Assembly (NCBI RefSeq): GCF_007483665.1
Contig: NZ_ML660192.1
Span: 8,660-72,659, forward strand
Source: Catellatospora sichuanensis
GTDB lineage: Bacteria; Actinomycetota; Actinomycetes; Mycobacteriales; Micromonosporaceae
Direction: 5' to 3'
Length of the DNA: 64,000 nucleotides
This document shows, piece by piece, positions 1-64,000 of this stretch (position 1 is its first letter; every line of letters begins with the position of its first letter). Under the pieces are notes generated by a model, which ran no database searches, had not been told where the DNA came from, and saw only the letters and a program-made list of their open reading frames with translations. A program made the position numbers and the translations under genes.

Positions 1-72
1 CCCCCCCCCCCCGCACCCCCCCCCCGCCCCCCCCGGCGGCCGGGGGCCCCCCCCCCCCCCCCCCCCCCCCCG
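1..72. other. Poly-C low-complexity contig end
   Basis: These bases are almost all C, broken by a few G and one A. No gene, hairpin or repeat unit can be read from them. The stretch lies just past the stop codon of the ileS gene. It looks like a sequencing or assembly artefact at a contig end rather than biological sequence, although a true homopolymer tract cannot be excluded. Confidence 0.7.
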
Positions 73-82
73 CGCCGGTGGG

Positions 83-3000
83 TCAGGATTCGCCGACGCG
101 GCGGACCGAGACCGTGACGGGCAGGTCAGCGCCGGCGTTCCCGCTGTATCCGGCCTCGACATAGCTCTGCAGCACGACCTCGTCGGCCAGCGTCTCCTGG
201 CTCAGGAAGTCGTGGTGCGAACGCACCGCGGACAGGATCTCGTCAGCGGAGCCGACCGCGAGGTGGATGTGATCGGAGACCTCGAACCCGGCTTCGCGAC
301 GAGCCTGCTGCACGAGCCGGATCACGTCCCGGGCGATGCCCTCTGCCTCCAGTTCCGGGGTGAGTGTCGTGTCCAGTGCGATGGTGGCGCCACGCTGCGT
401 CTCGACGATCCAGCCGCTGCGCGGCGCTTCGGTCACCAGAACCTCGTCGGGCACGAGTGCGATCTCCTCGCCGTCGACGGTGACCGTCGCGCCGCCGGTC
501 GAGCGAAGGCGCTGGACCAGCGCCACCGGGTCCGCCGCGTGGACCGCCGTGGCGACGAGCTGGGTCCGATTGCCGAACCGCTTGCCGAGGGCACGGAAGT
601 TGGCCTTCACCGTGACGTCCAGCAGCTCCCCGGTCGACGCCAGCGGCTCGAGGCTCTTGAGATTGAGCTCGGCGGCGATGTCGGCGTAGAGCTCGGAGGA
701 GAGCTGCTCGCCCGACGCGAGCCCGACGAACGCCCGCGCCAGCGGCTGGCGGATGCGCAGCCCGGCGGTCTTGCGCGCGGCCCGGCCTGCCTCCGTCAGC
801 GCCCGCGCGCTGCGTACCTGGTCCGACAGGGCGGAGTCGAGCAGTGTGGCGTCGTGCTCCGGCCAGGTGGTCAGGTGGACGGACTCCGGTAGCCGGGCGT
901 CGCCCGGCCGGATCACGCGGTGCCAGATCTCTTCGGTGATGAAGGGCGCGATCGGTGCGAGCACGCGGGTGAGCAGGCTGAGGCTCTCGTACAGGGTGGA
1001 CAGCGCGTCCTGGTCGCCCTGCCAGACCGCTGCCGGCTGCGGCGCACGTACCAGTTGGAAAGATCGTCGATGAACTCGGCGAGCTGGCGGCCCGCGCCGG
1101 CGGTGTCGTAGTTGTCCATCCTGTCCTGCACCGCGGCGAGCAGCCGCTGGCCCTCGGACAGGATCCACCGGTCCAGGAGCGTGCGCTGCGCCGGCGCAGT
1201 GGCGTGGTCGGGGTTCCATGCCGAGTGGCTGGCGTAGAGGCTGAAGAACGACGCGGTGTTCCAGTAGGTGAGCAGCACCTTGCGCGTGATGTCTTCGAGG
1301 ATGGACGGCCCGACGCGCCGCGCGGACCACGGCGAGCCGCTGCACGCCATGAACCAGCGCAGCGCGTCCGCGCCGTGCGAGTCCATGAGCGGGACGGGAG
1401 CCAGGATGTTGCCCAGGTGCTTGCTCATCTTGCGGCCGTCCTCGGCCATGATGTGGCCGAGGCAGACGACGTTCTCGTAGGAGGAGCGGTCGAAGACGAG
1501 CGTGCCCACCGCCATCATGGTGTAGAACCAGCCGCGTGTCTGGTCGATGGCCTCGCAGATGTACTGCGCGGGGTAGGAGCGTTCGAACTCCTCGACGCTG
1601 CCGGGCACGTGCGGGTAGCCGAGCGAGGCGAACGGCATGCAGCCGGAGTCGAACCAGGCGTCGATCACCTCGGGCACCCGGGTCGCCGTCTTCTGGCATT
1701 GCGGGCAGGGGAAGGTGATCTGATCGACGAACGGCCGGTGCGGATCGAGGCTGGACTGGTCCTGACCGGTCAGCTCGCCCAGACGCGCCCGGGAGGCGAC
1801 CGCCGTGACATGGCCGTCCGCGCACCGCCACAGCGGCAGCGGGGTGCCCCAGTAGCGCGATCGGGACAGGGCCCAGTCGACGTTGTTGTTCAGCCAGTCG
1901 CCGTACCTGCCGTGCTTGATGTGCTCGGGATACCAGGTCGTGGCTTCGTTCTCGCGGTCCAGGGCGTCGGCGATCTGCGTGGTGCGGATGTACCAGGCGA
2001 GCTGCGCGTAGTACATCAGCGGGGTGTGGCATCGCCAGCAGTGCGGGTACGGGTGCTCGAAGCGCTGTGAGCGGAACAGCAGGCCGCGTTGCTTGAGGTC
2101 GCTGGTGAGGATCGGGTCGGCGTCCTTGAAGAAGACTCCGCCCACCAGGCTGACGTCGGCGCGGAAGCGGCCGTCGGACTCGATGGGGTTCACCACGGGC
2201 AGGCCGTTGGCGCGGCACACGGCCAGGTCCTCGACGCCGAAGGCAGGGGCCTGGTGCACCAGACCCGTTCCGTCGGTGACCGTGACGTATTCCGCCGCGA
2301 CCACGACGTGCGCGTCCGGGATCTTGACCAGGTCGAACGGCGGCTCGTAGGACGTCCCGACCAGGTCGGCGCCGCTGATCGTGGCCAGGACCGCGGCGTC
2401 GGGGCCCAGCACCTGCTCCCGCAGCGCACCGGCGACCACGAACGTGCCCTTCGGCGTCCGGACGACCTCGTAGGCCACCTCGGGGTGCACCGCGACGGCG
2501 GTGTTGGACACCAGGGTCCACGGCGTGGTGGTCCAGATCAGCAAGTGGGCGTCGGCGACGCCGGCGATGGGTGCGGTGAGCGGGAAGCGGACGAAGACCG
2601 ACGGGTCGGCGACCGTCTCGTAGCCCTGGGCGACCTCGTGGTCGGACAGGGTGGTGCCGCAGCGGGTGCAGTAGGGTGCCACCCGGTAGTCCTCGGACAG
2701 CAGCCCATCGGTGTGGATCTTCGCGATCGCCCACCAGACGCTGTCGACGTACTCCGCCTTCATCGTCTCGTAGGCATGCTCGAGATCGATCCAGTAGCCC
2801 ATCCGCTCGGTCAGCTTCTCGAACTCGCCGACGTGCCGCAGCACCGAGTCGCGGCAGCGCTCGTTGAAGTCGGCCACCCCGAACCGCTCGATGTCCGGCT
2901 TGCCGGTCAGGCCGAGTTCCTTCTCGACCGCCAGTTCGACGGGCAGCCCGTGGCAGTCCCAGCCGGCCCGGCGCGGCACGGAGTACCCACGCATGGTCTT

Positions 3001-3231
3001 GTACCGGGGGAAGACGTCCTTGAAGACGCGCGCCTCGACGTGGTGGACGCCGGGTGCGCCGTTCGCGGTGGGCGGGCCTTCGTAGAACACCCAGCGCGGA
3101 CCGTTCTCGGTCTGGCGCAGGCTCCTGTCGAAGACGTCGTTGTCGGCCCACCATTTGATGATCTTGTGGTCCATCGCCGGTAGGTCCACCTGCGCAGGCA
3201 CCGGCTTGAACGGTGACGAGGTGTCGATCAT
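83..3231 (-). CDS. ileS: Isoleucyl-tRNA synthetase, with a single-base frameshift
   Basis: Class I aminoacyl-tRNA synthetase that charges tRNA-Ile with isoleucine in the cytoplasm, of the long (~1,045 aa) actinobacterial type. The first ~735 codons, read from the ATG at 3231, carry the HIGH-type motif (GAPGVHHVEAR, about residue 60), the editing-domain region and the KMSKS-type motif DGRKMSKHLGN. After DLSNWYVRRSR the frame is lost. The C-terminal third, from QGDQDALSTLYESL through the anticodon-binding domain to the stop at 83, continues in another frame. The switch is at about 1026, where the coding strand reads CGGTCTGG and the family would give CGGTTCTGG (RRFWQGD). One missing base restores the whole protein. 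A GAGGGAG Shine-Dalgarno lies about 12 bases before the ATG. Because the gene is essential, a sequencing error or a second ileS copy is more likely than true loss. Confidence 0.93.
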
Positions 3232-3450
3232 GACGGGTACCGCTCCCTCTTCGTCTCATGCGAGCAACAAAATTGCCCGCGGGGACGAAGGCGGGCTCTC
3301 ACCCGTTCCGCGGTACCACCCCGCTTGCGCCCGGCCGGCCGCCCGGACGCCTCTCATTGAGCCGCGATGACGTGCGGCAACCCCGTCCGGTTCTACTGAG
3401 CCCGTCAGGGCCGTTCTTCCGGAGGCTCCCCGGTGATGGCCGGATCAATG
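3232..3450 (-). promoter_or_regulatory. T-box riboswitch leader of ileS
   Basis: The coding-strand leader contains the hallmark T-box sequence GGGGTGGTACCGCGG (plus-strand positions about 3309-3323), which pairs with the free CCA end of uncharged tRNA. Upstream is the short Stem I region GCCATCACCGGGGAGCC followed by GGAAGAACGG, as in known actinobacterial ileS leaders. The likely isoleucine specifier codon ATC is the complement of 3435-3437. There is no U-run after the antiterminator region and the Shine-Dalgarno follows closely. By analogy with actinobacterial ileS leaders, control is therefore probably translational: uncharged tRNA-Ile frees the ribosome site. This is inferred from sequence, not from folding software. 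Confidence 0.9.
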
Positions 3451-4450
3451 CCAATGGGCGCCAGTATAGCGGCGCCCGCTGCCTGCACAGCGACGTACGC
3501 CCGGCCTCCCGGCAGCGAAGCCGGGCCGGGCGGGCCATCGGAGATCCAACGTGGCCGGGCCCGGAGCGCCCGCCTGACGTGAACAAACCGGCAGCCCGAG
3601 CGGTCGACATATAGCGATATGTCAGCGCTCCCGACGGGGCGGTCGAAAGGCACACACGATGTCGGCTGACGTTCTCACGCCACGATTCGGCGCGCCGCTC
3701 CCGGTCGCCATCGAGTGATGGCGCCAGCCGCCACGCCCTCCGTATAGGAACTCGTCCTGGGCACGGTGACAGACCATCACAGCGAGGCCGCGCCGGTGCA
3801 CGCGTACCGGATGGACGCCGGGACGGGATTCGGCGCGCTCGTCTGTGCCTACGGCGCATCGCCGCTGGAGGTTTGGACACCAGATCGATCAGATGCCCTT
3901 CCTCTATTTCGTCCACCGCGTGCCGGACCTTGCCGCGCCTCGAAGCCCTGCATATCGATCTTGCAGGCGAGGGGCCGCCGCCCCACGACATATCGGTCCA
4001 TCACGTCGTCAGGCGATGTACCGCGATCTCAACCGCGGCGCCAAGCGCGCCTCGGGACTCGCACGGACGTAGGCCACCAGAATCGGCCGGACCGCGAGGC
4101 TTGAGGTCTCGGCGGGCGGCTTGACGACGATGTCACCGCCCAGGTCGTGAAAGGCCCGATCCAGCACAGGCTCATCGCGGACGATCGTGTGACTCACAGA
4201 GTACGGCGTGTCGCTGAGCTGGTCGCGCATGACGCCCTTGTCAACCGCCGCAGCAACCGCTTCCGGGTCAGAGCCATGCCACCCGGGGTCACGGGCGAAC
4301 CGGGCAGCGACGGCACGGAAGTCATGGGGAAACGAAAGGACGGCACCGGGAGGATGGGGCCTCGTTGATGAAGTCTGGAATCTCTGGGGCTACATGAACC
4401 CCAACCACATGATCACGATGGCGAGTGATCTGCCACCTTTATGATCGTCG
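3451..4450. other. Intergenic region without a supportable gene
   Basis: No intact gene is convincing here. On the minus strand, about 4009-4340 reads as a coding-like stretch (contains ARFARDPGWHGSDPEAV and PVLDRAFHDLGGDIVVKPP) with no good start. Another minus-strand stretch near 3870-3935 reads RHAVDEIEEGHLIDLVSKPP. Both look like remnants of lost genes that I do not recognise. An A/T-rich inverted repeat GACATAT-AGCG-ATATGTC lies at 3606-3623 and could be an operator. Confidence 0.5.
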
Positions 4451-4491
4451 CGGTCGGGCGACGACGCGTAGGATCCGTCGTCGCCCGACCG
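4451..4491 (-). terminator. Strong hairpin terminator after the NACHT operon
   Basis: Perfect 16-bp inverted repeat (arms 4451-4466 and 4476-4491, loop of 9). It lies about 130 bases beyond the stop of the NACHT gene. No U-run follows, as is common for actinomycete terminators. It could act on either strand, but the only nearby transcription unit is the minus-strand operon. Confidence 0.7.
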
Positions 4492-4620
4492 GCCCGACTC
4501 GTCTCGCCAGACGGAGGGCACCTCTTGCGCCGATTATCGAGCCCCGCGTCGGCGACCGGAGATTCACCAGCCTTGCCGTGGTGCCTCCTGTATTGATCAG
4601 GTCATCTTGCGGAAGCCGCA

Positions 4621-7176
4621 CTAGCCTGAAGATCGCGCGGCGAACGCAAGCGAGTCTCCTGACTCCAGGAGACGACGTCCACCGAGCCACAGCAGGCCGG
4701 CGCGTCTGATACGGCCAAGATCGCGAGTGCGCCGTTGCCCCAATCCATACAGTCTGCGGTACGCGCGCCAGATTGACGTCAGGCCGGCAGTTGTCAGGAC
4801 GAGGCTTGTGGCCAGCAATGTAAGCACTACAGAATAAGCTGTCGCCACGAGCGGGGATTCCACGATCGATTGCTGGGTGACGGGCATGAAGGTAAACAAC
4901 CCGATTGTCGCCGCCGCTGGCACCCCGAGCGCGAGTGCGGCATGCAACCAGGCCCTCCGTACCATCCGCACCGGAGCATCGAGATAACGCAAGACGCTCA
5001 AAAACGGCGCATCGAGCGCCGCCAATGTTTGGTCAGCGTTCACCGATGCCGTAACGCACGCCTCGAGCATCGACAGTTTGCCGCTCGAGGACTGCTCTAT
5101 AAGCCACTGGCTGGATCTCGGGTATGCGAGATCGCCGCTCAACAGTTGCGGCGGGGCTTCAGTCGCATGGAGCTTCTCGGCGATGAGTGAGCGCCTCAGT
5201 GCAGCCTCCGCCAGAACTTGTGCCCATGATTCCACATCAGCGGTACCTGCAACCTCGATCGCGAGTGCCAAGAAGGCCGGCGTCTCGCATGCCTGCACCA
5301 CGAGGTCAGGCGCGTCGACCGCGAGGTTGACGTTGCAGGCGGCGGCAAGCCTGTACGCACCGATCGCATCCTGGGCGGCGTACGTCGAGAACAATTGAAC
5401 CAGCCGCACTCGATCATTGGCCGCGAGATTGCTGAACAGCGAGTCCAACGAGATGGTGGTCACGCGTCCTCCGGCCACCTCATCGCTGTGCGCTTTTGCG
5501 GCATCACCCACCACGACCTGGAACAGGTGCAAGCGGTCAAGCCACTCACGATCCCAGCGCTGGGAATCGGCTTCTATCAGGAAACGGGACTCAGCGGCGG
5601 CATATTCGAGCCACTTCGGATGGTGATATCGTTGAGTTTCGAGAAGGCATCGTCCGAAAACCGGCATGTCACCGAGGTCGAACACGTCATTAAGTGCTTT
5701 CGCTCGACTGCCTTTGTGCGTAAGGGCAACCGCGAAAGGGAAGATGTTGGAAAGTCGCATCCGCAGATTCGGGTCGCCGCTGGAAGCGAATCCCCGTTGG
5801 CTACTAACTATATGGTTCCAACCGTCTTCGACGCCCTCGGCGGCCTCGATAGCAGCGAGATATTCACATATCGTCAAGTGAATGAATCGGAAGGTTTCCG
5901 AATCGCGCTCTTCCTGGATCAACCCCGTGGCCTTGGCCAGCTCCCGAAGCGTGGCCTCCGCCTCCTGCAATTCAGTACCGGCGATATCGGCGGTCACCTC
6001 CACTGCCCGTTTCCAGTTGAGTTGATTGGGAGTCTGCTCTGGATCCAGCAGATTCTCTAGCGCCAGCTTGCCAAACAGAGTCTCCCTGATCTCTGCCTTA
6101 ATCATACGCGCATCGGCGTCACCCACCTGACGTGCACGTCGATTGATTATCAGCTCCCGAACGATCTCCCGGTAAAAGCTCGAACGCGTGTCTGGGAGTA
6201 CCGCACTATCGATGTTCTGGTAGTTCGCCACATACATGGACAGAATCAGCGGATTGCTGCAGATCTCGCGGAGAGTGGTACGTTGGCCCAACTCCGCGTA
6301 GACGTGATTTGCCAGCCGGTTGCCTTCCTGGTCGTCCTTGTACCATCGGACCAGAAAGTCATAGATGTCCGCAGGCGTGAACGGCTGGATCTTGAGCGCT
6401 ACCGGAAAATGCTCCTTTAAGTCGTCTTGCGTCCTCCGCTGCACGTGGAACTGAGTGCGTAGCGTTAGGACCACTTTGTTATGTGGACCTTTCATAGCGA
6501 GCAGCGCACTGAGCCCGTTGATCGCGCCAACGGTCCGCTCGTATGCCGATCTCCTGACTTCGTCCAAGCCGTCCAGCAAGACGAGAAGGCCGCTACTCCG
6601 TGAGCTGAGATCGAAGAAGTCCTCCATCTTGTGGCCCGTGTGTCCCGTGACGTAGGCATTGAGGTACTCCCACAGCCATTCGCCTCGGTCACCATCGTCT
6701 TCCAGGTCCTCGGGCATCCGAAGATCCCGCAGGTGGACATGAATAGGCAGCAGACTCCTTGTAGGTTGCTCGATACTCTTGCGGCAGGCCTCGCGAAGCA
6801 GTCGAGTCACCAGGGAGGACTTGCCTGACCCCGGATCACCGTGAATGAGGAGGCGCGGTCCTGCTTCCAGCACGGTCTCGCTGGTGTGCGTCGATTGCCG
6901 TGCGCCACGCCTCAGGCGCATGGCGACGAACAGTTGATCAATATCGCGAGACTCCTCGCGAAGGCCTGGAATCCGCACCGTTCCAGTGCTGCCGAGCTGA
7001 GCCTGACAATAAGATCGCATGTTCGTGGTCGCTCGAACGATCCGCCTGACACGGCTGCTGAATATCCACACCACCGCATCGGCGGCATCGATGGCGTGCT
7101 TACGCAGTATGCTGCGTATCCCGAGAAGCACTGTAGCCAGAACGGGGCCGGCCAGCGCTGCGAGATAGCCCGTCAT
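4621..7176 (-). CDS. Membrane-associated NACHT-type NTPase
   Basis: 851-residue STAND-class P-loop NTPase. Hydrophobic segment at about 5-20. Walker A GDPGSGKS at 113-120. NACHT-type Walker B LLVLLDGLDEV at about 197-207, with the small residue followed by acidic pair typical of NACHT. Helical region with FIHLTICEYLAA, resembling the winged-helix end of NACHT modules. C-terminal part is unassigned and has two or three hydrophobic segments (about 740-800) followed by a basic tail. Last gene of a three-gene unit; its Shine-Dalgarno (TAGGAG) overlaps the stop of the vWA gene. Family members act as signal-regulated switches in conflict and defence systems. What it senses is unknown, and there is no recognisable effector domain, so a membrane-perturbing effector is conceivable. 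The gene is more A/T-rich than its surroundings. Confidence 0.85.
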   Translation of the reverse strand: MTGYLAALAGPVLATVLLGIRSILRKHAIDAADAVVWIFSSRVRRIVRATTNMRSYCQAQLGSTGTVRIPGLREESRDIDQLFVAMRLRRGARQSTHTSETVLEAGPRLLIHGDPGSGKSSLVTRLLREACRKSIEQPTRSLLPIHVHLRDLRMPEDLEDDGDRGEWLWEYLNAYVTGHTGHKMEDFFDLSSRSSGLLVLLDGLDEVRRSAYERTVGAINGLSALLAMKGPHNKVVLTLRTQFHVQRRTQDDLKEHFPVALKIQPFTPADIYDFLVRWYKDDQEGNRLANHVYAELGQRTTLREICSNPLILSMYVANYQNIDSAVLPDTRSSFYREIVRELIINRRARQVGDADARMIKAEIRETLFGKLALENLLDPEQTPNQLNWKRAVEVTADIAGTELQEAEATLRELAKATGLIQEERDSETFRFIHLTICEYLAAIEAAEGVEDGWNHIVSSQRGFASSGDPNLRMRLSNIFPFAVALTHKGSRAKALNDVFDLGDMPVFGRCLLETQRYHHPKWLEYAAAESRFLIEADSQRWDREWLDRLHLFQVVVGDAAKAHSDEVAGGRVTTISLDSLFSNLAANDRVRLVQLFSTYAAQDAIGAYRLAAACNVNLAVDAPDLVVQACETPAFLALAIEVAGTADVESWAQVLAEAALRRSLIAEKLHATEAPPQLLSGDLAYPRSSQWLIEQSSSGKLSMLEACVTASVNADQTLAALDAPFLSVLRYLDAPVRMVRRAWLHAALALGVPAAATIGLFTFMPVTQQSIVESPLVATAYSVVLTLLATSLVLTTAGLTSIWRAYRRLYGLGQRRTRDLGRIRRAGLLWLGGRRLLESGDSLAFAARSSG

Positions 7177-7187
7177 GTCCAGTACTC

Positions 7188-8750
7188 CTATCGCTGACTT
7201 CTGATTAGGTCACGCATGTTCGGGGGCTGGATGTCTGCATCCCACCTGAACTCGACGCCGTTGATGATTACGGAACTGTTCGGCTCGCACTCGGCGATGA
7301 CACGGCGCTTGCCGTCCCTGGTCGGCGAGAATGTGATCTCCAACAGGTCGAGTCTGGGTCGGATCCCGGGTTTGCGAGTCCCGCGAATCACAGCGGTTCC
7401 GGGCAGAGAGGCCAAATGTCTGCCCGAGCCAGGCACGCGGATTTTGCGCCCCTCGAGGTAAACCTCTCCGAAGCTGCTCGTGCTCTCACCGGCACCGCCG
7501 GCCTTCAGCCTGCCAATCAATTTGGGGCGCCGCCTGAAAAGTATCAAAAGTGCCAAGGTGATGACGATCGCCAACCCGGTGCCGATACCCCATATACGAG
7601 GGTGTCCGAGTTCAACGGATCCACGAACCATCTGGCTCGCATCGTCAAGGTGCCAATTCTTTGAAACACCCAGACTCTCGACCTCCGAAAGATAGGGAGA
7701 GTCGAACCTACCGGTGATCTCGAGGGTCTCGTTGATCGTTTCAATGTCAGACGGCGCCATCGAAGCGGGTCCAGCAGGCCACTCCAGGGTTACATCAATT
7801 GTCTCGGACGCGTTGGGTTGTAGGGTCAACCGGTCGGCACTCGGGTAGGCAGCAGCTTTCCCGCCCGTGACGGTAATTCGTAGTTCGTGTACCGTGATGG
7901 GGAGGTATTTGGACCGGTTCCTGAAAATGACCGGAAAGACGTTGCGCCCCATCCGAATATTGTCAAGTACTTCATCTCTCGGCCAGCTTACGCTAACGAC
8001 TCCATCAGCCTCCTCCAGCAGAAGGGAGCGCGCCATGCTGTCACGTGTCGTGGCAACCAGCCTCTGCGCATAGCCCGGCGATTTGACTGCGAAGTCTGCG
8101 GCATCAGGAATGACCGACCTCATCAATGCGGCGTCAGAATTCGCGCGCAGTCCGGCATAAAATGCAAGCAAGCGGCCGGCGCCAAGAGCTTCGGCGCGTG
8201 AACGCAACTCGTCCCACTTGCGACCGTCCCGGAACGGGTACTTGCTTTCTGGTAGCGGCAGGTGCAGCGAGTCCGTGATAAGCAGGAGCGTCGTCGCTGC
8301 AGCGTCGTCGTCGGCTTCAGCGGCGGTGATCGCCTGGTCGATGGCCAGTCCGAGGTTCACGTCGTTGCTGCCGTCAGCAGACTTAGGCAAGCCTCTCAGC
8401 GCGAGATCGGGGGAATCTCCCAACGGGCCCTGTCGTCCAACGCTTGGCTTGTCGGAGAACGTGATAATGGTGACGTGGTCTTCGGGTGTCATGAAAGCCA
8501 GTGTGTGTCGCATGATGCCGATCGCACGTTCGTACAGATTTCCGAGCTGCCTGTCGTGCATGGAATGCGAGACGTCAAGAAGGAAGACGTAGTGGGCGCG
8601 CTTGTTGGCTGCCTTGAGCGACTCACACACCTGCTTGCATGTATCAACGGCGGACGCTATGGCGGTGTCGCCTGCACGGAGGTTGGCGAACGCGGCCAGC
8701 AGCAATGCAAGAACGGCTGCGACGAGGCGGCGTATCGGCTGCCTGATCAT
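7188..8750 (-). CDS. Secreted/membrane-anchored vWA-domain protein
   Basis: 520 residues. N-terminal signal peptide or anchor (about 8-25). von Willebrand A domain about 50-240 with the metal-site motif DVSHS (about 59-63) and LLITDS further on. An all-beta region follows, then one membrane span at about 395-413 (GTGLAIVITLALLILF) followed by RRRP. The remaining ~105 residues would be cytoplasmic and look beta-rich. vWA domains bind protein partners through a divalent metal. Start overlaps the stop of the preceding gene (ATGA), and the next gene starts 11 bases after its stop, so all three are co-transcribed. Probably links an exported or surface event to the cytoplasmic NTPases; this role is inference. 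Confidence 0.85.
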   Translation of the reverse strand: MIRQPIRRLVAAVLALLLAAFANLRAGDTAIASAVDTCKQVCESLKAANKRAHYVFLLDVSHSMHDRQLGNLYERAIGIMRHTLAFMTPEDHVTIITFSDKPSVGRQGPLGDSPDLALRGLPKSADGSNDVNLGLAIDQAITAAEADDDAAATTLLLITDSLHLPLPESKYPFRDGRKWDELRSRAEALGAGRLLAFYAGLRANSDAALMRSVIPDAADFAVKSPGYAQRLVATTRDSMARSLLLEEADGVVSVSWPRDEVLDNIRMGRNVFPVIFRNRSKYLPITVHELRITVTGGKAAAYPSADRLTLQPNASETIDVTLEWPAGPASMAPSDIETINETLEITGRFDSPYLSEVESLGVSKNWHLDDASQMVRGSVELGHPRIWGIGTGLAIVITLALLILFRRRPKLIGRLKAGGAGESTSSFGEVYLEGRKIRVPGSGRHLASLPGTAVIRGTRKPGIRPRLDLLEITFSPTRDGKRRVIAECEPNSSVIINGVEFRWDADIQPPNMRDLIRSQR

Positions 8751-9637
8751 GGACGGCGACCTCTCGTGAGTCGAGCCGTTCGGCTGGAGCGCTGTGCTGC
8801 GCGATGGATTCGGATGATCGGTTCAAGGACGTTGATTGGCAGCGGTGGTTGCCAGTCACCTTGGTCCGCAGGTGACGAAACACCAAGTAGTCGGACAGGA
8901 TCGAAATTCTCGTTCGCGATGAGCGGAAAGCCCCGAGCCGACGACGCGTGATAACTCACGCGATCATCGACGAACTTCTGCTGTACCAACTTTGGAACAT
9001 CGAATTCTGTGCTGGCAGACAAACTTCGAAGCAGACCCAGGGCATCACGGTCGAGTATGCACGGCAATCGACGTCCTGTTGGGGCCTGATTCAGCCAACG
9101 CCCGTCGATCGCGTGGCGCAGCACATCCAACCGATCAAAGTCCAGTGTGATCACCGCGAGGGGATGTGGCAGCCTGCTGCGCACCAACCTGGCGCCGCAC
9201 GCAGCCATAGCCTCGGCAGTTAGCAAGCGAAAAGCCTCCCTGCTCTGCGCGGCATCGTCGCCTAGCTCGTAGAGCATCACCAGCGCATCGGCATTAGCGA
9301 TTGCCTCGGCCGTCGGCTCATCGAAGGGCTCGCTGGAAAGCGCCGCCGTATCCACTGCGGTTAGGTCGAATGCTGTACGGCCGCGCCATAGGAGCCTTCG
9401 GACTTCACCGTGCACTCGCCACGTCATCGTTTCAGTCGCCAAGGGCACCGGTTTGCGGTCGCTCAGGGCCGCGGAGGCAGTCACCAACCACCTTGTCGCC
9501 TCCGGCGACCTACCCTCGATGTTCCAGATACCGGATTCGCTAGGGCCTTCCTCTGTCGCCAGTTGAATTGCTGCAAGGTACCTGCTCCGTGCCTCATCGG
9601 AGCCTCCCCAGAGGGCGATGCGCGGCGGTCGCTTCAT
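8747..9637 (-). CDS. Degenerate P-loop GTPase-like protein
   Basis: 296 residues. The start reads PRIALWGGSDEARSRYLAAIQ, which matches the beta1/P-loop region of GTPases that sit beside vWA genes in actinomycetes (family form IALWGxxGSGKTT). Here the Gly-Lys-Ser/Thr of the loop is replaced by SDEARS, so nucleotide binding is doubtful. A later strand, VRRLLWRGRTAFDLTAVDTA, fits the switch II strand, and ANADALVMLYEL fits the following strand. First gene of the operon, with AGGACT six bases before the ATG. I assign it as a GTPase-like, probably inactive, regulator. The exact family is uncertain. Confidence 0.6.
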   Translation of the reverse strand: MKRPPRIALWGGSDEARSRYLAAIQLATEEGPSESGIWNIEGRSPEATRWLVTASAALSDRKPVPLATETMTWRVHGEVRRLLWRGRTAFDLTAVDTAALSSEPFDEPTAEAIANADALVMLYELGDDAAQSREAFRLLTAEAMAACGARLVRSRLPHPLAVITLDFDRLDVLRHAIDGRWLNQAPTGRRLPCILDRDALGLLRSLSASTEFDVPKLVQQKFVDDRVSYHASSARGFPLIANENFDPVRLLGVSSPADQGDWQPPLPINVLEPIIRIHRAAQRSSRTARLTRGRRP

Positions 9638-9949
9638 CTGACAGTCCTAACAAGCGCTTATCGGCTACGGCGAATCTAGTTACATCGCAAGGAATCGAGA
9701 TCCGTCACCGGGTTCGGGCATTTCGACGATCAGCCGATGAGGTCGAACCGGTTTCCAAATCCGACCGGCATTAGGGCAGCAGCATTTGGCCGAGGCAGCC
9801 TGAACCCTTCACTGAGCTGAGCGAATGCCGAATCGGGCGACCGTGGAGACGCAGCGCCGCCGCCGCGATGTCGACGTCTGTTGGGGACGCGCAGGGCGTC
9901 CACGTGGTAGCCGCTGTGAAGTGCCCCCTGAGGCCGCACGCCTCCTGAC
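9638..9949. other. Intergenic, possible gene remnant
   Basis: Contains the upstream region of the minus-strand operon. On the minus strand, 9730-9835 reads like the C-terminal end of an unrecognised protein (PNAAALMPVGFGNRF before a stop), but no upstream part is intact. No other feature seen. Confidence 0.4.
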
Positions 9950-10285
9950 TTGGCTTCTGCCGAGGAGAGGAAGCGCGTTGGGCGGCGTGGCAAGCCATGG
10001 CGCGAGTCGGCCTCGACGGCGGCCGCCGCGGACCTGGCGCAACGCCAGTTCGGCGCACCCGCTCCGGACCGGTTGTGGGTCGCTGACCTCGGCGACCTGC
10101 GTACCTGGAAGGACTTCCTCTACGTGGCCGTCGTCGTCGACGTGCACTCCGGGGGTCAACGGCTGGGCCTTGGTCGATCACCTGCGCACCGAACTGGTCC
10201 TCGACGCGGTCGGCATGGCCGACCAGCAGCGCAGACCGGCCCGCGGCCAGGTAATCCACCACTCCGACAGTGAGTATGGAATGTG
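9950..10285 (+). pseudogene. IS3-family transposase (OrfB) remnant
   Basis: The plus-strand frame from 9950 reads LAQRQFGAPAPDRLWVADL, then FLYVAVVVDVHS, the start of the rve integrase core (first catalytic Asp) of actinomycete IS3 transposases. At about 10150 the frame shifts and homology continues with GWALVDHLRTELVLDAVGM and GQVIHHSD, the second Asp region. It stops soon after, without the catalytic Glu. Truncated at both ends and frameshifted, so inactive. No inverted repeats located. Confidence 0.8.
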
Positions 10286-11262
10286 CCGGATGCTCCCGGA
10301 CGACTTAACCCACACGACGACGGACGTACCGGGATGAGTATGGTGCCGGGATGTTCCTGAGCCTCCTACCACCACTCTGATCGACGATCTACTGTCCTTC
10401 CCCGCGATTTGTCGGTCGTTCGGGAGCATTCCGGGTGAGACGCCTTCGCCTCGCCGACGGTATGACCTTAGGAGAGCCTGGCCAAGCCGTCCCACCACGG
10501 TCTTGTTCGCCAGCTTCGGCGAGCGGCGCGCCCACCCCGCGCCCGCGAAGACCCGAAGGACCCTGGCACGGCCGGCATCGCGTCCGAGTCCCGAGTCGTC
10601 ATCTGCGGCGTGGACACACAAGGACCTCCACGTCCCCACGACGCTCACGTGGCGGTGCTCCAGCTCGGCCGGGCCTGGCGGCACCTCACCTTGGGCCCTG
10701 GCCGGGGCCCAAGGTTCGTGGCTCATGCGTCACAGGCCTGCCGAATACCCCGGTCCGATACGCCGATGCCGGCACGCCGAGAGTCGCCGTAGTCCAAGGC
10801 GATGCGAGGACGGCATCGCCCGACCGGACCCGGGTGCAGCGCGGCAACCTGACCGGAGGCGTCGCGCGGCCGGTCCGGCGGATCGGGTCGTGTGGAGCCG
10901 TGAAACCATCCGCTCCAGCACCGTGGGCTTGGCCGTGGCTGCGCGTGTAGTGCAAAGCGCGAGGAGCCAGGCGTCGAGGAGCATGCTGTCGAGGTCGACG
11001 CGGAACATGCCGCCGGCCCGTGAGCGCTCGGGCGCGCAGGCATGACGGCGGTGTGGGACGAGCGGCAGGCAGGTGGGCACGACTGCCCAGTTTTCGAGCA
11101 TGGCAGTACACCGGTTTCCAGTGAGAAGTCCGCAGCAGGAAGGTGCGCGGCGCACAGGTGCGACGCGCGACAGGTTCAGCGCTCGGTCGGTCTCACAGCG
11201 TGTACAACGGCCGGTCCTTGGCTAGGCGGCTTGGCTGGGCAGCAGGCTAGCAGCGGGTGGCG
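10286..11262. other. Region of decayed sequence without intact genes
   Basis: Several open frames exist on both strands but none has recognisable domains, a ribosome site or typical codon pattern. Apart from the IS110-like scrap at 10578-10720, I see only a short minus-strand coding-like stretch near 10930-11010 (FRVDLDSMLLDAWLLAL). This appears to be insertion-sequence debris between the IS3 relic and the ATP-grasp gene. Confidence 0.5.
10578..10720 (+). pseudogene. Possible IS110-family transposase start remnant
   Basis: If one missing base is supplied at about 10616, the plus strand reads VVICGVDTHKDLHV. This is the typical DEDD-domain opening of IS110-type transposases, in which the first acidic residue lies in GxDxHKDxH. 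No further homology can be followed. The call rests on one short motif. Confidence 0.35.
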
Positions 11263-12123
11263 TCAGCGGATACGTGTTTTCGCGATCTGGATCAGCGACG
11301 TCTTCATGGCCTGCACGAATCGGTCCCGAACCGCGGGACTGATCCGGTCGAGTGACAGGTACGGGTTGAGGTCTTCCAGTTCGACCAGGAGCAGGGCTCC
11401 GTCCTGGGTGCGGCAGGCGTCGACGCGCTGGATGCCGTGGCGGACGTCGTTCCAGTCGACGAAGCGCTGCGCGAAGGCCAGGTCGGCGTCGGTGGGCTCG
11501 TAGGGTTCGAGGACCCACCGCTGATCGGGGTCCGGCGCGTACAGCGCGTACTGGAATTCGCGGCCGACGAAGTAGAACGACACCTCGTACAGGAAGTCGA
11601 TGCGCGGCTGTACCAGCAGGTCCGTGTAGTCGAGCCGGTCGAGGTCCGCGCGTGGCACGAAGGTCAGCCCGACGGAGTCCGCCCCGAACTTCGGTTTGGC
11701 CACGTACACGTCGGTGTCGGGCAGGCGGTCGAGGTCCGTGATCCGGTCGATGGTGGAAATCACCGGGTAGCCGGCCGCGAACAGGTCGAGTAGGTACTGC
11801 TTGCCTGCCATGTCGCCCTTGCCGGTGAGCTCGGTGAACACGGGGATGCCGGCGTCGGTGGCTGCGGCCCGGAACGCCTCGTGCTGAGCGCGGTAGTACA
11901 GGACCGGGCCGCTGTTGCGCACGGCGACGACGTCGAAGCCGTCCATCAGGGCCTGGGCGTCAAGGGGATGGCAGACCGCCAGATCGAAGTACTTCCGCAG
12001 CTGGGAGGTGAGGTAGATGTCCTCGTCGCAGTATCGGCGGCCGCGGGCCTGGTAGGCCAGGTCGCTGACGTACAGGACCCGGAGCCGAGTAGACGTCACC
12101 GGCATCTCCTCACGCTCGAACAT
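11263..12123 (-). CDS. ATP-grasp-fold enzyme, substrate unknown
   Basis: About 286 residues (280 if the internal ATG at MPVTSTRLRV is used). The middle contains the ATP-grasp pattern: VYVAKPKFGADSVGL (lysine and glycine-rich loop), LVQPRID (adenine-binding hinge), then LLLVELEDLNPYLSLD, with the acidic and Asn residues that bind Mg2+ in the glutathione-synthetase/RimK group. These enzymes join a carboxylate to an amine using ATP. The N-terminal pre-ATP-grasp segment begins LRVLYVSDLAYQARGRRYCDED. It stands alone between IS debris and a terminator, so no pathway can be inferred from neighbours. Confidence 0.75.
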   Translation of the reverse strand: MFEREEMPVTSTRLRVLYVSDLAYQARGRRYCDEDIYLTSQLRKYFDLAVCHPLDAQALMDGFDVVAVRNSGPVLYYRAQHEAFRAAATDAGIPVFTELTGKGDMAGKQYLLDLFAAGYPVISTIDRITDLDRLPDTDVYVAKPKFGADSVGLTFVPRADLDRLDYTDLLVQPRIDFLYEVSFYFVGREFQYALYAPDPDQRWVLEPYEPTDADLAFAQRFVDWNDVRHGIQRVDACRTQDGALLLVELEDLNPYLSLDRISPAVRDRFVQAMKTSLIQIAKTRIR

Positions 12124-12234
12124 TCCGCCACGGGTGTGATCATCACACGAGTGCGGAGCGTCGAGGCCACCGACCGGAGGTCGCAGCTTTCACCATCGCC
12201 ATCCTGGCCCGCCTCCAGCCCATGTGCGGGCGGA

Positions 12235-12263
12235 GCGCGGAGGACCTGAGCGGTCCTCCGCGC
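12235..12263 (-). terminator. Hairpin terminator after the ThuA/dehydrogenase gene
   Basis: Perfect 12-bp inverted repeat GCGCGGAGGACC / GGTCCTCCGCGC with a 5-base loop, 25 bases past the stop of the large secreted protein. Confidence 0.7.
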
Positions 12264-12287
12264 CCGGCGATGTGCCGGCCTAAACGG

Positions 12288-16169
<3,882 letters not shown>

Positions 16170-16900
16170 GATCGGTTGGCACCTCTTCCGTGGAAGAACG
16201 TTGAAGACGTGCGCCGATCACGTCTGGACGGCCAGCTGTGGCCGCACCATGGCACGGTGGGCTTCAGACTGGGTTATAACTCGATGGGTAGCGCGGGTAT
16301 CGCCCGACATTGCGAGTGTCGAACGATCGCACTCTTGTCATGTGGTGGCACTGGCTTCGAGGCTGTGTCGACATCGGACGCCCGGAGGTCTCGCCGAGGT
16401 CGAGAGGTGCTGCAAGCCCGTAGCCGCAACCGCACTGCTTGTCGTGAGCAGCTCTTGAGCGAGCCACGATCGAAGGGCCTGCGCCTCACCTCCTCCCCGC
16501 TGGGGTGCAACGGGAGAGCGCTCTCCGGTCGGGTGTGGACAGTAAAACAGACTGCGCCGCCGTTGTGAAGACTCACAACGTGCCGACCGTCCGGTGCTCC
16601 GACCGAGCTGGAGACGACAGTTCCCGCTCGCCCGTCGCTGGCGCTTGGCTGTAGGACAACAGAACAGGCCAGAGCCGGGTATCCGCTCGATCCGCACGTC
16701 TCACGGAGGAAGACCCGCCTGCTCAGTGCGGCGACGCTCACCCCTGGGCGTGGGCTCCTGCTCTGTCTCGGCCAGGTTCGCCTGCGCAGCGAGCTGGAAC
16801 GCCGCGAACACCAGTCGTGCCCCGCTGACGCCCTACGACTGGCTCACGGATGTGGTGTTGGGGTGTACTCCAGCCGGACACCCGAGGCTACGGGCCGAAA
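16170..16900. other. Intergenic region, no supportable gene
   Basis: Upstream region of the minus-strand secreted protein gene. Overlapping open frames on both strands lack domain signatures and ribosome sites. A minus-strand stretch at about 16715-16830 reads like a protein tail (LVFAAFQLAAQANLAETEQEP) ending in a stop, probably a remnant linked to the decayed repeat gene just beyond it. Confidence 0.45.
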
Positions 16901-16901
16901 T

Positions 16902-17130
16902 CTAATCCGGTCGCGACTCACCAGACCCTGTGAACCCCAACCTCCGCATCCAGCCAGCGCTAGCGGTGTCCCCGGTCTTCTCGCGCATCCAGGCCAGGGT
17001 GAGTCGTACGCGGGCATCGCCGCCGCGATTGGCTGCCTGCAAAACTGCGGCCTCGGCGCCAGCAGTCTCCCCGGCTTCCCTCCTCATCCCGGCCAGGTTG
17101 TACAGCGCGGAGGGGGGTCCCGATCGGCAG
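16902..17130 (-). pseudogene. Remnant of a tetratricopeptide/Sel1-like repeat gene
   Basis: The minus strand reads SALYNLAGMRREAGETAGAE, then AAVLQAANRGGDAR, then LTLAWMREKTGDTASA, then a stop. This is the pattern of actinomycete repeat proteins built from LARLREEAGDTAGAE-type helices followed by a glycine-rich turn. Only about two repeats survive, with no start and no upstream coding. The neighbouring DNA shows nothing further. Confidence 0.5.
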
Positions 17131-17368
17131 CCAGCGCACGCTGGTCCCTACGCCCGGCTTGGCGCCTGCGCCGCGGGAGTTCCGCCGGATCGGTCAACGC
17201 CGCCGAGCAGGCGAAGTAGGCCGCTGGTCGCCTCGCCGGCCGAGCACCGGCCGTCACGGCCTACGTCAACTGCTGACGGATAAGGCTGGTGATGGCGGCG
17301 CCTGGGCCGTGGTCACCGGCCATCCTCTGCTCCCGATGACCCGCCGTCCTCGGTCTCCCGGGCCGGGC

Positions 17369-19267
17369 TCAGTCGGCCGGCGGCAGGGCGTAGGCGGCGT
17401 AGCCGTGTTCGACGAGCACCCAGCCGGTCGGCAGGTGATGCCTGCAGACCTGCATGTCGCCCGTGCAGACGATCGCGTCGACCGAATGGGGGTCGGCGGG
17501 CGGTCGACTGGCGAAGACCGACTGCAGGGGGACGAACACGCGCCCTCGCAGCAGCACCCACCACGGGTATTCCCAGTTGTCGTTCTGCTGCACCAGCCCG
17601 ATTCGCCGGGCCCCGGACGCCTCGATCGCCGCGCTGACGGCCACGAAGTCGTCCTTCCACTGCGGCCGGCGCAGGAAGCGGGTGTCGAGCGCGTCGGTAG
17701 CGGACACCGCGCCGGTGCCGACCAGCCGGCGCGGGAAGCCGTACCCGATGGTCAGGGTCGCCGAGAGGGCAACCACGGCGAGGCCGGCTATCACGACGCG
17801 GCCGGACAACCGGTGCTTTCGGGCCAGTACCTGGTCGAGCCACAGCCCGATCAGCGGGGCAGCCAGAATCAGGGTGAACAGGATCAGCCGGTTGCCCCAC
17901 GGCTGCCACTTCACGATCGACACATAGAGCAGCAAGGCCAGTGCGACCGCGCCGACGTAACCGCGCAGCAGCTGCGGCCGGTCGGTGAAGCGCCTCGGCC
18001 GGACGAGGCAGAACCCGGCGGCGAGCAGCGCCAGCGTCCCCTGCAGCGGCGCAGCGACCCGGTCCTCGTCGGGGTACCAGGCCGGCACCGGGAAGGTGGT
18101 CCGCCCGAAGGTGATCTCCCGGGCGTTCGCGTCGACGCCGAGCGCTGCAGCGATACCGTTGATCGTCGTGGCGCCGGCCCGGTTCAGCGCGCCGAGCGGG
18201 GTGTCCAATGCGGTGTGCCCGATCCGCAGCGCGTTGACCCCGATCGACGCCGGGTCGTGCTGCTGCATCGTGATCGAGTCATGCAGGTGCGGGGCGCCCA
18301 GCACGGTGCCGAACTCGTGGTAGGTCCGGGCCAGGAACGGCCCCACCAGCAGCGCCGCCACGGCCAGCACGCCTAGCGAGGCTGCGAGCACCTGCCCGGC
18401 CCCGCCGACCGACCGGTGCGCGCGCAGCTGGCCGACACCCCAGAGCAGCAGCAGCACGCCGGCCGCCAGCATCCCGGTCGCCTTGGTCACCGCGGCCAGT
18501 CCGGCGGCGGCCCCGAGCCAGCCGACCATCGCGAGATTCACCCGTGTACGGACTCCGTCGAGCACCAGCGTCACCAGGCAGGCCACCCAGCCGGCGACGA
18601 TCAGGTCCACCTGGGTGCTGGTCGCCTGCAGCACCACCATCGGCGTGGTCGCCACAGCGAACGCCGTGAGCAGCTGTGCCCGGCCGGAGCCGCCGAACTG
18701 CGCGCAGATCCGCGAACCGACCAGCACACACAGCACGCCCATCGCCCACTGCACCAGGTTGTACAGCGCATCGGAGCCGGTCAGCAGACGCAGATGAGCC
18801 AGGAGGAACTCCCCGCCGGGTGCCAGCGTCACCTGCCGGTGGATGGCGGTGGCGAAGAAGTTCACGTCCTCGGCCGCGACCCAGTGCTCGATCCGGCTCA
18901 GGTGATAGGTCTGCGAGTCGAAGTTGTTCGGCTCGGCCAGCAGCGCGACCGCCAGCTCGGCCAGGATCAGCCCACCGGTCACCACCACCATCAGCCGCTG
19001 CACCCGGTCGGCCGCCGCCCAGCCGCTGCGCAGCCGCGCCAGGCCTGCTCTCCCGACCGGCTCCCGCCAGCCGGGTCGGCGAATCAGCATCACCGTCATG
19101 ATCACTAGCACCAGGGCCCAGCAGGCCGCGATCGTCGGGCCGTTCAGCGCGCCCAGTGCGCCGGCCGCCTCCACGACGACGACCGCGAAAGCACCGGTCC
19201 CGACGGCGAAACGCACCACCCGCAACCGGTGCGGTGCCACTACCGGACCATTCATCGCAGAAGTCAA
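17369..19267 (-). CDS. GT-C fold membrane glycosyltransferase (family 39-like)
   Basis: 632 residues from a TTG start, or 628 from the internal ATG at MNGPVV. Many hydrophobic segments, I estimate ten to twelve. The loop after the second or third segment contains NNFDSQTYHLSRIEHW, the acidic-loop motif of actinomycete dolichyl-phosphate-mannose mannosyltransferase-like proteins. Such enzymes move a sugar from a polyprenyl-phosphate donor to an acceptor on the outer face of the membrane. The C-terminal ~100 residues form a soluble extracellular part. It stands alone on the minus strand. Substrate cannot be told from the sequence. Confidence 0.82.
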   Translation of the reverse strand: MTSAMNGPVVAPHRLRVVRFAVGTGAFAVVVVEAAGALGALNGPTIAACWALVLVIMTVMLIRRPGWREPVGRAGLARLRSGWAAADRVQRLMVVVTGGLILAELAVALLAEPNNFDSQTYHLSRIEHWVAAEDVNFFATAIHRQVTLAPGGEFLLAHLRLLTGSDALYNLVQWAMGVLCVLVGSRICAQFGGSGRAQLLTAFAVATTPMVVLQATSTQVDLIVAGWVACLVTLVLDGVRTRVNLAMVGWLGAAAGLAAVTKATGMLAAGVLLLLWGVGQLRAHRSVGGAGQVLAASLGVLAVAALLVGPFLARTYHEFGTVLGAPHLHDSITMQQHDPASIGVNALRIGHTALDTPLGALNRAGATTINGIAAALGVDANAREITFGRTTFPVPAWYPDEDRVAAPLQGTLALLAAGFCLVRPRRFTDRPQLLRGYVGAVALALLLYVSIVKWQPWGNRLILFTLILAAPLIGLWLDQVLARKHRLSGRVVIAGLAVVALSATLTIGYGFPRRLVGTGAVSATDALDTRFLRRPQWKDDFVAVSAAIEASGARRIGLVQQNDNWEYPWWVLLRGRVFVPLQSVFASRPPADPHSVDAIVCTGDMQVCRHHLPTGWVLVEHGYAAYALPPAD

Positions 19268-19531
19268 GCACGTGATCGACCGAAATGAATCCCCCGAACC
19301 GACTCTTCGGCCACGGAACGAGGGCTATATCCATCGATCGGATATGGTTCGAGCTGGTGGGCGATACTGAGGTCATTTCCACCTGACGGTGGTGGATGTC
19401 TCGGATTGATCAACCGGCCGCGAGGATACCGAGGATGAAGCGAAGCTCCTCCTGCCCGGCAGTCGCTGCGCCCCCGTAGCCGATCCGGTCCAGCCGGCGC
19501 AGCCATCGGCCCGGCGCCCGCGCGGGGCCAC
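19268..19531. other. Intergenic region
   Basis: Holds the upstream region of the GT-C gene, including an A/T-rich stretch near 19320-19375 where its promoter probably lies. No gene seen. Confidence 0.4.
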
Positions 19532-19800
19532 ATGGTCGCCGTGGTCGAGTTCCACGAGCACGGCCGCGTGCCGCTCAACTGCACCGCCGGCCGCCTCGAC
19601 CCGCTGGAGAACGCGCACGCTGTGCCCAGCGCGCACACCCGGCCCTGGCCGGTGGTCCGGTGAGCGTCGAAGCGATCGCGTGGGCGCTCAACGCCGTACC
19701 CATCGAGTCACCGAACCTGTTGCCACGCTCGTCGGTCTTGCCAACCACGCCGACGCCGCCGGCCGCTGGGCCGCATTGGTATACCGGACCCGACGGTGCG
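19532..19800 (+). pseudogene. Decayed replication-type HTH gene with upstream small ORF
   Basis: A 43-codon frame (19532-19663, starts MVAVVEFHEHGRVPL) ends in GTGA, overlapping a GTG start at 19660 that reads VSVEAIAWALNAVPIE. In the next frame it continues with TLVGLANHADAAGRWAALV. This matches the opening of helix-turn-helix proteins found beside prim-pol/Rep genes of actinomycete integrative elements (MSxEAIxWAL, then VLVGLANHADPDG). The HTH itself is missing and the frame is broken, so it is a relic of an integrative element. Confidence 0.5.
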
Positions 19801-19910
19801 CAGCACACCTCTCGGATGGGCGTCCTCGACGCAAGTTCATCATCAGCGAGGGGCCGTCCGAGCCCGGCAGATCCGCCAGGCTGGATCGGCAGTACTCGCA
19901 GACGGGATGG

Positions 19911-20459
19911 CTAAATGCGTTTGCGCAGGGCGGTGCCGAGTAGGGTTGCCGTGCCCTGGTCGGCGGCTTGGTTCGCGCCGCTGCGGACCGCCAGGATCAT
20001 GCCGTATCGGTCAGTGGTGAATCCGACGGAGGCACCGCCCCTGGAGGTATGGCCGATGCCGAGGACTCCGGCGAAAGCGGTGCCCTTGTCACCGAGGGCG
20101 GGCACGGTGCCAAGTTTGTTCAGCTTGCCGATGTAGTCTTCTTGCAGGTCGGCGGCGGGCAGGACGGACAACCGGATCGTGGTGTTGCCGGTGCCTTCCC
20201 ACACGCATTCGCTGAAGCCCGCGCCGTAGCTTTTGGATTTTCCGGCGGCTGCGGTGCCGAGGGTCTTGCTGACTTCGGCGTCGGTCAGCAGCGTGCACGG
20301 GTCGGTGAGGTCGCTGGTGGTGCTTTGGGCGGCCGGCGCGGAGGAGGCCACGGTCGACGGGGCTGCTTCGGGTGAGGTGCGTGAGCTGGGGTCGCTTGCC
20401 CCGCAGGCACCCGAAAGGGCTGTGGCGAAGACCGCGATGGCTAGTGGCAAGGGGCGCAT
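19911..20459 (-). CDS. DUF3558-type secreted lipoprotein
   Basis: 182 residues. The ATG at 20459 has AAAGGA eight bases upstream and gives an N-terminal hydrophobic segment ending LSGACGASD, a lipobox-like cysteine that deviates from the LxGC norm. A Ser/Thr/Ala-rich linker follows, then DPCTLLTDAEVSKTLG and SECVWEGTG, the two conserved segments of DUF3558, with the Cys pair. Function unknown; members are exported lipoproteins. Lies 70 bases after an LPXTG gene on the same strand, so the two may be co-transcribed. Confidence 0.85.
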   Translation of the reverse strand: MRPLPLAIAVFATALSGACGASDPSSRTSPEAAPSTVASSAPAAQSTTSDLTDPCTLLTDAEVSKTLGTAAAGKSKSYGAGFSECVWEGTGNTTIRLSVLPAADLQEDYIGKLNKLGTVPALGDKGTAFAGVLGIGHTSRGGASVGFTTDRYGMILAVRSGANQAADQGTATLLGTALRKRI

Positions 20460-20529
20460 ACCGATGGTCCTTTCATTATTTTGTGGTCTTGGCAGACCTG
20501 AAGGTGTGGTTGATACGCCCTGCCTGCGT

Positions 20530-21303
20530 TCACCCGTTCTGCAATGGGCGACGACGGCGAGACACCAGCAGGAAGACCACACCGGCGGCGACCAGGAGCG
20601 CTCCCGCGCCCCACACCGGGCCCGCCGCTGTGCCGGTGACGGGCAGGGTGCCGCCGGGCGGGCTTGCCGAAGCAGCCGGGGTGGGGGTGCGGGTGGAGCA
20701 GGCTGCCGGCTTGTCATAGGCGCCGACGATCCAGGTCAGCCATCCACCGCCGGCGCCAGGCCCGCGGACGTAGAAGGGCGTGCCATCGGCCAGACTGAAC
20801 GTAAGCGTGTGGCTGCCTACCCCGATCGGGGCGAGGTCTTGGGGCACGGGCGACCCTGCCAGCAGCTGGACGCCGGCGACCGCGGTGGTACCGGTGTTGG
20901 TGAAGCTGAGCTGAAGCCCGGTGCAGTCGCTGGACGCGACCACGCTCAGCCGCGGAGCGCTATCGCAGCCCTCAGGTGCCTCGTGCACGAACGAGCGTGG
21001 GGGCAATCCTTCGCGGCGGATCTCGAAGACATCGCCGTCGATCGCACCATACTCGCGATCGCCTCGCGAAGGCATGCGGAACTGCTCGACGAGCACGCTG
21101 CCCCGCAGCACCGTGGTGGCCCAGTCCTCGGTGTCGCCGATGGTTCCGGTGTCCCAGGTGAGCGAGACCGATCCGCACAGGTTCACGAAGCTCAGCTCCG
21201 GGGGGTCAGCCGACGCCGGTGCGGCAGATCCCACGACGGCTGCGGCGACGACGAGCGCAGCGATGACTGCGGATGCCACGTTGCGGGAAATGGCCATGCT
21301 CAT
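20530..21303 (-). CDS. LPXTG-type cell-wall-anchored protein
   Basis: 257 residues. Signal peptide with cleavage near PASA-DPP (about 33). Beta-rich body with two or more Cys. Proline/threonine-rich linker, then the sortase signal LPVTG, a hydrophobic stretch (AGALLVAAGVVFLLV) and a basic tail RRRRP. A class-E or class-A-like sortase would join it to peptidoglycan. GAGAGG lies 11 bases before the ATG at 21303. The body domain is not recognised. Confidence 0.88.
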   Translation of the reverse strand: MSMAISRNVASAVIAALVVAAAVVGSAAPASADPPELSFVNLCGSVSLTWDTGTIGDTEDWATTVLRGSVLVEQFRMPSRGDREYGAIDGDVFEIRREGLPPRSFVHEAPEGCDSAPRLSVVASSDCTGLQLSFTNTGTTAVAGVQLLAGSPVPQDLAPIGVGSHTLTFSLADGTPFYVRGPGAGGGWLTWIVGAYDKPAACSTRTPTPAASASPPGGTLPVTGTAAGPVWGAGALLVAAGVVFLLVSRRRRPLQNG

Positions 21304-21387
21304 GAGGGAGGCAGCCTCTCGGAAGTTGCGGAGTGGACCGCATTACCCCAGCACGCCGCCCGCCCGATGGCATGAGCAGTGCGGTAC

Positions 21388-24003
21388 TCAGTTCAGGCCG
21401 AGTACGCCGCGCAGTTCGGGGCGGCCGGTGATGCCGAGCTTGCCGTAGGCGCGGTGCAGATGATTTTCGACCGTACGTTCTGACAGATGCAGCCGGGCGG
21501 CGATGGCCCGGGTCGGCTCGCCTTTCGCGGCGGCGAGTGCGACGTCATGTTCACGTTTGGTGAGCTGGGCAACCGGGCCTTGGCGCCGTAACGCGGGTGT
21601 GCTCACCGGCTCCGCGATCAGGGCCAGTTGCGTTCGGGCGAAAAGTTGGGCGCGTGCAACGCCGTTGGGCTGCCCGGACGCCGACCAGGCCACCCCTGCC
21701 AAGGTTGCTGCCTCCGCAGCGTGCAGGGCCATGCCGTGCCCGGCGAATTGGCCGGCGACCTGGAACAGGGCTGTAGCGTCGCGGGTGTGGGCCGCGTGGG
21801 CGAAGGTGACCACGGTGGCGCCCAGCGGCCAGGAAGGGTGTGGCGGGTAGGCGGCCAGCAGGCCGGTGGCCGTGTCGGCGGCGCCCAGGCGGATCAGGTC
21901 CATGGCTCCTAATGTGCCGGTGCCCACGGCACCGAGCCGGCCGTGCCGGGCGACCGCTTCGGTGAGCACGGCCAGGCCCTCGCCGTCGTCGCCGTCAGCA
22001 GCTCCCGCCCAGGCGATGGCGCGGGCCACCTCGATGTCGAGTAGTTGTAGCGATTGCGGGCCGCTGGCATAGATGGCGAGTTCGTCCAGTGCGACGGTCC
22101 GCCCGAGCTGTGCATCGGCTTGGATGTGCACCGCACAAGCCCACCTGCGCAAGGGGCGCATGTCCACGTCCCGGGCGACCAGGTGTGCTTCGTGTGCCCA
22201 GCGGGCCGCGGTGGCCGCCTTGCCACGAAACAACGCGATCTGGGCCAGCGTCAGCGCGTGCAGGGCCTGGCTCACCGGCCGGATGGGGTGCAGGCTGGCC
22301 TGGTACCCGGAGAGGACCATGTCTTGTGCCGCGACGGGATCTGGCCGGTAGCAGCGCAGCAGGGCAGCGGTTGGCCCGACGCCGCCCGACTGCATCTGGC
22401 TGGGGCCGGCGTGTTGCAGGGTGAGCGGAGCGGCCTGCGCGACAACGGCCTCGGCCTCGGCGAACCGTCCCGCGGTCAGCATGGCGCAACCGGCGGCGGC
22501 GCTGGCAGCAAGCCGGACCTCAGCTGGTCCGGGGCGTTGGAACGCGGCCAGCGCCTCATCCACGACGGTGCTGTCGAGTTGGTAGGCACGTAGATAGAGG
22601 CTGTAAATGTTGAGCTGGCCGAGCCACCGCTGATCGCTGATCGCTCTTGCGGCTTGGGTCAACAGCGATTGCGCGGCGTGGACGTCGTCTCGGGCGTGTA
22701 CCAGGATCTCCGCGTGCTGGATGACCACTTGTATCAGGTCCGCCTCACGCGCGCTGCTGGTCATCCGGTCGCACAGTGCGATGGCCTCATCGATGCGGCC
22801 GAGCTGAACCATCGCGCGCACCGCAGCCAGGCCGGCCTCCACTTCACCGGACTGGTCATAGGCACCCTGGGCCAGCCGCTGGGCCAGGGCGAATTCTCGG
22901 CTCAGCTCGGCCTGCCGGGCAGCAGCCATGGCCAGAGCGGGGTTGACCGGTCCGCCCCCATCCAGACGCCACAGGGCCGTGCGCATCAGGTCTTCATCGC
23001 TGAGCTGGCCGGTGGCCTCGAATGCACCGGCGAGCACGCGGGCGTGCCTGCGCCGGCCCAGCACCGGGGTGCCGGCACGCAGGAGCTCGCCGTAGAGCGG
23101 ATGGCTCAGCCGCACCATGGGCGGCTCCGCGGGTTCGACCGTGATCAGGCCACGGCGTTCGAGCACCTCCAGCACGGTCTCTTCGATGACCGTCACCGCG
23201 ACGGGCAGGGGTAGTGGCTCGCCTGCTGCCAGCAGTTCGAGAGCGTCGCGTTCTGCCGGATGGGCCACGGCGAGCCTGCTCTGCAGAAGCTCGCTGAGGC
23301 GCGCCAGGGTGGTCATCGGGCCGGTCAGGCACCACAGACCGTTGTAGTTGGTCAGTGAGCCGGCCTCGGTCGCCGATGTCACCAGCTCCCTGAGAAACAG
23401 CGGATTGCCGGCAGCGGCTTCCGTCAGCCGGCGGGCGGCCTGGCCCTCCACCGGGCCGCCCAGCGCGGCGGACAGCAGCGTTTTCATCTCTACCGGCGAC
23501 AGCGGAGCCAGCTCGATGCGGGTGACCCCGGCGTCTTTCCACAATGCGGTAACCGGCTGTGGGATCGGCTCGTCGGTACGCATGGTGGCCAGCAGCGTGA
23601 TGAATCCTTCGTTGAGTGCGCGATGGATGACGGCGGCTGAGATCTCGTCGAGCAGGTGGGCGTCATCGACCGACAGCAGCGCTGTCGTCTGGCCGGCGAG
23701 CCGGCGCAGGCCGACGAGGCCACGTTGTACCGGGCCTGCTTCATCGTCATAGCTGTCCGCGACCGGCAGCAGGCCGGCCAAGGCTGCCAGTGCCAGGCCA
23801 GAACCGGCAACGGAGCATCGCACAGTCAGCACCCGCCCGCTACGCCAGCTGCCGGCGATTTCCTTGGCCAACCGGGTCTTGCCCACACCCGCCGGCCCGG
23901 CGATCAACACTCCAGCAGAAGCCGGCGCGCTCAGCGCAGCAGCCACGCCGGCTATCTGGTCCTCACGGCCGACGAGCGGCAACCCATTCGCCGGCCATGT
24001 CAT
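21388..24003 (-). CDS. LAL-type LuxR family transcriptional regulator with AAA/NTPase domain
   Basis: 871 residues from the ATG at 24003. AAA ATPase with Walker A GPAGVGKT at 36-43 and Walker B LLSVDDAHLL. A long helical repeat middle (about 320-790) is likely a TPR-type signal sensor. C-terminal LuxR helix-turn-helix, about 808-871 (LTKREHDVALAAAKGE, AIAARLHLSERTVENHLHR). Large ATP-binding regulators of this class activate catabolic or secondary-metabolite genes. The longer open frame upstream to 24591 is rejected because it overlaps the divergent gene and shows no homology. Target genes are not evident; the LPXTG protein downstream is a possible one. Confidence 0.9.
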   Translation of the reverse strand: MTWPANGLPLVGREDQIAGVAAALSAPASAGVLIAGPAGVGKTRLAKEIAGSWRSGRVLTVRCSVAGSGLALAALAGLLPVADSYDDEAGPVQRGLVGLRRLAGQTTALLSVDDAHLLDEISAAVIHRALNEGFITLLATMRTDEPIPQPVTALWKDAGVTRIELAPLSPVEMKTLLSAALGGPVEGQAARRLTEAAAGNPLFLRELVTSATEAGSLTNYNGLWCLTGPMTTLARLSELLQSRLAVAHPAERDALELLAAGEPLPLPVAVTVIEETVLEVLERRGLITVEPAEPPMVRLSHPLYGELLRAGTPVLGRRRHARVLAGAFEATGQLSDEDLMRTALWRLDGGGPVNPALAMAAARQAELSREFALAQRLAQGAYDQSGEVEAGLAAVRAMVQLGRIDEAIALCDRMTSSAREADLIQVVIQHAEILVHARDDVHAAQSLLTQAARAISDQRWLGQLNIYSLYLRAYQLDSTVVDEALAAFQRPGPAEVRLAASAAAGCAMLTAGRFAEAEAVVAQAAPLTLQHAGPSQMQSGGVGPTAALLRCYRPDPVAAQDMVLSGYQASLHPIRPVSQALHALTLAQIALFRGKAATAARWAHEAHLVARDVDMRPLRRWACAVHIQADAQLGRTVALDELAIYASGPQSLQLLDIEVARAIAWAGAADGDDGEGLAVLTEAVARHGRLGAVGTGTLGAMDLIRLGAADTATGLLAAYPPHPSWPLGATVVTFAHAAHTRDATALFQVAGQFAGHGMALHAAEAATLAGVAWSASGQPNGVARAQLFARTQLALIAEPVSTPALRRQGPVAQLTKREHDVALAAAKGEPTRAIAARLHLSERTVENHLHRAYGKLGITGRPELRGVLGLN

Positions 24004-24030
24004 GGGGCGAAGGTTAACGCGTCCGGCTCG

Positions 24031-24573
24031 ATGGGCGCAGTGGGCATATGGCGTGGTAGACCGCTGATCCATTACGGCTGGCGTTTCGACCGTTACGTGA
24101 CGAAACGGCTGGCTACGGCCGGCGCGTACGCGCAGGCGGCACTGGGCAGCGCCGCACGCGTCCGGGTTCTGGTCGGCGATCTGGCGGCCACTGCCATCGC
24201 GCCCGCCGTGGCCCGTGAAGATGATGACGTCACCCTCATCCTGGTCATCTTCGTAGCCGCCAGACATCACGATCGACTCGGCGCCGAGGTCAAGGGGTGG
24301 CCTTCGGGCACCTACGCCGACCAGCGACGGGCCGGGCAGGTGAAACGAACCCGGCCCACGACCCAGGCCGCCCACTGGTTCAGCCAGGCACTGTTCAAGG
24401 CCATGCTGCTGCGTGACTCGAATTCGCACTTCGAATCGCTGATGGTGCTGCCCGACTACGCCCGCTATCGCGACCTCGCTCTGCGGACCGCCAACAGTCG
24501 CGCAGCCGCAGTCATCCACATCGCCTTCATGAAGCCGGACGGCACCATCGACTCCTCGACGTGGGCACCATAG
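24031..24573 (+). CDS. Nuclease-like hypothetical protein (EVKG motif)
   Basis: About 180 residues from the ATG at 24031; GTG at about 24097 is an alternative. It contains GAEVKGWPSGTYAD, then KRTRPTTQAAHWFSQALFKAMLL, then LPDYARYRDLALRT. This is the pattern of a bacterial family with an E-x-K dyad of the PD-(D/E)XK type, usually preceded by a strand with a catalytic Asp. Here the preceding strand (DDDVTLILVIFVAARHHD) deviates, so activity is doubtful. It starts 27 bases from the divergent LuxR gene. The N-terminus may be truncated. Function uncertain. Confidence 0.55.
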   Translation: MGAVGIWRGRPLIHYGWRFDRYVTKRLATAGAYAQAALGSAARVRVLVGDLAATAIAPAVAREDDDVTLILVIFVAARHHDRLGAEVKGWPSGTYADQRRAGQVKRTRPTTQAAHWFSQALFKAMLLRDSNSHFESLMVLPDYARYRDLALRTANSRAAAVIHIAFMKPDGTIDSSTWAP

Positions 24574-24675
24574 GCGACTCGAACGGGGCATGTCCGCACA
24601 GGCAGTGGCGACACCGCATGCAACGACCTGAGGGCCGTTACATAGCGAGCTCAGCGTGGTGGAAGCGACTGACAG

Positions 24676-24852
24676 TCAGTCCTCATCTTCGGCTGCTCGG
24701 TGGATGCTCTCGGCAATGGCGGCAGCGTCCCAGCCGCCATCTGACCCGCTGTCGCGCCATGCGGCCACCGCATCCTGGGCCTGCTCCTCGTCCCAGTCGA
24801 ATTCTTCGACGAGGGTGTCCGCGATCAGCCGGTCCAGAGTCAGGTCGTCCAT
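24676..24852 (-). CDS. Small acidic hypothetical protein
   Basis: 58 residues (73 if the ATG at 24897, which has GAAGGA next to it, is used). Strongly acidic and helical: DRLIADTLVEEFDWDEEQAQ, ending AAEDED. Codon use is typical of the genome and no overlapping gene competes. Homologues unknown to me; its size and charge would fit a nucleic-acid mimic or adaptor but there is no evidence for that. Confidence 0.55.
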   Translation of the reverse strand: MDDLTLDRLIADTLVEEFDWDEEQAQDAVAAWRDSGSDGGWDAAAIAESIHRAAEDED

Positions 24853-24897
24853 GTCAAGAAGTCTACGGCTGCTAATTCGCGAGGCTTCGACAACCAT

Positions 24898-25227
24898 TCC
24901 TTCGGCGCGCTTCCACCAGCGCTGAGCTGGTTATTGCTCAAACGCCGGGGCAACAGCGTTGGCCTCGCGGGCGGCCCTGTCCTGCCAGGACGCGAGCGGA
25001 TGGTCCACATTCCGGTGGATCGCCGGCGCAATCGGTCCAGGTCAAGTAGCTGATCAGTCGGAGCGTCCAGCCGACCGCATAATCCAGGCAGGCACTGACG
25101 TGGCAGACCGGGTCAACCGGGCGTGCCTACTTTCCTGCACACCGTTATGTCCGCGCGATACCGCGCAAGACCGCGGTTATGCTCCGCCGGTTCGACGACG
25201 ACACACGCACCGGGGGACGAAAACTAC
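24898..25227. other. Upstream region of the helicase island
   Basis: No gene seen. Should hold the promoter of the SF1 helicase gene; GGGGGA at 25212-25217 is its Shine-Dalgarno. Confidence 0.4.
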
Positions 25228-28200
25228 ATGAACGAGACCGACCACGAGCAGGCCATCGACATCGTGGATCCGATGGTCGACCGCGCGGTCCGGCTGTTCA
25301 CCTTCCTCGGCGCGGCGGCCGGCCTGAAGAACACCCCGATCCGCTCGGTCGACTCGTACCAGTCATCGCTGTGGCTGGGCACCCTGCCCGTGCACCATGG
25401 CGTGCGGGTCGCGCACCGCAACGGCGACCCGATGCCCGAGGCGCCACTGCTCACCCTCGACCGGGTGCCCCGCCCAGCGCCGCCCTCGGTACCCGCGGAG
25501 CTGGCGCCGTGGCTCAACGGGCCTATCGACGACGCGCAGCGGCCACCGGCCCTGCGTGACACCGTGACCGTGCCCGCCGACAGCCCCACCGTGCCCGAAG
25601 ACTTCACCGCGCCCGGCGAACCAGACCCGGATGACGAGCCCGAAGCCGAGCCCGGAACGCTGCGCTCGGTGCACCTGCAGCTCAACGAGCTGCCCGACGT
25701 ACGCGCCGACCTGGACGCCTGGCTCACACGCTGGCAGGACTGGGCCGACACCGAGCGCCGCGACGAGCACGTGCGCGAGTTCTACCGGAAACTGTTCACG
25801 ATGCACGTGGCCGCCTCCGGCAACCCCGAAGAGCTCGAACTCGTGCTGGGGGTGGCCTGCCTGGGCTGGCTGCCCCCGAACGGCCACCCTGCCGTCAAAC
25901 GCCACCTGCTGACGGTGCCCGCGGTGATCAGGCTCAACGACGACACCGGCCGGCTGACCGTCGAACGGGCCGAAACCGGCGACACACTACGGGTCGAGGT
26001 CGACATGCTCGACCCGAGCCTGGTCAACGCCCGCAACCTCAACGAGGTCCGGGCCCGCGCCCAACAGGCCGAAGAGCATCCGCTGCACTGCGATGCGGTC
26101 GGCGCGCTGGCCCGCAGCCTGGTGCACACCATGGACCCCGACGCAGAGTACGACGACGGCGACGAGCAGCCCGCCGTCGGCGCGCGGGCCGCCGCGGCCT
26201 TCGCGCCCGCGCTCATCCTGCGCAAACGCTCCCAGCAGGGCATCGTCGACATCTTCCGCACCATCGTCGAGCAGCTGTCCGCGGCGGCAACCGTCCCCGA
26301 CGGGGTGCTGCCGCTAGTCGACCCCGACCACCGTCCGGCGGTGACCGCCGACCGCCAAGACGGCGCCGTCATCCAAATCGACGACGAGCATTTCCTTCCG
26401 CTGCCGGTAAACGACGTGCAGCGGCGCATCATCTCCCACGTCGACAGCCGGGCGCAGACCCTGGTCCAGGGCCCGCCCGGCACCGGCAAGACGCACACCG
26501 CCGCCGCACTGCTGGCCCACCTGCTGGCGCAGGGCAAGCGGGTCCTGGTCACCGCCCACACCGACCGGGCGCTGCGGGAGGTACGCAACAAGCTGCCCGC
26601 CGCGTTCAAGCCGCTATCGGTGTCAGTCGTGGGCACCTCCCGCGAGGACATGGCCGACCTGAAGGTCGCCGTGGAGCGGATCGCGGCCACCGCCGCCGAC
26701 CACGACCCGCAGCGCTCCGCCGGCGCCATCGCCGGTCACCTCGCCGACATCGACGAGCTGCGCCGCCGCCGAGCCGCCGTACACCGGCAGCTGATCGACG
26801 CCCGCGCCCACGACGTCGCCGAATACGACCTCGACGGCTACCGCGGCACACAGGCCGCCATCGCCCAGCAGCACTACGCCCAAGCCGCAGCCCATAACTG
26901 GCTCACCGAATACGCGCAGGTCGGCACGCAGACGCCGGTCCCGCTGACCGGCGACGAGATCACCGCCTGGCACGCGATGCTGCGCGACGCCGCACTCACC
27001 GCCGACGAACCCGCATCGCATCGCCGCCTGCCCGACCTCGCCACCATCCCCACCCCGGACGCGTTCGCGCAGCTGATCGCCGACGAAGCCGGCGCACGGG
27101 CCAGATACGGACACCACGACCGGCACCGCACCCACCCCGGGTACGCCGTCGTCGGCCGACTGCCCGACGGTTCACGCCGCGAATTCCAGCGGGTCCTGCG
27201 CGAACTCGCCGACCGGCTCGAGGAGCTGTCCCGCCGCACCGAGACCTGGATGCCGCAGGCGCTGGCCGACGTGCGCTCGGGCCGCGGCGCCATCTGGCAG
27301 GCCCGCGCCGACACCATCCAGCAGCTCGTCGACACCGCAGCCGCACCCCTGGCCGCGCTCGGCCACCTCACCCAGGTCACGGTCACCGCCGCGGACCCCG
27401 GGCCACTCGAACCGCTGGCCAGGGCACTGGCCGGCTATGTGTCCGGCGACCGGACGATCAAGACCAGCGCCGACGGCACCCCCAAACTCGGCATCCTCGC
27501 CCCGCAGCTCCTCAAGCAAGCACAGCCCCTGTTCGACCAGGTCCGCGTCAACGGCATCGCGCCGACCACCGCCACCCAGCTGCAGGCGTTCCTGCTCTGG
27601 GCACAAGCACACCGTGCAGTCACCGCCCTCGACCGGGCCTGGCCCAGCGACACCGTCATCCCCGACGAAGACACCCTCGCCGAACGCCTGCAGTGGCACC
27701 ACACCGAACTCGAACAGCTACGCAAGGCGCAAGCCCTCGGGGCCGCACTCGACGCCGAAGACCGCCGGTTCGCCCAGGCGCAACTGCCGCGGCCCGACTG
27801 GAACGACATCACCTCGCTGCGCGAATACGCCGCGCTCGCCGACGCGGCCACCGCCGCCGACGCACTGTCCGCGGCGTCCGCGCCGCTGTCACGGCTGGAC
27901 GTCGCGGTCTACGAGGTCGCGCAGTGGGAAGACGCCGCCGACATCGCACGCCTCACCCTGCAGGCCGTCCGCGACCGCGACGTCAACTCCTACGGTTCCG
28001 CCCACGCCCGGCTGACCCGGCTCACCGAGGTGCGCGAGTCCTGCGCACGACGTGACGCGCTGTCGGCCCGTCTGGAGCAGGCCGCCCCCGACCTGCACCG
28101 CGCCATCACCGCCGAGCCCGGCGAGCAGGCGTGGCCGCAGCGCCTCGCCACATTCGGGCAGGCGTGGGCGTGGGCGCGGGCCCAGGCGTGGCTGCGCGAA

Positions 28201-30663
28201 CACGACAACACCGACGTCAACGCCCTGCAAGCCGACATCCACCGGATCGAACAGCGCATCCACCACACGGTCGAGCAGCTCGCCGCGGAACGGGCATGGA
28301 GCCACGCGGTCTCCCCCGGTCGGCTCACCGGCCGCTCGCGGGCCAACCTGGAGCACTACGCCTACCTGGTGCGGCGGCTCGGCAAGGGCACCGGCAACTA
28401 CGCCCCGCAGCAGCGGGCCGAGATCCGCCAGGCGATGGACAAGTGCCGCCCCTCGGTGCCGGTCTGGATCATGCCGATCTACCGCATCGCCGAGCAGCTC
28501 GAGATCCACCCGGACATGTTCGACGTCGTCGTGGTCGACGAGGCCTCGCAGGCGAGCCTGGAAGCCACGTTCCTGCAGTACCTCGCCCCGAAGATCGTGG
28601 TGATCGGCGACGACAAGCAGATCTCCCCGTCCGCGGTCGGTGTCGACCAGGCGGCACTGCGGGCGCTGGCCGGCCAGTACATCCACGACGACCCGTACCG
28701 CTCGTCCTGGCAGGACCCGCAGCGCAGCCTGTTCGACGAGGCACGCATGCGGTTCAGCGGCCTGCTCACCCTGGTCGAGCACCGTCGCTGCGTACCGGAG
28801 ATCATCGGCTTCTCCAACCGCATCGCCTACGAACCCGACGGCATCCGCCTGCAGCCGGTACGCCAGTACGGCGCCGACCGCCTCGAGCCGATCAAACCGG
28901 TGCTGGTCCCCGACGGGTACGTACGCGGCACCACCAACAAAGTCAACCCCGCCGAAGCCGACGCGATCGTCGACCAGATCGAAAAATGCATCGCCGACCC
29001 GCGCTACGACGGGCTGACCTTCGGCGTCATCTCACTGCTGGGCAAAGCGCAGGCGGCCGCGATCGAGAAGCAACTGCTCGAGCGCATCCCGCCCGCCGAG
29101 TGGGCAGCACGCGACCTGCGCTGCGGCGACTCGGCCGACTTCCAGGGCTCCGAACGCGACGTGGTGTTCCTGTCGATGGTCGCCGCCATCGAACCAGGAC
29201 GGACGCTGATCTCGCTGACCCGCGACGACTACGTCAAGCGCTACAACGTCGCCGCGTCGCGGGCCAAGGACCAGATGTGGCTGTTCCACTCGGTCCGGCT
29301 GTCCGACGTCGGCAACCCGGAGGACATGCGCTTCCAGCTGCTCGACTACTGCTACGGCGTGGCCGGCCGAGCCTCGTCGGCGATGCCGGCGGCGATCTGC
29401 GGCGGCGCGCCGCACGACCGCCGGGTGGAGCCGTTCGACTCGCTGTTCGAGCAGCGCGTCTACAACCGGCTCGTCGACCGCGGGTACACGGTGCTACCGC
29501 AGTACCAGGTCGACTCGTACCGCATCGACCTGGTGGTCGTCGGCGGCAAGGCGCGCCTGGCGGTCGAGTGCGACGGCGACGCCTGGCACGGCCCGGACGC
29601 CTACGAACGCGACCTGGCCCGCCAGCGCAACCTGGAACGTTGCGGCTGGCGCTTCTTCCGCATCCGCGAATCCGCGTTCTACGTCGATGAGCCGGCTGCA
29701 CTGGCCGACCTCTGGGCGACCCTGCGTGAGCTGGACATCCACCCGTCCGGATGGACCTCCGCCGCCGAGGAGCCGATCGGTGACCAGACCGCAGCCGGAT
29801 TAGCCGATCCCTCCCCGACAGCCACCGGCACCCACGACGCCGAGGTCATCGAGGCGGAAAAGCCCGACGCGCTGCCCGCAGAGCCCGGTATCGGCGACGC
29901 CTCGCCGCCCGACACCGGCCGGCAGGAAACCTCCGCCCTTGACACCACCCCGGTCATGGCCGCCGTGCCCGGCACCTTCCTGCTCGGCACCGTCCCGGCA
30001 ACCACCCCGATGACCGACACCCAGGTACTCGACGCGGTGACCACCATCGAGATCGATCTCGGGCCCGAGGTGGAAGCGGTGCTACTGGAGACGACGCAGG
30101 CCGACCCAGAACCGGACCCGGCCATGGTCGCGCCCGTCGCAGAACAGCCCAGCACCCTGCCCGCCTACCACGAGTTCCTCGGCAGCGTCCGGTCACCGGT
30201 AGATGCATCCAAACAGGACTTGATCGACGGGATCGTCGCGATCGTCACGGCCGAAGGACCAGTGCTCGGCGACCGCATCCACACCGCCTACGTGCGCAGT
30301 TCCGGTGGCCAGCGGGTGGGCAAGTCCATCGCCAGCGCGCTGAACTCGGCAATCACGCTCGCGGTGCGCCGCGGCACGCTGGTGGAGGAGAACCCGCTGC
30401 GTGAGGCCGGGAACAAGCCACGCACGTACCGGCTGGCATCCCAGCCCAGCGTGCAGGTACGCCGGCTCGGCCCGCGCGCGCTGGACGACGTGCCTCCTGC
30501 CGAGGTCGCCGCGCTGCTGGAAACGGTCGCCGCGACTCACGGCTGGGACAATGCGGAAATCCTGTTCCGGGTGACGCTGGAGACGTTGGGGCTCAAACGG
30601 CTGACCAAGAATGTCGGCGACCGCCTGACCCGCTGCATGCTGCTCACCAGGCGGTCCTCTTAG
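25228..30663 (+). CDS. SF1 (Upf1/DUF4011-like) helicase with C-terminal Vsr/MTES_1575-type nuclease
   Basis: 1,811 residues from the ATG at 25228. N-terminal ~400 residues unassigned. Helicase motif I GPPGTGKT at 415-422, then a long helical insertion (about 500-1050). Motif II DEAS at 1104-1107, followed by IVVIGDDKQISPS, EHRRCVPEIIGFSNR and QGSERDVVFLS, the order of SF1B helicases. Nuclease domain about 1405-1500 with YRIDLVV (Asp 1434) and VECDGDAWHG (Glu 1447), the Vsr-like fold of MTES_1575. An acidic/Pro/Thr-rich linker (about 1510-1650) leads to a helical, probably winged-helix C-terminus. Such fusions are associated with anti-phage and DNA-modification islands. It is followed 165 bases later by a second helicase gene on the same strand. 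Confidence 0.9.
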   Translation: MNETDHEQAIDIVDPMVDRAVRLFTFLGAAAGLKNTPIRSVDSYQSSLWLGTLPVHHGVRVAHRNGDPMPEAPLLTLDRVPRPAPPSVPAELAPWLNGPIDDAQRPPALRDTVTVPADSPTVPEDFTAPGEPDPDDEPEAEPGTLRSVHLQLNELPDVRADLDAWLTRWQDWADTERRDEHVREFYRKLFTMHVAASGNPEELELVLGVACLGWLPPNGHPAVKRHLLTVPAVIRLNDDTGRLTVERAETGDTLRVEVDMLDPSLVNARNLNEVRARAQQAEEHPLHCDAVGALARSLVHTMDPDAEYDDGDEQPAVGARAAAAFAPALILRKRSQQGIVDIFRTIVEQLSAAATVPDGVLPLVDPDHRPAVTADRQDGAVIQIDDEHFLPLPVNDVQRRIISHVDSRAQTLVQGPPGTGKTHTAAALLAHLLAQGKRVLVTAHTDRALREVRNKLPAAFKPLSVSVVGTSREDMADLKVAVERIAATAADHDPQRSAGAIAGHLADIDELRRRRAAVHRQLIDARAHDVAEYDLDGYRGTQAAIAQQHYAQAAAHNWLTEYAQVGTQTPVPLTGDEITAWHAMLRDAALTADEPASHRRLPDLATIPTPDAFAQLIADEAGARARYGHHDRHRTHPGYAVVGRLPDGSRREFQRVLRELADRLEELSRRTETWMPQALADVRSGRGAIWQARADTIQQLVDTAAAPLAALGHLTQVTVTAADPGPLEPLARALAGYVSGDRTIKTSADGTPKLGILAPQLLKQAQPLFDQVRVNGIAPTTATQLQAFLLWAQAHRAVTALDRAWPSDTVIPDEDTLAERLQWHHTELEQLRKAQALGAALDAEDRRFAQAQLPRPDWNDITSLREYAALADAATAADALSAASAPLSRLDVAVYEVAQWEDAADIARLTLQAVRDRDVNSYGSAHARLTRLTEVRESCARRDALSARLEQAAPDLHRAITAEPGEQAWPQRLATFGQAWAWARAQAWLREHDNTDVNALQADIHRIEQRIHHTVEQLAAERAWSHAVSPGRLTGRSRANLEHYAYLVRRLGKGTGNYAPQQRAEIRQAMDKCRPSVPVWIMPIYRIAEQLEIHPDMFDVVVVDEASQASLEATFLQYLAPKIVVIGDDKQISPSAVGVDQAALRALAGQYIHDDPYRSSWQDPQRSLFDEARMRFSGLLTLVEHRRCVPEIIGFSNRIAYEPDGIRLQPVRQYGADRLEPIKPVLVPDGYVRGTTNKVNPAEADAIVDQIEKCIADPRYDGLTFGVISLLGKAQAAAIEKQLLERIPPAEWAARDLRCGDSADFQGSERDVVFLSMVAAIEPGRTLISLTRDDYVKRYNVAASRAKDQMWLFHSVRLSDVGNPEDMRFQLLDYCYGVAGRASSAMPAAICGGAPHDRRVEPFDSLFEQRVYNRLVDRGYTVLPQYQVDSYRIDLVVVGGKARLAVECDGDAWHGPDAYERDLARQRNLERCGWRFFRIRESAFYVDEPAALADLWATLRELDIHPSGWTSAAEEPIGDQTAAGLADPSPTATGTHDAEVIEAEKPDALPAEPGIGDASPPDTGRQETSALDTTPVMAAVPGTFLLGTVPATTPMTDTQVLDAVTTIEIDLGPEVEAVLLETTQADPEPDPAMVAPVAEQPSTLPAYHEFLGSVRSPVDASKQDLIDGIVAIVTAEGPVLGDRIHTAYVRSSGGQRVGKSIASALNSAITLAVRRGTLVEENPLREAGNKPRTYRLASQPSVQVRRLGPRALDDVPPAEVAALLETVAATHGWDNAEILFRVTLETLGLKRLTKNVGDRLTRCMLLTRRSS

Positions 30664-30828
30664 CCGCCCAGCGCTGCCATAGCCCGCGAGGATGACGCCG
30701 CCACTGTCCTGACCGCCAGTCCGTGTCGTCCTTACAGCCGGTGCCCAGGCCGCACGAGGGCGGCGACACTCCATGGCAGGAAAGCCGCAAAGCGTGGCAA
30801 GGGCCGATATCTCGACGGGACAAACACG
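30664..30828 (+). other. Short spacer between the two helicase genes
   Basis: 165 bases without a gene. Contains a GGGA ribosome site 8-9 bases before the next ATG. No clear terminator, so read-through is plausible. Confidence 0.4.
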
Positions 30829-33800
30829 ATGGATGACCTGCGCTACGAGCCGCCGCACCTGGCATACGGCTGGCTCGGGGCGCTCAAGCCCGCCACCTGC
30901 CTCGTCGTCGGCAACGTGCCCGACGACGACCGCGACGTGATCAGCGCAGCCGCAGCCGAGACACGTTCGGTGGAGACCAGCCCTTTCGTCTCGATGCTGC
31001 ACCGCGGCACGTACGCGTTCGCGCACGGGGGCATCTGGCATGTGCTGATCGCCGGCTCCGGCAGGCAGCCACGCGGCACCGACAGCGCACGTCGCAAGCA
31101 CACCGAGGACAGCCACCTGGTGGCCGCCTACCTACTGCATGAGCAGCTATGGGGCGAGGCGGGACCCTTCGCGGGCCGGGCCAGGTTCAAGCCACTGGAC
31201 ATGGTGCGCGCCAGAGGCGCCAGCCACGTCGGGCGGGTCAAGCGCGTCACAGCGGTGGGCGACGGCTACCGGTACCACGTCGACGTCCAAGGAGAGATCA
31301 AAACCTACAGCGAGCAGGCACTGCACCTTGAGGTCGGCGATCCCCGCGACCCCGAGTTCTGGCTGTCCCAGGACCCGGTCGGCGCCGCGGACCTTTCACT
31401 GACCCTGACATGGACGAAGCTGTCGCATCCGCTGACCGACACGCTCTACTCGTTCGCTTCCAGCAAGACGGTGTTCCGGTCGTACCAGTTCAAGCCGGTG
31501 CTCAAGATCCTCACTGGTTCGTCCGGACGGATCCTGATCGCCGACGAGGTCGGCCTGGGCAAGACCATCGAAGCGGGCCTGATCTGGAGCGAGCTGGAGC
31601 AGCGCGCCGCGCTGGAACGGGTCCTGGTCGTGGCGCCGGCGGTGCTGACCCTGAAATGGAAATCGGAGATGGAACGGCGGTTCGACCGCAGGCTGGACCT
31701 GCTGCGTCCGTCGCATCTCGCCGATCTCGCCCAGCGGCTGGAAGACGGCGACCCCGCGCAGATCCATGGCGTGATCTCGCTCGAGTCGCTGCGTGCTGCC
31801 GGGGGTGTGCTCGAAAACCTTACGAAGGTGAGCCCCCGGTTCGACCTGGTGATCGTCGACGAGGCCCACTACCTGCGCAACCGCACCAGCAGGTCCCACC
31901 AGCTCGGTCAGCTGCTCGCCGACTGGTCCGACTACCTGGTCTTCCTGTCGGCGACCCCCCTGAACCTCGGCAACGACGACCTGTTCAACCTGTTGAACCT
32001 GCTCGACGAGCGCAGCTTCAACGACAAGGAAGTCTTCACCGGCCAGCTGGAGCCCAACGAAGTCCTCAACGACGTGGCCCGCTCCCTGATGGACGTCGGA
32101 CGCACCGCGCCGCGCAAGCTGCTGGCCCGCCTCGACGACCTGAACGGCATGGAATTCGGGCCGACCGTGACGGACCGGCCCGACTACGGTCTGCTGCGCC
32201 GCATCTTCGACGTCGACCGGCCCCTCGACCACGACGAGCTCGCACGGGCACGCCGGCTGCTGGCCGACCTGAACGTCCTGGGCGGTGTGCTCACCCGCAC
32301 CCGCAAGGCCGACCTGCACGAGGCCAAGGCGATCCGTGAACCGCGCGCCATCGACGTGACCTGGACGGAAGCCGAGCAGGCCTACTACGACGCGGTCTAC
32401 AGCTGGTACATGGACAAGGCACTGGACCTGGGCACACCGCCCGGCTTCGCCATGCAGATGCCACTGCGCCAGGCGGCCAGCTGCATCCCGGCATCCCAGC
32501 AGCTGCTACGCGAACGCAGTCCCGAACTCTTCCTCCGCGAGGCCGACCTGGACGAAGTCGACCTCGACGACAGCGGCGCCCCGCTGGACCTGTCCGGCCT
32601 GGAAGGCAGACCTCCCCTGACCCGGCGCCTGGCGGTGGACACCAAGTACGACCGCCTACTGCAGGAGCTGCTGCGGATCCGCGACAGCGGCATGCGCCAG
32701 GTCATGATCTTCTCGTTCTTCCGGCGCACGCTGGCCTACCTCGCCAGACGACTGCGGGAGCACTTCGACGTCCGGGTGATGGACGGCAGCGTGAACATGG
32801 ACGACCGGCAGCAGATCATGCGGGACTTCCGCAACGGCGACTTCGAAATCCTGCTGCTGAGCGAGGTCGGCGCCGAAGGACTGGACTTCGAGTTCTGCAA
32901 CGTCCTGGTCAACTACGACCTGCCCTGGAACCCCATGCGCGTCGAGCAGCGTATCGGACGCCTCGACCGCTTCGGGCAACAGCACGAGAAGATCTTCATC
33001 TACAACATGCGCGTGCCGGGCACCATCGAGACCGACATCTTCCAGCGCCTCTACGACCGCATCGACCTTTTCCAGAGCTCCATCGGAGAGCTCGAGCCGA
33101 TTCTCCGCAACGAGCTGAGCGACATCACCAAACGCCTGCTCGACCCAACGCTCAGCGACACCGAACGCCACCAGGAGACCGAGCGGATAGCCATCGGCCT
33201 CAAACAACGCTCGCACGACATCGAACAGCTGCGCGCGTCGCAGGCGCAACTCGCCGGCATCGACAACATGCTCATCGACGGCTTCACCGACGCCGGCCCC
33301 AGCCACGGCCGCTTCATCGGAGCCACCGAAATCGAGCGGATGCTCGACAGCATGTTCAGCCGCCTCGGCGGGCGACGCCGCAAGCCGGACAAGCACGGCA
33401 TCTTCCACATCATCGGCTCCGACCTGCTCGCCGACCGACTACGACGCAGTGCGATTCCCGAGGGCGGCAGCCGGCTCACCCTCACCAAACTCGCCGCGCG
33501 GCTGCAGGACCAGGCCCCGCTGGAGTGCACGTTGCGACCGGACACCGCCAGCAGGTACGACGTCGAACTGCTATCCAGCCGCCACCCGCTGGTCAAACTC
33601 GCACTCGAAGACCTCACCGGCGACCCGCTCGACCTGAAACGCTTCGGCACGGTCTCGGTGCCAGGCCTACCGGCAGGCCGGCACTACCTGGTCACCGTCG
33701 ACCTCGCCGAGACGACCGGCCTACGGCCGATGCTTGAACTCTGGGCCACCGCAGTCGACCTGACGACTTTGGAGGAAGACCACGAAGTCGGCACCACCCT

Positions 33801-34188
33801 GCTGACCGCGCTCGCCGAAGGAACCCTGACCGACGGGCTGCCCGCCACCCCAGCCGGCGTCCAGCGCGCCTGGCAGGCTGCGCAGCGCTGCGCTTTCCTG
33901 CGGCAGCAGGCCGTCGAGCAGACCCGCGGGCAGGAGAACACGGCACTGGTGGACGGCCGGATCCGGGCCGGCGAAAGCTCGCTGGACCTGCAGATCCGCA
34001 AGACGGCCCTGCTCCTCCTACGCGCGACCGTTGAAAAGCAGGCTGACAGCATCATTCGCCTTCATGACGGCCGGCTGCGCAACCTGCAGACACAGCGCCA
34101 GGGGATCAAAGGAAAGCTGCTCGGCCGCAAGGAGCTGAGCATCTCGCTGACACCTGTCGCCGTGGTGCTCACCGGACCTGCTCAGTGA
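30829..34188 (+). CDS. SNF2/RapA-like superfamily 2 helicase-type ATPase
   Basis: 1,119 residues. N-terminal ~190 residues unassigned, with a beta-rich SH3/Tudor-like segment (GRVKRVTAVGDGYRYHV). Motif I DEVGLGKTIEAGLI at 239-252, motif II DEAH at 344-347, motif III FLSATPL. Helicase C-terminal half with MIFSFFRRTLAYL, LLLSEVGAEGLDF and QRIGRLDRFGQ (about 707-717). The extended C-terminal third is helical and resembles that of RapA and DISARM-associated DrmD proteins only in layout. These ATPases translocate on double-stranded DNA to remodel bound protein. The stop lies 10 bases from the stop of the opposing Hsp70 gene, so the two units converge. Confidence 0.9.
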   Translation: MDDLRYEPPHLAYGWLGALKPATCLVVGNVPDDDRDVISAAAAETRSVETSPFVSMLHRGTYAFAHGGIWHVLIAGSGRQPRGTDSARRKHTEDSHLVAAYLLHEQLWGEAGPFAGRARFKPLDMVRARGASHVGRVKRVTAVGDGYRYHVDVQGEIKTYSEQALHLEVGDPRDPEFWLSQDPVGAADLSLTLTWTKLSHPLTDTLYSFASSKTVFRSYQFKPVLKILTGSSGRILIADEVGLGKTIEAGLIWSELEQRAALERVLVVAPAVLTLKWKSEMERRFDRRLDLLRPSHLADLAQRLEDGDPAQIHGVISLESLRAAGGVLENLTKVSPRFDLVIVDEAHYLRNRTSRSHQLGQLLADWSDYLVFLSATPLNLGNDDLFNLLNLLDERSFNDKEVFTGQLEPNEVLNDVARSLMDVGRTAPRKLLARLDDLNGMEFGPTVTDRPDYGLLRRIFDVDRPLDHDELARARRLLADLNVLGGVLTRTRKADLHEAKAIREPRAIDVTWTEAEQAYYDAVYSWYMDKALDLGTPPGFAMQMPLRQAASCIPASQQLLRERSPELFLREADLDEVDLDDSGAPLDLSGLEGRPPLTRRLAVDTKYDRLLQELLRIRDSGMRQVMIFSFFRRTLAYLARRLREHFDVRVMDGSVNMDDRQQIMRDFRNGDFEILLLSEVGAEGLDFEFCNVLVNYDLPWNPMRVEQRIGRLDRFGQQHEKIFIYNMRVPGTIETDIFQRLYDRIDLFQSSIGELEPILRNELSDITKRLLDPTLSDTERHQETERIAIGLKQRSHDIEQLRASQAQLAGIDNMLIDGFTDAGPSHGRFIGATEIERMLDSMFSRLGGRRRKPDKHGIFHIIGSDLLADRLRRSAIPEGGSRLTLTKLAARLQDQAPLECTLRPDTASRYDVELLSSRHPLVKLALEDLTGDPLDLKRFGTVSVPGLPAGRHYLVTVDLAETTGLRPMLELWATAVDLTTLEEDHEVGTTLLTALAEGTLTDGLPATPAGVQRAWQAAQRCAFLRQQAVEQTRGQENTALVDGRIRAGESSLDLQIRKTALLLLRATVEKQADSIIRLHDGRLRNLQTQRQGIKGKLLGRKELSISLTPVAVVLTGPAQ

Positions 34189-34198
34189 GCACGCTGCC

Positions 34199-35860
34199 CT
34201 ACTGCACCTGGAACGCCGGCGGCGCGTACTCCTTGTTGTGATACCACGGCACGAGCGCGACGGGCGCCTGGCTGTCGAGACTGGACAGCACCAGCCGGGC
34301 GTGGTCCCGGCCGCGGATCACCGGCCAGCTGTCGACCCTCAGGTGGTAGGCCTGTCCTGTCCCGTCCTGGACCAGGACCTGGCCGTTGCAGTAAAGCTTG
34401 ACCATCATGTCCCTGCCCATGCGCAGGCTCAGTCCGTCCATCTGCTGCCCGTTGAACATCAGCTCCAGACGCTCGCCTGACATGGACTGCACCCGGAGCA
34501 CCCCCACGCCCCGCCAGGGCAGGTCGGCCTCGCGCGCACGCCACTCGAAGCCGAGATGCGAACGACCGCTGAGCACCTCCCACGGCTCGTAGAACGGCGT
34601 ATACGCGGGGTAGACGGTGTGCTGCTGGACGAGGCCGTGCTCCTGCCACTCCAAGACGAAGTCAAAGCCTGGGCGGTGCAGGTTGAGCCGCTCGTAGCCG
34701 CCGGTGTCGGCGAGCCCGGCGACGATCGCCTCATCGGGGGCCACGCCGGCGTTGTCGAAGACCTGGGCATGCGGGAACAGCGCCCCGATGCGCCGCTCGA
34801 CGTACGGAATACGGCTCATCCCCCCGGCGAGCAGCACGTAGTTGATGTCCTTGACGAGCTCGGCAGCGCCGCGGCGGCGCAGTTCGTCCGGCGACCCGCT
34901 GCCGCGTACGGTCAGCAGCGCCGCCCGCAGCGCCGCCCACACCAGCTGCTCAGCCACGTCCATCTGCGGCCGGAACGCCTCCTCCAGCTGCTCGCGGGAG
35001 TAGACCAGCACGGGCAGCTCCCCGAGTGTGCGGGGCAGCACGACCGAATGCGAAGGCGCCTGCGACAGCCTCACCTTCGCCTCCCGAGCAGCCCGCAGCA
35101 GGTGCGCCGCCACCAGCTCCGGCGGCACCGGCAGGGCCGCCACGTCGACCCCCCGTTCGGCCAGGCCGGCAGCGAGGTCCGCCGCAATGGCCTGGTCCAG
35201 GCTGTCCCCGGCCATAGCGGTGCCCAGCGAGGCCAGCACCGAGATCTCCGGCCGCGAGCCGCCCTCGATGTCGAGCACCGCGATATCGAGCGTGCCGCCG
35301 CCCATGTCGAAGACCAGCAGGCGGCCCGTCGGGTGCTCTCCGTAGGCGAGGTAGCGATGGGTCACCCACGCGACTCCCGCCGCGATCGGTTCGTCGACCA
35401 GCGTCGAGCCGTCGACGGGCAGGTCCGCCTTGGCGGCCAGGTCGAGCAGCCGCCGCCGCTGGGGTCCGGTCCACATCGCCGGGCACCCCAGCCGTACGTC
35501 GCCACCGGAAGGCAACGGCTGTCCGGCGGCCGCGGCCCGACTGCCGATCTCGGACAGCACAGCGATGATCACATCATCGGCGCTGACCTCGCGGGTTCCG
35601 GACGCCGACGAGACCGCAAGGACGTCGAGATCGTCGGTGATGGCTCGCTTGACGGAGCGGACGACCTGGCCGATGGGCAGCCCGTCTGCGTCCTCCCCGA
35701 CCAGCAACGCCTCGCCCCGGTAGCCGGCCAGCGAAGGGAACGAGCGAGTGGAGCGACCCAGCGAGGCGATCTCCACCGGCAGGCCGCCGAACTTCTCCGC
35801 CACCAGCGAGGTCGATGTTCCGAAGTCGATGCCGATCGCGTGCCCGCCGGTGCCCGTCAT
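34199..35860 (-). CDS. Hsp70/DnaK-family ATPase
   Basis: 553 residues from the ATG at 35860. Actin-fold ATPase: phosphate-1 loop IGIDFGTSTSLV (9-20), phosphate-2 loop VFDMGGGTLDIAV, adenosine motif LLAGGMSRIPYVE. Beta-rich C-terminal ~150 residues lack a clear DnaK substrate-binding domain and lid, so it is a specialised Hsp70 and not the housekeeping chaperone. It starts in the stop of the preceding gene (TGATG), which ends in a GrpE-like domain. The pair therefore mirrors DnaK with its nucleotide exchange factor. Convergent with the two helicase genes; I infer joint function. Confidence 0.9.
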   Translation of the reverse strand: MTGTGGHAIGIDFGTSTSLVAEKFGGLPVEIASLGRSTRSFPSLAGYRGEALLVGEDADGLPIGQVVRSVKRAITDDLDVLAVSSASGTREVSADDVIIAVLSEIGSRAAAAGQPLPSGGDVRLGCPAMWTGPQRRRLLDLAAKADLPVDGSTLVDEPIAAGVAWVTHRYLAYGEHPTGRLLVFDMGGGTLDIAVLDIEGGSRPEISVLASLGTAMAGDSLDQAIAADLAAGLAERGVDVAALPVPPELVAAHLLRAAREAKVRLSQAPSHSVVLPRTLGELPVLVYSREQLEEAFRPQMDVAEQLVWAALRAALLTVRGSGSPDELRRRGAAELVKDINYVLLAGGMSRIPYVERRIGALFPHAQVFDNAGVAPDEAIVAGLADTGGYERLNLHRPGFDFVLEWQEHGLVQQHTVYPAYTPFYEPWEVLSGRSHLGFEWRAREADLPWRGVGVLRVQSMSGERLELMFNGQQMDGLSLRMGRDMMVKLYCNGQVLVQDGTGQAYHLRVDSWPVIRGRDHARLVLSSLDSQAPVALVPWYHNKEYAPPAFQVQ

Positions 35861-37983
35861 CAAACTCCCCCAGTCGCCACCACCAGTGCCTTGGCCACCA
35901 GAATGGACTCGCCGGAAGTCCGCCACCAATAGCCTGGACGGACAACATCCACTGGCGAACCAGCCTCCGGAGGGTCGAGAAGCGCCTCATGCGTCTGCCG
36001 GTCGAAAGCCGCTCTTTCGCCGACGGCACCCACCGCTTCGAGGTCTTGCGCAGCGACCAGACCGCGCACCCGCTCGACGAGTACGCGAGCGTCCGAGCCG
36101 TTGACCGCCAGCTCCTCCACCTCGGCGGCCAGCGCGGCCAGCGCACGCACCACGTCGATTCTGACCTGCCGCTCCTGCGACGCCCGCAGCTTCACCGCGT
36201 GCGCGTGCTGCGCGCGCACCGTCTCCTCCAACCGGCCGTAGCGCTCGGCGAGCTCGCGCTCCTTGGCCTCTGCGGCCATGGCCGTGTCGAGTGCCGCTGC
36301 GGCCTCGGCGCGCGCCCTGGCGAGCTCACCTTCGAGAGCTGTGATCCGGGTCTGGCCGGACAACGCCTGAACCCATCCGCGTGCGACAGGTTCATCTGCC
36401 GCCACCCGGCGAAGCGCCTCGGCAACACTGTCCGCCGGAAGTTGAGCCGCGAACTCACGTGGCAGCCCGAGCAGGAACGCCAGCCCGGTGCGGGTGGCCA
36501 CCGTGGACAGCTCCCGGCCCACCAGCGGCGCCAAGACCTGCTCGGCGACGGCCGCCTGCGAGGTGACGGCCCCCAGCGGACCCGCAGCGCACGCAACGAG
36601 GTCCCGCAGTGACGCCCCGGCCCACCACATCCGGGCGGTGACCTGCTCCGGTGCGAGCCGACCCGCCGCTGCGACCACGGCGGCCCGCGGTCCCTTCACC
36701 GTCCATGGCAGGCAGGCCACCACCGCGGCGACGCCCTGCAGGTCGACCGATGCCCGGCCCTCCGGCGGAACCTGTGGCAGCAGGCGCGCCAGCGCACCTG
36801 CCGCCGCTTCCAACGCCGCCGCATCCGGCTGCCGGCCGTCCGCGACGAAGCCGGCCACTTGGACGAGCGAACCGAGTCCCGGCACAGCCACCCGCGCCGA
36901 CACCCGGCGTATCAGCCAGGCCGCCGCCGTGCGGCACGCCGGGTCCGGTTCCCGCTGCGCCGAGATCTCAGCCGACGCGCCCGCGAGAAGCGACTCGACG
37001 ACGGCCTCGTCGGCCGGCGGCAGGTCAGCGCCGTCGATCATGTCGTCGTGCTTGGGTAGCGCCAGCAGCAGCACCGATATCGGCCGGTGATGCGGGGACG
37101 CCAGCAGCGAGGCGATCACCGCCTTGGACAGCCCGCTCATCCGCGCGCCAGTCCTCAGCGGGTGCCGGACCAGGTCACTGACGTCGGCGTTCTCGACTCC
37201 GATCGCCTCGGCGAGCACTTCGGCCAAGGAGCCCGACAACGCCCTCGGCGCGACCTCGGCAGCGGGCGCCACGACGGCTGGCGGTGCGACCGTCGCCGCC
37301 TCGGCGTCCGGAGTCGCCACCTCCGCGGCGGGCGCTGGTGCGGCCTCATCGGTGTCCGGAGGCGCCAGCTCTGCGGCTGACGCCGGTGCGGCCTCCTCGG
37401 CGTCCGGAGGCGCCACCTCTGCAGCCGGCGCCGCCCCCTCGATGTCGGAAGGCGCCACCCCTGCGGCAGTCGCCGGTGCCGAGTGACCTCCAGGGTGATC
37501 ACCCTTCGCGGTCGCCGCGGGTCGCGCCATGTCGACCCACTTGTACGTGCGGCCGCTGCCCTTACCCGAAGCCGCCACATTCGGGATGGCAGCGAAGCCG
37601 CGTTGTGCCGCACTCCACGCGTCCGCCACGGCCTGCGCCGGGAGCCCGTATGCCTCCAGCTGGCTACGTGCCCCGCCGGCCGTCAGTGGGCTGAGGCTCT
37701 CCCGCAGCAGCCGCAGCACGATTGCCTTCGGGTCCGCCGCGAACTGCGCGGCCAGTGCCGCAGGATCGACAAGGTACAGATGCCGCAGGGAGTCACGGGC
37801 GACAACCACCACGCGGTTACCCGCGGTGATGACCTCCTCCTCGCCGTCGCCCCAGCGCACCAGGTACCTGTTCAGCTTCCCTTCGGCGCGGGAAAGCACC
37901 GTGCCCACCCGCACCGGCTCGGAACCGTTCACCGGCCGATGTATCACTACCTGCGTTCGCTCCACGGCTGAGACTGTAGACAT
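35860..37983 (-). CDS. Large coiled-coil protein ending in a GrpE-like head
   Basis: 707 residues if the ATG at 37983 is used; ATGs at 38010 and 38022 are possible. N-terminal beta-rich module (about 1-80; RVGTVLSRAEGKLNRYLVRWGDGEEEV) resembles a KOW/Tudor-type SH3 fold. A helical segment about 90-150 follows, then a Pro/Ala/Glu repeat linker (about 160-270) and a helical middle (280-520). Coiled coil about 530-620. The C-terminal ~70 residues (DLEAVGAVGERAAFDRQTHE, then VDVVRPGYWW and ILVAKALVV) match the GrpE beta-domain pattern IEAVGExFDPxxHEAV, then VVEVLRPGY, then RPAxVxVA. Together with its coupling to the Hsp70 gene, this supports a dedicated nucleotide exchange factor with extra targeting domains. 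I base this on pattern recognition only. Confidence 0.7.
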   Translation of the reverse strand: MSTVSAVERTQVVIHRPVNGSEPVRVGTVLSRAEGKLNRYLVRWGDGEEEVITAGNRVVVVARDSLRHLYLVDPAALAAQFAADPKAIVLRLLRESLSPLTAGGARSQLEAYGLPAQAVADAWSAAQRGFAAIPNVAASGKGSGRTYKWVDMARPAATAKGDHPGGHSAPATAAGVAPSDIEGAAPAAEVAPPDAEEAAPASAAELAPPDTDEAAPAPAAEVATPDAEAATVAPPAVVAPAAEVAPRALSGSLAEVLAEAIGVENADVSDLVRHPLRTGARMSGLSKAVIASLLASPHHRPISVLLLALPKHDDMIDGADLPPADEAVVESLLAGASAEISAQREPDPACRTAAAWLIRRVSARVAVPGLGSLVQVAGFVADGRQPDAAALEAAAGALARLLPQVPPEGRASVDLQGVAAVVACLPWTVKGPRAAVVAAAGRLAPEQVTARMWWAGASLRDLVACAAGPLGAVTSQAAVAEQVLAPLVGRELSTVATRTGLAFLLGLPREFAAQLPADSVAEALRRVAADEPVARGWVQALSGQTRITALEGELARARAEAAAALDTAMAAEAKERELAERYGRLEETVRAQHAHAVKLRASQERQVRIDVVRALAALAAEVEELAVNGSDARVLVERVRGLVAAQDLEAVGAVGERAAFDRQTHEALLDPPEAGSPVDVVRPGYWWRTSGESILVAKALVVATGGV
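37245..37470. repeat. Imperfect tandem repeats coding for a Pro/Ala/Glu linker
   Basis: About three to four imperfect 48-base units encode blocks such as AAEVAPPDAEEAAPAS and AAELAPPDTDEAAPAP in the GrpE-like protein. A flexible acidic spacer between the N-terminal module and the helical middle is likely. Copy number may vary between strains. Confidence 0.7.
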
Positions 37984-38039
37984 GACCACCGCCCGTTCAC
38001 GATCCGCCATCGGCGCGAACAATCTCGGCCAGGCGCCGA

Positions 38040-38330
38040 TCTCCAGTACTACGGACGCAGCGGGAGAGCCGGTGCAGCATGATCCGGGCGATCAACGCCA
38101 CGGAATCCGGCAACCGGCATTGCTTCTCGGCGGCCCGATGGCGAAGCAGGCGTCCTGGACCACCGAATGCTCGCTCGATCTCCCAGCGTATGACCAACCC
38201 GAACAAACGCCGGAGGATCGGCATGTCCGAGAACCAATTTCCGCCCGTCCGGGGTACACGCAACATCGACAGGTCCGACCCACGACCGGCCTCCTCCGTG
38301 CCATGCATGGCCGCGCGCACGGCGCAATCA
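38040..38330 (-). pseudogene. Possible IS5-type transposase C-terminal remnant
   Basis: The minus strand reads FGLVIRWEIERAFGGPGRLL and, later, LPDSVALIARIMLHRLS. The RWxxERxF piece with a following small-helix tail is the shape of the catalytic Glu region of IS4/IS5-type DDE transposases. Spacing is unusual and the rest of the gene is missing. Confidence 0.35.
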
Positions 38331-38394
38331 TTCAGCGACGGCATGCGGATAACGCTCCGCCATGAGGCACCGCCACGCACACATGCAGGGCATG

Positions 38395-38640
38395 CGGTCA
38401 CACAGCCCGAGCCGCCGATGCGGCGCAGCGTCGCGTCCAGACACACGACCAGTGTCGACAGGCTCTGGCCCCAGACCAGCAGCACGGCCCGGAACCGCGA
38501 CCAGGACAACCACACGCAGAACAGGCTCGTCCACCGGCCGGCGATGACCGCCACGGAACCCCAGTCGAACGGGATCCACATCCCCGGCTCGGGCACCACG
38601 GCCGATAAGCCCGCCGATGACCGGCCTTCGCCACGGCGAC
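38395..38640 (-). pseudogene. IS21-family transposase (IstA) internal remnant
   Basis: The minus strand reads VPEPGMWIPFDWGSVA, then RWTSLFCVWLSWSRFRAVLL, then LVVCLDATLRRIGG. This is the integrase-core opening of actinomycete IstA proteins (EPGxWxQFDWG, then LFCAWLAWSRFR, then LDATLRRxGG), including the first catalytic Asp. Homology then stops before the TDN segment. No IstB gene is present. Confidence 0.75.
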
Positions 38641-38790
38641 CAGTGCCGCGGCGAACGCACGGCTCCCACGCGGTACTCGAACAAATCCTCACCCACCGGC
38701 CGGTGCGGCGGCCGTGAAGGGCCCCGGCAGGATCGGGCATTCACGTGGTGGAAGACGTCACACCGACCGCCGAGGAGGGACGAACGTCAG

Positions 38791-39411
38791 GTGCTGATCG
38801 AGCAAGCCGTGCCCGGCATGTCCGACGAAGCCGTCCTGCGCGAATCCCGTAGCCACCCGGAGGTGTTCGCGCAGCTGTTCGACGCCTACCACAGCGAGAT
38901 CTACCGCTACGTCGCCGGACGGCTCAGCACCGCGCACGCCGACGACCTGGCCGCCGAGACGTTCCTGATCGCGTTCCGGAGCCGGGCCCGTTTCCACGGT
39001 GACGGCGGTCATGTACGCGCCTGGCTGTACGGCATCGCCACGAACCTGATCCGCCGCCACCACCGAGACGAGGAACGCAAGTACCGGGCGCTGGCGCGCA
39101 CCGACGCCGCCGACCGGGCCCGCGCCGGCGATCACGATGACGACACCCGCATCCTCGCCCGCGTCGCCGCCCACGGCGTCCAGCGTGACCTGGCCGCAGC
39201 CCTGCGCTCGTTGAAACGCCGCGATCGCGACGTGCTGCTACTCGTCGCGCTGGCCGAACTGAGCTACCCCGAGGTCGCCCGGGCCCTGGACATCCCCGAG
39301 GGCACGGTCGCCTCACGCCTGAGCCGCGCCCGTAAGACGGTCCGCACCGCGCTGGGTGGGGTCGACCCCACCCGTGACGACACCCGAGCAGAGGACAGGA
39401 GGAGCACCTGA
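38791..39411 (+). CDS. ECF-type RNA polymerase sigma factor
   Basis: 206 residues from the GTG at 38791, chosen for the GAGGAGGGA ribosome site about 10 bases upstream; ATG at 38818 is possible. Region 2: FAQLFDAYHSEIYRYVAGRL, ADDLAAETFLIAF and HVRAWLYGIATNLIRRH. Region 4: SLKRRDRDVLLLVALAELSY, PEVARALDIPEGTVASRLSRA. The stop overlaps the start of the next gene (TGATG), a CU044_5270-type membrane protein that probably acts as its regulator. Likely directs expression of the lipoprotein/ABC genes that follow. Confidence 0.93.
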   Translation: MLIEQAVPGMSDEAVLRESRSHPEVFAQLFDAYHSEIYRYVAGRLSTAHADDLAAETFLIAFRSRARFHGDGGHVRAWLYGIATNLIRRHHRDEERKYRALARTDAADRARAGDHDDDTRILARVAAHGVQRDLAAALRSLKRRDRDVLLLVALAELSYPEVARALDIPEGTVASRLSRARKTVRTALGGVDPTRDDTRAEDRRST

Positions 39412-40493
39412 TGGACGACCTGAACCTGATCCGCGAGGTCTTCAACGCCCCGCCGCCGTCGGCGCGGGCCACCGGACAAGCCCGCAGCCGGCTGAACGCC
39501 GCCCTCGTCGCGCCGCAACCGGCCCGCCGGCCGCGGCGCCGGCTGCTGGCCGCTGCTTTCGCGATGGCAGGCATCGCTGCTTTCGCGCTGGCCGTCGCCC
39601 CGCCCGGTCCCCGCCCCGCCCCCGGCCCGCAGCCGCCGGACCTCTCGGCCCGCGGCATCCTGCTGGCCGCAGCGCACCAGGCCGCCACCGCGGAAGCCGG
39701 AACCGGCCGGTACTGGCGCGTGCGCCGACTCGTCCACTCCGGTCCGCTCAAAGTCGGCCAAGCCCCCGACTACTACTACATCGTCGACCGCAACGCCGAA
39801 GAGCAGTGGATCGCCCGTGACCCAGCCGATCCCAGCTGGACCGGGCGCCGCAACCTCGGCTCCCGGCCCCGCAGCGAAGCCGACCAGCAGGCATGGCGCA
39901 AAGCCGGCTCACCCACCCGCTGGGACCTGCCCGGCGACAACGGGTCGGTGCACCGCAGCACCGCACCGGACAAGGGCGCGCTCTGGCCGCTGAACCCCGC
40001 ACACGTCCTGGTCGACCTCGGCGGTTTCGACCGTGCGCAGGTCGAAGCGCTGCCCACCGACGCCGGCCTGCTGCGGGAGCTGTTCACCGCCCGCATCGCG
40101 GCCGGCCGCGGCGGGTTCGCTCCAGGCACCCGCGGGTCCGACAGCCGGCTGTTCGGCGCCATGTGCCAACTGCTCATGGACGTACCGGCCCCGCCGGCGG
40201 TACGCGCGGCCGCGTTCACGGTGCTGGCGGGCATCGCCGGGATGCGCGCCACCGGCGAGGTGACCGACGACCTGGGACGTACCGGGATCGGTATCGAACT
40301 GATCCAGCAAAGCACTGAGGTGTCCGAGTCCCGGCGGCTGGTCGTCGACCCTGCGACCCACCTGCTGCTGGCCAGCAGCTACTCGGCGAACTCAACCGGC
40401 GGCCACGGCGCGCAGCCGGTCAAGGAGCAGCACCAGATGATCCTGCAGGCCGGCTGGACCGACGCGCCGCCGGCCGTCCCGGCCCTGTCCTGA
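39411..40493 (+). CDS. CU044_5270-family membrane protein, putative sigma partner
   Basis: 360 residues. Cytoplasmic N-terminus (about 1-44) with the opening MDDLNLIREVF typical of the CU044_5270 family. One membrane span at about 45-63 (LLAAAFAMAGIAAFALAVA), then an extracellular domain beginning LSARGILLAAAHQAATAEAG. These proteins sit next to ECF sigma genes and are thought to be anti-sigma-like. Translationally coupled to the sigma gene. No zinc-binding anti-sigma motif seen. Confidence 0.85.
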   Translation: MDDLNLIREVFNAPPPSARATGQARSRLNAALVAPQPARRPRRRLLAAAFAMAGIAAFALAVAPPGPRPAPGPQPPDLSARGILLAAAHQAATAEAGTGRYWRVRRLVHSGPLKVGQAPDYYYIVDRNAEEQWIARDPADPSWTGRRNLGSRPRSEADQQAWRKAGSPTRWDLPGDNGSVHRSTAPDKGALWPLNPAHVLVDLGGFDRAQVEALPTDAGLLRELFTARIAAGRGGFAPGTRGSDSRLFGAMCQLLMDVPAPPAVRAAAFTVLAGIAGMRATGEVTDDLGRTGIGIELIQQSTEVSESRRLVVDPATHLLLASSYSANSTGGHGAQPVKEQHQMILQAGWTDAPPAVPALS

Positions 40494-40539
40494 CCCGCCA
40501 CACCAGCACCTCCCATCCCACCTCCCGAAGGGCTCCGTC

Positions 40540-41139
40540 ATGTCCCGAGAACACCGCAACGCTGCTGCGGCAACCGGTCTCCTACTGCTGCTCGGGACGG
40601 CCGCCTGCGGTGACGCCCCGGCCTCGCCGACCGTCGCCTCGGCCGAAACCCCGGCCGCGCCCACCGCCACTGCCGCTGCCAGTGCGCTCACCCGATACGT
40701 CGACGCGCAGCGGGCGTGGGTCGGCTGCGTGCGCAAGCAGGGACACAACATCCCCGACCCTGACGCCAAGGGTCACGTCGACCTGGGCGCCTACCTGGCG
40801 GGCGCGAAGATCCCCAAAACCGACCCCGGATTCGTCGCCGCGCAGCGCGCCTGCGCCGACCTGCACGCCACCATCCCGGCCGAGCTGGAGCCCAGGCTGC
40901 CGCCGCTGACCCCACAGCAGCTGGAATACCGCCGCCAGTACGCCAAGTGCATGCGCGACAACGGCATGCCCACCTGGCCCGATCCGGGCCCCGACGGCGA
41001 GTGGCCGCTGGACGGGCTCGGCGGCGAGCTGACCCCGGCCGAGCATGACGCCAACCAGCGCGCCCTGCAGATCTGCGATCCGGTGCTGGAAGGCAAACCG
41101 AAAGCCGAGTACGACCCGACCAAGGTCGTCCAAGGATGA
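40540..41139 (+). CDS. Exported lipoprotein of an ABC efflux operon
   Basis: 199 residues. Hydrophobic N-terminus ending LGTAACGD, a likely lipidation cysteine. Two related segments, [13 protein letters not shown] and [17 protein letters not shown], recur in actinomycete lipoproteins found beside peptidoglycan-binding-domain adaptors and MacB-type transporters. Binding partner unknown. Stop overlaps the start of the next gene (ATGA). Confidence 0.8.
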
Positions 41140-42193
41140 CCGCCCGGTTCTGGCGCACCCGCGCAGCGACGACGGGCCTCAGCGTGGCCGTGCTGGCGCT
41201 GCTGGCCGTCGGGGTGGCGGCTGCCCTGGGCCTCGGTGGCGGCAGCGACCCGCCCGCGGACCGCCGCACCGGCCCGGCGGCCACGACGAAGGTGACCCGC
41301 CAGACCCTCGTCGAAGCGATCACCGTCGCCGGAACGCTCGGCTACGGCCCGGCCACCCCCGTCACCTCGAACGCCACAGGCACCGTGACGTGGCTGCCCG
41401 CCGTGGGTGCCACCGTCAGGCGCGGCGGGCAGCTGCTACGCGCCGACGACCTACCCGTACTGCTGCTCTACGGGCCGCTGCCGATGTACCGGCCACTGGG
41501 CGCCGGGGTCGTCGGCGCAGACGTCATGCAGTTCGAGCAGAACCTCGCCGCCCTCGGGTTGCGCGGCTTCGAGGTCGACGACACGTTCTCGCCCGCCACG
41601 GCCACCGCCGTCAAGCGGTGGCAGAAGAGCCTCGACCTGCCGCAGACCGGCAGCATCGACCGCGACCGGGTGATCTACGCGTCGGGCCCGGTACGGATCT
41701 CCGCGCAGCTGGTGCGGGTCGGCGCGTCGGCTACCGGCGACATCCTCCAGTACACCGGCAGCACCAGGGTCGTGACCGCGACCGCGGACCGGTCCAAGGC
41801 CGGCTGGGCCGTGCCAGGCGCGAAAGTCAACCTGTCGCCCCACGGCGGCACACCCACCCCGGGCACGGTCACCACCGTGACCGACGCCCAACCCGCGGCA
41901 GGCACCGAAAGCAGCGGCGCCAACGTCACCATCACCATCGCGTACGCCGCGCAGCAAGCCCTCGGCACCCAGAACGGCGCCGGAGTCACCATCCGGTACA
42001 TCGTGCAAGAACGCCGCGACGTCCTGACCGTTCCCGTCAACGCCCTGCTGGCCTTGGCCGAAGGCGGATACGGCGTCGAGGTCGTCACCGACCGCGCCCG
42101 CATCGTGGCGGTGCAAGTCGGCCTGTTCTCCGACGGGCGTGTCGAGATCAGCGCCGCAGGCATCGACAACGGCACGACGGTGGGGATCCCCGC

Positions 42194-42197
<4 letters not shown>
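41136..42197 (+). CDS. Efflux adaptor (HlyD-like) with peptidoglycan-binding domain
   Basis: 353 residues. Membrane anchor about 10-30. Split beta-barrel/lipoyl-like halves ([19 protein letters not shown] near 50-70 and the [18 protein letters not shown] region near 275-290), with a PG_binding_1 domain between them (about 128-175, [28 protein letters not shown]). Expected to form the extracytoplasmic arm of a tripartite-like ABC exporter. Overlaps both neighbours by ATGA. Confidence 0.88.
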
Positions 42198-42897
<700 letters not shown>

Positions 42898-42901
<4 letters not shown>

Positions 42902-44100
42902 CCACACCAGCCACACGAAGACTGCGCCCGGCTCGACTCAACCCCGCCGACCTGGCCCGCCTCGGCGTCGCCGGCCTACGCGCCCGGCCCCTACGCGTTT
43001 TCCTGTCCGCACTCGGCATCGCGATCGGCATCGCCGCCATGCTGTCAGTCGTCGGAGTGACCACCTCCAGCCGCGCACACCTCGACCAGACACTGCAACA
43101 GCTCGGCACCAACCTGCTCACCGTCGTACCCGGCGAAGCCGGCAACGGCCGCCCCGAATCACTACCCGAGGAATCCGTCGCCATGATCGGACGGATAGGG
43201 CCCGTCGTATCGGTCAGCGCCACCGGCAAGGTCACCGCCGCCGTCTACCGCAACGACCACATACCCGCCCCCGAAACCAGCAGCGTCGAAGTCCTCGCCG
43301 CCGAATCCGGGCTGCTCGACACCCTCGGCCTGACCGTCGGCGAGGGCAACTGGTTCACCCACGCCACCGCCACCTACCCGGCGGTCGTCCTCGGCTCCGT
43401 CGCCGCCCGACGCCTCGACATCCCGGCACCCGGCCTGCGCCTGTGGCTGGGCAGCGAATGGTTCATCGTCGTCGGCATCCTCCACCCCGCCCCGCTCGTA
43501 CCCGCCCTCGACTCCGCCGCACTGGTCGGCTGGGACGCCGCCCGCACCTACCTCGACTTCGACGGCCGCCCCACCGTCGTATACATACGAGCCGACGAAC
43601 AGCAGATCAACGCCGTCCGTGACGTCCTCGGACGGACCGCCGACCCGCAGTCACCCCAACACGTCCGCGTGTCCCGGCCCTCCGACGCACTCGCCGCGAA
43701 ACAGGCCACCGACACGACACTCAGCGGCACCCTGCTCGGACTCGGCATGGTCGCGCTGCTCGTCGGCGGGGTCGGCATCGCCAACACCATGGTGATCTCG
43801 GTGCTGGAGCGACGAGCCGAGATCGGGCTACGCCGGGCACTGGGCGCCACCAGAGGCCAGATCCGCGTGCAGTTCCTGGCCGAATCACTGCTGCTATCCG
43901 GCCTCGGCGGCGCCAGCGGCGTGATCATGGGCACCGTCGCCGCCGGACTGTACGCCTCCAGCCAGAACTGGCCAGTGTTCGTCCCCGCCTGGGCCACCGG
44001 CGGCAGCCTGGGTGCGGCACTGCTCATCGGCGCGCTCGCCGGCTTGTACCCGGCTGTACGGGCCAGCCGCCTGGAGCCGACCTCCGCGCTGAGCGGCTGA
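42898..44100 (+). CDS. MacB/FtsX-type ABC transporter permease
   Basis: 400 residues. N-terminal span about 38-60 ([20 protein letters not shown]), large periplasmic-type domain, then three C-terminal spans. The first of these is [19 protein letters not shown] followed by the conserved cytoplasmic [19 protein letters not shown]. Pairs with the ATPase before it. Substrate unknown; peptide or antibiotic efflux is usual. Confidence 0.93.
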
Positions 44101-44108
44101 GCGCGATG

Positions 44109-44144
44109 GCAGGTGGGCGGCCCAGGCGCTGGCTGCCCACCTGC
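44109..44144 (+). terminator. Hairpin terminator of the sigma/ABC operon
   Basis: 14-base arms (44109-44122 and 44131-44144) with one G-T-type mismatch and an 8-base loop, starting nine bases after the permease stop. Confidence 0.65.
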
Positions 44145-44285
44145 GCCAGTCAGGTCGGGACCGGCTGCCGCAAGAAGATCGCGCATTTCAACGACTTGAA
44201 CCGTTCTGACTGTGCACAAGTTGCGCACGCGCAGCAGGGTGCTCCGAACGATGTTGGGCACCCCTTCGTACCGGATGCCAGACGC

Positions 44286-45044
44286 TTATCGGCCGTCCGC
44301 CGGCGGATCGGCGGTCAGCCAGATCTCGAGGTCTGCCGCGGTGCGCAGCTCCGCGTCGACTCGTTCGCGCTCCGACTCGGTGAGTTGGACGGTCCGCAGC
44401 TCCGCGGCGTACGTCTCGATCTTTGCGGGTTCGCCCATGGCAACCGCCAGCTCGATCAGCGCCGCCAACGCCAGCGCCCGGTCGATCGGCGCTGCCTGGT
44501 CGCGGTGTTTGCGCAGCCCGGAGGTGAGCGCGCGGTAGGCTGCGCGGTCGTCGGTCTTGAACTCGCGGTAAATCCGGGCGTTGTCGAGCACCCGTGCCAG
44601 CCCTTCGAGCTTCTTCGAGCCGCCGTACTCCACCTCCTCCGGTTCGTCGCGCTGGATGAAGACGATCGAGTTGCCGGACGGGTCCATCAGGGTGAAGCGG
44701 CTGGCGCCGGGTCGGTAGCGGGTGAGCCGGGGCAGCCCGGTGGCCAGCACTTTGCCGTAAGCCTGGCGCATCGCCTGGGTGAAGGCGGCGTGGTACGGCG
44801 CGACCGCGTCGACCAGCACCAGGCAGCCGCCGCTGTTCTCCTCGCTGGGGTCCAGCCCCTGCGGCGGATTCTTGAAGTGCAGGTCGAAGCCGCCCAACTT
44901 GAAGGCAAGATAGAGGTACGGCTTGGTCTGCCGCCAGGTGACCTGGAAGCCGAGCGCCTGGTAGAACGCCAGCGTGTCGTCGGCGGACACGCACGGCAGT
45001 AGCGGCACGGTCGTCTCGGTCGGCTGGCTCGTCGCCTCGTTCAT
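44286..45044 (-). CDS. VOC/glyoxalase-fold protein with helical C-terminus
   Basis: 252 residues from the ATG at 45044, which has GGGGAAGG eight bases upstream. N-terminal VOC half: VPLLPCVSADDTLAFYQALGF, LGGFDLHFKN, FTLMDPSGNSIVFIQ. This is the paired beta-alpha-beta fold of glyoxalase and bleomycin-resistance proteins. The C-terminal ~100 residues are helical and unrecognised (KLEGLARVLDNARIYREFK). A resistance or small-molecule-binding role is possible, but metal ligands cannot be assigned with confidence. Confidence 0.82.
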   Translation of the reverse strand: MNEATSQPTETTVPLLPCVSADDTLAFYQALGFQVTWRQTKPYLYLAFKLGGFDLHFKNPPQGLDPSEENSGGCLVLVDAVAPYHAAFTQAMRQAYGKVLATGLPRLTRYRPGASRFTLMDPSGNSIVFIQRDEPEEVEYGGSKKLEGLARVLDNARIYREFKTDDRAAYRALTSGLRKHRDQAAPIDRALALAALIELAVAMGEPAKIETYAAELRTVQLTESERERVDAELRTAADLEIWLTADPPADGR

Positions 45045-45149
45045 GTTCTGTGCCTTCCCCCTCGCAGCTGTCGCTACCGCATTGTGGCCGGTCACAGCGT
45101 TTTCCGCACATGGCCGAGTTTGCGTCGATGGATTGCCCTCACAACACGG

Positions 45150-45660
45150 TCGGGCAGCCAGAGGACCACGCGTTCGGCCGATCACGCGGCGGGTTGAACG
45201 ACGAAGCTGCACCTGGCCTGCGACCAGGGCCGCAAACCCCTGTCGATGCCACTGACCGCCGGCCATCGGAGCGTTAGCCGTCAGTTCGCAGGTGTCCTGC
45301 CAGCATCCGCGTGCCCCCGCACCCTCCAAGTGCCGCCCTCGGACCCGGCCGGACCTCGTCCTGGCCGACCCGGACTACACCTGCAGCGCCGACCGGGAAC
45401 TGCTGCGCCGCCGCGCAATCAAGGCGTGCATTCCGAAGATCGACCACGACGCCCACCGCAAAGCCAAACCTCCCGAGGCGAACGCCCCCCCGCCTTCGAC
45501 CCAGCCGTGTATCGGCAGTGGCACGCCGTCGAATGTGGCATCAACCAGCTCAAACGCAACCGAGTCACGGCCGCTCGCAACGACAAGTTCACCGTCTGCC
45601 TCCTCGCCACGATCCACGTCACCGTGATCAACGAGTGGCTACACGCACTTCGACCCCTGC
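45150..45660 (+). pseudogene. IS5-family transposase remnant, several frameshifts
   Basis: Read across three frames the plus strand gives RSRGGLTTKLHLACDQGRKP, then LVLADPDYTCSADRELLRRR and AIKACIPKID, then RPPAFDPAVYRQWHAVECGI and NQLKRNRVTAARNDK. This is the order of the IS5 DDE core: first region, second Asp, and the Glu region (VExxINxLK). It has at least two frameshifts and no N-terminus. It lies directly against the 3' end of the cas3-like gene. Confidence 0.8.
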
Positions 45661-45668
45661 CAGGACCT

Positions 45669-47834
45669 TTAAGCCCGTTCCCCACGCCGGATCTCGTCCT
45701 GCCCGCCGACGCCCCGCCCTGGAAGCCGACAATCATCACCAGCTCCCCGGCCGAGTTCACCGTCACCTGGTGAGACTGGGCCGTCGTGGCGGGCGCTGGA
45801 ACGCCAGTCGGCAACGCGAACCAGGGTCTCGAGGTAGGCGAGCCGGAAGGGACCGAGGTCGTCGCGCAGCGTCTTCGCCCGTTCGGTCCACGGGCCGACC
45901 GTGAAGACATCGGTCTGCAGGGACTGGGCGGGGAACCGCTCGCCGGTGGACAGTTCGATCGGCGGGATACGATCGCCGTTGCGCACGCCCATGAGCAAGG
46001 GTGCCTCCTCCCCCGCCGGGCGCACGGTGATCCGTACCTTGCCGTGGTGTGCTGCGACCAGGTAGTTGATCAGCGGCTGTCCGTCCGGCACGATCAGCGC
46101 GCTGACCAGCTCGTGCCTGAAGTGCGGCCGGCGGGAGCGGCCCGTGTTGTAGGGGGCTGCGGACTTAGCCAGCAGGCCGTCCGGGAAGTCACCGCCGCCT
46201 GCGCGCAGCATCTCCTGGAACACCTCGTGGCATTTGCCGAGGTCGTGGTAACGGGCAGCCCGGGCCACGGCCTCCCGCTGCTCGGCGGGCAGGCCGGGCA
46301 GGGCGTCGAGGAGCAGGCGCGCCTCCTCCTCGGTCTCCATGAGGTGCTGGTCGAGGCTGACCCACTTGGTGCAGGCGAAGGTCTGCGTGCCGGCAGGCAG
46401 GGCCAAGGCCGTCACCGGGGTGCGGCTCTGCGGGGCCCAGCCTTCGTCCGGCAGGTAGCCGCCGTGTTCGGCCTCCAGCAACACGGTCGCGCCGGGCTGC
46501 AGGTCCCCGGCCACCGCCTGCCGCCAGCGGCCGTCCAGCCGGTCCCGGACCCAGGCGTGGTCCCGCTGCTGCAGGTCGGCGAGCGGGACCTGGCAGAGCT
46601 CGTCGCGGCCGGGGCCGGGATCGGCGTCGGAGGGCTCGCCGTCGCGCCAGGCGACCATCATCGTGAGGTCGGCGGCGTCGCAGATCCAGCGGCTGACGTC
46701 CGTGTCGGGGTCGGCGGTGTCGAACAGCTCCAGCAGGTCCTGCAGACGCAGGACCTCACGGGGCGCAGTGTCCGGACGGACCGGCGGCCCGTCAGGATCC
46801 AGGAGCCAGCGAGCCACGTCAGGATCTCCGCCGGTCGGCGGCTCGCACCAGAGCAGGTCCCCGCCCTCGGGGTGCTCGCCGTAGCGGTTGCAGCGCCCTG
46901 CCCGCTGCACGATCGAACTCACGGAGGCAAGCTCCGTCAGGAGCGTGCGGCTGGAGACGTCGATCCCGGCCTCCAGCGCCTGCGCCGAGACGACGATCCG
47001 GTCGTGCCCGGTCTCGCCGAGCTCGGAAAGCAGACGCCGACGGTCCGCGGCCCGGAACCTCGGATGGATCAGCAGGACGTCCCGTCCCGCCTCCCGCAGC
47101 GCTGCGTACAGCGCCCGCGCCCGCTCCACCGTGTTGAGCACGGCGATGGTCTGGGTGCCGGGGACATGCGCGGCCGTCAGCGCGCCGACGAGCCCGTCGA
47201 TGTAGTTCGCGGGGTCGACGTCCAGCCGGGTGATCCGCCGGACCGATGGCAGAGACGCATCCGATGACATCCACATCGTACTGGTCGGCGAAGGCGTGCC
47301 GACCTCGTCCCGCAGCCGCTGGAGCTCGACGCTCGCCGCCAGCGCGGGGCCGAGCAGGTCCATCTCGTCGAAGACCCACTGGGTGTCGGTGTGCAGCAGC
47401 GCGTACGACACGGGGGCCATCTCGGTCGCGTCGCCGAACCCGCGCATCAGGGCACGGCTCAGCATCAGGTCATGGGTGCCCACGAGAATCGCAGTCCGCT
47501 CGGGATGACGCCGCCAGCCGCCGTCCGTGATCGGGTGCAGGCCGACCTCGTCGGCGCAGCCGAGCCTGTCCAGCCACTGCCCGATCTGCTCGATCAGCTG
47601 ATCGTGGAGGCTGTGCTGTGGCAGCACGTACACCAGCCTGCGCGGCGTACTCTGCGGTGCGGCGACCAGCCGCCGGTAGAGCCAGGGCAGCACGCCCGCG
47701 ACGCTCTTACCCGCACCCGTCGGTGCGCTCAGCAGCTCGGGCAGCCCTTCGGCGGCCAGCCGCGCCTGGTACGGGTAGGGAGCGTGACCTGTCGCGGTAC
47801 GCATAAAACCCTCGAACCCGTCCACGATCCGCAC
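45669..47834 (-). CDS. cas3: CRISPR-associated Cas3 of type I-G layout (helicase then HD), orphan
   Basis: 721 residues. SF2 helicase first: Walker A APTGAGKS at 37-44, motif II DEMD at 156-159, AVLNTVERARALY, VSAQALEAGIDVSS and QRAGRCNRYGEH (motif VI). A C-terminal HD nuclease follows with ARYHDLGKCHEVFQEML, PHFRHELVSAL, YLVAAHHGKVR and VRVADWRSSA. Helicase-before-HD order is the type I-G (formerly I-U) arrangement. After VADWRSSA the last ~40 residues (GELGRGAGDDCRLPGRG) look like read-through into foreign sequence beside the IS5 relic, so the natural end is probably lost or altered. No cas8, cas7, cas5/6, cas1, cas2, cas4 or repeat array occurs in the window. Normally degrades target DNA recruited by Cascade; here partners would have to be elsewhere. 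Confidence 0.82.
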   Translation of the reverse strand: MRIVDGFEGFMRTATGHAPYPYQARLAAEGLPELLSAPTGAGKSVAGVLPWLYRRLVAAPQSTPRRLVYVLPQHSLHDQLIEQIGQWLDRLGCADEVGLHPITDGGWRRHPERTAILVGTHDLMLSRALMRGFGDATEMAPVSYALLHTDTQWVFDEMDLLGPALAASVELQRLRDEVGTPSPTSTMWMSSDASLPSVRRITRLDVDPANYIDGLVGALTAAHVPGTQTIAVLNTVERARALYAALREAGRDVLLIHPRFRAADRRRLLSELGETGHDRIVVSAQALEAGIDVSSRTLLTELASVSSIVQRAGRCNRYGEHPEGGDLLWCEPPTGGDPDVARWLLDPDGPPVRPDTAPREVLRLQDLLELFDTADPDTDVSRWICDAADLTMMVAWRDGEPSDADPGPGRDELCQVPLADLQQRDHAWVRDRLDGRWRQAVAGDLQPGATVLLEAEHGGYLPDEGWAPQSRTPVTALALPAGTQTFACTKWVSLDQHLMETEEEARLLLDALPGLPAEQREAVARAARYHDLGKCHEVFQEMLRAGGGDFPDGLLAKSAAPYNTGRSRRPHFRHELVSALIVPDGQPLINYLVAAHHGKVRITVRPAGEEAPLLMGVRNGDRIPPIELSTGERFPAQSLQTDVFTVGPWTERAKTLRDDLGPFRLAYLETLVRVADWRSSARHDGPVSPGDGELGRGAGDDCRLPGRGVGGQDEIRRGERA

Positions 47835-48733
47835 CCTACCGGTTCAGAATCAGCAGCCGCCTGGGGTGAAGGCCTTGCCCGCGAACCGGTCGATGAGGAA
47901 GTCCTTGACTCGGCCCGAGGTCGAGCACGCTGGGCGCGACACCGATACGGCGGGGCAGGCGCATGACGCGGCTGCCGAGTTGCTGCGGCGGCCTGCTTCG
48001 GCGGCCCGGCTTCCGGCCGGGCTGACGGCGATCAACGCTGCACGGAGGTCTCCGATCCGGCGGGCGTATCGCAGCGAGATCGCGGCGGTCAAAACAGATC
48101 CGCAGACCGCTCCGACCGTGCGGAGGTTCCTCGCCCCGCGGCTGACCGGCCACAACGTCGCCAGCACGGCCCGCGAACGCAACGAGATCGGCGTTCCGTG
48201 CCCGTCCAGCGCCGACCCGGACCGCAACACGCACCGCAGTGGCGAGGCGTGGATCCTGCGCATCGTCACGGCGATCTGGCCAACCCTCTTCGCCGGCGCC
48301 TCGTAGATCGACGGCTTCCCTGCCACGAACCAGGTGACGGACTTCGCGGTCCAACTGAGCCGACCCGCCGCTCGTCAACAGCCCCGCCCCCGACTGTCGC
48401 TTGCCCACGGTCAGCGGGGCTCGACCTGCCCGCCGATCCGCCCGCGTGGCCGCGCCGGAGCGCCGCGTATCAACGTCGCCAAGGCATTCACCCATGTGAA
48501 CGCTCACACCTTCGTTTCAGCGACCTGCAGCCTGCCACTCTGGTGACGCACGATGCCCACAGCACAGGCACCTGCGTCGCCCAGCGCATCGAAACCTGCT
48601 GTTGACATCCCCGTAACCACTGGAGAGGCTGTTAGCGATCACAAAGCGACCCGATCGCGCGCTAGAACCCCGCCGAGAACCGCCCTCGCCCGCGAGCGCA
48701 ACCCCTCCCACCTCTCCCCGAAGGAGCCCGCCG
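47835..48733. other. Intergenic region with recombinase debris
   Basis: Between cas3 and the GH43 gene. Besides the serine recombinase remnant, open frames on both strands show no domain. A semi-palindrome TGTTAGCGATCACA near 48628-48641 could be a regulator site for the GH43 gene. GAAGGAG before 48734 is the GH43 ribosome site. Confidence 0.4.
48087..48390 (+). pseudogene. Large serine recombinase internal remnant
   Basis: The plus strand reads TDPQTAPTVRRFLAPRLTGH, NVASTARERNEIGVPCPSSA and DPDRNTHRSGEAWILRIVTAI. After a frameshift it continues with ANPLRRR. This is the recombinase-domain segment of actinomycete serine integrases (ETAPxVRWIF, then SVASIARxLNERGVPCPSxADPxRNxHRSG, then LRTVAxILANPRYTG). 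The catalytic N-terminus and zinc-ribbon C-terminus are gone. Points to a past integrative element at this site. Confidence 0.75.
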
Positions 48734-50179
48734 ATGGCAACGTTCACCCGCGTCCGTCAAAGATTCGCGGTCGCGCTCGGCACGATCATCGTGCTGCTGG
48801 CCGTGTTCGCCCCGCCGGCCACCGCGCAGTTCATCACGGTCAACAACCCGGTCATCCGGCAGCGCGCCGACACGGCGATCTACAAGCACACCGACGGCTA
48901 CTACTACATGACCGCCTCGGTCCCCGACTACAAACGGGTCGAACTGCGACGCGCCACGACCCTGCAGGGCCTCGGCAACGCCGCGACCGCCAACGCTTTC
49001 ACCGCACCGTCGAGCGGCCCACTGAGCGGCTGGATCTGGGCACCGGACATCCAATTCATCGACGGCGCCTGGTACATGTACTTCTCGGCATCGCCCAACA
49101 CCGCCCGGTTCGACCAACGGCTCTACTGGATCCGCAACACCTGCGCCAACCCGATGACCTGCGCGTGGACCGCACCCCAGCGCTTCAACACCGGCTGGGA
49201 GTCCTTCCAGCTCGACGCGGCGACGTTCGTCAACCGCGGAGTGCGCTACTTCACCTGGGCCCAGGACAGCCCGTCCACCAACTTCAACAGCCACATGTAC
49301 ATCGCCCGGATGAACGGCGCCACCGCCATCACCGGCACGGTCACCGAGATCGCGCGCCCGACGTACGCCTGGGAGAAGGAAGGCGTCGCCGGCGTGGTGG
49401 AAGGGCCATCGCCACTGGTCAAGAACGGCCGCGTGTACATCGCCTACTCGGCCTCGGCGACCGACTCCCGGTACAAGCTAGGCCTGCTGTCGTCCTACGA
49501 CACCGCCGACCTGCTGAATCCGGCCTCCTGGTACAAACACCCGAACCCGGTGTTCCAGACCGCGAACGGGGTCTATGGCCCGGGCCACGGCAGCTTCACC
49601 GTGGCCGAGGACAACACCACGGACGTGCTGGTCTACCACGCCCGTGACTACGCCACCCCGACGCCGGACGCGCTCACCGACCCGAACCGGCACACTCGCT
49701 TCCAGCAGCTCTACTTCCGCGACAACGGCGACCCGTTCTTCGGCCAGCCGCTGCCGAACGCAATGACCGCGCCCGGCATCCGGGGCCGGCACAGCAACCG
49801 CTGCGTCGACAACTACAACCTCGACACCACCCCCGGCGCGCTCGTTCGGCTGTATGACTGCAACGGCAACGCCGCGCAGGAGTGGGAATTCAACTACAAG
49901 GGCATCAGCTGGTACGAGATCCGCAACCGCAACACCGGCACCTGCCTGACCGACATCAACGCCAGCACGGCACTGAACGCCGACGTCGGCCTGGTCGCCT
50001 GCAACAACACGACGGCCCAGCAGTGGCAGATCATCGACCGGGGCACCGGCTGGTTCTCACTGCGCAACGTCGCCGGCAACATGTGCCTGGACAACTTCGA
50101 ATGGAACGCCGCGAACGGGGCCCGGATCTCGCTCTACACCTGCAACGGCAACGCCGCCCAGCAGTGGCGGCGCGGCTAA
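48734..50179 (+). CDS. Secreted GH43 arabinan-active hydrolase with ricin-type lectin domain
   Basis: 481 residues. Signal peptide 1-32 (ends TAQF). GH43 five-blade propeller about 33-345: first catalytic Asp in RQRADTAIYKH, WAPDIQFIDGAWYMYFS, acid Glu in VVEGPSPLVKNGRVYI, GPGHGSFTVAED. C-terminal ricin B (CBM13) beta-trefoil about 355-481, with three QxW-type ends (NAAQEWEF, TAQQWQI, NAAQQWRRG). GH43 enzymes remove arabinose or xylose from plant polysaccharides. Single gene; lies near a pectate lyase gene, in line with pectin or arabinan use. Confidence 0.92.
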   Translation: MATFTRVRQRFAVALGTIIVLLAVFAPPATAQFITVNNPVIRQRADTAIYKHTDGYYYMTASVPDYKRVELRRATTLQGLGNAATANAFTAPSSGPLSGWIWAPDIQFIDGAWYMYFSASPNTARFDQRLYWIRNTCANPMTCAWTAPQRFNTGWESFQLDAATFVNRGVRYFTWAQDSPSTNFNSHMYIARMNGATAITGTVTEIARPTYAWEKEGVAGVVEGPSPLVKNGRVYIAYSASATDSRYKLGLLSSYDTADLLNPASWYKHPNPVFQTANGVYGPGHGSFTVAEDNTTDVLVYHARDYATPTPDALTDPNRHTRFQQLYFRDNGDPFFGQPLPNAMTAPGIRGRHSNRCVDNYNLDTTPGALVRLYDCNGNAAQEWEFNYKGISWYEIRNRNTGTCLTDINASTALNADVGLVACNNTTAQQWQIIDRGTGWFSLRNVAGNMCLDNFEWNAANGARISLYTCNGNAAQQWRRG

Positions 50180-50337
50180 AGCAGCACCGATGTCGCCAAT
50201 CTGAAGGTCTGCCTCGCCGCGGCCCGGGCCGGTCCCCCGCTTTCGTGAGATCGGTCCGGGGCCGCTGCCTGCTCGACGCGACAAGGTGGCGGCCAGGCTC
50301 GGTCTCGCGGACCATGAATCTGGTTCGTTAGACGTGT
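50180..50337. other. Short intergenic region
   Basis: No gene or clear terminator seen. CTGGTTCGTTAG just before the transposase relic may be part of its left end. Confidence 0.3.
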
Positions 50338-50815
50338 ATGGCCCGTGGAGACCTGAGCAACACCGAGTGGGCTGTGCTGGAGCCGTTGCTTCCGGCGCAG
50401 CCCGCTCGTGGCGGTCAGTGGCGTGACCACCGGCAGGTCGTCAGGTCGCGGTCCCGCGTCCCGGTGGCATCGGCCGACCACGCAAGCGACCGGACTCGTT
50501 GACCGGCGACAAGGCGAGCTCATCGCGGGCCAACCGGGCGCTGCTGCGTTCACGGGACATCACTACGGTCTTCCCGGAGCCAGCGGCCAGATCGCCAACC
50601 GGAGGCGGCGCGGCCGCTCCGGTGGTAGACCACCGAACTTCGACCGCGCCGTATACCGCAGACGCAACCAGGTAGAACGCGGGTTCGACCGGCGCAAGCA
50701 CTGGCGCGGACCGGCGACCCGCTTCGACGAGCTGGCCAGCCACTACCAAGCCACCCTCGACCTCGTCGAAGCCCTCGACCGGCTACGCGCCGTACCCGAC
50801 GGACATGATCTGTGA
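50338..50815 (+). pseudogene. IS5-family transposase with large internal deletion
   Basis: The start at 50338 reads MARGDLSNTEWAVLEPLLPA and RGGQWRDHRQV, the typical IS5 N-terminus. It then jumps, in other frames, to GRPRKRPDSLTGDKA, then RGRSGGRPPNFDRAVYRRRN, QVERGFDRRKHWRGPATRFD and a stop at 50815. About 100-150 residues of the DDE core are missing. The termini are present, so this may be a recently deleted copy. A different lineage from the relic at 45150. Confidence 0.82.
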
Positions 50816-50823
50816 GCCAGAAC

Positions 50824-51432
50824 CTAGGCGGACACGGCCTCCCACCGGAAGCCGTCGAGGTCGACGAAGCCTCCGGCGTCGCTGCCGACGGCGATGCGGT
50901 GCGAGCCGGAGCCCTCGGGTGACACGCCGGAGTCCTTGGCGGCGAACTTGCGGCTGTAGAGCGCCATCTTGATGGTCGAGGTGCCGAATTCGACGTACTT
51001 GCTGCCGAAGCTCTTGGTCACCGGCAGGCCGCGGTCGGCGTAGAACTGCCTGGTCGCCTTGACGTTGTCGACGCCGAGCAGCAGCACCACATCGTTGACC
51101 TGCCGCGTGGCGGGGCCGGAGTTCTTCTTCTCCGCCGACGCGAGCTTCCAGATGGTGCCGAACGGGTCCTGGATGGTGCCGCCGTAGCCCCAGAAGCTCT
51201 TGCTCGCCGGCTTGAGCGTCGTCGCTCCAGCGGCCACGGCTGTGCCGAAGAAGCTGTCCACGTCGCATGGCTGGGGCACGACCAGCGAGATCACGTAGCC
51301 GCGGAATCCGGCCGACGGTTCGTCGCCGGCCCGCACGCGGATGCGTTCGCCCAGCCCGAAGGCTGCGGTGTAGAACGAGTCGGCGGCGGCCAGGTCGGTG
51401 ACTTCGAGGATGAGGTGGTCGATGGAGGTCAT
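50824..51432 (-). CDS. VOC/glyoxalase-superfamily protein
   Basis: 202 residues from the ATG at 51432 with GAAGGAG seven bases upstream. Two VOC half-domains: HLILEVTDLAAADSFYTAAF, GGTIQDPFGTIWKLA, then VVLLLGVDNVKATRQFYADR and FVDLDGFRWEA. Fold typical of glyoxalase, dioxygenase or antibiotic-binding proteins. Metal ligands are not complete in an obvious way. Single gene. Confidence 0.88.
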   Translation of the reverse strand: MTSIDHLILEVTDLAAADSFYTAAFGLGERIRVRAGDEPSAGFRGYVISLVVPQPCDVDSFFGTAVAAGATTLKPASKSFWGYGGTIQDPFGTIWKLASAEKKNSGPATRQVNDVVLLLGVDNVKATRQFYADRGLPVTKSFGSKYVEFGTSTIKMALYSRKFAAKDSGVSPEGSGSHRIAVGSDAGGFVDLDGFRWEAVSA

Positions 51433-51788
51433 GGCGTGCTCCTTCGGGAGGCTGTCGTAGATCGCTGTGTCTGAGCACAGCTTCGCCTCCCGGGCCGCCC
51501 GCCCACATCCGTGGTGACCACGGAAGCCGCCACGGAGCCGGCGCACGGAGACACACGCAGGGCCACGATCCGCGAGACGGAGCCAAGCCGATCGCCCAGT
51601 GCTCGGCGTTGTTGTCCAGGCAGGCAAGTGCCGGACCACCGACCCGGCGTAGCGGCGAAGTTGCAGTCGTCGTCGGTGGAGGTCTGCCAGGCCGAGATCG
51701 GCAAGGTCATGGCCACCGAACGAGCCGGGCGACCCGCCCGACGTCGCCTGGGCGGAATGCCGTCCGGGCAACTCATCGACGTACGAGC
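51433..51788. other. Intergenic region, nothing recognised
   Basis: Open frames exist on both strands but lack ribosome sites and domains. Should contain the promoter of the VOC gene. Confidence 0.4.
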
Positions 51789-51820
51789 AGGCGGCGCCCA
51801 CCTGTCGGTGGACGCCGCCT
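51789..51820 (-). terminator. Hairpin terminator after the pectate lyase gene
   Basis: 14-base arms AGGCGGCGCCCACC / GGTGGACGCCGCCT with a 4-base loop and one G-U-type mismatch, 30 bases past the pectate lyase stop. Confidence 0.7.
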
Positions 51821-51850
51821 GGGTGAGAACTCGGTCAGGCCGGTGCCGGC

Positions 51851-53128
51851 CTACCGGTAGGTGATGTCGCTCTCCCTGACCTTGCAGTTGCTGTCGTTCC
51901 AGCCCTCGCCGAGGTACGAAGGTTCGCTGCCCTTGGGCACGCCGTTGTACTTGCCGCAGACTGTGGCGCTGGAGCTGTTGACCAGGGTGACCCGGGTGAT
52001 GGTCGCGATGTCGCCCCAGTTGCTGTTGATACCGGCGACCATGTCGATGTCGTCCAGAAGAACGTTATCGATCTTGACGTTTCGCTGGTAGGAGCTGGAG
52101 CAGTTGCCGCAGGCACGGTAGAGCTTGCCGGCGGACTTCAGGTAGAAGCCGCTGATGCTCACGGTGCCGTTGCCGTTGTGCTGGAACACCTTGTCGCTGC
52201 CGGAGCGGGCGCCGCCGCCGATGACGTACGACGTGCCGCCGCCGGTGCCCTTGAAGGTGGCGGCGTCCTCGCCGATGTCGTTCCACCACACGTTCCTGAG
52301 CGTGCAGGTGCCCTCGCAGTGCACGCCGTCGCCGGCAGGCGAGCCGAGGATGACGTTCTGCAGCGTGGCGCCGTTGGCCAGCTTGAACATCGGGTCCTGG
52401 CTCTCGTCCTGGCCGCCGTCGCCGATGCAGCAGTAGGTCTTCATGCCGCCGTCGAAGGTGCCGGAGACGCTGATCGTGCCGGAGACGCTGGCCGAGCCGG
52501 CCGACGTCGGCCACGTGGCGCTGGGGCCGCCGCTGCCTCCGGTCGGGGTGGGAGTGGGGGTCGGGTTGGTCCCGCCACTGCCCGCCTTGACGAGGCGGAA
52601 CTGCTGGTTGGTGCCGTTGAGGTCCTGGAACTGCGAGATGCGGGCGCCGTCGGCCGACGACCACTCCCACACGTCCAGGGCTTTGCCGCTGTTGCGGTTC
52701 TTGAACCGGACCACGTTGTTGCCGTTGTCCAGCAGTGAGAACTGCTGCTGGTAGGCGCTGCTGCCGGCGCCGGCGTTCATCTGGACGGTCGCGCCGTCGG
52801 CGGTGCTGCTGCCGGCGATCTCGATGACCTTGCCGCTGGCCTTCGACTTGAGGCGGTAGTAGCCGCTGCCCATGTCGAGGAACTGGAACTGCTGGTTGGA
52901 CGCCGAGCTGTCCGAGCTGCGCTGGACGACCGGGCCGTTGCTGCCTTCGATCGCCTTGCCGCTGAACACGTTGACCAGCTGGTAGTAAGCGCTGGTGTCG
53001 ATGGTGGCGGCCGACGCCGGCATCATCGAGGCCAGGGCGACGCCGCCGACGACGGTCGCGACCGTGGTGATCGCGAGTGCCAGGCGTAGCCGCGGCCGCC
53101 GCCTCCGGGCGGTGGGTGATGTGTGCAT
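51851..53128 (-). CDS. Secreted PL3 pectate lyase with N-terminal ricin-type lectin domain
   Basis: 425 residues from the ATG at 53128 with GGAGGA five bases upstream. Signal peptide about 1-40 (MMPASAA). Ricin B (CBM13) domain about 42-180 (YYQLVNVFSGKAIEG, SAYQQQFSLLDNGN, NQQFRLV). Linker TPTPTPTGGSGG. PL3 parallel beta-helix about 215-425: KTYCCIGDGGQDESQDPMF, LQNVILGSPAGDGVHCEGTC, WWNDIGEDAATFKG with the conserved Asp/Glu and Cys. Cleaves polygalacturonate by beta-elimination with Ca2+. A perfect palindrome upstream suggests sugar-responsive control. Confidence 0.93.
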   Translation of the reverse strand: MHTSPTARRRRPRLRLALAITTVATVVGGVALASMMPASAATIDTSAYYQLVNVFSGKAIEGSNGPVVQRSSDSSASNQQFQFLDMGSGYYRLKSKASGKVIEIAGSSTADGATVQMNAGAGSSAYQQQFSLLDNGNNVVRFKNRNSGKALDVWEWSSADGARISQFQDLNGTNQQFRLVKAGSGGTNPTPTPTPTGGSGGPSATWPTSAGSASVSGTISVSGTFDGGMKTYCCIGDGGQDESQDPMFKLANGATLQNVILGSPAGDGVHCEGTCTLRNVWWNDIGEDAATFKGTGGGTSYVIGGGARSGSDKVFQHNGNGTVSISGFYLKSAGKLYRACGNCSSSYQRNVKIDNVLLDDIDMVAGINSNWGDIATITRVTLVNSSSATVCGKYNGVPKGSEPSYLGEGWNDSNCKVRESDITYR

Positions 53129-53204
53129 GGGTTCCTCCGTAGGGTCCACCGATGATCCAGTTCGGTGGCGAGGATGGGAGTGGGGACGGGACGGTGCGTA
53201 ATCG

Positions 53205-53218
53205 GGTAAGCGCTTACC
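53205..53218. promoter_or_regulatory. LacI-type operator palindrome upstream of pectate lyase
   Basis: Perfect 14-base palindrome GGTAAGCGCTTACC with the central CG typical of LacI-family sites, 77 bases upstream of the pectate lyase ATG. Likely bound by a LacI-family regulator that represses the gene until pectin breakdown products appear. Confidence 0.75.
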
Positions 53219-53434
53219 AAGCCGTACCGTAGGGCATCCGCCGGAGCCGGTCAATAGGTGATGCTCGATGATGGGAGCGTTCCCGTTTACCGCATCGTCC
53301 ACTTGCCCCACGATGACTAGGACAAAGGCGCAGCAGCCGGTGACGCCGAGCCGGGCGCAAATTGAGGGCGCGGAGCGAGCGAACCCCCCACGTGACTACT
53401 TTCGGTGACTAGAGGCATCGCGAGGCGGGGACCC

Positions 53435-53545
53435 GCCCGTTCAAGATCTGAGCGAGGGACGGCCGGAATCGCTCAGCCCAGACAAACCAGCTCTCATCCG
53501 CGGGCAGCGGGCAGGAAAGGCAGAAACCCTCCGGAGAGCCTGTGG
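53435..53545 (-). pseudogene. Duplicated 3' end of the P-loop kinase gene
   Basis: The minus strand reads DESWFVWAERFRPSLAQILN, matching the C-terminus of the kinase at 54976-55581 (DESWFDWAQRFWPSLAQSLN). The copies at 53435-53545 and about 54995-55095 are imperfect direct repeats of roughly 100 bases that flank the SUKH-like gene. The rest of the gene is absent here. Confidence 0.85.
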
Positions 53546-53575
53546 GTCGTCCGACCCGCCGCCTACGATCAGCCG

Positions 53576-54907
53576 ATGATCGACGCCACGTTGTTCCAGG
53601 CCGATGCCTGGCGTCCGTTCGTGACAGCGCTGCGCAACAGCATTCCCCCCGAGGCAGGGCAGGCCGAGTTCCGCGGCACGATGGCGCCGGGCGCGTTCGG
53701 CGGCTCGATCGCCTACGACGGCGACCACCGCCTCCCCGGTCTGAGCCTGGAGCGCGGTGAGCGGCCGACGGACATGCTCAGACCGCTGGCCGAGCTGACC
53801 GGCGGACAGGCCGTCGCGGTACGCGGCATCACGACCCCCTCCGGCGCGGCGATGGTGAGCATCGTCCCCAGCACGCCGCAGGTTTCGTTCGGGATGGGCA
53901 GCGACCTACTGGAGGACGTACACCTGGTCGCCGGAGCGCATCCGGAGCCCTACCGACGCCAGCCGGTCCGCTACGACACCGCCGTATCCGCCGGCGCCGA
54001 CGCGGCCACGGTCACCGCGCTGGTCCGGCAACTGCTACCGGACGCACGGCCGGCCGACCCGTCGGAGCTGGACGCGGCGGAGGCCGACCTCGGCGTCGCG
54101 CTGCCCGACGACGTCCGGGCACTCTTCCTCGCCGCGGCCGAGGGCACCCTGATCCTGCAGCCCACCGACCGCGAACGTTTCTACGGCCTGCGGATCGTGC
54201 CACTGACCGACGCCGCCGCCCGCGCCTATCTGGAACCGCAGGCCCGGTACCTGTCCTGGACGCACGGCGCGACCGAGGTCGTCGCGCCCGATCCGCACGG
54301 CCGGATGCAGCAATTGGCAGCCTCGCCGGCATGGTTCGTGGTCGGAGAGGACGGCGGCGGCAACCTCTACGTCGTCGACCTCGCCCCCGGGCCGCAGGGG
54401 ACGCTCGGCCAGGTGCTGTTCGTCGACCACGAGATGTCGGCAGGCGCCCGCTGGCTGGCGCCCTCCCTGACCCAGCTGCTCACCGAGCGGCCCGCCACCC
54501 TGGCGAAACCGGGCCCGGAAGGCGGACTGCTGGTGCGGGTCGGATCGCGCAGCGGCAAGACCCTCGCCGATGTCCAACCGACGACCGAGGTGCTGTACAT
54601 CAGAGCCGCAGCCGCGCCCTGCGACCTGTCCGCGCTGGCCGGCCACCGGCTGCGCACCCTGGTCACCGAATCCGCCGCCGTCGCCGATCTTCCCGCCGTC
54701 ACCGAACTGCCCGCGCTGGAATACCTGCAGCTCGACGTCGCGGGCTGGCAGCAGCTGCTGCGCGCCGGGCAGGTCCCGTCGACCCTGCTGGCCGCCGGCC
54801 TGAGTGGCCGTGCCGGCTGGACAGACACGGTCGAGGTGGTCAACGGTCTGCTGGCCGCCTGGAACCAGGAGCCGATCCAAGTGATCGACGTTGCCGTGCA
54901 GCTCTGA
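53576..54907 (+). CDS. SMI1/KNR4 (SUKH)-like protein
   Basis: 443 residues from the ATG at 53576. The middle carries the SUKH pattern: DPSELDAAEADLGVALPDDV, RALFLAAAEGTLIL, then ASPAWFVVGEDGGGNLYVVD and QVLFVDHE. N-terminal ~150 residues and C-terminal ~130 residues are unassigned. SUKH domains are often immunity proteins of polymorphic toxins, or general adaptor modules. No toxin gene is next to it. Flanked by a direct repeat derived from the neighbouring kinase gene, a sign of insertion or local duplication. Confidence 0.75.
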   Translation: MIDATLFQADAWRPFVTALRNSIPPEAGQAEFRGTMAPGAFGGSIAYDGDHRLPGLSLERGERPTDMLRPLAELTGGQAVAVRGITTPSGAAMVSIVPSTPQVSFGMGSDLLEDVHLVAGAHPEPYRRQPVRYDTAVSAGADAATVTALVRQLLPDARPADPSELDAAEADLGVALPDDVRALFLAAAEGTLILQPTDRERFYGLRIVPLTDAAARAYLEPQARYLSWTHGATEVVAPDPHGRMQQLAASPAWFVVGEDGGGNLYVVDLAPGPQGTLGQVLFVDHEMSAGARWLAPSLTQLLTERPATLAKPGPEGGLLVRVGSRSGKTLADVQPTTEVLYIRAAAAPCDLSALAGHRLRTLVTESAAVADLPAVTELPALEYLQLDVAGWQQLLRAGQVPSTLLAAGLSGRAGWTDTVEVVNGLLAAWNQEPIQVIDVAVQL

Positions 54908-54975
54908 TCGCCGGTCCGGGTCAGGCGAACACCAGCCGGACCGCGAGGCCGACGAAGACGGCGCTCCGCAAACCT

Positions 54976-55581
54976 TCATCTCTCGGTGAGCCGCCCGTTC
55001 AAGCTCTGAGCGAGGGAGGGCCAAAATCGCTGAGCCCAGTCAAACCAGCTCTCATCCCCAGGCGGCGGCGAGGGCAGAAACGAACCGGAGAGCTCGTCTG
55101 AGTCGGGGACCTCGAATTGCTCTCTCCAGGGGTCGAGCTCCGCCTCTGCCATAGGGAATGTCTGCTCTGGCGTATGTTTCCAGCGGTTCTGAATCCGGCT
55201 CCACTGCACCTCGCGTTCCACCGGCAGGTACACGATCTCACATGACGCTCCCACTGAAGCGGCCATCCAGCGCAGGGCGGAGCGCTCATCGCGCGACCAG
55301 AGTCCGAAGTCAAGAACGACGCTGAGCCGCAGCCGCAGGACGTCGATGGCCAGTGCGATGAGCCGGCCCTCCAACAGCCACCGCTTGCCGTCGGGCCGCG
55401 CCTGGTGACGGTCTTCCTGGCCGAAGATGGACAGCGCCCAGTCATCGGCGGTGAGCTGCAGGGCTCCACGTTCCGCCGCCAGCTCCCGCGCTCGCACGGT
55501 CTTCCCGGACCCCGGAAGGCCCACCATCAAGAACAGTGTGGGTGCCTGGCCCACCCGCGTATCGCCCACCGTCTGATTCAT
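54976..55581 (-). CDS. P-loop (AAA_33/zeta-like) ATP-dependent kinase
   Basis: 201 residues from the ATG at 55581 (ATG at 55590 possible). Walker A MVGLPGSGKT at about 20-29, then ELAAERGALQLTADDWALSI with the Asp of the P-loop kinase family. VVLDFGLWSRDERSALRWMA and VEREVQWSRIQNRW with Arg residues of the lid follow. Similar proteins phosphorylate small molecules or antibiotics; the substrate is not known. The 3' end has a broken second copy at 53435-53545. Confidence 0.82.
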   Translation of the reverse strand: MNQTVGDTRVGQAPTLFLMVGLPGSGKTVRARELAAERGALQLTADDWALSIFGQEDRHQARPDGKRWLLEGRLIALAIDVLRLRLSVVLDFGLWSRDERSALRWMAASVGASCEIVYLPVEREVQWSRIQNRWKHTPEQTFPMAEAELDPWREQFEVPDSDELSGSFLPSPPPGDESWFDWAQRFWPSLAQSLNGRLTER

Positions 55582-55733
55582 GTGATCCATGGTGCCCGAC
55601 ACTTGCCGACAAGCATTCGCGACCAGACCGCAAAGTCGGCCAGTCCGCCGCCGCAGAGATGGGCGACGGTAGGTGCGAAACAGGCAACGCCGGGTGTGGC
55701 ATGACTGCACACGCCACGCCCGGCAGACCGACG

Positions 55734-56699
55734 TCAGCGTGCCGGTGGTGGCGGCGGCGGGTCGATGGCGATGCTCATCTGGGCGTACGGCCCGAAGTTG
55801 CCCGAAGCGTCCCAGGCCCGCACCCGTACCGTGTAAATCCCGAAACCGGTGAACGGAACGTATCCGCTGGTGCCGCCGACTTTGCTGATCAGCGTGCCGT
55901 TCAGGTAGATCTCGTACCCGACCAGGAACGTCTCGTCCGTCGCGGCGTCCCAGCGCACCGTCAGGTGGGCGGGCGACATGCCACCGATCCGCAGGTTCGC
56001 GGGTGCGGTCGGCGGGATCGAGTCCGGCAGCTGCCCGACGTGCAGCGGCGCGAACGCGGAGATGTTGCCGGCCGCGTCGACAGCCCGCACCCCATAGGTC
56101 GTGACCATCGGTGGCGGTGTCGGCATGCTGTAGCTCGTCGTCGTCGAGGTCCCGATCTGGGTGGACCGGTGGAAGATCTGGTACTCGACGACGCCGGTGT
56201 CGTCAGTGGACGCGGACCAGGTGATGCCGGTAAACGAACCGGTGGCGAAGCGAACGTTCGTCGGCGTGGAGGGCGGCGTCACGTCGACCGCCGGCGGGCC
56301 GGAACAGGGTGCGCCGTTGACCGTGCAGCCCCGCGGCTCACCGCTGCCGCTCGCCACCCAGCCGAAGCTGGTCGAGGCGCCGGCGGTCAGCGTGCCGTTC
56401 CACGACATGTTGGTGAAGACGAAGCGGCTGCCGTCACGGGTCATGCTCGCGTTCCAGTACGAGCCGAGCGTGGTGCCGGCCGGCAGGTCGAACTCGACCC
56501 GCCACGAGGTGAGCGTCGCCGGACTGGGGTTGTGCACGGTCATCTTGCCGACGTAGCCGCTGGACCACTGGCTTTCCTTGACGAAGGCCACGGTCGCCGC
56601 GTGTGCCGGCGCGGGCAAGAGGATGATCGCTCCTACGCCCACGACGACTGCCGTGGCGAGTCGGGCGATCCGACGTACAGGAGCGGTTGATAGTCTCAT
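55734..56699 (-). CDS. Secreted CBM2–fibronectin III–fibronectin III protein
   Basis: 321 residues from the ATG at 56699 (ATG at 56720 possible). Signal peptide about 1-35 (PAHA-AT). CBM2-like cellulose/chitin-binding domain about 36-145 (WSSGYVGKMTVHNPSPATLT, SWNGTLTAGASTSFGW). Two FN3 domains (PPSTPTNVRFATGS, SIPPTAPANLRIGGM), proline-rich tail. No catalytic domain, so it may be a free-standing binding protein or a remnant of a longer enzyme. Confidence 0.88.
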   Translation of the reverse strand: MRLSTAPVRRIARLATAVVVGVGAIILLPAPAHAATVAFVKESQWSSGYVGKMTVHNPSPATLTSWRVEFDLPAGTTLGSYWNASMTRDGSRFVFTNMSWNGTLTAGASTSFGWVASGSGEPRGCTVNGAPCSGPPAVDVTPPSTPTNVRFATGSFTGITWSASTDDTGVVEYQIFHRSTQIGTSTTTSYSMPTPPPMVTTYGVRAVDAAGNISAFAPLHVGQLPDSIPPTAPANLRIGGMSPAHLTVRWDAATDETFLVGYEIYLNGTLISKVGGTSGYVPFTGFGIYTVRVRAWDASGNFGPYAQMSIAIDPPPPPPAR

Positions 56700-56950
56700 A
56701 TCAATGAATCCTAGAGACATCCATCAATCATAGGCAACGGCCACTGCCGCGGTCGGCGCTGTCACGAACCGGTCCCCGTTCCCGTAGCCGTGCCCGTACG
56801 GCCAGGCCGCCCGCCAGGCCGGCGAGCACGAAGGCCCCCGCTACACCAGCCGACACGCATCGAATTACACCCCACCGAACGCGAGATGGCCGCCGACAGC
56901 CTGACATCCAAGCGGACCTGGAACCCCGCCGACCGGTGGGCGTAAACATG

Positions 56951-56980
56951 CCCGGTCCTCCTCCTTGGAGGAGGACCGGG
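56951..56980 (-). terminator. Hairpin terminator after the secreted repeat protein
   Basis: Perfect 14-base arms CCCGGTCCTCCTCC / GGAGGAGGACCGGG separated by two bases (functional loop of about four), 24 bases beyond the stop at 57004. Confidence 0.75.
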
Positions 56981-57003
56981 CGCGGCGGGTCTAACTCGGA
57001 CCG

Positions 57004-57831
57004 TTACCCGATGCAGATGCGCTGCATTTGCACACTCCAGTTGCCACCGAACGGGCCGACCTCGCGTGCCACGATGCCGCCGCCCACAGGCAGCGGGGTG
57101 AGCGTAGCGATCGACGCGGCACCGAGCGCACCGGTGATCACGCCACCAACTGCGGACACCTGCGAGCCGACTGGGCAAGGAGCCCCGTTGCTGCCTTTAG
57201 GTGAGGTGGGGTTAAACGCGGAGGTGGCGCTCCAGTAATCGCTGATGGGCAGAGGATCAGCACAAACGGCCTGCGTCGTGAGCGTATAATTGCCCACGGC
57301 CGCATTGTCGTAGGCCGCAACGGACAGCTGCGTCATCGCCGCGTTGTAGGAGACCTCGTCAATGGACACGTTGCCGAAGGCGTCGGTCAGGAAGTAACCG
57401 CCGCCGACGATGTTGTCGCCCGCAGGGCAGGCCGCGGTTTGGAACTTGTCATTCATGTTGGAGGCAGACACCGTCTGCACCACGGACCGGTTGACGAGCG
57501 AGCCGGCTGTTGCACAGACGAGGGTGACCTCGACTGTCCAGGCCACGCCTGTCGGGATGGCCTCGATGCCAGAAGCGGTCCCGCCGCCGGCGGCATCGAT
57601 GTAGGCACGAGTCAGAAGGACGTCACCAGCGCCATTGTTGACCTGCCCCATGACGCTGACGATGTCGTCACCGGCGGCGCATGCCGCGGAGATGTTCTTC
57701 GGTGAGTTGGCGTTGGCCGGGCTCACGGCATTCACCTGGTACAGGCCGATGAAGGCCTGTGCTGGAGTCGCTATCTGCAACATCGCGGCAGTTGTCGCGA
57801 TGGTGAGTAGCGCGGCGAGTTTAATTCTCAT
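57004..57831 (-). CDS. Secreted hypothetical protein with internal Cys/Gly repeats
   Basis: 275 residues from the ATG at 57831. Signal peptide about 1-26 (PAQA-F). Three related segments: AACAAGDDIVSVMGQVNN, AACPAGDNIVGGGYFLTD and APCPVGSQVSAVGGVITG, each starting with Cys and followed by Asn/Ala-rich beta strands. Cysteine pairs (e.g. LVCATAG, AVCADPL, RICIG) suggest disulphides. Likely an extracellular beta structure. Family not recognised. Confidence 0.8.
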   Translation of the reverse strand: MRIKLAALLTIATTAAMLQIATPAQAFIGLYQVNAVSPANANSPKNISAACAAGDDIVSVMGQVNNGAGDVLLTRAYIDAAGGGTASGIEAIPTGVAWTVEVTLVCATAGSLVNRSVVQTVSASNMNDKFQTAACPAGDNIVGGGYFLTDAFGNVSIDEVSYNAAMTQLSVAAYDNAAVGNYTLTTQAVCADPLPISDYWSATSAFNPTSPKGSNGAPCPVGSQVSAVGGVITGALGAASIATLTPLPVGGGIVAREVGPFGGNWSVQMQRICIG

Positions 57832-58029
57832 GTGGGCCAGGGTCGGCACGGAAGTCACGGTCGCGTCACGGTACGGTCAGGGTGACCGTCGTTGATCCGC
57901 CATGACGCCACCGCGACGGCGAAACTGACGATGGCCTGGGAGAGTTGTTCACCCGATGCAGGTCGATGGGTGCGCCCGGCTTTTACTGCAGGTGCACCTC
58001 TGTGAGCACCGCCGAGGTCATCCCGGTCC
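57832..58029. other. Short intergenic region
   Basis: Upstream of the secreted repeat protein; no gene seen. Confidence 0.3.
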
Positions 58030-58734
58030 TCACATGCCTGGCACACCCGGCTGAGCCAGGATGAGTTGATCACACTCGCGACCGGGGGCCCGGAAGGTCA
58101 CATCATGATCTGACATCTGCTGCCGCCGGGAGACGCCCAGCACGGAGAAGCGCAGCTCCAGCGCCCCGAGCGCACGCTTGCGGCAGGGCTCGTCGGCGGG
58201 CGTCCGGATCCGCAGCGTGAACACCACCACGAACTCGCCACGGGGGTCGACCGCAGCAGGGAAGGGGCGGAGCTCACCGCCGGCAGTCTCGATCCGCGGG
58301 TCCTCGATGGTGATGACATCCGAGACGTCGTCGATACCGACGACGGTGACCGGGAGCGAGCTTGAGTTGCGCATCGAGAACCGGACCGGGTATCGGATGT
58401 CAGGGCCAGAGGCGTAGCTCATGTCCAGTTCACTGCTTCCAGTCCGGTGTTCCGCCGACGGCGGGTCGCCGAGGACGAAGTCACCAGGAACCAGCCCGTA
58501 CAGGCGAGCCACCATCTGCCACGTACCGACGGTTAGCAACACCAGTACGGCAGCCCCGATCCGCAGCACGGTCGCCAGCCGTGGGGCCCGCCTGGGCATG
58601 GGCATGACGTCCCGGCCAAGAGCGTCGCCCGGCTGTGGCCATGTCGAATCGAAGTCCGATTTCACCTGAAGGGCCGGGTTCGCGCGCGCCGTAGCGTTCC
58701 ACGACGCCGGAGATTCGCCTGGAGCACCGGTCAC
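58030..58734 (-). CDS. Single-span membrane hypothetical protein
   Basis: 234 residues from a GTG, or about 190 from ATGs at MPMPRRAPRL; no clear ribosome site decides. One membrane span (VLRIGAAVLVLLTVGTWQMV) follows a basic stretch. The outer domain is beta-rich with two late Cys (PCRKRALG and GRECDQLI). Head to head with the PadR gene. No family recognised. Confidence 0.7.
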   Translation of the reverse strand: MTGAPGESPASWNATARANPALQVKSDFDSTWPQPGDALGRDVMPMPRRAPRLATVLRIGAAVLVLLTVGTWQMVARLYGLVPGDFVLGDPPSAEHRTGSSELDMSYASGPDIRYPVRFSMRNSSSLPVTVVGIDDVSDVITIEDPRIETAGGELRPFPAAVDPRGEFVVVFTLRIRTPADEPCRKRALGALELRFSVLGVSRRQQMSDHDVTFRAPGRECDQLILAQPGVPGM

Positions 58735-58820
58735 CAGGGGAGCTTAAAGAGGACCAGTGGACTGCGCTGCCCCGCCGACTGCTGACGGCAGCACACCACT
58801 GACGACTCCGGAACCTGCTC

Positions 58821-58850
58821 TTGACGGCACGTTCAGATCATCTTTATATT
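58821..58850 (+). promoter_or_regulatory. Promoter of the padR unit (leaderless transcript likely)
   Basis: TTGACG (58821-58826), 18-base spacer, TATATT (58845-58850). The ATG of the PadR gene is at 58858, eight bases past the -10 box, so transcription should start at or next to the start codon. No Shine-Dalgarno is present. This fits a leaderless mRNA, common in actinomycetes. The A/T-rich -10 area is also a likely PadR operator. Confidence 0.75.
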
Positions 58851-58857
58851 GGCCGTC

Positions 58858-59220
58858 ATGGCAACGACGATGCGTGAACCCACATTCTGGATCCTCACAG
58901 CGTTGGCCTCCCAACCCCGGTACGGATACAGCGTGATGCAGCAGGTCGCCCAGCTGTCCGGCGGCGCCGTGACCCTCCAAGCCGGCACCCTGTACGCCGC
59001 CCTCGACCGGCTCACGGCCGAAGGGCTGGTCGAACTCGACCGAGACGAGATCGTGGACGGGCGCACCCGGCGGTACTACCGGCTGACCAGCGACGGCGCC
59101 GAAGCACTGGGCGTCGAGACCGAACGGCTGCGCCGCAGCCTGGAAGCGGCAACCAGCCAGCTCGCGGCACGCCAGCGCTTCGGCCTCGGACCGGCCGCCG
59201 CGCTTCGGGCGGCGTGGTGA
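58858..59220 (+). CDS. PadR-family transcriptional regulator
   Basis: 120 residues. Winged helix: TFWILTALASQPRYGYSVMQ, LQAGTLYAALDRLTAEGLVE, GRTRRYYRLTSDGAEAL, then a short dimer helix. Represses efflux or stress genes until a ligand binds. Its stop overlaps the next gene (GTGA), so the two are coupled, and it probably regulates its own promoter. Confidence 0.92.
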   Translation: MATTMREPTFWILTALASQPRYGYSVMQQVAQLSGGAVTLQAGTLYAALDRLTAEGLVELDRDEIVDGRTRRYYRLTSDGAEALGVETERLRRSLEAATSQLAARQRFGLGPAAALRAAW

Positions 59221-60950
59221 ACAGCGACCTGGCCCGGCGGTACCGGCGTCTGCTGGCCGTCTACCCGCCCGGACCACGCCGCGATGAGCTGCTCAGCACG
59301 CTGCTGGAAGCCGCACCCGCCACTCGCCGGTGGCCGACTGTGCGGGAGTCGACGAGTCTGCTACTCCACGGCGCCCGCGCCCGGCTCGGCCGGCCGGGCA
59401 GCATCGGCGTGGTCGTGTTCGCCATCCTCATGACGCTAGCCGGCGGTGGGCTCGGCGGTGCCGCAGGGGCGCGGCTCGGCTGGGAGGCCGCCCCGCCGCT
59501 GCCATCCGGCGCCGAGGCGCAGCAACTGACGGCGACCGTGTTTCCCGCCATGACGGTATGGGGCGGCGGTGATGCCGCGTTGTTCGTCCGGACCAACGAC
59601 GGGGACGGCATCCAGTACGGATACGCCGACTACTGGGTCAAGCACACGCCGGCCACCCGCGACGTGGACACCTTCACCCACGCCGTCCGCGATCGCCTGC
59701 AGGCGGCCGGCTGGCAGATCCGCAGCGACGTCGCACCGGACCTCAATCCCGGCGACGAAGGCGACGAGCAGAAGAAGCGGTTCACCCGGACATTCTGGGC
59801 CACGCGCGGCGACCTGGCCCTGCAATTCTCCAATTTCTACTGGCCCGACCGCGCGGTCACCGAGTCCGACGGCGCGGCCCTGTTCCACCTGTCGCGCACC
59901 GAGCCTGCCTGGGCCGCGCCAGCCGGCGTGCTCGGCGCGCTGCTCGGCGCACTGATCGGCTGGGTACTCACCGCCTGGGTCAGCCGTCGCACTGAATACA
60001 GCCGACCAGCCACCCTGTTCGCCGCCACCACGTCCGGGTTCGCCCTGCTCCTCCTGCTGCCCATACTGCTACTGACCTACCTGCACCTGATCCTGGGCGG
60101 GTCGAAAACCTCGCAAGGGCAACCCGAACAGCCCTGGTGGGTCATGCTGCTCACCCTCGGCCACGGCCTGACCAGGACCGCCGCGACCCTAGGCCTGGCG
60201 GTCCTGGTCATGGCCGCCTGGCCGCGACGACACCGGCAGCCGGCGAACCAGCCACAGCGCCAGCCAGCCCGGCTGGCGGCCGGGAGCATGCCGGTCATGC
60301 CCGTCGTCGTCCTCACCTGCGTCGTCGTGCTCTGGGCCGCCGTGTCGGCCTCGCCAGCACTCACCGCGATCCTGGTGGTGGCCGGCCTCGCTGCCATCGG
60401 CCTCGCGCTCTGGCAGCGACACCGCGCGCGGCCAGCCCGACCCCGGCGGGATCCAGCTCCAATGCCATCCCGGCGCGCGACAGCCACGCCGCTCCTCGCG
60501 CTCGTCGCGCTGCTCGCTGTGCTCTGGGCCGGCGGCTGGGGGTGGGCCGCTGCCGTGCTGCAGACAGTTGACACGACCTTGGCTGGGTTGTCGCGGTGCG
60601 TTCCGACAGGTCCACCGGATGAATCGGACACGCACGCCAGTCCGCTCAGCCGCACCGCCTGGGTGTTCGTCAGCCCGCAAGCCACGCCGGCTCAGGTCAA
60701 CCTGGTGCAGGACGCCATCCACCGGGTCACCGCGACAACCAGCTCAGCCGTCAACCGCGACCCGCGCTCGCGAGAATTCCAGACGGCGTACTGCGGCGAC
60801 GCCCAGCTGCCCGAAGCGGTCGGCCGGACCCTGCCGTGGTATTTCACGGTCAATCTGACCAGCCCGGGCGCGTTTGCGGCACTCGTGGCCGAGGTCGCGA
60901 ACGTACCGGGCGTCGTGGCGGTGCGACACGCCCCGCGCGGCGACTGGTGA
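59217..60950 (+). CDS. Multi-pass membrane protein coupled to PadR
   Basis: 577 residues from the GTG at 59217. Short cytoplasmic N-terminus (ARRYRRLLAVYPPGPRRDEL) resembling the permease-prefix domain of PadR-linked proteins. Span at about 65-85, extracellular domain with YGYADYWVKHTP, then about six further spans. A C-terminal extracellular domain (VFVSPQATPAQVNLVQDAIH) resembles the FtsX extracellular domain. No ATP-binding partner adjoins it. Role unknown. Confidence 0.8.
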   Translation: MNSDLARRYRRLLAVYPPGPRRDELLSTLLEAAPATRRWPTVRESTSLLLHGARARLGRPGSIGVVVFAILMTLAGGGLGGAAGARLGWEAAPPLPSGAEAQQLTATVFPAMTVWGGGDAALFVRTNDGDGIQYGYADYWVKHTPATRDVDTFTHAVRDRLQAAGWQIRSDVAPDLNPGDEGDEQKKRFTRTFWATRGDLALQFSNFYWPDRAVTESDGAALFHLSRTEPAWAAPAGVLGALLGALIGWVLTAWVSRRTEYSRPATLFAATTSGFALLLLLPILLLTYLHLILGGSKTSQGQPEQPWWVMLLTLGHGLTRTAATLGLAVLVMAAWPRRHRQPANQPQRQPARLAAGSMPVMPVVVLTCVVVLWAAVSASPALTAILVVAGLAAIGLALWQRHRARPARPRRDPAPMPSRRATATPLLALVALLAVLWAGGWGWAAAVLQTVDTTLAGLSRCVPTGPPDESDTHASPLSRTAWVFVSPQATPAQVNLVQDAIHRVTATTSSAVNRDPRSREFQTAYCGDAQLPEAVGRTLPWYFTVNLTSPGAFAALVAEVANVPGVVAVRHAPRGDW

Positions 60951-60975
60951 CCTTCCTCCGGCTAGCCGTTGAGCA

Positions 60976-61007
60976 GCGCCGACATCTCCCGTTGGAGGTG
61001 TCGGCGC
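60976..61007 (+). terminator. Hairpin terminator of the padR operon
   Basis: 14-base arms GCGCCGACATCTCC / GGAGGTGTCGGCGC with a 4-base loop and one G-U-type mismatch, 25 bases after the stop. Confidence 0.75.
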
Positions 61008-61103
61008 CGCGTTCGCCAGACGGCCCAGTCGCACCTGGGGTTCAGGCAACGTACAGGCGAAAGGGCCAAGCGCCCCGCACCACCTCGGTGGGTTAGACGG
61101 GGA

Positions 61104-61127
61104 CCGTCGGCCGGCAACGGCCGACGG
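61104..61127. other. Second perfect hairpin between operons
   Basis: CCGTCGGCCG-GCAA-CGGCCGACGG, 10-base arms with a GCAA tetraloop, 97 bases past the first hairpin. It may be a second terminator or a structured element upstream of the following ABC operon. Confidence 0.5.
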
Positions 61128-61299
61128 CAACACGAGTGCTCACTAGAGTCCACTCAATTGCAACGGGTGACGACAGGGACAGCGCGAATGACGGGTTCCC
61201 GGTTACGGTCAGCGCGCCATGGCCGGGCGCTGAGGCAACGCCGAGGTGCATTGCGGCGTCTGCTAGGTGGCCGGCTGGATGCGCGAGTGAGGGGACCCG

Positions 61300-62289
61300 G
61301 TGCGCAAGAGACTTTTGATCTGCTTGATGGCTGCCGTCGTGGCGGCGGGAACGGCTGCAGGCTGTTCCGGCAACCAGACGCCGGCGGAGACGCCGGGTCT
61401 GGCGGCTCGAGGCACGGTGATGACGACGGTGAAGCCGACGCGGCAGGAGCTCACCAACCGGGTGAGCTTGACTGGAAAGGTGACCATCAACCCGGTGTTC
61501 GGGCTGGTCGCGCCGGTGTCGGGCCAGATCCGCTATCTGAACGTGCAGCCGCCGACGTCGACGCCGAAGAAGGCGACCCGGGTCGCGTCGGTGTGGAAGG
61601 GCGGCAAGGCCTACCACGTGACCGTACCGGCGGGGGCGGCGTTCGCCGGGCGGCTGGTCGACGACCGGTCGACGGTGCAGGCGGGGATGCCGGTCGTGTC
61701 GGCCAAGCATGTGGGTTATGCGATCGTCGCCGAGATCGACGGTGCGCAGGCATACAAGCTGTCGGCGGCGTTGACGGCGGTGCGCGCGCAGATCACGAAT
61801 GGCCCCGGGCCGTTCGCGTGCAAGGTGCTGGGCACGATCGCGGCGTTGCCGTCAGGGACGTTGCCGGAGCCGCCCGCTCCCCCGGCGCCGGATCCGAGCG
61901 CGTCGCCGGCGCCTCCGGTGCAGAAGGTGCCGCAGCAGAACGTGCAGCCGTCGGAGGCGACCGGCATGCGGTTGGTCTGCCTCGCGCCGGCCGGGGTCAC
62001 GCTGATCAACGGCGCGTCGGCGACGCTGGAGGTCATCACCGCCAAGGCGGCCAACGCGCTGGTCCTTCCGGTGGAGGCCGTGGCGGGTGGTCAGGGCAAG
62101 GGCCTGGTTGACGTGGTACGCCCAGACGGCACCCGCGAGACGCGGGACGTGGTGCTGGGGCTGACGGACGGGAAGGTCATCGAGATCAAGTCGGGGCTCA
62201 CCGGCGAGGAGAAGATCGCGGTGCCTGGACCGGATCTACCGCAAGCGCAGCCGGAGAACAAGGGTCCGGAGGGCGTGATCAGCAAGTGA
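61300..62289 (+). CDS. Lipid-anchored efflux adaptor (HlyD-like)
   Basis: 329 residues from the GTG at 61300 with GAGGGGA about six bases upstream. N-terminus with lipobox TAAGCSG. Beta-barrel/lipoyl elements: VSLTGKVTINPVFGLVAPVS, VTVPAGAAFAGRLVDDRSTV, ANALVLPVEAVAGGQGKGLV, GLTDGKVIEIKSGL. Pro/Ala-rich insert (EPPAPPAPDPSASPAPPV). First gene of a three-gene ABC exporter unit. Overlaps the ATPase gene by GTGA. Confidence 0.88.
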   Translation: MRKRLLICLMAAVVAAGTAAGCSGNQTPAETPGLAARGTVMTTVKPTRQELTNRVSLTGKVTINPVFGLVAPVSGQIRYLNVQPPTSTPKKATRVASVWKGGKAYHVTVPAGAAFAGRLVDDRSTVQAGMPVVSAKHVGYAIVAEIDGAQAYKLSAALTAVRAQITNGPGPFACKVLGTIAALPSGTLPEPPAPPAPDPSASPAPPVQKVPQQNVQPSEATGMRLVCLAPAGVTLINGASATLEVITAKAANALVLPVEAVAGGQGKGLVDVVRPDGTRETRDVVLGLTDGKVIEIKSGLTGEEKIAVPGPDLPQAQPENKGPEGVISK

Positions 62290-63002
62290 CGCCGCTGATC
62301 GAGCTCGACGGCGTGACGAAGACGCTGAAGGGTCAGCAGGAGCCGCGCACGATTCTGTCTGGTGTGGACCTGAAGGTGGATGCCGGGGAGAGCGTGGCGG
62401 TGCTCGGCCGGTCGGGGTCGGGCAAAAGCACGCTGCTCAGTATCGTGGGATTGTTCGACCGGCCTGACGGCGGCGCGTACCGGATCGACGGCAAGGACAT
62501 CTCGCGGATCCCGGAGCGCAAGGCGGCCGCGCTGCGCAGCGCCGAGTTCGGCTTCGTCTTTCAGCGGTTCTTCCTCCTCAAGCATCTGAGCGCGGCGCAG
62601 AACGTGGCGATGGCGCTGGTCAACGGGCAGGGGTGGCTGCCGCGGCGGCAGCGGCGCGCCAAGGTGATGGCCGCGTTGGAGCAGGTCGGCATCGCGCATC
62701 TGGCCAAGCATCGGCCAGCGAAGCTGTCCGGCGGCGAGCAGCAGCGGGTCGCGGTCGCGCGGGCCCTGGTACGCCAGCCGCGCATCCTGCTCGCCGACGA
62801 GCCCACCGGAGCGCTGGACACCGAGACCGGCAACCTGGTCATCGATGTGCTGCATGAGGCGACTACGCAGGGCCGGGCGCTGATCCTGGTGACGCACGAC
62901 TGGGACCACGCCCGCAAGATGGGCCGAGTCCTGCGACTGGAAGACGGCAAGTTGCACGACGTCGACGAATACGAACACGCGCCCGCGGAGGTGGCCGCAT
63001 GA
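62286..63002 (+). CDS. MacB/LolD-type ABC transporter ATP-binding protein
   Basis: 238 residues, GTG start inside the adaptor stop. Walker A GRSGSGKST, Q-loop FVFQRFFLL, signature LSGGEQQRVAVA, Walker [13 protein letters not shown]-loop LVTHDWDH: complete. Pairs with the permease that follows. Gene order is the same as in the operon at 41136-44100 but with a separate lipid-anchored adaptor. Confidence 0.95.
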   Translation: MTPLIELDGVTKTLKGQQEPRTILSGVDLKVDAGESVAVLGRSGSGKSTLLSIVGLFDRPDGGAYRIDGKDISRIPERKAAALRSAEFGFVFQRFFLLKHLSAAQNVAMALVNGQGWLPRRQRRAKVMAALEQVGIAHLAKHRPAKLSGGEQQRVAVARALVRQPRILLADEPTGALDTETGNLVIDVLHEATTQGRALILVTHDWDHARKMGRVLRLEDGKLHDVDEYEHAPAEVAA

Positions 63003-64000
63003 TCCGCCTGTCCGGCCGACTGCGGTCGGCTCTGATCATCGGAGGCCAGGGCATCCGGGCACGCAAGACGCGTACCCTCCTGTCGATCGTGAGCTTGTTC
63101 CTCGGCGTGCTGGCGGTGGTGGTCGTGCAGGCAGGCGCGGAGGCCGCGAACCAGGCGGCGCTCGCGGACATCGAGCTGCAGGTCGGCAAGGACGGCACCC
63201 GGATGATGTATGTCTCGCCAGAGAAGGCCGGCGCGATGGCGGCGGCGCTGGAGACGCTGAAGGGCCGCAGCGACGCTGTCGGCGTCATCGGCACCAGCGT
63301 GACCATCGGCGAGCCGGGCGTGAACCCGGTCAACCCCGGCGGCGCTCCGTTCGATCAGCAGGCCGGCGGACCTGACTACTATTACGGCGGCGGGCCTGGC
63401 GCGGAGATGATCTGCGACGAACGGGGGTGCAGGCCGGTAGACAAGGCGCAGCAGGGTGAGCAGACGCCGAACGGCCAGGCGATCGAGCTGCGGCTCTCCG
63501 CGCTGACCGGAGACGTGCTGCCGTTCCGGCCCTACCGGATGAAGTCCGGGCAGTGGCTCGACTTCACGAAGGTGCCGTCACTGTCGCCGGGCATCGTGGT
63601 CAACCTGGAGGCCGCCAAGGGTTTCGCCCGCTATCAGGTGCCGGCCGAAATGCGCATCTACGGCGCGAGCACCAACGCGACGCCCCGGATCATCGGGGTC
63701 GTCGACGACGGCGTGCCGATGCCGACGGCGTACACCCGGGTCGATGAACTGCTGAACTGGGTGCCGGCCTCGTCGCTGAGCATGATGGGCGGGGTGGAGA
63801 CACTGCTCGCGCCGGACGCGTACGCCGTCGAGCAGACGTTGCGCGCCCGCCTGGTCGGCCTGGGTGTGCCCGCCGAACAGTTACGCGTCGAGCCGGTCAA
63901 CGCCCGCAAGGCGATCGAGGAGCAGTTGCGGCTGGTGCGGCTGGTGTTCCTCGGGATCGCCGGGCTGGTACTGCTCATCGGGGTCGCCGGCATCCTCAAC
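62999..64000 (+). CDS. MacB/FtsX-type ABC permease, cut by the window end
   Basis: The first 334 codons are seen, starting at the ATG overlapping the ATPase stop (ATGA). N-terminal span (TLLSIVSLFLGVLAVVVVQA), large extracytoplasmic domain with a Gly/Tyr-rich stretch (GGPDYYYGGGPGAE) and two Cys (MICDERGCRP). The start of the second span (LVRLVFLGIAGLVLLIGVAG) is at the window edge. The remaining two spans must lie beyond 64000. Confidence 0.9.
   Translation, partial: MIRLSGRLRSALIIGGQGIRARKTRTLLSIVSLFLGVLAVVVVQAGAEAANQAALADIELQVGKDGTRMMYVSPEKAGAMAAALETLKGRSDAVGVIGTSVTIGEPGVNPVNPGGAPFDQQAGGPDYYYGGGPGAEMICDERGCRPVDKAQQGEQTPNGQAIELRLSALTGDVLPFRPYRMKSGQWLDFTKVPSLSPGIVVNLEAAKGFARYQVPAEMRIYGASTNATPRIIGVVDDGVPMPTAYTRVDELLNWVPASSLSMMGGVETLLAPDAYAVEQTLRARLVGLGVPAEQLRVEPVNARKAIEEQLRLVRLVFLGIAGLVLLIGVAGILN

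What the first reader, a model, noticed from the sequence alone, without database searches (positions are those of the whole stretch)
25228..37983. Four-gene island: two large helicases facing an Hsp70/GrpE-like pair
The sequence shows an SF1 helicase-Vsr-like nuclease fusion and a SNF2/RapA-like ATPase on the plus strand, ending 10 bases from a translationally coupled Hsp70 and GrpE-like pair on the minus strand. Helicase plus nuclease is a defence signature, and Hsp70 homologues occur in some conflict systems, but a dedicated Hsp70 with its own exchange factor serving two helicases does not match a named system that I know. Inference: the helicases detect or unwind invading DNA and the chaperone pair assembles, disassembles or gates them. 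IS relics lie directly to the right.
Basis: partly seen in the sequence, partly recalled or inferred. Interest (0 to 1): 0.85.

Follow-up and report, generated by a model that had tools for sequence, protein, structure and literature searches.

The report
Hsp70–GrpE–SNF2 gene triad in defence islands
An actinobacterium carries a conserved three-gene unit in which a DNA-tracking motor is paired with its own protein-folding machine, often found among anti-virus genes, which suggests a chaperone-controlled defence system that I did not find described in the papers I could search.

Summary
The four ORFs are real and intact. The "four-gene island" is, however, a conserved THREE-gene unit plus a passenger. 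The core is a GrpE-like adaptor and a lidless Hsp70 facing, tail to tail, a DrmD/RapA-like SNF2 ATPase. Among 35 actinobacterial Hsp70 orthologue loci, 20 keep the SNF2 gene convergent with Hsp70 and 35 match the GrpE-like protein. The SF1 helicase–Vsr nuclease has no close relative beside any of them and occurs without the triad elsewhere. The triads' neighbours are rich in defence genes (161 PADLOC families hit by 92 genes). Neighbours of Hsp70 orthologues without SNF2 are not (2 families, 75 genes), a natural control. Distant SNF2 relatives repeat the pairing: 9 of 9 plasmid records, and the 5 of 80 viral loci above a clear score gap, have an adjacent chaperone-type ATPase (actin/Hsp70-like or sacsin/Hsp90-like). 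One full-length SNF2 relative has a UvrD-like helicase instead. Best reading: a chaperone-gated DNA translocase defence module that borrows effectors from its neighbours. The association is shown; defence and gating are inferred; no assay exists.

The parts
30829..34188 (+). core gene 1: DrmD/BrxHII/RapA-like SNF2 ATPase, 1119 aa; helicase motifs intact; no nuclease domain recognised by Pfam
34199..35860 (-). core gene 2: Hsp70 with complete ATPase domain and a short beta substrate-domain-like C-terminus, no helical lid predicted, 553 aa
   Evidence: positions D12 K71 E157 D185 T190 D192 identical in 34 of 34 aligned orthologues
35860..37983 (-). core gene 3: GrpE-like adaptor, 707 aa: SH3/Tudor-like strand region, winged-helix-like domain, disordered linker, helical region, 84-residue helix, GrpE-type beta-wing
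   Evidence: the AF2 model starts at 37932
34189..34198 (.). 10-base tail-to-tail junction of the SNF2 and Hsp70 genes; convergence kept in the window and all 20 related loci with SNF2 (gap -92 to +19)
25228..30663 (+). neighbour, not core: MTES_1575-type SF1 helicase with Vsr-family REase and DUF3320-like wHTH (PDC-S37/ProA-like), possible effector supplied locally
38412..38629 (+). IS21 istA relic at the right edge
   Evidence: best hit 74% over 218 bases

Best explanation
The core is a three-protein anti-mobile-element module in which a RapA/DrmD-like double-strand DNA translocase (P0002) is controlled by a dedicated chaperone couple. P0004 is a DNA-tethered nucleotide-exchange factor: its Tudor-like and winged-helix-like parts sit on DNA or on a nucleoprotein, and its GrpE module holds and resets the Hsp70 (P0003). 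The lidless Hsp70 cycles on a client at that site, either the SNF2 motor itself (kept idle or loaded) or the invader's nucleoprotein machine. Exchange of ADP for ATP releases the motor, which translocates and strips or exposes the invading DNA. Cutting is done by whichever effector lies next door (here the P0001 helicase-nuclease; elsewhere GmrSD, YprA-like helicases, PglW, type I R-M). Shown: gene content, conserved order, intact catalytic residues, co-inheritance, defence-gene setting, recurrence of a chaperone-type ATPase beside related SNF2 proteins. Inferred: anti-phage function (about 0.75), physical coupling of chaperone and SNF2 (about 0.65), gating rather than client remodelling (about 0.4).
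For: 20 of 35 Hsp70-orthologue loci carry the SNF2 orthologue convergent with Hsp70 (one, L035, only its 3' end before the contig stops); 35 of 35 match P0004; 0 of 45 generic Hsp70 loci from the same scan match either. The tree names 7 families, and flanks differ. Distances co-vary: Hsp70 v SNF2 r=0.93 (n=19), Hsp70 v P0004 r=0.91 (n=18), 0 of 5000 permutations each. 92 neighbours of SNF2-linked loci hit 161 PADLOC families at 1e-20; 75 neighbours of unlinked loci hit 2. 10 of 10 neighbours that I picked from six linked loci hit PADLOC models. ATPase residues identical in 34 of 34. AF2 of P0003 (pLDDT 87) matches DnaK lacking SBD-alpha first. P0004 is GrpE-like by profile and predicted topology. 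Distant SNF2 relatives: 9 of 9 plasmid records and 5 of 5 viral loci above 400 bits, against 0 of 75 below, have an adjacent actin/Hsp70-like or sacsin-like ATPase.
Against: No phage assay. In the even phylum sample (396 genomes) SNF2 and Hsp70 orthologues co-occur in only 2 genomes, one of them our own; SNF2 relatives occur without the Hsp70 in 2 others (G455, followed by a UvrD-like helicase; G311, contig ends). The Hsp70 occurs without SNF2 in 15 of 35 loci, so it is not obligately tied to it. No J-domain protein among the 24 window ORFs scanned by Pfam. The genes are convergent, not one operon. Co-varying distances can come from vertical descent alone. PADLOC counts are of redundant families, not genes. 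P0004's top Foldseek hits are armadillo-repeat proteins (E 0.027), its GrpE hits have E 0.05-0.23 and pTM is 0.46. The Tudor and winged-helix calls rest on AF2 topology and weak Pfam matches. The actin-like partners lack Pfam and PDB sequence hits, and the viral one (L110) matches at only 30 bits.
Confidence: 0.55

Rival explanations
1. Four-gene system: P0001 is the obligate nuclease of the SNF2/Hsp70 machine.
For: P0001 is co-directional with and 165 bases upstream of P0002; a PDC-S37 relative also lies in the L033 island; its nuclease and Walker motifs are intact.
Against: No P0001 match beside 34 of 35 loci within reach, and a weak one in L033. A full-frame orthologue in G628 (71% over the matched part) stands without triad genes in 19.9 kb. 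10 of 10 other genomes with a P0001 relative lack the triad Hsp70 and SNF2.
Confidence: 0.1
2. A housekeeping or stress device: a RapA-like remodeller with its own Hsp70/GrpE that clears stalled RNA polymerase or aggregated nucleoid proteins, and its place among defence genes is incidental.
For: P0002's closest solved relative is RapA. Hsp70 orthologues without SNF2 lie mostly among metabolic genes.
Against: Patchy distribution, own genome counted: 1 of 200 in the order, 2 of 396 in the phylum at orthologue level; the first look scores few candidates per genome, so misses are possible. Sharp contrast in defence neighbours between SNF2-linked and unlinked Hsp70s. Related SNF2-chaperone pairs on plasmids and IMG/VR contigs.
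Confidence: 0.2
3. Chaperone directed at the invader: Hsp70/P0004 dismantles phage replication or packaging complexes and SNF2 merely supplies DNA access; the effector is the chaperone, not a nuclease.
For: Host DnaK/DnaJ/GrpE act on phage lambda replication complexes (recalled, no call). P0004 combines a DNA-binding-like part with a GrpE part. No nuclease domain recognised in the core.
Against: The conserved partner is a translocase, and several flanking genes are nucleases or R-M components. No test of clients.
Confidence: 0.25
4. Variant of ARMADA/DISARM/BREX in which the SNF2 protein is the shared ArmA/DrmD/BrxHII part and the chaperones are accessories.
For: P0002's best PADLOC model is DrmD (2.6e-127), then a BrxHI/BrxHII model. 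YprA/DruE-like proteins neighbour the triads of L016 and L021 and, by cluster membership, L017 and L020.
Against: No PglX-like methylase, YprA helicase or PglZ among the 24 window ORFs scanned by Pfam. P0002 scores 302 bits against a DrmD cut-off of 610. The chaperones, not YprA/PglX genes, are the constant partners.
Confidence: 0.15

Closest known systems
DrmD of DISARM / BrxHII of type 3 BREX / ArmA of ARMADA (RapA-like SNF2 helicases)
   Same: P0002 belongs to this superfamily: DrmD PADLOC 2.6e-127, NCBIfam DrmD 302 bits, RapA the closest solved relative by profile. BrxHII is described as Tudor + SNF2 + inactive REase-like domain + C-terminal domain (PMC12839542, passages read).
   Different: No methylase, YprA/DrmA, DrmB, DrmC or PglZ in the core; constant partners are Hsp70 and a GrpE-like adaptor. 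The words Hsp70, GrpE and chaperone were not found in the main text of PMC12839542, nor chaperone, HSP or DnaK in that of PMC12458937.
GAP1-N2 GTPase-centric conflict systems with HSP70 + GrpE (Kaur et al. 2020, PMC7159879, passages read)
   Same: Conflict systems of actinobacteria and firmicutes with an HSP70 and its exchange factor GrpE, a subset with an HSP70 lacking the peptide-binding part.
   Different: Centred on GTPases, GAP1 and FNIII repeats, near the membrane; no SNF2 in the passages on them; GrpE not described there as fused to a winged-helix and helical scaffold.
CoCoNuT type III CnuD Hsp70-like proteins (PMC11090510, passages read)
   Same: Hsp70-like NBD/SBD recruited to a restriction system.
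   Different: Tied to McrB/McrC-like proteins; predicted poor ATPase; P0003 keeps all six ATPase residues checked and has its own exchange factor-like partner.
MORC/paraMORC GHKL ATPases beside SF2 helicases in R-M operons (Iyer 2008, PMC2292703, passages read)
   Same: A GHKL (Hsp90-superfamily) ATPase coupled to SF2, including SWI2/SNF2, helicases; precedent for the sacsin-like partner seen in L099, L101, L102, L105, L108, L109, L111, L112.
   Different: Partner fold is Hsp90-like, not Hsp70; no exchange factor. Whether our sacsin-like proteins fall in paraMORC was not tested.
MTES_1575 SF1 helicase–Vsr REase–wHTH giants (Anantharaman 2013, PMC3710099, passages read); PADLOC PDC-S37, NCBIfam antiphage ProA
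   Same: P0001's helicase, Vsr-type REase and DUF3320-like parts.
   Different: No HEPN or transglutaminase domain was matched in P0001. It scores 197 bits against the ProA cut-off of 1500: a remote member, and a neighbour rather than part of the triad.

Membership tests
DnaK/Hsp70 | ATPase domain with catalytic Lys, Glu, Asp and phosphate-loop Thr | tested here: met
   D12, K71, E157, D185, T190, D192 identical in 34 of 34; Pfam HSP70 7e-23. Role of each residue recalled from DnaK.
DnaK/Hsp70 | substrate-binding domain beta plus helical lid | tested here: inconclusive
   beta-rich C-terminus predicted, no lid helices; best PDB match is DnaK lacking SBD-alpha. NCBIfam DnaK equivalog cut-off missed: 87 of 823 bits.
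GrpE | long dimerisation helix followed by beta-wing | tested here: met
   AF2 helix 527-610, strands 631-686; profile hits 3a6m 1.8e-6 and 1.9e-5. Foldseek GrpE hits weak in E (0.05-0.23) with prob 0.94-1.00, behind armadillo-repeat hits. Pfam GrpE cut-off not met. Dimerisation not tested.
DISARM | DrmD equivalog score and DrmA/B/C with methylase (gene list recalled) | tested here: not met
   P0002 302 bits v cut-off 610; no such partners among the four ORFs or 20 other window ORFs scanned.
ARMADA | YprA helicase + BrxHII-like helicase + PglX-like methylase (PMC12458937, passages) | tested here: not met
   only the helicase resemblance is present at the window; YprA-like neighbours at some related loci.
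BREX | PglZ, BrxC/PglY, methylase core (recalled) | tested here: not met
   none among window ORFs scanned; a PglW beside L018 and a protein with a short PglZ match beside L027.
GAP1-N2 GTPase systems | GTPase + GAP1 + FNIII protein | tested here: inconclusive
   no GTPase among the 24 window ORFs scanned by Pfam; GAP1 was not searched for.
Hhe / ProA / PDC-S37 | curated score for the whole protein | tested here: not met
   P0001: ProA 197 v 1500 bits, Hhe 111 v 2000 bits; PDC-S37 203 bits, no cut-off given.
Anti-phage defence system (any) | protection against phage | not testable with these tools
   only genomic context available.

The most novel reading that the evidence does not exclude
A broad, unrecognised class of immune systems is built on one rule: a RapA/DrmD-type DNA translocase travels with a chaperone-fold ATPase. 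In Actinobacteria it is a true Hsp70 with a DNA-tethered GrpE, on alphaproteobacterial and cyanobacterial plasmids an actin/Hsp70-like protein, on rhizobial and archaeal plasmids and viral contigs mostly a sacsin/Hsp90-like protein. The chaperone cycle is the switch that arms the motor, and the cutting enzymes are interchangeable.
Probability: 0.4. Interest if true: 0.88.

Novelty: new variant of a known kind. Interest (0 to 1): 0.72.

Why it matters
If true, bacteria have repeatedly harnessed folding chaperones as on/off switches for DNA motors in immunity, with an Hsp70 exchange factor rebuilt as a DNA-binding scaffold. It would link proteostasis machinery to the control of DNA translocases, stand beside the reported role of DnaJ in phage sensing by the NLR-related bNACHT25 (PMC12169576, search listing only), and give a defined, testable three-gene unit. 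It would also give a function to unannotated ATPases beside RapA-like helicases on plasmids.

Tried and rejected
Rejected: P0001 as a core gene. Rejected: a purely housekeeping Hsp70/GrpE pair, since that fits only the no-SNF2 loci (15 of 35; of the 14 in the tree, 13 form one Micromonosporaceae clade and L013 is an isolated loss; L039, without SNF2, and L045, with SNF2, were left out of the tree). Rejected: membership in DISARM, ARMADA, BREX for the window locus. Left open: a GAP1-N2 relation of the short-GrpE clade. Ten of its adjacent proteins were a glycosidase-like protein, transketolase, sulfatase, aldehyde ferredoxin oxidoreductase, a histidine kinase and others, but also an NB-ARC/TPR protein (L036) and a HerA-like ATPase (L037) that could be conflict genes.

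Led nowhere: PADLOC scan of P0003/P0004 (no hit). Single-sequence PDB search of the actin-like partners P0006 and P0007 found nothing relevant, nor did Pfam, so their fold rests on a profile-profile E of 1.5e-9 to the Hsp70 family, motifs, and one single-protein match (L104, 3e-5). Foldseek of P0004 had no hit at E <= 0.001. No direct repeats near the Cas3-like gene. tRNA scan of the window: none. Promoter scan: none; terminators no more than in shuffles. Viral scan with the Hsp70 alignment gave 4 relatives at 24-26% identity.

Literature: ten answered searches. None of the papers listed appeared from title, abstract start or passages to describe an Hsp70-GrpE-SNF2 triad; the library lacks most subscription papers, so this absence is weak evidence. 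A term search of PMC10482375 found no Hsp70, DnaK, chaperone or SNF2 in its main text.
Full report
WHAT IS THERE. The window lies in contig C30 of a 9.45-Mb, 65-contig genome, probably a Micromonosporaceae by its nearest Hsp70 relatives. P0001, 25228-30663 (+), is an SF1 helicase with a Vsr-family REase_MTES_1575 domain and a weak DUF3320 match. P0002, 30829-34188 (+), is an SNF2 ATPase whose best defence model is DrmD. P0003, 34199-35860 (-), is an Hsp70. P0004, 35860-37983 (-), has no Pfam match. The P0004 stop and the P0003 start overlap by one base; the P0003 and P0002 stops are 10 bases apart. The catalytic motifs that I looked for are intact.

THE CORE IS THREE GENES. A scan of one genome per species for the Hsp70 kept 80 loci of 112 confirmed matches. 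35 (L011-L045) are actinobacterial orthologues at 39-68% identity and 45 are generic Hsp70s below 35%. tblastn of the other three proteins against them: P0002 matches 20 of the 35 and 0 of the 45; P0004 matches 35 of 35 and 0 of 45; P0001 matches 1 of 35, weakly (L033). In the window and in all 20 related loci with SNF2, the SNF2 gene is convergent with Hsp70, with called 3' ends from 92 bases overlapping to 19 apart. The loci reach at most about 6-7 kb beyond the SNF2 start, and several contigs are shorter, so absence of P0001 is absence within that reach. Independently, relatives of P0001's C-terminal 787 residues occur in 11 of 118 class genomes including our own. In the other 10 the best Hsp70 is generic (best E 2.3e-21) and no P0002 relative reaches 1e-40. 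The closest, 71% identical over the matched part, stands without triad genes in 19.9 kb. So do P0001 relatives on the four plasmids that I read of 40 records found, apart from weak SNF2-like matches on two of them.

TWO GROUPS OF HSP70. Loci with SNF2 carry a long P0004; 19 long forms including the window's were aligned, three of them by tblastn range because my gene caller cut them short. The caller missed the gene in L026 and L028, where tblastn still sees the C-terminus. The other 15 loci have a short partner of about 210-260 aa (winged-helix-like plus GrpE-like), a fragment at a contig end (L042) or only a tblastn match (L025), and no SNF2. In the Hsp70 tree (34 rows; L039 and L045 left out) the SNF2-linked rows lie on both sides of the midpoint root, 13 of the 14 unlinked rows form one Micromonosporaceae clade (support 99/96), and L013 is nested among linked rows. 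Pairwise distances of Hsp70, SNF2 and P0004 co-vary (r 0.91-0.93, 0 of 5000 permutations); shared vertical descent could also give this.

SETTING. I took up to three neighbours of at least 150 aa on each side. For SNF2-linked loci (92 of 93 proteins, from 19 loci; L035 had none) 161 PADLOC families were hit at 1e-20. For unlinked loci (75 of 75 proteins) 2 families were hit, mad8 by two members and mad3 by one. Families are redundant and the tool gives no count of genes with any hit, so this is a contrast, not a rate. Ten neighbours that I picked for being long or recurrent, from six linked loci, were read one by one: a kinase fused to a DruE/YprA-like helicase (L016), PglW (L018), HsdM and HsdR (L015), GmrSD, PDC-S36, a UvrD-like and a YprA-like helicase (L021), PDC-S68 (L011), a protein with a short PglZ match (L027). 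Ten adjacent proteins from unlinked loci were mostly metabolic, with an NB-ARC/TPR protein and a HerA-like ATPase among them.

PROTEINS. P0003: AF2 from 34 orthologues, pLDDT 87. The top PDB match is DnaK lacking SBD-alpha; the first 38 of the 50 matches listed are chains of 493-649 residues, mostly named DnaK, BiP or Hsp110, before isolated ATPase domains appear. Six ATPase residues are identical in 34 of 34. P0004: AF2 from 19 orthologues, pLDDT 80.5 but pTM 0.46, so domains are trusted and their arrangement is not. Its GrpE identity rests on profile hits to 3a6m, the long-helix/beta-wing topology, and Foldseek hits to four GrpE structures with prob 0.94-1.00 but E 0.05-0.23; the top Foldseek hits are armadillo-repeat proteins, presumably matching the helical region. 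P0002: closest solved relative by profile is RapA, E 9.4e-49; it scores half the DrmD cut-off.

BEYOND ACTINOBACTERIA. tblastn of P0002 on plasmids at 1e-40 gave 9 records, and I read the neighbourhood of all 9. Five carry an adjacent actin/Hsp70-like protein (L098, L100, L103, L104, L192; the last shares its protein accession with L103) and four a sacsin-like GHKL protein (L099, L101, L102, L105; only the L099 protein was scanned by Pfam, the others by alignment with it). As a test on sequences not used to build the partner models, the SNF2 alignment was searched in viral contigs: 80 loci kept of 357. The five best (438-491 bits) all have an adjacent sacsin-like (4) or actin-like (1, weak, 30 bits) ORF; of the other 75 (at most 263 bits) none has an adjacent one, and one (L134) has an Hsp70-like ORF elsewhere in the locus. 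The 400-bit cut was set after seeing the gap, and only these partner families were looked for. The five are 30-53% identical to each other. In L109 the partner is convergent and overlaps the SNF2 tail, as in many triads. Exceptions: G455, whose full-length 41% SNF2 relative is followed by a UvrD-like helicase with no Hsp70 orthologue in the genome, and G311, whose contig ends. In that even sample of 396 genomes the Hsp70 and SNF2 orthologues co-occur in 2, one of them our own.

MECHANISM. See Best explanation. What follows from established knowledge (recalled): RapA-type SNF2 proteins act on protein-DNA complexes; GrpE opens the Hsp70 nucleotide cleft; Hsp70s use exchange factors to let go of clients. 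What is inferred: that P0004 brings the chaperone to DNA, that the SNF2 motor is client or partner, and that neighbours supply the nuclease. GHKL-SF2 pairing in R-M operons is known (PMC2292703, passages), and HSP70 with GrpE is known in GTPase-centred conflict systems (PMC7159879, passages). The Hsp70-GrpE-SNF2 combination did not surface in ten literature searches (listed under Tried and rejected).

VERDICT. A real, conserved and probably defensive three-gene unit; a new variant of RapA/DrmD-centred systems, with a chaperone theme that may prove general. The four-gene reading is not supported.

Noticed in passing
window 4621-8750 (-): A NACHT ATPase (851 aa) next to a VWA-domain protein (520 aa) in a low-GC stretch (58-62%): looks like a separately acquired NLR-like conflict pair.
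   Followed up: no
window about 24160-24290 (-): SAD_SRA match (1.7e-9, residues 103-144) in the N-terminal extension of a LuxR-family ATPase ORF; perhaps the remnant of an SRA-type modification-dependent restriction gene at the left edge of the island.
   Followed up: partly
window 45669-47834 (-): Cas3-like helicase followed by an HD domain (721 aa); no direct repeats found in 44500-51500.
   Followed up: partly
L031:2513-5695 (-): A second SNF2 paralogue (1060 aa) lies near the triad's own SNF2.
   Followed up: no
L045:10001-11696 (+): The triad's Hsp70 reads in two frames in Antribacter soli, either a decayed gene or a sequencing error.
   Followed up: no
L024:3697-8113 (+): Two tandem short-GrpE/Hsp70 pairs, the first Hsp70 shortened, in a Micromonosporaceae MAG.
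   Followed up: no
L016:8366-14587 and L017:10402-16623 (+): 2073-aa fusion of a PD-T4-6-like protein kinase to a DruE/YprA-like helicase, divergent from the triad SNF2 (L016 scanned; L017 by cluster).
   Followed up: no
L099:4747-15377 (+): Archaeal plasmid with a UvrD–PD-(D/E)XK fusion, an SNF2 relative and a sacsin-like protein in one run of genes.
   Followed up: partly
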